Positions 1-22,046 of a DNA stretch of 22,046 bases are shown in pieces. A model generated the notes under the pieces. It worked only from the letters and a program-made list of their open reading frames with translations. It was not told where the DNA came from and did not search any database. The position numbers and the translations under genes are program-made. The DNA comes from a virus. Every line of letters begins with the position of its first letter. The first letter of the stretch is position 1. The DNA is taken from positions 1 through 22,046 of IMG/VR virus record IMGVR_UViG_3300009128_001004. The stretch is one strand, 5' to 3'.

Positions 1-54
1 TATGACCTCCCGACCCCGAGGGGGCCAAAAAATCCACCCCAAAAGCACAATTCA

Positions 55-69
55 ATCCCAACAGGTAAC
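55..69 (+). repeat. Intergenic motif copy 1 (ATCCCAACAGGTAAC)
   Basis: This 15-mer matches 3180-3194 at 13 of 15 positions, and both differences are C/T transitions. Similarity continues weakly into the A-rich sequence after it. Both copies lie outside genes or at a gene end, upstream of transcription-unit starts, which suggests a regulatory element. The function is unknown. Confidence 0.5.
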
Positions 70-295
70 ACATATACTAAAAAAAGCACGAAGGAGCACG
101 ATCTAGAGAGTGTCAACTGCCATTGCTCCCTCCACCTGGAGCTATTGGGCGGCGGCTTCCTGATTGTGCATTTGTCTTTGATGTCCGAAACGTAATAGAG
201 GAAGTTCATGCGCTGATCGCCAACCTGAACTGAGAGAATTACAGTATGGACTAATGTGATTCTTTGTACTGAATATTACTCATAGGTACTATATA

Positions 296-324
296 TTGCT
301 TTGTAGAATAATTCGCGGTATGAT
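296..324 (+). promoter_or_regulatory. Possible sigma70-type promoter upstream of the late genes
   Basis: A TTGCTT box (296-301) and a TATGAT box (319-324) are separated by 17 bp. The -10 box matches the consensus at 5 of 6 positions and the -35 at only 3 of 6. Transcription would start near 331, leaving a leader of about 105 nt before the first gene. The surroundings are AT-rich. This is prediction by eye only. Confidence 0.3.
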
Positions 325-435
325 ACCCATCATATGTTCTGCAAAATCGGTTTAAACATGGGGGAAATCGGGTGCAGCCTTGCTCACTGATCTCAATATG
401 ACCTTACACCAATACATTACGAGGAGATATCGGGC

Positions 436-639
436 ATGGTTATCACACAAGAAAGTTCCCCAACTGTTTGGGGGCGTTTGAAAGCACAGTGGCTCAAAGA
501 GCAGCAACCCACTTTTGTTACCGCTGGATCAATGCAATATCAGGCCGTTCAAGATGCCGAAACCAAAGAGATTGTATTTCGGCCGGTTGCTGATGCGGGG
601 CTGATGGGATCGACTTCCACAGCGGTGTTGGTCAAGTGA
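436..639 (+). CDS. Small protein of unknown function (67 aa)
   Basis: I do not recognise this protein. The ATG follows a GAGGAG ribosome binding site at 421-426. The stop overlaps the GTG start of the next gene in a GTGA junction, so the two are probably translationally coupled. The product has a mixed N-terminal half with two tryptophans and no membrane segment or signal peptide. It sits two genes upstream of the large terminase, where a small terminase subunit often lies, but at 67 residues with no visible DNA-binding motif I do not assign that role. Confidence 0.6.
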   Translation: MVITQESSPTVWGRLKAQWLKEQQPTFVTAGSMQYQAVQDAETKEIVFRPVADAGLMGSTSTAVLVK

Positions 640-1097
640 GCGATACCCCAGATGTTTTTACAACTAAAGTGGTGCAGTTATTCTGCACCTTGTACGGTCG
701 CGATCACCGGGTAGTCGAGAATGGCATCCTGAAAGATAGCGATGGTACAGTCTGGTTCTCGTTTGATGCTAAGGCTGTCAATGATGACGTAAAAGCATAC
801 CGCCAGGGTAAGCCGCTCAAGGTCAACTTGCATAAATCCCTATGGGCCTACGGCCTTTTTCGTTGCATCCTTCATGGGTCGCGGCGGGATCTGTCTACGG
901 TCGTTGCTCTTAGAACAATGGGGCATGAAGTCGTTGACGATGGTATTTGGCGTGACAACGGCAAGGTTATGTACGAGTTTGATAAAAGCTCTGACGCCGA
1001 CCGAGACAAATTTTGGGAAGGTCAGGACATCGAAGTCAAGCATACAGACTTGTGGGGTGCGATGGGATGGTTTCGGTCTAACATCCATAGTGTATGA
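636..1097 (+). CDS. Two-repeat DUF5659-like phage protein (153 aa)
   Basis: The protein contains two tandem copies of one ~70-residue unit, residues 8-80 and 86-151. Matching anchors are G30-I31 with G103-I104, the WFSF/MYEF strands (40-43, 112-115), YRQG/FWEG (55-58, 126-129), H66..LW with H136..LW, and FRCILH/FRSNIH (75-80, 146-151). The aromatic strand, then Y/F-x-x-G, then valine-rich strand and closing F-R helix resemble the small DUF5659 phage family, usually a single short unit; this assignment is from memory. The GTG start overlaps the previous stop, and the stop overlaps the terminase ATG (ATGA). The role is unknown; linkage suggests packaging or a nucleic-acid-associated accessory function. 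Confidence 0.7.
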   Translation: MSDTPDVFTTKVVQLFCTLYGRDHRVVENGILKDSDGTVWFSFDAKAVNDDVKAYRQGKPLKVNLHKSLWAYGLFRCILHGSRRDLSTVVALRTMGHEVVDDGIWRDNGKVMYEFDKSSDADRDKFWEGQDIEVKHTDLWGAMGWFRSNIHSV

Positions 1098-2725
1098 AAC
1101 AGCCCTACGTCCTTCAGCCTTCCGAGGTTGAAATCCTAAAACGAGGACAGGCTGATCCAAACATCATTACGGACTACTTCTTCCGACCAATAGGAGGCAA
1201 GACTGGTTTTCGCTTTGACGAGAACTTCACCGAAGAAGGAGCATGGCAAAAGACTGTCCATCACGCCAAACAGACTGACGTTATTGTGATTGGGGGCTTC
1301 GGTACTGGCAAAACCGTTGGGGTGGGTATGTCTGCGTCCGTATGGGCCATGACCACCACTGACTTCAAGTTCCTGAACGTTTGTCAAAAGGCGTGGCAAG
1401 CCAAGCAGATGTACGACATCATCATATCTGCCGCTCAGGGGACACCGTTCGAAAACCTTATTTGGGAAAAACCCCGCCGACCGTATTACAAGATCACACT
1501 CAGATTCTATGTTGACGATGTTCTGATCAATTCGTCTCTGGAATTTATGTCAGCGGACAAAAATGCTACGGGTATTCTCTCCTGGGAGGGTGACTGGATC
1601 AATATTGATGAGGCCGGTCTACTGGATAATTTAGATGAGATCGTTACCGCGCTTGGTTCTCGTCTACGTGGTTCTATTCGTGGCCGTTCTCGCCTGGGTA
1701 GGTTATCGATGACAACGAACTCCTGGGATAACTATTACATGTGGCAACTGTTTGATCAGGCTGCTCTCGACCCGGAGAATTACCTGAGCCTTGTCGTCTC
1801 CACCAGGGATAATAAGAACGTCACGCCAGAGCAGCTCAAGAAAATGCTGGCCCGTATCCCAGAAAATGAGCGCCAGCGATTTATTGACGGTACTCGCCCT
1901 GAAGGTAAGGGTACATTCTTCTCGAAGCCTGCTGTGTATGCTTGTGAAAACGATCTAATGGGGCCACCTGTGATCAAAGCAGCACAGGAAGAAAAGCCCG
2001 GATACGGCTATGAGACTGTGTATGGGCCTGGAGCGGTCTACTTCCAGAAACCCCCTGAGACTGATATGTTGTATGTGGAGATGGGTGATCCTGGGATTGA
2101 TGCTGCTCCCAAGCGAAATTCCCCCGTTATTATGGTTTTTGGCATCCCTTTAGATTTCCCCCGACAACCGGCTGAATTGGTGGCGTTTTGGTGGGGAAAT
2201 GGAGACGGGGCAATTTCCCCCTTTGTAAACCAGCTTTTATACTTCAAACGGACGTATAAACCGCTAATTTGTGGGGTGGATGCTACCGGACCACAGAAGA
2301 ACGTCGCAGAACTTATCAATATCCAGTATTTGGGCTTCGATGCTGATTTTAACCCGCTGGATGATGAAATTTCCAATACACCAATTGACTATATTACGCC
2401 GATGGACTTCTCAGGATCGAAGAAATCCTGGTATTTACACGCTCTGAGACTGTCATTGGAAGGTTTTCGGCTCAGATGGCCCAAAGAGATCGTAGGGATA
2501 CGCTCTCAGCTAACAAATTACGATCCCGCCAGGGACGATAAAATCGCTCAGGACATCGTCGCAACGCTCTCGATGATCGCCTTTGCCATAAGGATGTATT
2601 TTCATGTCGATTTGGAAGACCTGCAAGGACAAGGTTCGCTCAACGAGATTTATGATACTATTTCAGCGGCTACTCGGGAGGCGAGGCACTCAATCAACGG
2701 CAGAACAAAGCGTACTGGTAGATAG
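1094..2725 (+). CDS. terL: Terminase large subunit
   Basis: This is the ATP-driven DNA packaging motor, which docks on the portal and cuts genome concatemers. Visible motifs are Walker A GGFGTGKT (residues 67-74), Walker B with catalytic acid WINIDEA (168-174), and the coupling motif SMTTNS (205-210). The C-terminal RNase H-like nuclease follows, with Asp in EMGDPG (D332), Asp in CGVDATG (D396) and a late DDKIAQD cluster (481-487). The 543-residue length is typical. The ATG overlaps the upstream stop. No obvious small subunit is visible; the two small genes upstream are the only nearby candidates. Identification as a terminase is firm; the subfamily is not resolved. Confidence 0.95.
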   Translation: MKQPYVLQPSEVEILKRGQADPNIITDYFFRPIGGKTGFRFDENFTEEGAWQKTVHHAKQTDVIVIGGFGTGKTVGVGMSASVWAMTTTDFKFLNVCQKAWQAKQMYDIIISAAQGTPFENLIWEKPRRPYYKITLRFYVDDVLINSSLEFMSADKNATGILSWEGDWINIDEAGLLDNLDEIVTALGSRLRGSIRGRSRLGRLSMTTNSWDNYYMWQLFDQAALDPENYLSLVVSTRDNKNVTPEQLKKMLARIPENERQRFIDGTRPEGKGTFFSKPAVYACENDLMGPPVIKAAQEEKPGYGYETVYGPGAVYFQKPPETDMLYVEMGDPGIDAAPKRNSPVIMVFGIPLDFPRQPAELVAFWWGNGDGAISPFVNQLLYFKRTYKPLICGVDATGPQKNVAELINIQYLGFDADFNPLDDEISNTPIDYITPMDFSGSKKSWYLHALRLSLEGFRLRWPKEIVGIRSQLTNYDPARDDKIAQDIVATLSMIAFAIRMYFHVDLEDLQGQGSLNEIYDTISAATREARHSINGRTKRTGR

Positions 2726-2779
2726 GCACACTTACCGCAGCCCATCACGCTCTACGAGGAGTGCAAAAAGGAGCATTAG

Positions 2780-3175
2780 ATGAAACCACACAATGTTGAC
2801 CATTTTATTGAGCAAGATAAAGGAATACCTGCTTTCGTCGGTATGGTATTTCCGATCCTTTTGTCCCTAAGTTTTAGCCGGGACATTACCTTGATGATTA
2901 TATGCTCTATTGTCACCTTGGTTCTGCTGCCTTTACTTATCATAATCGTCCTGAAGCTGGCCGTGGAGTTCACGAAACTGCCTAAAGAGAACTTCTCCCT
3001 TGACCGTGACAATCCGATGTTGGTCGGAGTTATGTCGTTGGTTGGTCTTTTCTTCCCGCTCGCTTTCCTAATTGTACCGGCTGGCTTGTGGGCAGTCGCC
3101 TTTGCACTGTCCAGAACCCTTGTTTTTCATTTGCGAGAGCGTCTAAGCCTTGACCTTAGACCCAAAAGGCAATAA
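2780..3175 (+). CDS. Three-helix membrane protein of unknown function (131 aa)
   Basis: The ATG is preceded by AAGGAG at 2768-2773 with 6-nt spacing. The protein has hydrophobic segments at about residues 16-32, 36-60 and 80-112. The first two are separated by a short SRD turn, and a charged loop (64-78) precedes the third. The C terminus is basic (RLSLDLRPKRQ), probably cytoplasmic. Size and topology would allow a holin, but it is not beside an endolysin. It sits between terminase and portal, where an inner-membrane protein is unusual. No family is recognised. The gene ends just before a promoter-like element and a hairpin, so it may be the last gene of the first transcription unit. Confidence 0.65.
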   Translation: MKPHNVDHFIEQDKGIPAFVGMVFPILLSLSFSRDITLMIICSIVTLVLLPLLIIIVLKLAVEFTKLPKENFSLDRDNPMLVGVMSLVGLFFPLAFLIVPAGLWAVAFALSRTLVFHLRERLSLDLRPKRQ

Positions 3176-3178
3176 AAT
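3150..3178 (+). promoter_or_regulatory. Promoter-like element before the portal
   Basis: TTGACC (3150-3155) and TAAAAT (3173-3178) are separated by 17 bp. Each matches 5 of 6 positions of the sigma70 consensus. The element overlaps the end of the membrane-protein gene. A start near 3185 would lie at the edge of the inverted repeat 3187-3205 and about 45 nt upstream of the terminator-like hairpin. Confidence 0.45.
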
Positions 3179-3179
3179 G

Positions 3180-3194
3180 ATCCCAATAGGTAAT
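3180..3194 (+). repeat. Intergenic motif copy 2 (ATCCCAATAGGTAAT)
   Basis: This is the second copy of the motif at 55-69, with 13 of 15 positions identical. It overlaps the expected transcription start of the promoter-like element and the left arm of the inverted repeat. It could be an operator or a phage-specific promoter. Confidence 0.5.
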
Positions 3195-3205
3195 AATATT
3201 ACCTA
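3187..3205. promoter_or_regulatory. Inverted repeat, possible operator
   Basis: TAGGTAAT and ATTACCTA form perfect 8-bp arms around a 3-nt centre. The repeat is placed at the predicted start point of the 3150-3178 promoter, which suits repressor binding. In RNA the 3-nt loop would allow a weak AU-rich hairpin. Confidence 0.45.
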
Positions 3206-3227
3206 AAATTTAGATAATAAACTTTTG

Positions 3228-3269
3228 CGGCCCATATGACATCGCAGTCATATGGGCCGTTTCTGTTTT
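3228..3269 (+). terminator. Rho-independent terminator or attenuator
   Basis: A perfect 13-bp stem (CGGCCCATATGAC with its complement, 3228-3240 and 3247-3259) closes a 6-nt loop. It is followed by TTTCTGTTTT. The stem is too perfect for chance. It lies immediately before the portal ribosome binding site, so it would limit read-through into the whole structural operon unless antitermination or a further promoter is used. Confidence 0.75.
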
Positions 3270-3283
3270 AAGGACATTGAGCC

Positions 3284-4894
3284 TTGGTACTGAACCAACT
3301 ACAAGACATGTTGCCCCCAAGATCGTTCAGTTTGAATGAGATCGATGGCTTTCCTGTTGACACTTATCAGCATAATCTCTCACGCTATCAGGAATACGAA
3401 AAGTGGTACGACGGAACGGTACTGGAGGAAACCAAGATACAGGGGAAGGATGAAGTAGAGCTTTACCCGGTAAAAATCAATCCGATCAAAGGTGCGGTGA
3501 CTAAACACGCCGCTGTGCTGTTTGGCGATGTCGTTGATGACGGTCGCCCTCTTGTTGTTCCTCGGCTTATCCCCCGTGTAAAAGACGAAGCCAGTAAGAC
3601 CCTGGCAATGGAAGCTGAAGAAGTCCTGAATATGCTCTGGTACGAGAACAACGGTCGAGCCTTGCAGCTCAGGGCCGGTATTCTCTCCCAATACCTGGGC
3701 GGTTGTGTCTTCAAGATCAGTTACGTTCCCTGGGAGACCTGGCGCACGATCCCCCTTCGCATCGAATTACTGCACCCTCGTCATTTTGTCGGCGTGGCCG
3801 ACGCTTCCGACTTCTGGCGCTTACGCCGGGGGTGGGTGGCTCGACCTGTATCTGCTGAGTTTGCCAAAGATGAATACAACGTCAAGATCGACGATAAGTA
3901 CGGGATGCTGGTTGAGGACTGGCGCAGGCCCACCTACAGGATCACTATTGATGGGAAGGTAGCGCACGTAAACGACTCACCGAGAGATGGTGTGAACCCC
4001 TTCGGTGCTGTACCGCTGGTTTATATCCCCCACTTTCGTGAAAAGAGTTTTTACGGCACAAGCATGATCGACGGCCTTGAAGGGTTGATCCGAGAGATGA
4101 ACCTGCGGGCTGCTGACTTTGGGGATGCCGTTTCAGACGATGCTCACTCCTGGTTGGCAATGGTCAACGTGAGCGGTACGCCGCGTATTCTGGAATTAGC
4201 CGAGGGTTTGAAGATACTCGATCTGAAGTCTGCTCCTTCCATGACCGGGAACGCCAAAGACCCGAATGTTTTCCCACTCAAACAGAACTCAGCGTCGGAT
4301 GCTATGGGCAAGCTGTACGACAAGCTGTACCAGCAATTCCGGCGTGATGCCAATATTCCGGCAGTAGCCGATGGCGAAGATGAAGGATCACAGCGAAGCG
4401 CCATGACACTCGCTTTCCGCATGTGGCCACTGGCTTCACATGTGACTATGGAGCGTATCTTGTGGACAACCGGCCTGAATTGGGGCAACACGATGGCGCT
4501 CCAAATGATGGCTAAGCCTGAGATCGGCAAGAAAATGGTCGATAAGGGCTTACCGGCTATCTCTGAGCAGCACTTGGGTATGCGTATGCGCCAGGACTTC
4601 GCACCCATGTTCCCGCGTGATCGGGAAGCCATAATCAATGAAATCGCAATGCGAGTAGCGGCTCACGCTGGCTCCATTGATACGATGCTCGAACTTACGG
4701 GGGACGTAGAGGACATTCCAGCCGAGAAAAAGAAGATTTTGCAATGGCTCAAAGATGTAGCCAAGGCCCAGGCTGTACCAGTGTCCACCAATATGCAACC
4801 ACAGAAAAAAGATGAGAAAGATGGCAATAAAGCCGAAAAATCTAATCAATCTGCTGGAGGCAACAAACAAAATGCCGAAGAAAACCGATCCTAA
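3284..4894 (+). CDS. Portal protein (536 aa)
   Basis: This is the dodecameric ring at the capsid vertex through which DNA enters and leaves. It is assigned from position after terminase and before scaffold and capsid, from length, and from portal-like features: an N-terminal segment typical of portals (SRYQEYEKWYDGT), a G-T-S stretch with a long following helix near residue 258 (IDGLEGLIREMNLRAADF), and a late helical YQQFRRDANIPA segment (~345). The C terminus from about residue 505 is a Lys/Asn/Gln-rich tail. I chose the TTG at 3284 because AAGGA (3270-3274) lies about 9 nt upstream; the next in-frame ATG at 3308 has no such site. The 3' end overlaps the scaffold start by 23 bp. Confidence 0.88.
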   Translation: MVLNQLQDMLPPRSFSLNEIDGFPVDTYQHNLSRYQEYEKWYDGTVLEETKIQGKDEVELYPVKINPIKGAVTKHAAVLFGDVVDDGRPLVVPRLIPRVKDEASKTLAMEAEEVLNMLWYENNGRALQLRAGILSQYLGGCVFKISYVPWETWRTIPLRIELLHPRHFVGVADASDFWRLRRGWVARPVSAEFAKDEYNVKIDDKYGMLVEDWRRPTYRITIDGKVAHVNDSPRDGVNPFGAVPLVYIPHFREKSFYGTSMIDGLEGLIREMNLRAADFGDAVSDDAHSWLAMVNVSGTPRILELAEGLKILDLKSAPSMTGNAKDPNVFPLKQNSASDAMGKLYDKLYQQFRRDANIPAVADGEDEGSQRSAMTLAFRMWPLASHVTMERILWTTGLNWGNTMALQMMAKPEIGKKMVDKGLPAISEQHLGMRMRQDFAPMFPRDREAIINEIAMRVAAHAGSIDTMLELTGDVEDIPAEKKKILQWLKDVAKAQAVPVSTNMQPQKKDEKDGNKAEKSNQSAGGNKQNAEENRS

Positions 4895-5489
4895 TACCAA
4901 CGAAAACCCTGGGGGTGACCCTGGGGGCGACGCTGGAAACACTGATTGGGAAAAAAGCTACAAAGGGCTGCAACGTAAGATGGCGGCTCTGCAAACTCAA
5001 GCTGACACCTGGAAAGATGAGCGTGACGGCGCTATCACCGAGGTTCAGTCCCTAAAGGCTGACTTGACTACAGCACAAGGCGAGAAGGAAGCGCTGGAAA
5101 CCAAGGTAACCGGGCTTGAGACCCAAGTCACTGAAGCAACCGAACGAGCGGACAAGGCAGAAGGAAACCTCGACCGCGCAGAGCTAATCATGTCTGACTA
5201 TCCTGAGCTGGCTCAGTTCGAGACTGATGGACTACTGCCTGAGGCAGAAGATACCGAAGCCCTGAAGGATAAGCTCGAAAAATTCCAGAAGGCACTCGAC
5301 GCAAAGGTCGATAAAGGGGTGGATAAAACGTTGGAAGGCGCAACCAAGACCCCCAACGACGATGATGATCCCGATGCAAACCTAACCGAAGATCAACTCT
5401 ATGAGCGCATGATGGAGGCTGCTAACAGCGGAGACACCAAAGAACGTGAACGCTTGCAGGCTCAGTACGACGCTCTAACCGACAACTAA
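4872..5489 (+). CDS. Capsid scaffolding protein (205 aa)
   Basis: This is an internal chaperone for procapsid assembly, inferred from position between portal and major capsid and from composition. The protein is acidic and strongly helical. A Gly/Asp/Pro-rich N terminus is followed by a continuous coiled coil over about residues 26-110, then an acidic linker (DDDDPD) and a charged C-terminal helix. The frame is open further upstream to an ATG at 4812, but I place the start at the ATG at 4872. That ATG has GGAGG at 4856-4860 and gives only a 23-bp overlap with the portal gene. No protease motif is seen, so removal of the scaffold would depend on another gene or on exit. Confidence 0.8.
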   Translation: MPKKTDPNTNENPGGDPGGDAGNTDWEKSYKGLQRKMAALQTQADTWKDERDGAITEVQSLKADLTTAQGEKEALETKVTGLETQVTEATERADKAEGNLDRAELIMSDYPELAQFETDGLLPEAEDTEALKDKLEKFQKALDAKVDKGVDKTLEGATKTPNDDDDPDANLTEDQLYERMMEAANSGDTKERERLQAQYDALTDN

Positions 5490-5501
5490 CGAGGCTAAAT
5501 A

Positions 5502-6863
5502 ATGTCTGATTTTGACACTTTCTACGGCTCAAACCCTTGGGCCAATCTCGATAAGAACGAGCGCCGCTGGTACGACCCCAACTTGGTCGAACTCTACCGG
5601 CAACGCTCGGTATTCTCCGGAACGATCCCCTTCGCGAAAGACATGAAGTCGAAACGTTCCCGCACGATGACCATTACCCAATTGCTGGATGTCCATCCTG
5701 ACAGTTCGCCGCTGTCCATGCGGCAATTGTGGATGCCCGCTGCTCACATCGACAGCCGGGCAGTCGAGGTCACTTTCAACCGCTACGGTGGGAAAGTCGC
5801 ATTCCATGAGTTTGACGACCTGATCACCTACTGGAAGAAAGACAATAAGGCCGGTATTCGCCGCATCCTGAATGGTGCTTTAGGGCATCACATGATTGAT
5901 GTGCTGGACATCCTGGCCCGTAACGCCTACATCAAGGGCGCTCTGGACAGTGGTTTCAATCTGATGTCCGGTGGCGGGATTGATTTCTCCGCTCTTGGTA
6001 CTGCTGACGTTTTCGACCCCAAAGTTGCGATGGATGTGTGGCTCGGTATGAGCTACCGTGATGTTCCTGCTGCTCAGGGTGTGAATGGCGCAGGCGCTTC
6101 CATCCTGGCTTACACCAGCCCCGGTGTGATCCACGATATTCAGGGTGACGAGAGCTACAAAGCCGCCGTTGAGTACGCCAACCCCAAGATGGCGACCAAG
6201 TACGAAGCTGGCGCTTACAAAAACGTTCGCTTCCAGCAAACCCCGAAATGCACCCTCTACAACTGTGGCGAGATCATCGCTCGCGCCCCAGTTTCCGTTG
6301 CGATCAGCGCCGGTGACGGTTCCCCCGATCCGACTGCGACCAAAGTTGACGGAACCTACATGGTTGGTCAAGACGGTATGACCCATTACATCACTTTGGG
6401 AACCTTCACCACTGGCTTGATCGACGATCTGGCCGTTGGCGATGTGATCTCCATCCATGCATCCACCACCAGCGCGTGGGGTGTCACCGATGGCGTGAAC
6501 TTCCAAGAAGGCAAACTACACAACCTGCGGATCGTGAGCATTGACACCGATAACGGTCGTCTCGCTTTTGATCGCCCCGTAATGGTGGACTTCACCACCG
6601 ACCTGGGTGGCGGCACTTTCGCCTACATCACCAAAGGTCGCCATATCCACACGACCATTTTCGTCGCAGCCCCCACCGGCCTGGTTTCCGGTATCGCAGT
6701 TCCCCCGCGAACCCACACCCCGCCCCCCGTTGATGACTTCGAGAGCATCTATCGGTTCTCCTGGGACGCTTACCTGGGCCACCAGCTTTATCAGCCCGAG
6801 GTCTTCGAGGTCGTCTTCTCTGCCGGTTCATTCCGCTACAAGGGTAACAAGGTAATCCAGTAA
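5502..6863 (+). CDS. Major capsid protein, HK97-fold, N4-gp56-like
   Basis: The 453-residue product is the expected shell protein: it directly follows the scaffold with its own GAGG site (5491-5494) and has highly even, well-adapted codons. The segment at about 202-248 (AYTSPGVIHDIQGD to YKNVRFQQTP) resembles the conserved core of the N4-gp56 family. A beta-rich insertion (about 285-365), including VGDVISIHA, interrupts that core before the closing strands HIHTTIFVAAPTGLVSGIAV. Inserted domains of this type often decorate or stabilise the capsid surface. The stop overlaps the next ATG (TAATG). The family name is from recall of the pattern, not a search. Confidence 0.88.
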   Translation: MSDFDTFYGSNPWANLDKNERRWYDPNLVELYRQRSVFSGTIPFAKDMKSKRSRTMTITQLLDVHPDSSPLSMRQLWMPAAHIDSRAVEVTFNRYGGKVAFHEFDDLITYWKKDNKAGIRRILNGALGHHMIDVLDILARNAYIKGALDSGFNLMSGGGIDFSALGTADVFDPKVAMDVWLGMSYRDVPAAQGVNGAGASILAYTSPGVIHDIQGDESYKAAVEYANPKMATKYEAGAYKNVRFQQTPKCTLYNCGEIIARAPVSVAISAGDGSPDPTATKVDGTYMVGQDGMTHYITLGTFTTGLIDDLAVGDVISIHASTTSAWGVTDGVNFQEGKLHNLRIVSIDTDNGRLAFDRPVMVDFTTDLGGGTFAYITKGRHIHTTIFVAAPTGLVSGIAVPPRTHTPPPVDDFESIYRFSWDAYLGHQLYQPEVFEVVFSAGSFRYKGNKVIQ

Positions 6864-7498
6864 TGAAATTCTCTGACCTGAAGCTGAAAGTCATCCGACT
6901 ATTGCAAGATGAAGACATTTCAGCCGAAACCCTACACGATGCAGCCACAGCGGCCTTGGATGCCATTCTTCCTTGGTTTGCGCTTCGATCATCGGTGAAG
7001 CTCACGGGCGATGGGGAAAAGGACACCTTTACCCTGCCTGCTGACCTGTACGAGATCGACGCTGTGATGCTTTCGGCTTCAGGTGAGACCTTGCCCCAGG
7101 CTGTGCTACAGCCCGGAAATATCCGGGGTGCAGTTCACTCCTGGGGTGACTGGATCGAGTTCCCTTACGGCTCAATCTCGTTCTCCAAAGTGCTAAAGAC
7201 CGGGGAAGAACTCACACTGCTCTATCGCTCCCACTGGCCCAAACCAGAAGATTTGAACGATGACGACTACGAGTTCTCAACCCCGGAGTATACGCACAAT
7301 CCTATCGTAATTTACGCCGCTGCTCACGCTCTGACATCGAAGGCGAGTGAAACCGCCAATATTCGACAGTTCAGCACACGGGTTGATAGTGGGAACCCTG
7401 AGCATAACCCCATTGCCGATCGGGTTGACTTCCTTCACCGACTATTCACTACCGAAATGGATCGACACCCCCGGCAGATCGCAGGAGCAAGAGCATGA
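6863..7498 (+). CDS. Head-tail adaptor (connector) protein (211 aa)
   Basis: It is the first gene after the major capsid protein and is translationally coupled to it (TAATG). The helical N terminus with AALDAILPWFALR, followed by a GDGEKDTFTLPADLYEIDAV strand pair, resembles phage adaptor proteins that bind under the portal. The C-terminal half is helical and ends in a basic RHPRQIAGARA tail. It probably forms the ring joining portal and tail stopper. The ATGA junction with the next gene supports one operon. Confidence 0.65.
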   Translation: MKFSDLKLKVIRLLQDEDISAETLHDAATAALDAILPWFALRSSVKLTGDGEKDTFTLPADLYEIDAVMLSASGETLPQAVLQPGNIRGAVHSWGDWIEFPYGSISFSKVLKTGEELTLLYRSHWPKPEDLNDDDYEFSTPEYTHNPIVIYAAAHALTSKASETANIRQFSTRVDSGNPEHNPIADRVDFLHRLFTTEMDRHPRQIAGARA

Positions 7499-8034
7499 CA
7501 GCGGTGCATATCGTCCCACTGATAACCAATCGTCTCCGTGATCACCTCACTGAGCAACTACAGACCATTATTGCCGAAGATGATCCCATCCGAGCTAACA
7601 GTATCGTGGTGGGGAGGTTCCAAGAGAACCCTACGAAGCCAAAGGTCTACTTGGCTATTCAAGGAGGTGATCCCGAAGACCCGAAGTATAGAGATGGCAT
7701 CGTAACACTGAAAGATTTCGACGACATTGGCTTCACTGTCCCAGGCCGAGAGGTAGGGGGTGGTGAGTTTTGGTGGCGTAGAGGCGTTGTTCAATTCGGC
7801 TGCTATTTTCGTGGCAAATCCGAGGATGATGCCCGTGAACTTTCATACGAAATGCTCGGTCGTGTTGCTCAGGTACTTGGGAACACGCGAGTGTCAGACC
7901 TAGAAGATAACTTCGGTGAGCAGGCATTGAAACTATACCAATTCGCCAACACGATTTTTGAGAGTGGCGGCCCAAATAATTACATTTGGCGTGGGAAGGT
8001 TTTCTGGACTTGCCTTACCGAGAGGAGCTTATAA
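7495..8034 (+). CDS. Putative tail completion/terminator protein (179 aa)
   Basis: It lies between the adaptor and the major tail protein, the usual place of neck and tail terminator genes. An N-terminal helix (ITNRLRDHLTEQLQTII) is followed by a strand-rich core and a closing FWTCLTER strand. That arrangement fits the alpha/beta fold of tail terminators that cap the tube and bind the head. No motif is decisive. A separate stopper gene is not evident, so this or the adaptor may cover that role. The start overlaps the previous stop. Confidence 0.55.
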   Translation: MTAVHIVPLITNRLRDHLTEQLQTIIAEDDPIRANSIVVGRFQENPTKPKVYLAIQGGDPEDPKYRDGIVTLKDFDDIGFTVPGREVGGGEFWWRRGVVQFGCYFRGKSEDDARELSYEMLGRVAQVLGNTRVSDLEDNFGEQALKLYQFANTIFESGGPNNYIWRGKVFWTCLTERSL

Positions 8035-8037
8035 AGC

Positions 8038-9120
8038 ATGTCAATCAATTCTCAAAAAGGTGTATTCGCCTTTGGCCCCCAGGCTGAAAAGGGCGCTGTC
8101 GCCACTAAGTTCTACCGCCATAAAGCTGCGGATGTCGATCTGAGTGTGCAAGACGACACTCGGTTAGGCCCGCCCGAAATTGGCGGCTCTCCCGTTCCGA
8201 GCTTCGCCTATAAAGCCGGTTATGTTCCGGCTGGTGGAGCGACCATTTACCCTCGCTTGGAGGACACCTTCGGCTGGTTAGGCTACGGTGTCATGGGTGG
8301 CGTGACCACGCTGACCGGCGATGGGGTAGGTGAAAATCCCCCGGTTGGTGTGAATGATCACAAATTCCACTTTGCCGCTGATGAGGGTTACGTCCCCTGG
8401 ATGTCGGCCCGCAAGTTGATCCCCGGTGGCGACGGTGTTGCCGCCTTGGGCGAGCAGTACCTGGACATGAAAATGATCGGGTTCGGCATGAACATTATGA
8501 ATGATGCCCCGCCCTCTGCCCGTGTCGATCTGATGGGCCGCGACTTCGAGATCGAAGAAGACCCCAATGCAAATTGGACTTGGGAAAACACCTACGAAGC
8601 CTTTGAGAGCCTTCCCGTTGGCGCTGAGGTTGGTGGGTACTTCAAAGTGCCTGATTTCTCAGCCGATGAGTTGCCCCTGGTTGGTGCGGCTGTCAATGTC
8701 CAGAATGCTCCCGAAGATATTCGGCAGGCCAAGGTCTACGGTTCTCCAATGTTGGAGGATATCACTATCATCCAGCGGGCCGTGACTATTGATGCCGTTG
8801 TCAAGTGGAGTGATCCTGCGCTGTATCGCTCGATCCTGACTGGATCGTCATCTGGTACGACCTGGACAGCTCAGCCCTGGACTTCGGACTTCGATATGTT
8901 GGCGGTTTCCCCCGCGAATATCCCCACCCAATCCATCCCTTACCACCTGCGATTGCAGGCTGCTAAGGTGATTTGGCAGGTGAATGGTGGTATCCGGTTA
9001 GCCGGGAACCAGGCGCTTACGATGCGCCTCACCGGGACTGTGATCGCCCCTGACTCTGGCGACTACTTCTCCCTCACCCTGCGGAACGCCGTGGCCGCTT
9101 ACGCTTGGCCCACCCCGTAA
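8038..9120 (+). CDS. Major tail (tube) protein (360 aa)
   Basis: The 360-residue, beta-rich protein lies after the neck genes and before the tail chaperone pair, which is the position of the tube subunit. The N terminus (GPQAEKGAVATKFYRH) and the paired-strand middle resemble the phage tail tube family found in siphoviruses. The gene starts 4 nt after the previous stop, with a GAGAGGAG site just upstream, and ends in a double stop TAATAA followed by a stable hairpin. Both fit a highly expressed gene. It is longer than many tube proteins, so it may carry an extra surface domain, though I cannot place one. Confidence 0.75.
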   Translation: MSINSQKGVFAFGPQAEKGAVATKFYRHKAADVDLSVQDDTRLGPPEIGGSPVPSFAYKAGYVPAGGATIYPRLEDTFGWLGYGVMGGVTTLTGDGVGENPPVGVNDHKFHFAADEGYVPWMSARKLIPGGDGVAALGEQYLDMKMIGFGMNIMNDAPPSARVDLMGRDFEIEEDPNANWTWENTYEAFESLPVGAEVGGYFKVPDFSADELPLVGAAVNVQNAPEDIRQAKVYGSPMLEDITIIQRAVTIDAVVKWSDPALYRSILTGSSSGTTWTAQPWTSDFDMLAVSPANIPTQSIPYHLRLQAAKVIWQVNGGIRLAGNQALTMRLTGTVIAPDSGDYFSLTLRNAVAAYAWPTP

Positions 9121-9129
9121 TAACCCTTA

Positions 9130-9155
9130 GGGGAGGGGGGTTCGCCCTCCTCCCC
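9130..9155 (+). terminator. UUCG-capped GC hairpin after the major tail gene
   Basis: An 11-bp stem (one G-U pair) of G-rich and C-rich arms closes a TTCG tetraloop. No T-run follows, so this is more likely an mRNA-protecting 3' hairpin or a partial attenuator than a full terminator. It would lower expression of the downstream chaperone and tape-measure genes relative to the tube protein. Confidence 0.6.
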
Positions 9156-9207
9156 GATACGACATTTATATGACATCAAACCCCCATACCTAAAGGAAAC
9201 ATACAAC

Positions 9208-9645
9208 ATGCCGCTGAAACTTACAGCACCTATCGAGAAAGAATGTGTATTAGAGAAATCTGACGAACTGTTTGGATGTGAAGGTGATCCCACCCGCGTA
9301 ACCATCCGACAGGCTACCCAGGCACAGCATGAGCGCCGATCTGACCTGTGGGCAGAAATGACCCAGGAAGTATTTGGCGACCGGGTTGCTCCCGACTCTG
9401 TGCGTCTTATTCAGCGTATTTCGCTCCCTGAGCTTCATCGCATTGAAGTTTATTGCACCCTGGCCGGTTCCAATATTCTCGGCGTTGACGGTGAACCGTT
9501 GTTCAAGTTCAAGAACGGCAAGCTGGCAATGACTGAATACGAGTTCAACATTGCTTGGGGCCAATTGCTCCCTGAGATCGTGAACGAAATCCATGAAAAA
9601 GTTCTAGAAGTCAATCCGACCTGGGGGAAACAGGGGGAAGAATAG
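9208..9645 (+). CDS. Tail assembly chaperone, short (G-type) product
   Basis: The 145-residue product lies between the tube protein and the tape measure, the position of lambda gpG and its equivalents. These bind and wrap the tape measure during tail assembly and are absent from the finished virion. AAAGGAAA at 9192-9199 serves as the ribosome binding site. The protein has a strand-rich N terminus with DPTRVTIRQ and a helical remainder, and it ends at the paired stops TAG TAG. The -1 reading frame is open across its 3' end and continues to the tape-measure start, the classical frameshift arrangement. Confidence 0.8.
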   Translation: MPLKLTAPIEKECVLEKSDELFGCEGDPTRVTIRQATQAQHERRSDLWAEMTQEVFGDRVAPDSVRLIQRISLPELHRIEVYCTLAGSNILGVDGEPLFKFKNGKLAMTEYEFNIAWGQLLPEIVNEIHEKVLEVNPTWGKQGEE

Positions 9646-9911
9646 TAGGGGATGCTATCGAGGAGCTAAAAACTGCAATTGGGGATTATTACGGTGCGGT
9701 TGCTGAGCTAAGGGAGGGGATCGGTTCATCTCTCCCTGAAAAGCCTGACGCACTGGTTTACTACGAAATGACACAGGAGATGGGTATTCCGCTCGTTGAG
9801 GGTGGAGTGCGTGACCAGCCCTATATCTGGCTAATGGAATATGGCATATGTAAAAACGAAGTAACCCTATGGGAAACCATTCTTGAACGTCAAAGTGAGC
9901 AGGAGAAATAA
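9208..9911 (+). CDS. Tail assembly chaperone, long (G-T type) -1 frameshift product
   Basis: This product has about 234 residues: the 9208 frame up to the slip near 9625-9637, then the -1 frame to the TAA at 9909-9911. The -1 frame opens after a TGA at 9594-9596 and has no ATG, GTG or TTG before 9768, well inside its helical domain. It reads as ordinary protein, with GDAIEELKTAIGDYYGAVAE and later QPYIWLMEYGICKNEVTLW. Shifting must therefore occur in 9597-9645, which contains two runs of five G (9623-9627, 9633-9637). In known systems the extension binds the tail tube protein. The TAA overlaps the tape-measure ATG. Coordinates include the frameshift and are not one continuous frame. Confidence 0.8.
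9623..9642 (+). promoter_or_regulatory. Probable -1 ribosomal slip site
   Basis: In-frame codons are TGG GGG AAA CAG GGG GAA GAA TAG. At each GGG codon the P-site tRNA can re-pair perfectly one base back; the A-site re-pairing (AAA to GAA, or GAA to GGA) is imperfect. Neither is a canonical X-XXY-YYZ heptamer in the zero frame. The G-rich, Shine-Dalgarno-like tract itself may stimulate slipping. I cannot tell which run is used. Confidence 0.6.
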
Positions 9912-12900
9912 TGCCTATTCAGCCATCCCGCAAACTCGGTATTGATGAATTTGAAAAAGAAGTTTTAGATCGCTTTAGACCTGGAAATGACAATAGGTTA
10001 GGTGCTCTCCATCGTCGTATGGATGGCTTCTCTAGGTTCTACTTCTCAGAAGAAGGCACAGAGAAGGGGATGTATGTTGATCTCGTTCCTGGCTACCGCC
10101 AATCCTTTGGTGGTGAGCGGTATTCGACCTTCGAGGTCAGAACTGACAAGGGTTCGAGCGGTTGGATTGTCGGTGGGCAGTTGCAGGCGGGCCATGATGA
10201 AGAACGGTTCGTAAACCCCCTGGATGCACTCGCTACCGCTGTATCGAACACATTTAGACAGCGACCCGACCAGAAAAAGGGGGCATCTTACAGCAAGGGC
10301 TTCATCAACAATCTGCAAAGGGGTATTGACGGCAAGGTGGCTGGTTCACCTGTGCAGAACGTCTATTCGACTACCAGTGAGGCTTCCGCTCACAAGGGAC
10401 ACTCTCAAGTCAGTGTAGTTTATGACCGTGGCGTTTCCCCGGTTGAGGCTGATGCTCGGCTGCTCGATCAAGCGTTCTCCGCAAACACACCTTTGACCGG
10501 CTACATGCTAGATAAGGACACCTACGGCGAGTCCACTCGCCTTGTACCCTATGGGATGGCGGTACATGGTGATCAGGTCTTGCTTGCCAGGGATAACTAT
10601 CGCAAGGCTCAGAAGGTGAAGGCCGGTGAACGTGAAAGAATGGCTCTCCTGAGACCGGACGGATCTGTCTCTCAACCCCTGCCCCCGACCGATGCGTCTG
10701 TCCTGGGGAATGTGGGTATCCCCACCACTCAGCGTCACCGGCAATCAAACCTTATCTTCGAGAACGAGACCCAACAGCGACACGGTATCTTGTCGTCTAT
10801 GCTGATTGCCCCTGTGCCATTTGCTTCCGGTTCAGCCTATACCTACGGTAAGGCCAAGAACAATTGGGGCTATCGCACTGCTTTTGACAAGGACACCATT
10901 GACGTAGAAGGTTTTGTCAATCGAGATGGCGAAAAGCTGGACTTTGCCCAACTGTATCAGGGCAAGCTAACGATCGATGACCAGCGTTTACGGGATCGAG
11001 CGGCAGATGGGAAGACGCTCAGAGCTAATAGCACGTTCAGAGTAGGTTCGTGGCAGCACGACGACGACTCTGAAGCGATGCCAATATTCCTAAAGACCGG
11101 CAACCGCCCGGTAATGTACCGGGGCTTAGTGATGCACACGACCCCAGGAGAAGGCGAGGCCGGTGCTATCGAGCCAATGTACGGCGAAGATGTTGACAAA
11201 GCAGCCCTAGCAAAACGGATGGGATTAGACCCCGATAGCTTCCGCTTGGAGGCTTCATCTGCTCAGGGTATTTACATGACCGCTCACACGCAAGAAGTGG
11301 TCGATGCGTCATTCAAAAGTGGCGCCAAAAAAGCCGGTAAGCTGACCGCAGTCGGTGCTAATGCCCCTTGGGATATGGCGACCGGCGAAGTCAAGTCTGG
11401 TGAGTTGCAATTACGTACCGCTCTAGGGACATACACTAACGAGACCCAACGGGAATTGATGGGTTTAGCCCTGGGCGAAACCGGACGAACCTTGGGGAAC
11501 ATGCAACCAGATGGGCCGCTCAATGCTGATCAGTTGGGGAAAGATTGGGCAGCATTACACGGTGATGATAGCCTGACATCCTACGACTTTTACGGCGATA
11601 TGTTGGAAGGTCTGGACGCACATTATCGGGGACTGGATAAAGCCGGTCAGAAAGCATTCAAAGACAAGTATGATATGGCCTTTGGGGTAAGAACCTGGGT
11701 GGAGATGGGTGAGGTTTCTCAGTCCCAGGCGGCTCGGCAACGCAAGATCATGGCTGAATCGGTTGGCGAGGAGAATGTCGGCCAACGCCTGCGCTATGAA
11801 GAACGTGACGGAAAACTGTATGGTGAGTTTTTCGCTGATAACGCTACGATCATGCGCAACCTGGAAGAATTTGCCCCAGAGTACACAGGTAAACCCCCGA
11901 TTTTCAACATTGAGACCATGTACGCCATGACCAAGCGTTATCCTGAGCTTGCTGATCGCTTAGGGGTTGACCCCCGGATGCCCGCAAGTGCCACAGGTGG
12001 CGAAAATCCGGCTATTGAGGGCTGGCGACATGCTTTTGCAGCTCAATATTACAAGGAAAATCCTAAATACGTTCCGCACCTGACGGACGATCACCGGGCA
12101 TCTGTAAATAAGAGCCAGGCCGCGGCTGCATTGCAGTCTATCTCGATGAATGTCAAAGAAACGACTTCTGACATGGAAGCCTTTGACATTGCTGAAAAGG
12201 CATTCGATGAAGCTGGAATAGACACTTCCAAGAACCTGATCGGCTTCGGTAACACGATTATGGAGTCTCCCCGGCAGGCCCGGAATATTGAGGCTTTTGA
12301 GAACGAAGTAGGTCGATCTGGATACGGACGCACCTACATGGATGCACTTACCGGCAGTTTAGAGAATGTCGTCAAGGAAGGTTCGGACGTTGGTTTCATC
12401 AAAGCGCAGGAACGATTGTCGCAGAAACGGGAAGATGTTTTCGGCAAGGATACCCCTAGCGACCTGATGAAGAAACTGCAAGGGCGCACAGTTCCCGGCG
12501 CTACTTTCGCTAAATACGAACTCAGTCATATTCTTGAGCAAGACGAAATGGGCTTCACGCCCAAGAGTATCGAGCAGATGGTGATCTCCATGGGGATTGC
12601 TGGCCCACAGCGGAACGCAGCCGTCAGGGATATGACCAAGAAGATTAGGTCAGGCAATTATTACACCCTGGCCGCACGTTACCCGCAACAAAGCGCGTCG
12701 GAAATGGCTATTTACAAAGCCCGGATGATGCCGTCTGAAGTTGCTGATACCGAGCACCCATTCGTCGCTGGTGCTTTCAATACGCGGAACACTGGCGACT
12801 CTGATCGTGACCCCTTATTCAGCAAGATTTTGACTGGTGGGTGGGACGAACAGGCTCAGGCATTCACTGAGTTGCTTGACAAAGAGCGCATTGCGGCTAT

Positions 12901-15900
12901 GGCTGTAGGCAATGGTGAACTTGAGGCAGACGTTATCAACCGAGAGAAATTCGGTACTGATGATGTCAATAAGGACGTAGATCGAGACAGCGTGGCCGAT
13001 ATGGTCGCAGGTAAGCAACCTATGTCTCGAACCTTTACCCGCAAGGACATCGCCCACCTTCAGAAGACGATCTCAGACCACGAAACAGCGGCAAGTAACA
13101 TCGGTGTGGCCTTCAACACGACGCGCTTGATGCTGGCTGCTACCAGTGGGCCGCTCCATGACGACGCTGGTCTCTACGACACGATGGCAGCTCCCTATAA
13201 CGCCGCTCTGGATGCTACGTCTGCAAACTCGTCGGCAATGGTCAATATCATGCGGAGTGCGACCTTTACATCTGGCGGCGATCTAATTGCCAAAGTCGAT
13301 GCCGATCAGAAAGGGTGGACTCATTTCTTCCCGAATGACTCGCATGAAATGCGGGATACATTCATTCGGTCGATGGTGAACGACCTTACTCACCCCAATA
13401 ACGAGCGAGATGGACTTACAACCGCTGGTGATGTGGCCGCGCACCTGGGTACAGACGAATACAACCGGGCAGAGATCAAACACGGTCTTGAGCAGGCCAT
13501 CGAAGGCGGCGCAAGCAGCAAAGAGATCACCAATCTCCTGGCCGGTTCTGCGAATAGCGCCGGATTAGTTGCCGGTGGATCGGACTTCGAGACCACCCCG
13601 GCCTATAAAATGATGATGTACTCTGCTGCGGAACGCACAGAGAGAAGCATCCAAAACCCGAATAAAGAGAATTTCCAACGGGCCGACTTTGCCGATCGAC
13701 AGCTTGTAAAGGGTAAAACGCTCGCAGATCTCCGAGACCATAAAGACCATAAAGCTATCGGCGTTCTCAACAACTTCCTGAAACGGGTTCCCAAGGGGAT
13801 CATGAACGCCCCGGCGAATGTATTGCACCATGTCTCTAAGTTAGGTGGAGCGGTGTCTGATTTTGCCGGAACGATGCTCGAAGGGATTATCCCCTTGGAG
13901 CACTTGGCGCAGGTCGATGAAGGCCCGGATTTCATGGCAGACCTTCAGGCTCAATTTCGGAGTGATGAACCCGATCTAACCCCGCGATCACCCGGTAGTC
14001 ACTCTCCTGTGACCGTCAATACTGGCCTAACACATCAGGATGTTGATGCGCCTGCTGCGTCTGGTAGTCCCCCGCCTCCGGAGGAACCTCCACCGGCTGC
14101 GGCCGCAGCTCCCCCGGCGCAACCCCCACAGGGGCCACCCCAACAACCGCCACCCCCGGCGAACTTCGAGGGTAATCCAGGTGATTATGACGCTCAACGG
14201 GCAGGGCAACAACCGCAAGGGCAAGCTCCTACTGCTCATGATTATGGCCCCGCTATGGCAGCAATGTCGCCTGAGATGCAGGAATTGCAATCGAATTACA
14301 TGCATGCCGCTATGGCATTCTTCCAGAACCCGACCGTAAGTAACGATCAGCGGATGAAGGAATTGATGGCGCGGGTAGATGTGAATTTCCGTAGCAAGGC
14401 CGTTGATCCAATGGTCAACCGCCAGAAGATCAGAGCGGCAGGTAATGTACTCCAGGGGATGCCTGCTGGAGTGGCCGGTTTCAACCAGCAGGTTATGGCT
14501 GCGGCTGAGAGCACAGGGGTAGACCTGAGTAGCGTTTCGCGTGAAGAAGCGATCCAGATGGCTCTACAAAACGATGCAGTTGGCTTCCTGAGCCAAGTTC
14601 CGACTGAGAATATCGCCTATATGAAGAAGGCTTATTCGTCTGCTCAGCAAGCAAAATCGCTTATGATCAACACCCCGGTTGGGAAATTGGGTATTGACGG
14701 TGCTGAATACAGTGAAACGTTGGGCAAGCTCGACGACTTCCTCTCAGGAAACTCCGATGTAGGTAAGAGTCTTCAATCCTTTGCTGAAATTGCGACGGCC
14801 TTGGATGCTTTCAAACCAGAAATCAAAGCTGCAAAAGAGGGCTTTGCGGAACTCACTGAGGCTAGTAAAGATATCGTCAAAGAGATGGAGGGCTATCTCG
14901 AACTACTAGCAGATGAAGATACAAAGCCAGCCGATCGCAAGCAATATGCCAAAGGGCTGAGAACTGAGCAGTTGAAGCTTCAGAGGCAGCAATTGACAGA
15001 CCAGCGCGAGAGTTTACTTTCTGAGATTGGTGATATCCAAGGCTCTGCGCCTGATGATCCTCGTCGAAAAGCCTTACCCGGCCTTCAGGAAGACCTAAGA
15101 GGCGTTACAGGCGACCTCGGGAATATCATGGGGCAGGTCAGCGACGACCGGGATGGGTACAAGGGGAGCGCTGCTCGCAAACTGATTGGTGGTTGGGGCT
15201 TGATGTATATGAGCCACCTAATGGGCATTGGGATGAAAGATGTCACCCAAGGCTACGGTGAAACGCAGCAAGCAGGGATGCAGAACGCGACTCAGTTAGG
15301 TTCATACTTCGGCCCAGGGGCGTACAGACCGCCCACTACTGAAATGGAATACCAAGCAGCACTCGCTCGCTCTGGTGGCTTCGGTATGATGGGATTGCGA
15401 AGTCTTGCAACACCATTTTTAGGTACTCCGGCTCAAACAGCAGCGGGAGCTGCTAAGACTGGCGTAGGGGCTGCTGTGTTGTCCGGCTACGTCGCTGATG
15501 CATTTGGAGCAACGATCTCAGCCGGAGCAATGGGCTTGGTCGGTGGCGTGGCTGGTGGGCTGTATCTAGCCGGTGATTACGCAAGTCGTAGAACTCACCC
15601 CGACGATACCGCCCGGTCGATGTATGCAAACTACGTACAGTTTGATCGGTATGAAGACCGTGACGGCTTTTTCAATAAAATGGCTCAGGGCGCTCAGGGT
15701 TGGGGGTATCTGTACAACAATTACATATTATCTAAGGATGGAAACAACGCGACCCCATTTGCCCTTGCTCAGAAAGAGGGAGCGATGGCCGCTGAGAGTG
15801 TGTTCGGCGGTAGCTTTATGCCTGATTTTGGGGGGATGACTCCTGAGGTTATGGCGGCGTTTGTGGAGCAGGGATCAGGTTACTTGACTGACCAGTACAG

Positions 15901-18673
15901 TTCTGAGGTCGCCAATCGAGCACTAGCTGCTTATGGGCAATACAACAGTAGACGCACATCAACAACGTTTCTAACCGGCCAATCCACTGGAGTGACACCG
16001 GATGATTATGCGGCTGTGATGGCTACGTCGCCAAACCTTGAGAAATACGCATCAAGTGTCGCCGCCGCTATGGGCAAGATACCGTCCTTGCAGAACACTC
16101 TGGAAATGTCAGGGTTTATGGTCGAAAGCAATTTCGACACAGATGATAAACAGGCACGATTTGCTGCTGGTGTATCGGCTTACTCCGAACTCCCATATAT
16201 GCGTGAGGTCGCTCGTGCATCTGGTAGATCGCCCGAAGACTTCTATCAGTCCGTCATCCCCACTACTTATGATGGATCACTCCCTGAGCAATTGCGGGTA
16301 ATGATGGCCGCAAATGTCACGGCTAAGGCACAGCTAGGGTATTACGGGACAGATGAAGCGGCAACCCGGCTCGAAGACCTAAAAACTCAGGACTTGGACA
16401 GTCTCGATTTCAATCAACTGAAGGTCAATCTTGACACAGAACAGCGAGAAGCGACGAATTTAGCCGTTCAACAAGGAATGACCGACTTCTTCAAAGGTAT
16501 GGGGATCGACTCTGCATCAGCGAAACAAACGGCTATCAACTTTGGCCCAAGTTGGACGATGTCTCAACGGGCCGGAATGGGCAACACGTACCAGCAGGTC
16601 TTTGGGGGTGCAGAAGCACGCGGGTTCTTATCTGCGGATCAGGCTGCGGCATACACTGCGTTTGGTGGTTCGATGTCCGTTGGTCAGGCAGGTAATTTCG
16701 CAAATATTGCTCAGGGATTGATGTCTGGTGATCCTTACACCTGGGCTACCCATGCCCCCGGCAGTATTCCTGCAGGTGTCGCAGCTCCTGTGGGAATGAA
16801 TATGTCCGGCGCTCCGTCTAGTGTTTTCCGACCGTTTGAAACGAGTTGGGACATGTTCGGCAACCTTGGGCAAGGCATTTCTGCATCAGAGTTTGCTGCT
16901 TCGGTCGTGGGATCGACAGACACCGGCACGTACGCTCAATCTATGCACTACAACCAGGGCGGCGCTGGTACTTATTCCAGCACGTTCCTGAATAGTTGGC
17001 GTGGCGTTGGCCCATCCACGATGATAAACGGTCAATCGAAGACCATGCTCGAAGCTGGTGTCGATGGCGTTACCGCATCGAACGGGATGACCTACACAGG
17101 CGATACAGGCGTAAAGCTGTGGGGCATCCAAAACAATTACAACAATCAGATGGCCTCGATCGGAGCGCAGGCGGCTCAACACGCCGCTTCTTGGGCTTTC
17201 CAGACCGGTATAGGGCTAGAGAACTACGCTCCGGCTGATCCCCGCACCGGAGAAGTCTTCGATATTCAAGGCTCTGGCGGTTTTTGGGGTCTTCAGGATC
17301 GCCAGATGGCGCTCTCCCGGCGACAGGCTGCTTGGGGCGCACAATACCAGCGTCGCAGTATGGCCTTGCAATGGGAAGGCTACGGGCTACAAGGTCGCAG
17401 TTTGGATATCGGCGCACAGCGGATAGAGCTGCAAGACCATGGTCTTGACCTGCAACGGCGTGGCCTGGCTCTCTCTGAGCGGCAGCACGAAATCTCCATA
17501 GAACGTCAGGAGAGCAGTATCGGCTTCAACCGGGCAATGCTCGGTCTGAACCGCCAGCAAACACTAATCCAACGGCAAGGAACTCGTGACGATTGGGTGA
17601 TGCAGGATCAGGTACGCGATCTACAGTGGCAATGGAAGTCCGAGGACTTCGATGAAAGTGTCCGGTTTATGTCCGGTCGCCAGCGGAAACTCGCTGAGCG
17701 TCAATTCGGGCGTGATACCGTCATGCACAACATCGAAGGAGATAACGTCACTCGCCAGCGAGAACGCCAGAAGCAAATTTGGTCGCTCGAAGACAAGCGG
17801 TTTAGATTACAAGAGAAACGCCAGAATGAGGAAATCGAACACCAGGAAGAACTGATCGAAATTCAAAAACAGCAGTTCGAACTCCGTAGAGAGCAATTCG
17901 CCCTCACTGAGGAGAACTTGGTTCTGAATAAAGAGCAGTTTGAAATCCAGAAGGAGCAGTACGAGCTTCAGGGCGAGCAGTTAGAACTCCAACAAGAGAA
18001 CATGGAGAAGAATATTGCTTTCCAGAACGAGCGGCTTTCTCTTGAGCAAGAGTCCCAGGAGCTACAACGGGCCTATGCGACCGTCCAGCACGAGCTGCAA
18101 GGTTCAGCCATTGGAGCGGCTATCAGACAGGCTGAGCAAGCCAAAGAGATAGCCGAACAGACGGAGATCGCAGGCGTAGAGCAGAAAAGCATCCTTGATA
18201 ACTGGTCTCAATGGCAAAACAGATGGCCTGAGGAGTTTCAGGAAGCTTTTGCCGGTGCTATCGAGGCCGTTGCTGCGAAGTTCCGGGCTGTAATGTCGGC
18301 GGCGGCAGCTTCTGTCAGAGTGGGAGTAATCCAAGGTGGAGGAGCTTCCGGTTTCACTCCCTATATCGGCGGTAATTCGACCAATTCTTCGGGCGGTGCA
18401 ACCCTGGGCAAGAAAGGGGGCGATGCCCTTGGCGGTCACCGCATGGCGTTTGAAGCTGGCGAAGTTGGCGAGTACGAACCTGAGATATTCGTCCCTGAGC
18501 AATCTGGCACGATCATCCCGATGCACAAGATCAACCCTTGGACTAACCAGCGAATTGAAACCCCCGCCGTAGCCAAGGAGAGTAAAGCTGGCCCGACGAT
18601 TGTCAAGGTCTATATCGGTAACGAACAACTGGACAACCGGATCATTCGGGTTGTTGAAAGCGAGCTGGTCTAA
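9911..18673 (+). CDS. Giant tape measure protein with N-terminal RNA-polymerase-like module (2920 aa)
   Basis: The gene begins in a TAATG overlap with the chaperone frame and ends in another with the next tail gene. Residues 1-~1300 do not resemble a tape measure. They contain two polymerase-barrel signatures in order: K469..K477 after beta-like strands, and R923-Y-P, H949-P-F-V-A-G-A-F-N, D963-S-D965-R-D967. These are followed by IGVAFN (1064-1069). A Pro/Ala/Gln linker spans 1381-1440. The rest is tape-measure-like: helical, with a Gly/Ala hydrophobic stretch (1841-1888), heptad arrays (2480-2528, 2655-2703) and the closing motif 2850-2870 (PEIFVP..SGTIIP). Inferred role: sets tail length, and may carry a virion RNA polymerase into the host. 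Tape-measure identity is firm; polymerase activity is a hypothesis. Confidence 0.85.
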   Translation: MPIQPSRKLGIDEFEKEVLDRFRPGNDNRLGALHRRMDGFSRFYFSEEGTEKGMYVDLVPGYRQSFGGERYSTFEVRTDKGSSGWIVGGQLQAGHDEERFVNPLDALATAVSNTFRQRPDQKKGASYSKGFINNLQRGIDGKVAGSPVQNVYSTTSEASAHKGHSQVSVVYDRGVSPVEADARLLDQAFSANTPLTGYMLDKDTYGESTRLVPYGMAVHGDQVLLARDNYRKAQKVKAGERERMALLRPDGSVSQPLPPTDASVLGNVGIPTTQRHRQSNLIFENETQQRHGILSSMLIAPVPFASGSAYTYGKAKNNWGYRTAFDKDTIDVEGFVNRDGEKLDFAQLYQGKLTIDDQRLRDRAADGKTLRANSTFRVGSWQHDDDSEAMPIFLKTGNRPVMYRGLVMHTTPGEGEAGAIEPMYGEDVDKAALAKRMGLDPDSFRLEASSAQGIYMTAHTQEVVDASFKSGAKKAGKLTAVGANAPWDMATGEVKSGELQLRTALGTYTNETQRELMGLALGETGRTLGNMQPDGPLNADQLGKDWAALHGDDSLTSYDFYGDMLEGLDAHYRGLDKAGQKAFKDKYDMAFGVRTWVEMGEVSQSQAARQRKIMAESVGEENVGQRLRYEERDGKLYGEFFADNATIMRNLEEFAPEYTGKPPIFNIETMYAMTKRYPELADRLGVDPRMPASATGGENPAIEGWRHAFAAQYYKENPKYVPHLTDDHRASVNKSQAAAALQSISMNVKETTSDMEAFDIAEKAFDEAGIDTSKNLIGFGNTIMESPRQARNIEAFENEVGRSGYGRTYMDALTGSLENVVKEGSDVGFIKAQERLSQKREDVFGKDTPSDLMKKLQGRTVPGATFAKYELSHILEQDEMGFTPKSIEQMVISMGIAGPQRNAAVRDMTKKIRSGNYYTLAARYPQQSASEMAIYKARMMPSEVADTEHPFVAGAFNTRNTGDSDRDPLFSKILTGGWDEQAQAFTELLDKERIAAMAVGNGELEADVINREKFGTDDVNKDVDRDSVADMVAGKQPMSRTFTRKDIAHLQKTISDHETAASNIGVAFNTTRLMLAATSGPLHDDAGLYDTMAAPYNAALDATSANSSAMVNIMRSATFTSGGDLIAKVDADQKGWTHFFPNDSHEMRDTFIRSMVNDLTHPNNERDGLTTAGDVAAHLGTDEYNRAEIKHGLEQAIEGGASSKEITNLLAGSANSAGLVAGGSDFETTPAYKMMMYSAAERTERSIQNPNKENFQRADFADRQLVKGKTLADLRDHKDHKAIGVLNNFLKRVPKGIMNAPANVLHHVSKLGGAVSDFAGTMLEGIIPLEHLAQVDEGPDFMADLQAQFRSDEPDLTPRSPGSHSPVTVNTGLTHQDVDAPAASGSPPPPEEPPPAAAAAPPAQPPQGPPQQPPPPANFEGNPGDYDAQRAGQQPQGQAPTAHDYGPAMAAMSPEMQELQSNYMHAAMAFFQNPTVSNDQRMKELMARVDVNFRSKAVDPMVNRQKIRAAGNVLQGMPAGVAGFNQQVMAAAESTGVDLSSVSREEAIQMALQNDAVGFLSQVPTENIAYMKKAYSSAQQAKSLMINTPVGKLGIDGAEYSETLGKLDDFLSGNSDVGKSLQSFAEIATALDAFKPEIKAAKEGFAELTEASKDIVKEMEGYLELLADEDTKPADRKQYAKGLRTEQLKLQRQQLTDQRESLLSEIGDIQGSAPDDPRRKALPGLQEDLRGVTGDLGNIMGQVSDDRDGYKGSAARKLIGGWGLMYMSHLMGIGMKDVTQGYGETQQAGMQNATQLGSYFGPGAYRPPTTEMEYQAALARSGGFGMMGLRSLATPFLGTPAQTAAGAAKTGVGAAVLSGYVADAFGATISAGAMGLVGGVAGGLYLAGDYASRRTHPDDTARSMYANYVQFDRYEDRDGFFNKMAQGAQGWGYLYNNYILSKDGNNATPFALAQKEGAMAAESVFGGSFMPDFGGMTPEVMAAFVEQGSGYLTDQYSSEVANRALAAYGQYNSRRTSTTFLTGQSTGVTPDDYAAVMATSPNLEKYASSVAAAMGKIPSLQNTLEMSGFMVESNFDTDDKQARFAAGVSAYSELPYMREVARASGRSPEDFYQSVIPTTYDGSLPEQLRVMMAANVTAKAQLGYYGTDEAATRLEDLKTQDLDSLDFNQLKVNLDTEQREATNLAVQQGMTDFFKGMGIDSASAKQTAINFGPSWTMSQRAGMGNTYQQVFGGAEARGFLSADQAAAYTAFGGSMSVGQAGNFANIAQGLMSGDPYTWATHAPGSIPAGVAAPVGMNMSGAPSSVFRPFETSWDMFGNLGQGISASEFAASVVGSTDTGTYAQSMHYNQGGAGTYSSTFLNSWRGVGPSTMINGQSKTMLEAGVDGVTASNGMTYTGDTGVKLWGIQNNYNNQMASIGAQAAQHAASWAFQTGIGLENYAPADPRTGEVFDIQGSGGFWGLQDRQMALSRRQAAWGAQYQRRSMALQWEGYGLQGRSLDIGAQRIELQDHGLDLQRRGLALSERQHEISIERQESSIGFNRAMLGLNRQQTLIQRQGTRDDWVMQDQVRDLQWQWKSEDFDESVRFMSGRQRKLAERQFGRDTVMHNIEGDNVTRQRERQKQIWSLEDKRFRLQEKRQNEEIEHQEELIEIQKQQFELRREQFALTEENLVLNKEQFEIQKEQYELQGEQLELQQENMEKNIAFQNERLSLEQESQELQRAYATVQHELQGSAIGAAIRQAEQAKEIAEQTEIAGVEQKSILDNWSQWQNRWPEEFQEAFAGAIEAVAAKFRAVMSAAAASVRVGVIQGGGASGFTPYIGGNSTNSSGGATLGKKGGDALGGHRMAFEAGEVGEYEPEIFVPEQSGTIIPMHKINPWTNQRIETPAVAKESKAGPTIVKVYIGNEQLDNRIIRVVESELV
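10748..13150 (+). other. Candidate two-barrel RNA polymerase module (residues ~280-1080 of the giant protein)
   Basis: The first barrel region runs from about residue 290 (an NNWGYRTAFDKDTI segment at 317-330 recalls the beta GYNFEDAI region) to LGETG near 522. It holds K469-S-G-A-K-K-A-G-K477, the same K-x7-K spacing as E. coli beta KMAGRHGNK. WDM (487-489) and LG...LALG (505-522) then mirror EDMP and LGVPSR...LG. The second barrel has RYP at 923-925, HP at 949-950 and the Asp triad at 963, 965 and 967. RxP-to-triad spacing is 40 residues against 35 in E. coli beta'. Single-chain relatives known from phages are YonO and the crAss-like gp66. The middle glycine of DxDGD is replaced by Arg. Confidence 0.6.
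14051..14230 (+). other. Proline/alanine/glutamine-rich hinge in the giant protein
   Basis: Residues 1381-1440 are dominated by Pro, Ala, Gly and Gln, with runs such as SPPPPEEPPPAAAAA. The segment is low-complexity and likely unfolded. It separates the polymerase-like half from the tape-measure half and is the natural place for flexibility or proteolytic processing. Confidence 0.8.
17348..18019 (+). repeat. Heptad-repeat arrays encoded near the tape-measure 3' end
   Basis: Block one (17348-17494, residues 2480-2528) reads as seven 7-residue units such as QRRSMAL, QGRSLDI, QDHGLDL and QRRGLAL. Block two (17873-18019, residues 2655-2703) reads QFELRRE, QFALTEE, QFEIQKE, QYELQGE and QLELQQE. 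The 21-bp DNA units are diverged. A hydrophobic residue recurs every seven positions between Gln, Glu and Arg, indicating long coiled coils. Confidence 0.8.
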
Positions 18674-19089
18674 TGATCAAATACTTCACGCTGGCAACGC
18701 AGGATAACGCAATCAATTTACGCTTTCGGGTGGTGGAAGGTGGCTACCAGGAGCAGATAACCAAGAACGGTGACATCGAGAGGGCTATCAATGGCGCTCT
18801 CGATGTAAAGGTTGCCAAACCCTTGGAGGCCCGGTCTTACATGGTGCGGGTCGCTCATACCGAGTATGACGGTTCTCCCTATGGAACACGGGCAGACCTG
18901 CGTAATCTTTTCAAGATTATCAACCCGACTGACACAGATAAGCCTAACGTCTTTGATATGACAGATCACTTCGGTGATGAATATCAAGTGTATCTGTGGG
19001 GCGAAATGCTTGGGCAACCGCTCTCAGTCATTATAGAAGGCGAAGAAGCCTATTTCATCTATCAGCTTCAGGTGCTAATCATTCCATAA
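18673..19089 (+). CDS. Minor tail protein, distal-tail-like (138 aa)
   Basis: The gene directly follows the tape measure with a TAATG overlap and leads into the tail-tip gene by the same kind of junction. The protein is beta-rich, with YMVRVAHTEYDGSPYGTRAD and DHFGDEYQVYLWGEM segments that resemble the strand patterns of small distal-tail or baseplate ring proteins. No signal peptide or catalytic motif is visible. It probably forms the ring joining tube end and tip complex. This rests mostly on position and general fold impression. Confidence 0.55.
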   Translation: MIKYFTLATQDNAINLRFRVVEGGYQEQITKNGDIERAINGALDVKVAKPLEARSYMVRVAHTEYDGSPYGTRADLRNLFKIINPTDTDKPNVFDMTDHFGDEYQVYLWGEMLGQPLSVIIEGEEAYFIYQLQVLIIP

Positions 19090-22046
19090 TGAAAACGATA
19101 ACCCCGACACTACAGCACGCTATTGACAATGTACAGCAGTACGACATTCGCGCCCGGATGGTCATTAGACCGACCAGGGTCTATTTCTCTGACTTCACAG
19201 ACCACTCTCCTGGGTTGGCCCTGGACGCTGGTATCCACGATGAACCGATCCCACAGGACGTAATCTCTCCAACGGTTGGAGAAACGATGACGATATTCCC
19301 CTATGATGGGAACCTGTGCTATATGGTTAGTGGTGACTCATCCGTCTATGCTACAGCGTTGCTCTGTGACGCTGAAGGTAAACCAGCGATCACGAATAAC
19401 TACATCTTTCACGTAGATGCCGGTACGCTCAAGCGCACAAGCTGGTCTGTTGACGGTAGGGGAGATTTGCTGCTAGGAACGTCTGAGACAATCGCTCCCG
19501 CTGCCGGTTCGTCGGTTCATGCCCTGAGCGACTCAGAAGCCGTTGTAGTGGCCTTAGACGAAGGTGGCATAGGGGCAACGTACTATAAGCTGCAGGGGAC
19601 TTGGCAGGGGGTGGTCACGCCGGGGCGGTTTATGGCCCCATCTGAGCTGATCACTGATCCCTACTGGACTAACTTCTCCGCGACGGTGAAATTCAACAAT
19701 GACATTTACGTCTATGTCTCGATGCCGGATGGTTCGGTAAAGGGTTGTCGCTTTGATAGCTCCCGCAGCCAGTGGGGGAGTGTATTCGTCGCGGTCAACG
19801 CAGATCTGTCTCAATTCCGGGTGTCTAACGCGATTGTATCGAATGGGCGGGTGCATCTCTCCGGACAATTTACCCGGACTGAAGACCTGGACACCGGCAA
19901 TACTCACGCCTTTGTGCTTGAGAGTGAGAACGGGCAAGTATTCGCCATTGATCGGACTTCGCTGGTTTCACGCCTGGGCTATCGCTGGTTTATTGCTCAG
20001 GATGGTGATGACCTGTACTTCTGCGACACTAACCGGGTTGCTACGGTGGCCGGTTCCAGTCATTTCACAGAGAACACAGAGAGCCTTGAAATCCCTGTGG
20101 GTGACATTATTGCGCTTGAGACTTACCAGGGTGACGATGGAAATATGGAATTTTCCACATCCCTAAGAAGCGGTAACGAATTGTACAAGGATCATCCGCT
20201 GATCAAGAAGGGCAATGTTGTCGAATTGTATATTGGCTACCTTACATCGCAAGGCTATGAAGATATTGGCATGGGTGTCTATTACATCGACACGATCAAG
20301 CGAGGGCTTGCCAGTGGATCAAAGTCGATGGGTTTCTCTGCGATCAGTACAGGTTTGTGGCGGCTTGAAAGAGTACCTTCGCCGGTCTACGCTGAGATCA
20401 TTGGCCGGTCATTTGTCTATGACGATGTGGACGAACTCGACAATCTCTACGTGGCTCACAATATGGGTCTGTCATCTGATCCTATTTACCTGGATTTCTG
20501 GCACGCTGAGGAATACGAACCGGATGAGACCGTCACCGGCTTCACACTCAAAAACGAAGACGATCTAATCTCCCATTTTAGCGCGTGGAATAACCATAAA
20601 CTAGGCATCCAGACCGAGGACATCCAGACGACATTCGTCACTGATACTTATCCGATCGTCAACGAGCAGATCGAGCTATCTGTTTATGGCTGGTGTCACA
20701 CGAATAAGTCCGATGCAGTGAACAGCTCTATCACTCCTGTGCTAATTGTCATCGATGACGATGGTGACGAGCAGGAGATCAGCGGCACACTCACCAGCGC
20801 TTTCGACCGCTGGCCGCAGCATTACTACGATCAGAAAGATGGCAGCTTGCCGGTGATTTACACCTTTGATGCTGAGATTGGACACAGGATCAAGCGGGTT
20901 GCGCTCATCTTCGAAGGCGACGATGCTACCGATTTATTCCCTTCCAGAGTTGAGATTAGGGGGGCGGTTTACGCCCATGAAGGCGATAGTAACGACCTGC
21001 CTTGGAGTGTGATTGGTGATGGTCTGGAAGTACCTGGAAAGGTCAAGCCTTTCGTCATGTTATCGGTAAAACCATACTCTACCTTTGACTTCCACACATA
21101 CGCAGGCTTTGAGCTAAAGACCGGGAGCGTCCCGAACCCCTGGAATACCTATGTGGGCGTGATTGGGCTGGCTTCCGATGGCTCGAACTATGTAGCAGCC
21201 AGGTATTGCCGACAGACCGGCGAGGTCGATCTGGTGAAGGTCAGAAATAACAAGGTCACAGTCCTGGCTAAGTCACGATACACAATTATGAACACTCAGG
21301 GACAGGCCAAAATTGCCCTAACACACAGGGATGGTCTACTCTCTGTGAGTGCCTTCATCGATGGCGCATGGCGGCCAAGTCTCTTAGATTACCGCTGGCA
21401 GGCTTCAGATGGCCCTATGAGTATGTCGAGCGACGAGATTATGCATGTTGGCATCCTGGGTCAAGTCTATACCCCGTATATTCGCATGATTGAGATCGAC
21501 ACCGAGAACGGGGTCGGGTTTGCTATATCTCCATCTTCACCGGCTAATGCTCTGGCACAATTCCCTAAGAACGGGCGGGTGCAGGTCAGCGACACGGTGT
21601 ACTCATATTCGAGAAAGTCTAAGTGGAAGATTGCTGATCCCATTGTCCCTGTTGATGATGTTTTGGGGCCGTACCCGGTGATCGATGTCTCAGTCGTTGA
21701 CGAGGACGAACCAATTGGACTGACTGTGCGCTATTCGCGCCACAAGCGGGGTAAAGATAGTCGCTGGAGTGGCTACGTGGGCGCTGATTACATCTTCTCA
21801 TATGGCGATAACAATGCAGTCGCGGGTAGCGAAGATGGAATTACGGCCCTTTTTGATGGCACTGAGCAAAGTACATGGCTTGCGAGCGATATATCCAAGC
21901 ATCATGTGGTCTTAGATGACGATAAATTCACAGCAATTCCCGGAATAGGGGCAGTTGAGCTAAGGTGGAGCAGGAGAAAAGGGCAAATTGCAGAGATAAG
22001 CGTATTTGAACTGAATGCAAGTTCAAAAAAACAGGCTAATCTTTGG
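19089..22046 (+). CDS. Tail-tip / host-recognition protein, partial (at least 986 aa)
   Basis: The ATG lies in a TAATG overlap with the preceding gene, and the frame stays open for 986 codons to the window edge, so the 3' end is missing. The N-terminal ~325 residues are beta-rich with repeated blade-like units (DGNLCYMVSGD, NNDIYVYVSMPDGSVKG, DGDDLYFCDTNRV), suggesting a propeller. About 330-440 (PVGDIIALETYQGDDG to VYYIDTIKRG) looks like a tail-hub beta-barrel. Around 655-800 a segment (KPYSTFDFHTYAGFELKTG) recalls concanavalin-like binding domains. The gene is probably a baseplate hub fused to carbohydrate-binding modules for receptor contact. No lysozyme or peptidase motif is seen in the visible part. 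Confidence 0.65.
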   Translation, partial: MKTITPTLQHAIDNVQQYDIRARMVIRPTRVYFSDFTDHSPGLALDAGIHDEPIPQDVISPTVGETMTIFPYDGNLCYMVSGDSSVYATALLCDAEGKPAITNNYIFHVDAGTLKRTSWSVDGRGDLLLGTSETIAPAAGSSVHALSDSEAVVVALDEGGIGATYYKLQGTWQGVVTPGRFMAPSELITDPYWTNFSATVKFNNDIYVYVSMPDGSVKGCRFDSSRSQWGSVFVAVNADLSQFRVSNAIVSNGRVHLSGQFTRTEDLDTGNTHAFVLESENGQVFAIDRTSLVSRLGYRWFIAQDGDDLYFCDTNRVATVAGSSHFTENTESLEIPVGDIIALETYQGDDGNMEFSTSLRSGNELYKDHPLIKKGNVVELYIGYLTSQGYEDIGMGVYYIDTIKRGLASGSKSMGFSAISTGLWRLERVPSPVYAEIIGRSFVYDDVDELDNLYVAHNMGLSSDPIYLDFWHAEEYEPDETVTGFTLKNEDDLISHFSAWNNHKLGIQTEDIQTTFVTDTYPIVNEQIELSVYGWCHTNKSDAVNSSITPVLIVIDDDGDEQEISGTLTSAFDRWPQHYYDQKDGSLPVIYTFDAEIGHRIKRVALIFEGDDATDLFPSRVEIRGAVYAHEGDSNDLPWSVIGDGLEVPGKVKPFVMLSVKPYSTFDFHTYAGFELKTGSVPNPWNTYVGVIGLASDGSNYVAARYCRQTGEVDLVKVRNNKVTVLAKSRYTIMNTQGQAKIALTHRDGLLSVSAFIDGAWRPSLLDYRWQASDGPMSMSSDEIMHVGILGQVYTPYIRMIEIDTENGVGFAISPSSPANALAQFPKNGRVQVSDTVYSYSRKSKWKIADPIVPVDDVLGPYPVIDVSVVDEDEPIGLTVRYSRHKRGKDSRWSGYVGADYIFSYGDNNAVAGSEDGITALFDGTEQSTWLASDISKHHVVLDDDKFTAIPGIGAVELRWSRRKGQIAEISVFELNASSKKQANLW

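Follow-up and report, generated by a model that had tools for sequence, protein, structure and literature searches.

According to Chaban et al. (2024; PMC10770324), tape measure proteins fill the lumen of the phage tail and are injected during infection. In the Thermus phage P23-45, the tape measure gp96 is an experimentally proven case of fusion to a virion RNA polymerase, which is active, is found in the virion and is located on phage DNA 5 min after infection; the phages P74-26, G20c and TSP4 are named as close relatives with a fusion of the same type (PMC10770324). According to a suggestion made in the P23-45 study, the enzyme passes through the tail more easily because it is flat and lacks a clamp (PMC10770324). 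That study was the sole description found in a literature search for tape-measure-fused virion RNA polymerases. Given this precedent, the fusion described here from an uncultivated lineage is not of a new kind, as it was known earlier from P23-45, an isolated hot-spring phage, and the belief voiced in the original prediction that no characterised phage carries such a fusion is outdated.

The window, i.e., the whole stretch of DNA that was analysed, corresponds to a 22,046-base viral record of an uncultivated tailed phage. It contains an open reading frame on the plus strand (9911–18673) which starts with ATG and runs for 2,920 codons without interruption; the opposite strand of this interval, read in the same register, shows stops throughout. 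Upstream, the genes follow the order large terminase subunit, portal, scaffold, major head protein, SU10-type adaptor and tail tube, and downstream lie more large open reading frames, one of which exceeds 980 residues. The assigned features are:

1094–2725, plus strand: terminase large subunit (PHROG 2, E = 1.2e-15)
3284–4894, plus strand: portal protein (PHROG 64, E = 1.5e-17)
5502–6863, plus strand: major head protein (PHROG 1357, E = 2.7e-7)
6863–7498, plus strand: SU10-type adaptor protein (Pfam PF24175, exceeding its cut-off)
8038–9120, plus strand: tail tube or minor tail protein (PHROG 290, E = 2.3e-6; weak match to Pfam Phage_tube_2)
9208–9645, plus strand: small open reading frame between tube and tape measure, where a tail assembly chaperone gene is usually located, with no family match
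9911–18673, plus strand: fused gene of 2,920 aa, joining a two-barrel RNA polymerase-like module (N-terminal) to a tape measure protein

As the largest gene, located after the tube and chaperone genes and before the distal tail genes, the 2,920-aa gene sits in the tape-measure position. Both the intact reading frame and the gene order agree with the earlier proposal of a single 2920-codon gene in the tape-measure role. The protein is probably a tape measure with an N-terminal single-chain two-barrel RNA polymerase that would be carried in the virion, injected and put to transcribing the first phage genes. Fusion of a two-barrel polymerase to the tape measure is very likely, and the action of this module as an active, injected early polymerase is likely.

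The C-terminal half of the protein comprises the following elements:

14048–14185, plus strand: proline-rich linker from the polymerase module to the tape measure, aa ~1380–1425, approximate, assigned from sequence
14318–18670, plus strand: tape measure part, aa ~1470–2920, assigned from position and similarity to relatives
17495–17854, plus strand: family-defining coil W..ED..E..R...GR.R, used for finding relatives

The protein ends in EPEIFVPEQSGTIIP, matching the C-terminal pattern originally predicted, and its last ~54 residues weakly resemble Arthrobacter phage tape measures (tblastn, E ~0.1). The hydrophobic stretch included in the same prediction is weak, as no 21-mer of the window protein exceeds a Kyte-Doolittle mean of 1.5; the same type of scan finds such a stretch in the tape measures of some relatives. 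Searches of the 2,920-aa protein against Pfam, PHROG and NCBIfam gave no significant match to a tape-measure family.

Homologues were collected in two ways. A terminase search yielded four contigs, one of them with an identical terminase, and then nine more, and alignments of the coil motif near the tape-measure C-terminus yielded 29 loci and then more viral contigs and one metagenome-assembled genome. The motif [GAR]DxDxD is present within the first 60% of the protein in 22 of the 29 loci and DxDxD is absent in six, figures which count loci and not independent lineages because several are near-duplicates. The locus L050 carries IDADKD at the aligned site, and L090, L091 and L092 likewise lack DxDxD. 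Since DxDxD or the entire module is missing in some of the related tape measures, the tape measure does not depend on the polymerase module. The survey of homologues that the original prediction called for thus found the polymerase–tape measure fusion recurring in many of them. The contig with the identical terminase extends the window by ~6.8 kb upstream (L002:1-6786); this extension contains minus-strand genes, among them an SSB and a WYL-domain protein, and is possibly the early region.

A family profile built without the window protein matches its residues 287–1096 (E = 2.4e-47). The protein is 14–18% identical to the other members of the 17-member alignment. The full profile also matches L093, a relative kept out of the training set that has a canonical GDFDGD, at its R-x-P...GDFDGD region (E = 6.6e-9, 20.9 bits, as compared to a best score of 4.5 bits among 1,200 shuffled sequences) and L063 (E = 1.3e-11). 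At the corresponding regions of L034, L057 and L068 there are domain-level profile matches, with whole-sequence matches absent, and a leave-one-out search under default filters did not match L056 and L070. Scanning IMG/VR for short peptides of the N-terminal half yielded no confirmed relative. Family members searched by tblastn against 50,697 phage records gave nothing meaningful, and no isolated phage of the lineage was found there. DNA polymerase A was searched for in eight relatives and not found. Taken as a whole, the lineage is diverse in sequence and separate from P23-45, and appears to carry the same kind of fusion. The features assigned within the polymerase-like module are:

10769–13198, plus strand: RNA polymerase-like module, aa 287–1096 (leave-one-out family HMM and predicted fold)
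10769–11410, plus strand: putative beta-type barrel (DPBB-B) region, aa 287–500, approximate (position, invariant Gly and conserved basic residues; moderately confident structure)
11315–11317, plus strand: K469, conserved basic position (Lys in 13 and Arg in 3 of the 17 members)
11327–11332, plus strand: K473/K474, second Lys of K-G-x-G-x-K (the Lys column is invariant in alignment A10; in a wider set, Lys occurs in 18 of 27 sequences)
11393–11395, plus strand: K495 of an E-x-K motif (15 K and 1 R of 17)
11411–12502, plus strand: inter-barrel connector, ~365 aa (in the model of the homologue L043 mainly helices, for the most part predicted with confidence)
12503–12865, plus strand: beta'-type catalytic barrel (DPBB-A), aa 865–985, approximate boundaries
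12677–12685, plus strand: R923-Y-P925, equivalent of E. coli beta' R425-A-P427 (invariant in 17 homologues; same motif in known polymerases)
12797–12811, plus strand: D963-S-D965-R-D967, predicted catalytic metal-binding DxDxD (invariant in 17 homologues; model alignment)
13103–13126, plus strand: G1065-V-A-F-N-T-T-R1072, conserved G-x-x-Y/F-N-x-x-R, possible bridge-helix element

The combination R-x-P...DxDxD is the signature of the beta'-type catalytic barrel and is present in the window protein. In the 17-member module alignment, seven columns are invariant, five of which correspond to R923, P925, D963, D965 and D967, and the same five residues stay invariant after re-alignment with other boundaries. 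Their counterparts in E. coli beta' are R425, P427 and D460/D462/D464. The distance from the Arg to the first Asp is 40 residues in the window protein, compared with 35 in E. coli RpoC and 37–39 in gp96, gp64 and phi14:2 gp66. The aspartates D963, D965 and D967 had been singled out beforehand as catalytic, and the invariance of this DxDxD across 17 diverged homologues goes far beyond chance. Further downstream, the G1065–R1072 motif resembles the GYLTRRLVD segment of E. coli beta', a similarity that is no more than suggestive of a possible bridge-helix element.

This pattern of conservation also bears on the best-surviving alternative, namely that the module is a polymerase relic which has lost catalysis and persists in the tape measure in a structural or DNA-guiding role. 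Such a history would account for the extreme divergence outside the motif, for the loss of DxDxD or of the whole N-terminal part in some related tape measures, and for the Arg of the window D-S-D-R-D, where Gly is usual. It is nonetheless unlikely, as conservation within the family is highest at the Asp triad and R-x-P, positions that a relic would not keep. Furthermore, the Gly is dispensable, since the characterised enzyme phi14:2 gp66 carries DFDID at this place.

The beta-type barrel is less certain than the beta'-type barrel and is moderately supported; by analogy with gp96 it is presumably complete, and it would contribute lysines to the active site. The original prediction named K469 and K477, and K469 is indeed a conserved basic position. 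K477 was rejected as the catalytic Lys, as it is not conserved among the aligned homologues, and judging from the alignments K473/K474 and K495 appear to be better candidates. The Lys residues occur in the expected order, and much of the segment that bears them is modelled below a pLDDT of 50.

The AlphaFold model of the window module, built from the 17 sequences, is poor (pLDDT 57, pTM 0.37). Foldseek returned weak matches for it, with beta' at rank 1 (E = 0.16), and the matches listed by VIA are beta'/A190-type RNA polymerase chains with low Z. VIA aligns residues 641–737 of this model with E. coli beta' 351–458; since model residue 737 pairs with beta' 458 and D963 is model residue 739, D963 is placed at E. 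coli beta' D460. The model of the homologue L043 is of middling quality (pLDDT 65.7, pTM 0.55) and gave 87 Foldseek matches in the PDB at E ≤ 0.001, the top one with E = 1.7e-5 and a probability of 1.00. All 50 of the PDB matches listed are bacterial RNA polymerase beta'-type chains. By VIA, the L043 model reached Z values of up to 9.3 (Rpb1-type chains), and the 50 matches listed are all RNA polymerases by title. One of these alignments, to QDE-1 (5fsw, Z 8.8), extends from residue 196 to 891 of the model and covers both barrel regions, and the model helices 836–890 lie in alignments reaching Rpb1/beta' segments near the trigger loop. Global TM-scores are low (0.1–0.26), which is expected where one or two domains match within a large, partly uncertain model. 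P23-45 gp96 is absent among the PDB matches listed, and the BFVD matches listed include P23-45 gp64, weakly. On the strength of the Foldseek and VIA results for both models, the predicted beta'-type barrel is well supported and the beta-type barrel moderately so.

The best match among viral models in BFVD is A0A8S5SD80, annotated as a "minor tail protein" of Siphoviridae sp. ctnpt50 (E = 2.1e-4), which, from its modelled fold, may be another tail-protein-fused polymerase. The Acinetobacter phage ME3 protein A0A172Q021 likewise belongs to the top viral matches by fold.

When the module was searched by profile against Pfam, PHROGs, NCBIfam and the sequences in the PDB, nothing matched, and the N-terminal 1,350 residues had no match among PDB sequences. 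The N-terminal 1,400 residues searched against sequenced phages produced one short, unconvincing tblastn match (E = 0.03), and the scores of the module against gp96, gp66 and RpoC are no higher than those of shuffled sequences. For P23-45 gp96, it was likewise reported that no sequence-profile match is found, and many two-barrel families show no significant similarity outside the small DxDxD region (PMC10770324). The missing database match lowers certainty but is expected, as two-barrel families diverge outside this region (PMC10770324). The polymerase barrels proposed originally thus went unrecognised by profile searches, whereas the predicted fold does match two-barrel RNA polymerases.

Both barrels also occur in PolD (PMC10770324), and the module could accordingly be read as a PolD-type DNA polymerase or primase. 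This is highly improbable, as the 50 Foldseek and 50 VIA matches listed for the L043 model are RNA polymerases by title, including QDE-1, and a tape-measure-fused RNA polymerase is already proven in gp96. Ordinary tape-measure sequence in which the motifs arose by chance would explain why every profile library fails to recognise the module, but is barely credible given five polymerase-signature residues that are invariant in 17 diverged proteins, the GDFDGD of the out-of-sample relative L093 and the significant fold match of the L043 model.

The fold match and the recurrence of the fusion support the original reading of a polymerase hard-wired to the tape measure; injection and early transcription are what we infer from it by analogy. 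The C-terminal part would set the tail length, and with few tape-measure copies in the tail lumen, each would bring one polymerase into the virion. At infection, the tape measure would exit the tail before or together with the DNA, so that the polymerase would be delivered to the entering genome end, where it could transcribe the first genes of the phage with no need for the host RNA polymerase.

Several relatives contain further modules. Between polymerase module and tape measure, L043 (5801-5893), L042 and L067 carry a PD-x(n)-ExK-like motif that is absent from the window protein (e.g., PDFF...FTEVK in L043 and PDWL...IEHK in L067). The motif is suggestive of a PD-(D/E)xK nuclease domain, and Pfam gave no match for this region in the three loci. 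The relative L090, which has no polymerase motif and belongs to the same coil family, contains the HExxH metallopeptidase-like sequence HELGH (6530-6544), and HEFGH, of the same type, is found in another tape measure of this family (L036:9918-17753). A metallopeptidase domain has been reported for P23-45 gp96. L093 is a contig from a Saprospiraceae bin, and its tape measure is divided between two overlapping open reading frames: 159-9683 encodes the N-terminal protein (3,174 aa, with GDFDGD) and 9680-11158 the coil protein (492 aa). Finally, the relative G014 (82.9 kb) has an intein-splicing domain in a large gene in the terminase position (L098:5748-8414, minus strand) and a LAGLIDADG insertion in a DUF5131 protein (L096:10778-12544, plus strand).

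Among other single-chain enzymes, SPbeta YonO is a two-barrel phage RNA polymerase (PMC5467207), the layout proposed for the window protein, but YonO is a free enzyme of late-gene transcription. QDE-1, a cellular RNA-interference polymerase, also has both barrels on a single chain. Its invariant Lys pair K743 and K767 is 24 residues apart (PMC1750930), similar to the 21–22 residues from K473/K474 to K495 here. In contrast, QDE-1 is eukaryotic and not virion-associated, and ~124 residues separate its barrels (PMC1750930) as opposed to ~365 in the window protein. The crAss-like phage phi14:2 gp66 (PDB 6VR4) is a single-chain two-barrel virion polymerase with YRIP...DFDID; however, it lacks a fusion to a tape measure and its sequence similarity is not above that of shuffles.

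P23-45 gp96 shares with the window protein a single polypeptide with the polymerase N-terminal and the tape measure C-terminal, R-x-P...DxDxD in the catalytic barrel and a siphovirus-type gene order, and the P23-45 genome of 84.2 kb is close in size to the ~83-kb contigs of several relatives. No similarity between gp96 and the lineage was detected by hhalign, hmmsearch and blastp, in the module or the rest, and hhalign and blastp against P23-45 gp64 and TerL gave nothing. Common descent with gp96 is still conceivable, as gp96 itself shows little similarity to other polymerases. The two proteins differ in length and motif position, with 5,002 aa and DFDGD at 779 in gp96 versus 2,920 aa and DSDRD at 963 in the window protein, and the middle domains vary among relatives of the lineage. 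P23-45 also encodes a separate non-virion polymerase, gp64, whereas a motif screen of three ~83-kb relatives found no second open reading frame with a comparable polymerase motif; in contrast to P23-45, these phages may thus hand over to the host polymerase once the first genes are transcribed.

The family suggests that the fusion occurs widely among uncultivated phages, with great diversity in sequence. Its many natural variants can be used to examine what a two-barrel polymerase cannot do without, how such an enzyme passes through the tail tube and whether early transcription is coupled to genome entry. The connector is of particular relevance here, since that of gp96 is short and disordered (613–679) and forms no clamp, whereas the ~365-aa connector of the lineage is mostly ordered in the L043 model. 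A more tentative proposal, which we regard as possible though somewhat doubtful, is that the fusion arose in this lineage separately from that of P23-45 and has an ordered connector resembling a clamp, and that the N-terminus acts as a cargo bay whose modules (polymerase, nuclease-like and peptidase-like) can be gained, lost or exchanged. An ordered connector, if it forms a clamp, would bear on the idea of clamp-less passage put forward for P23-45, as loss of the clamp would then not be needed for passing the tail.
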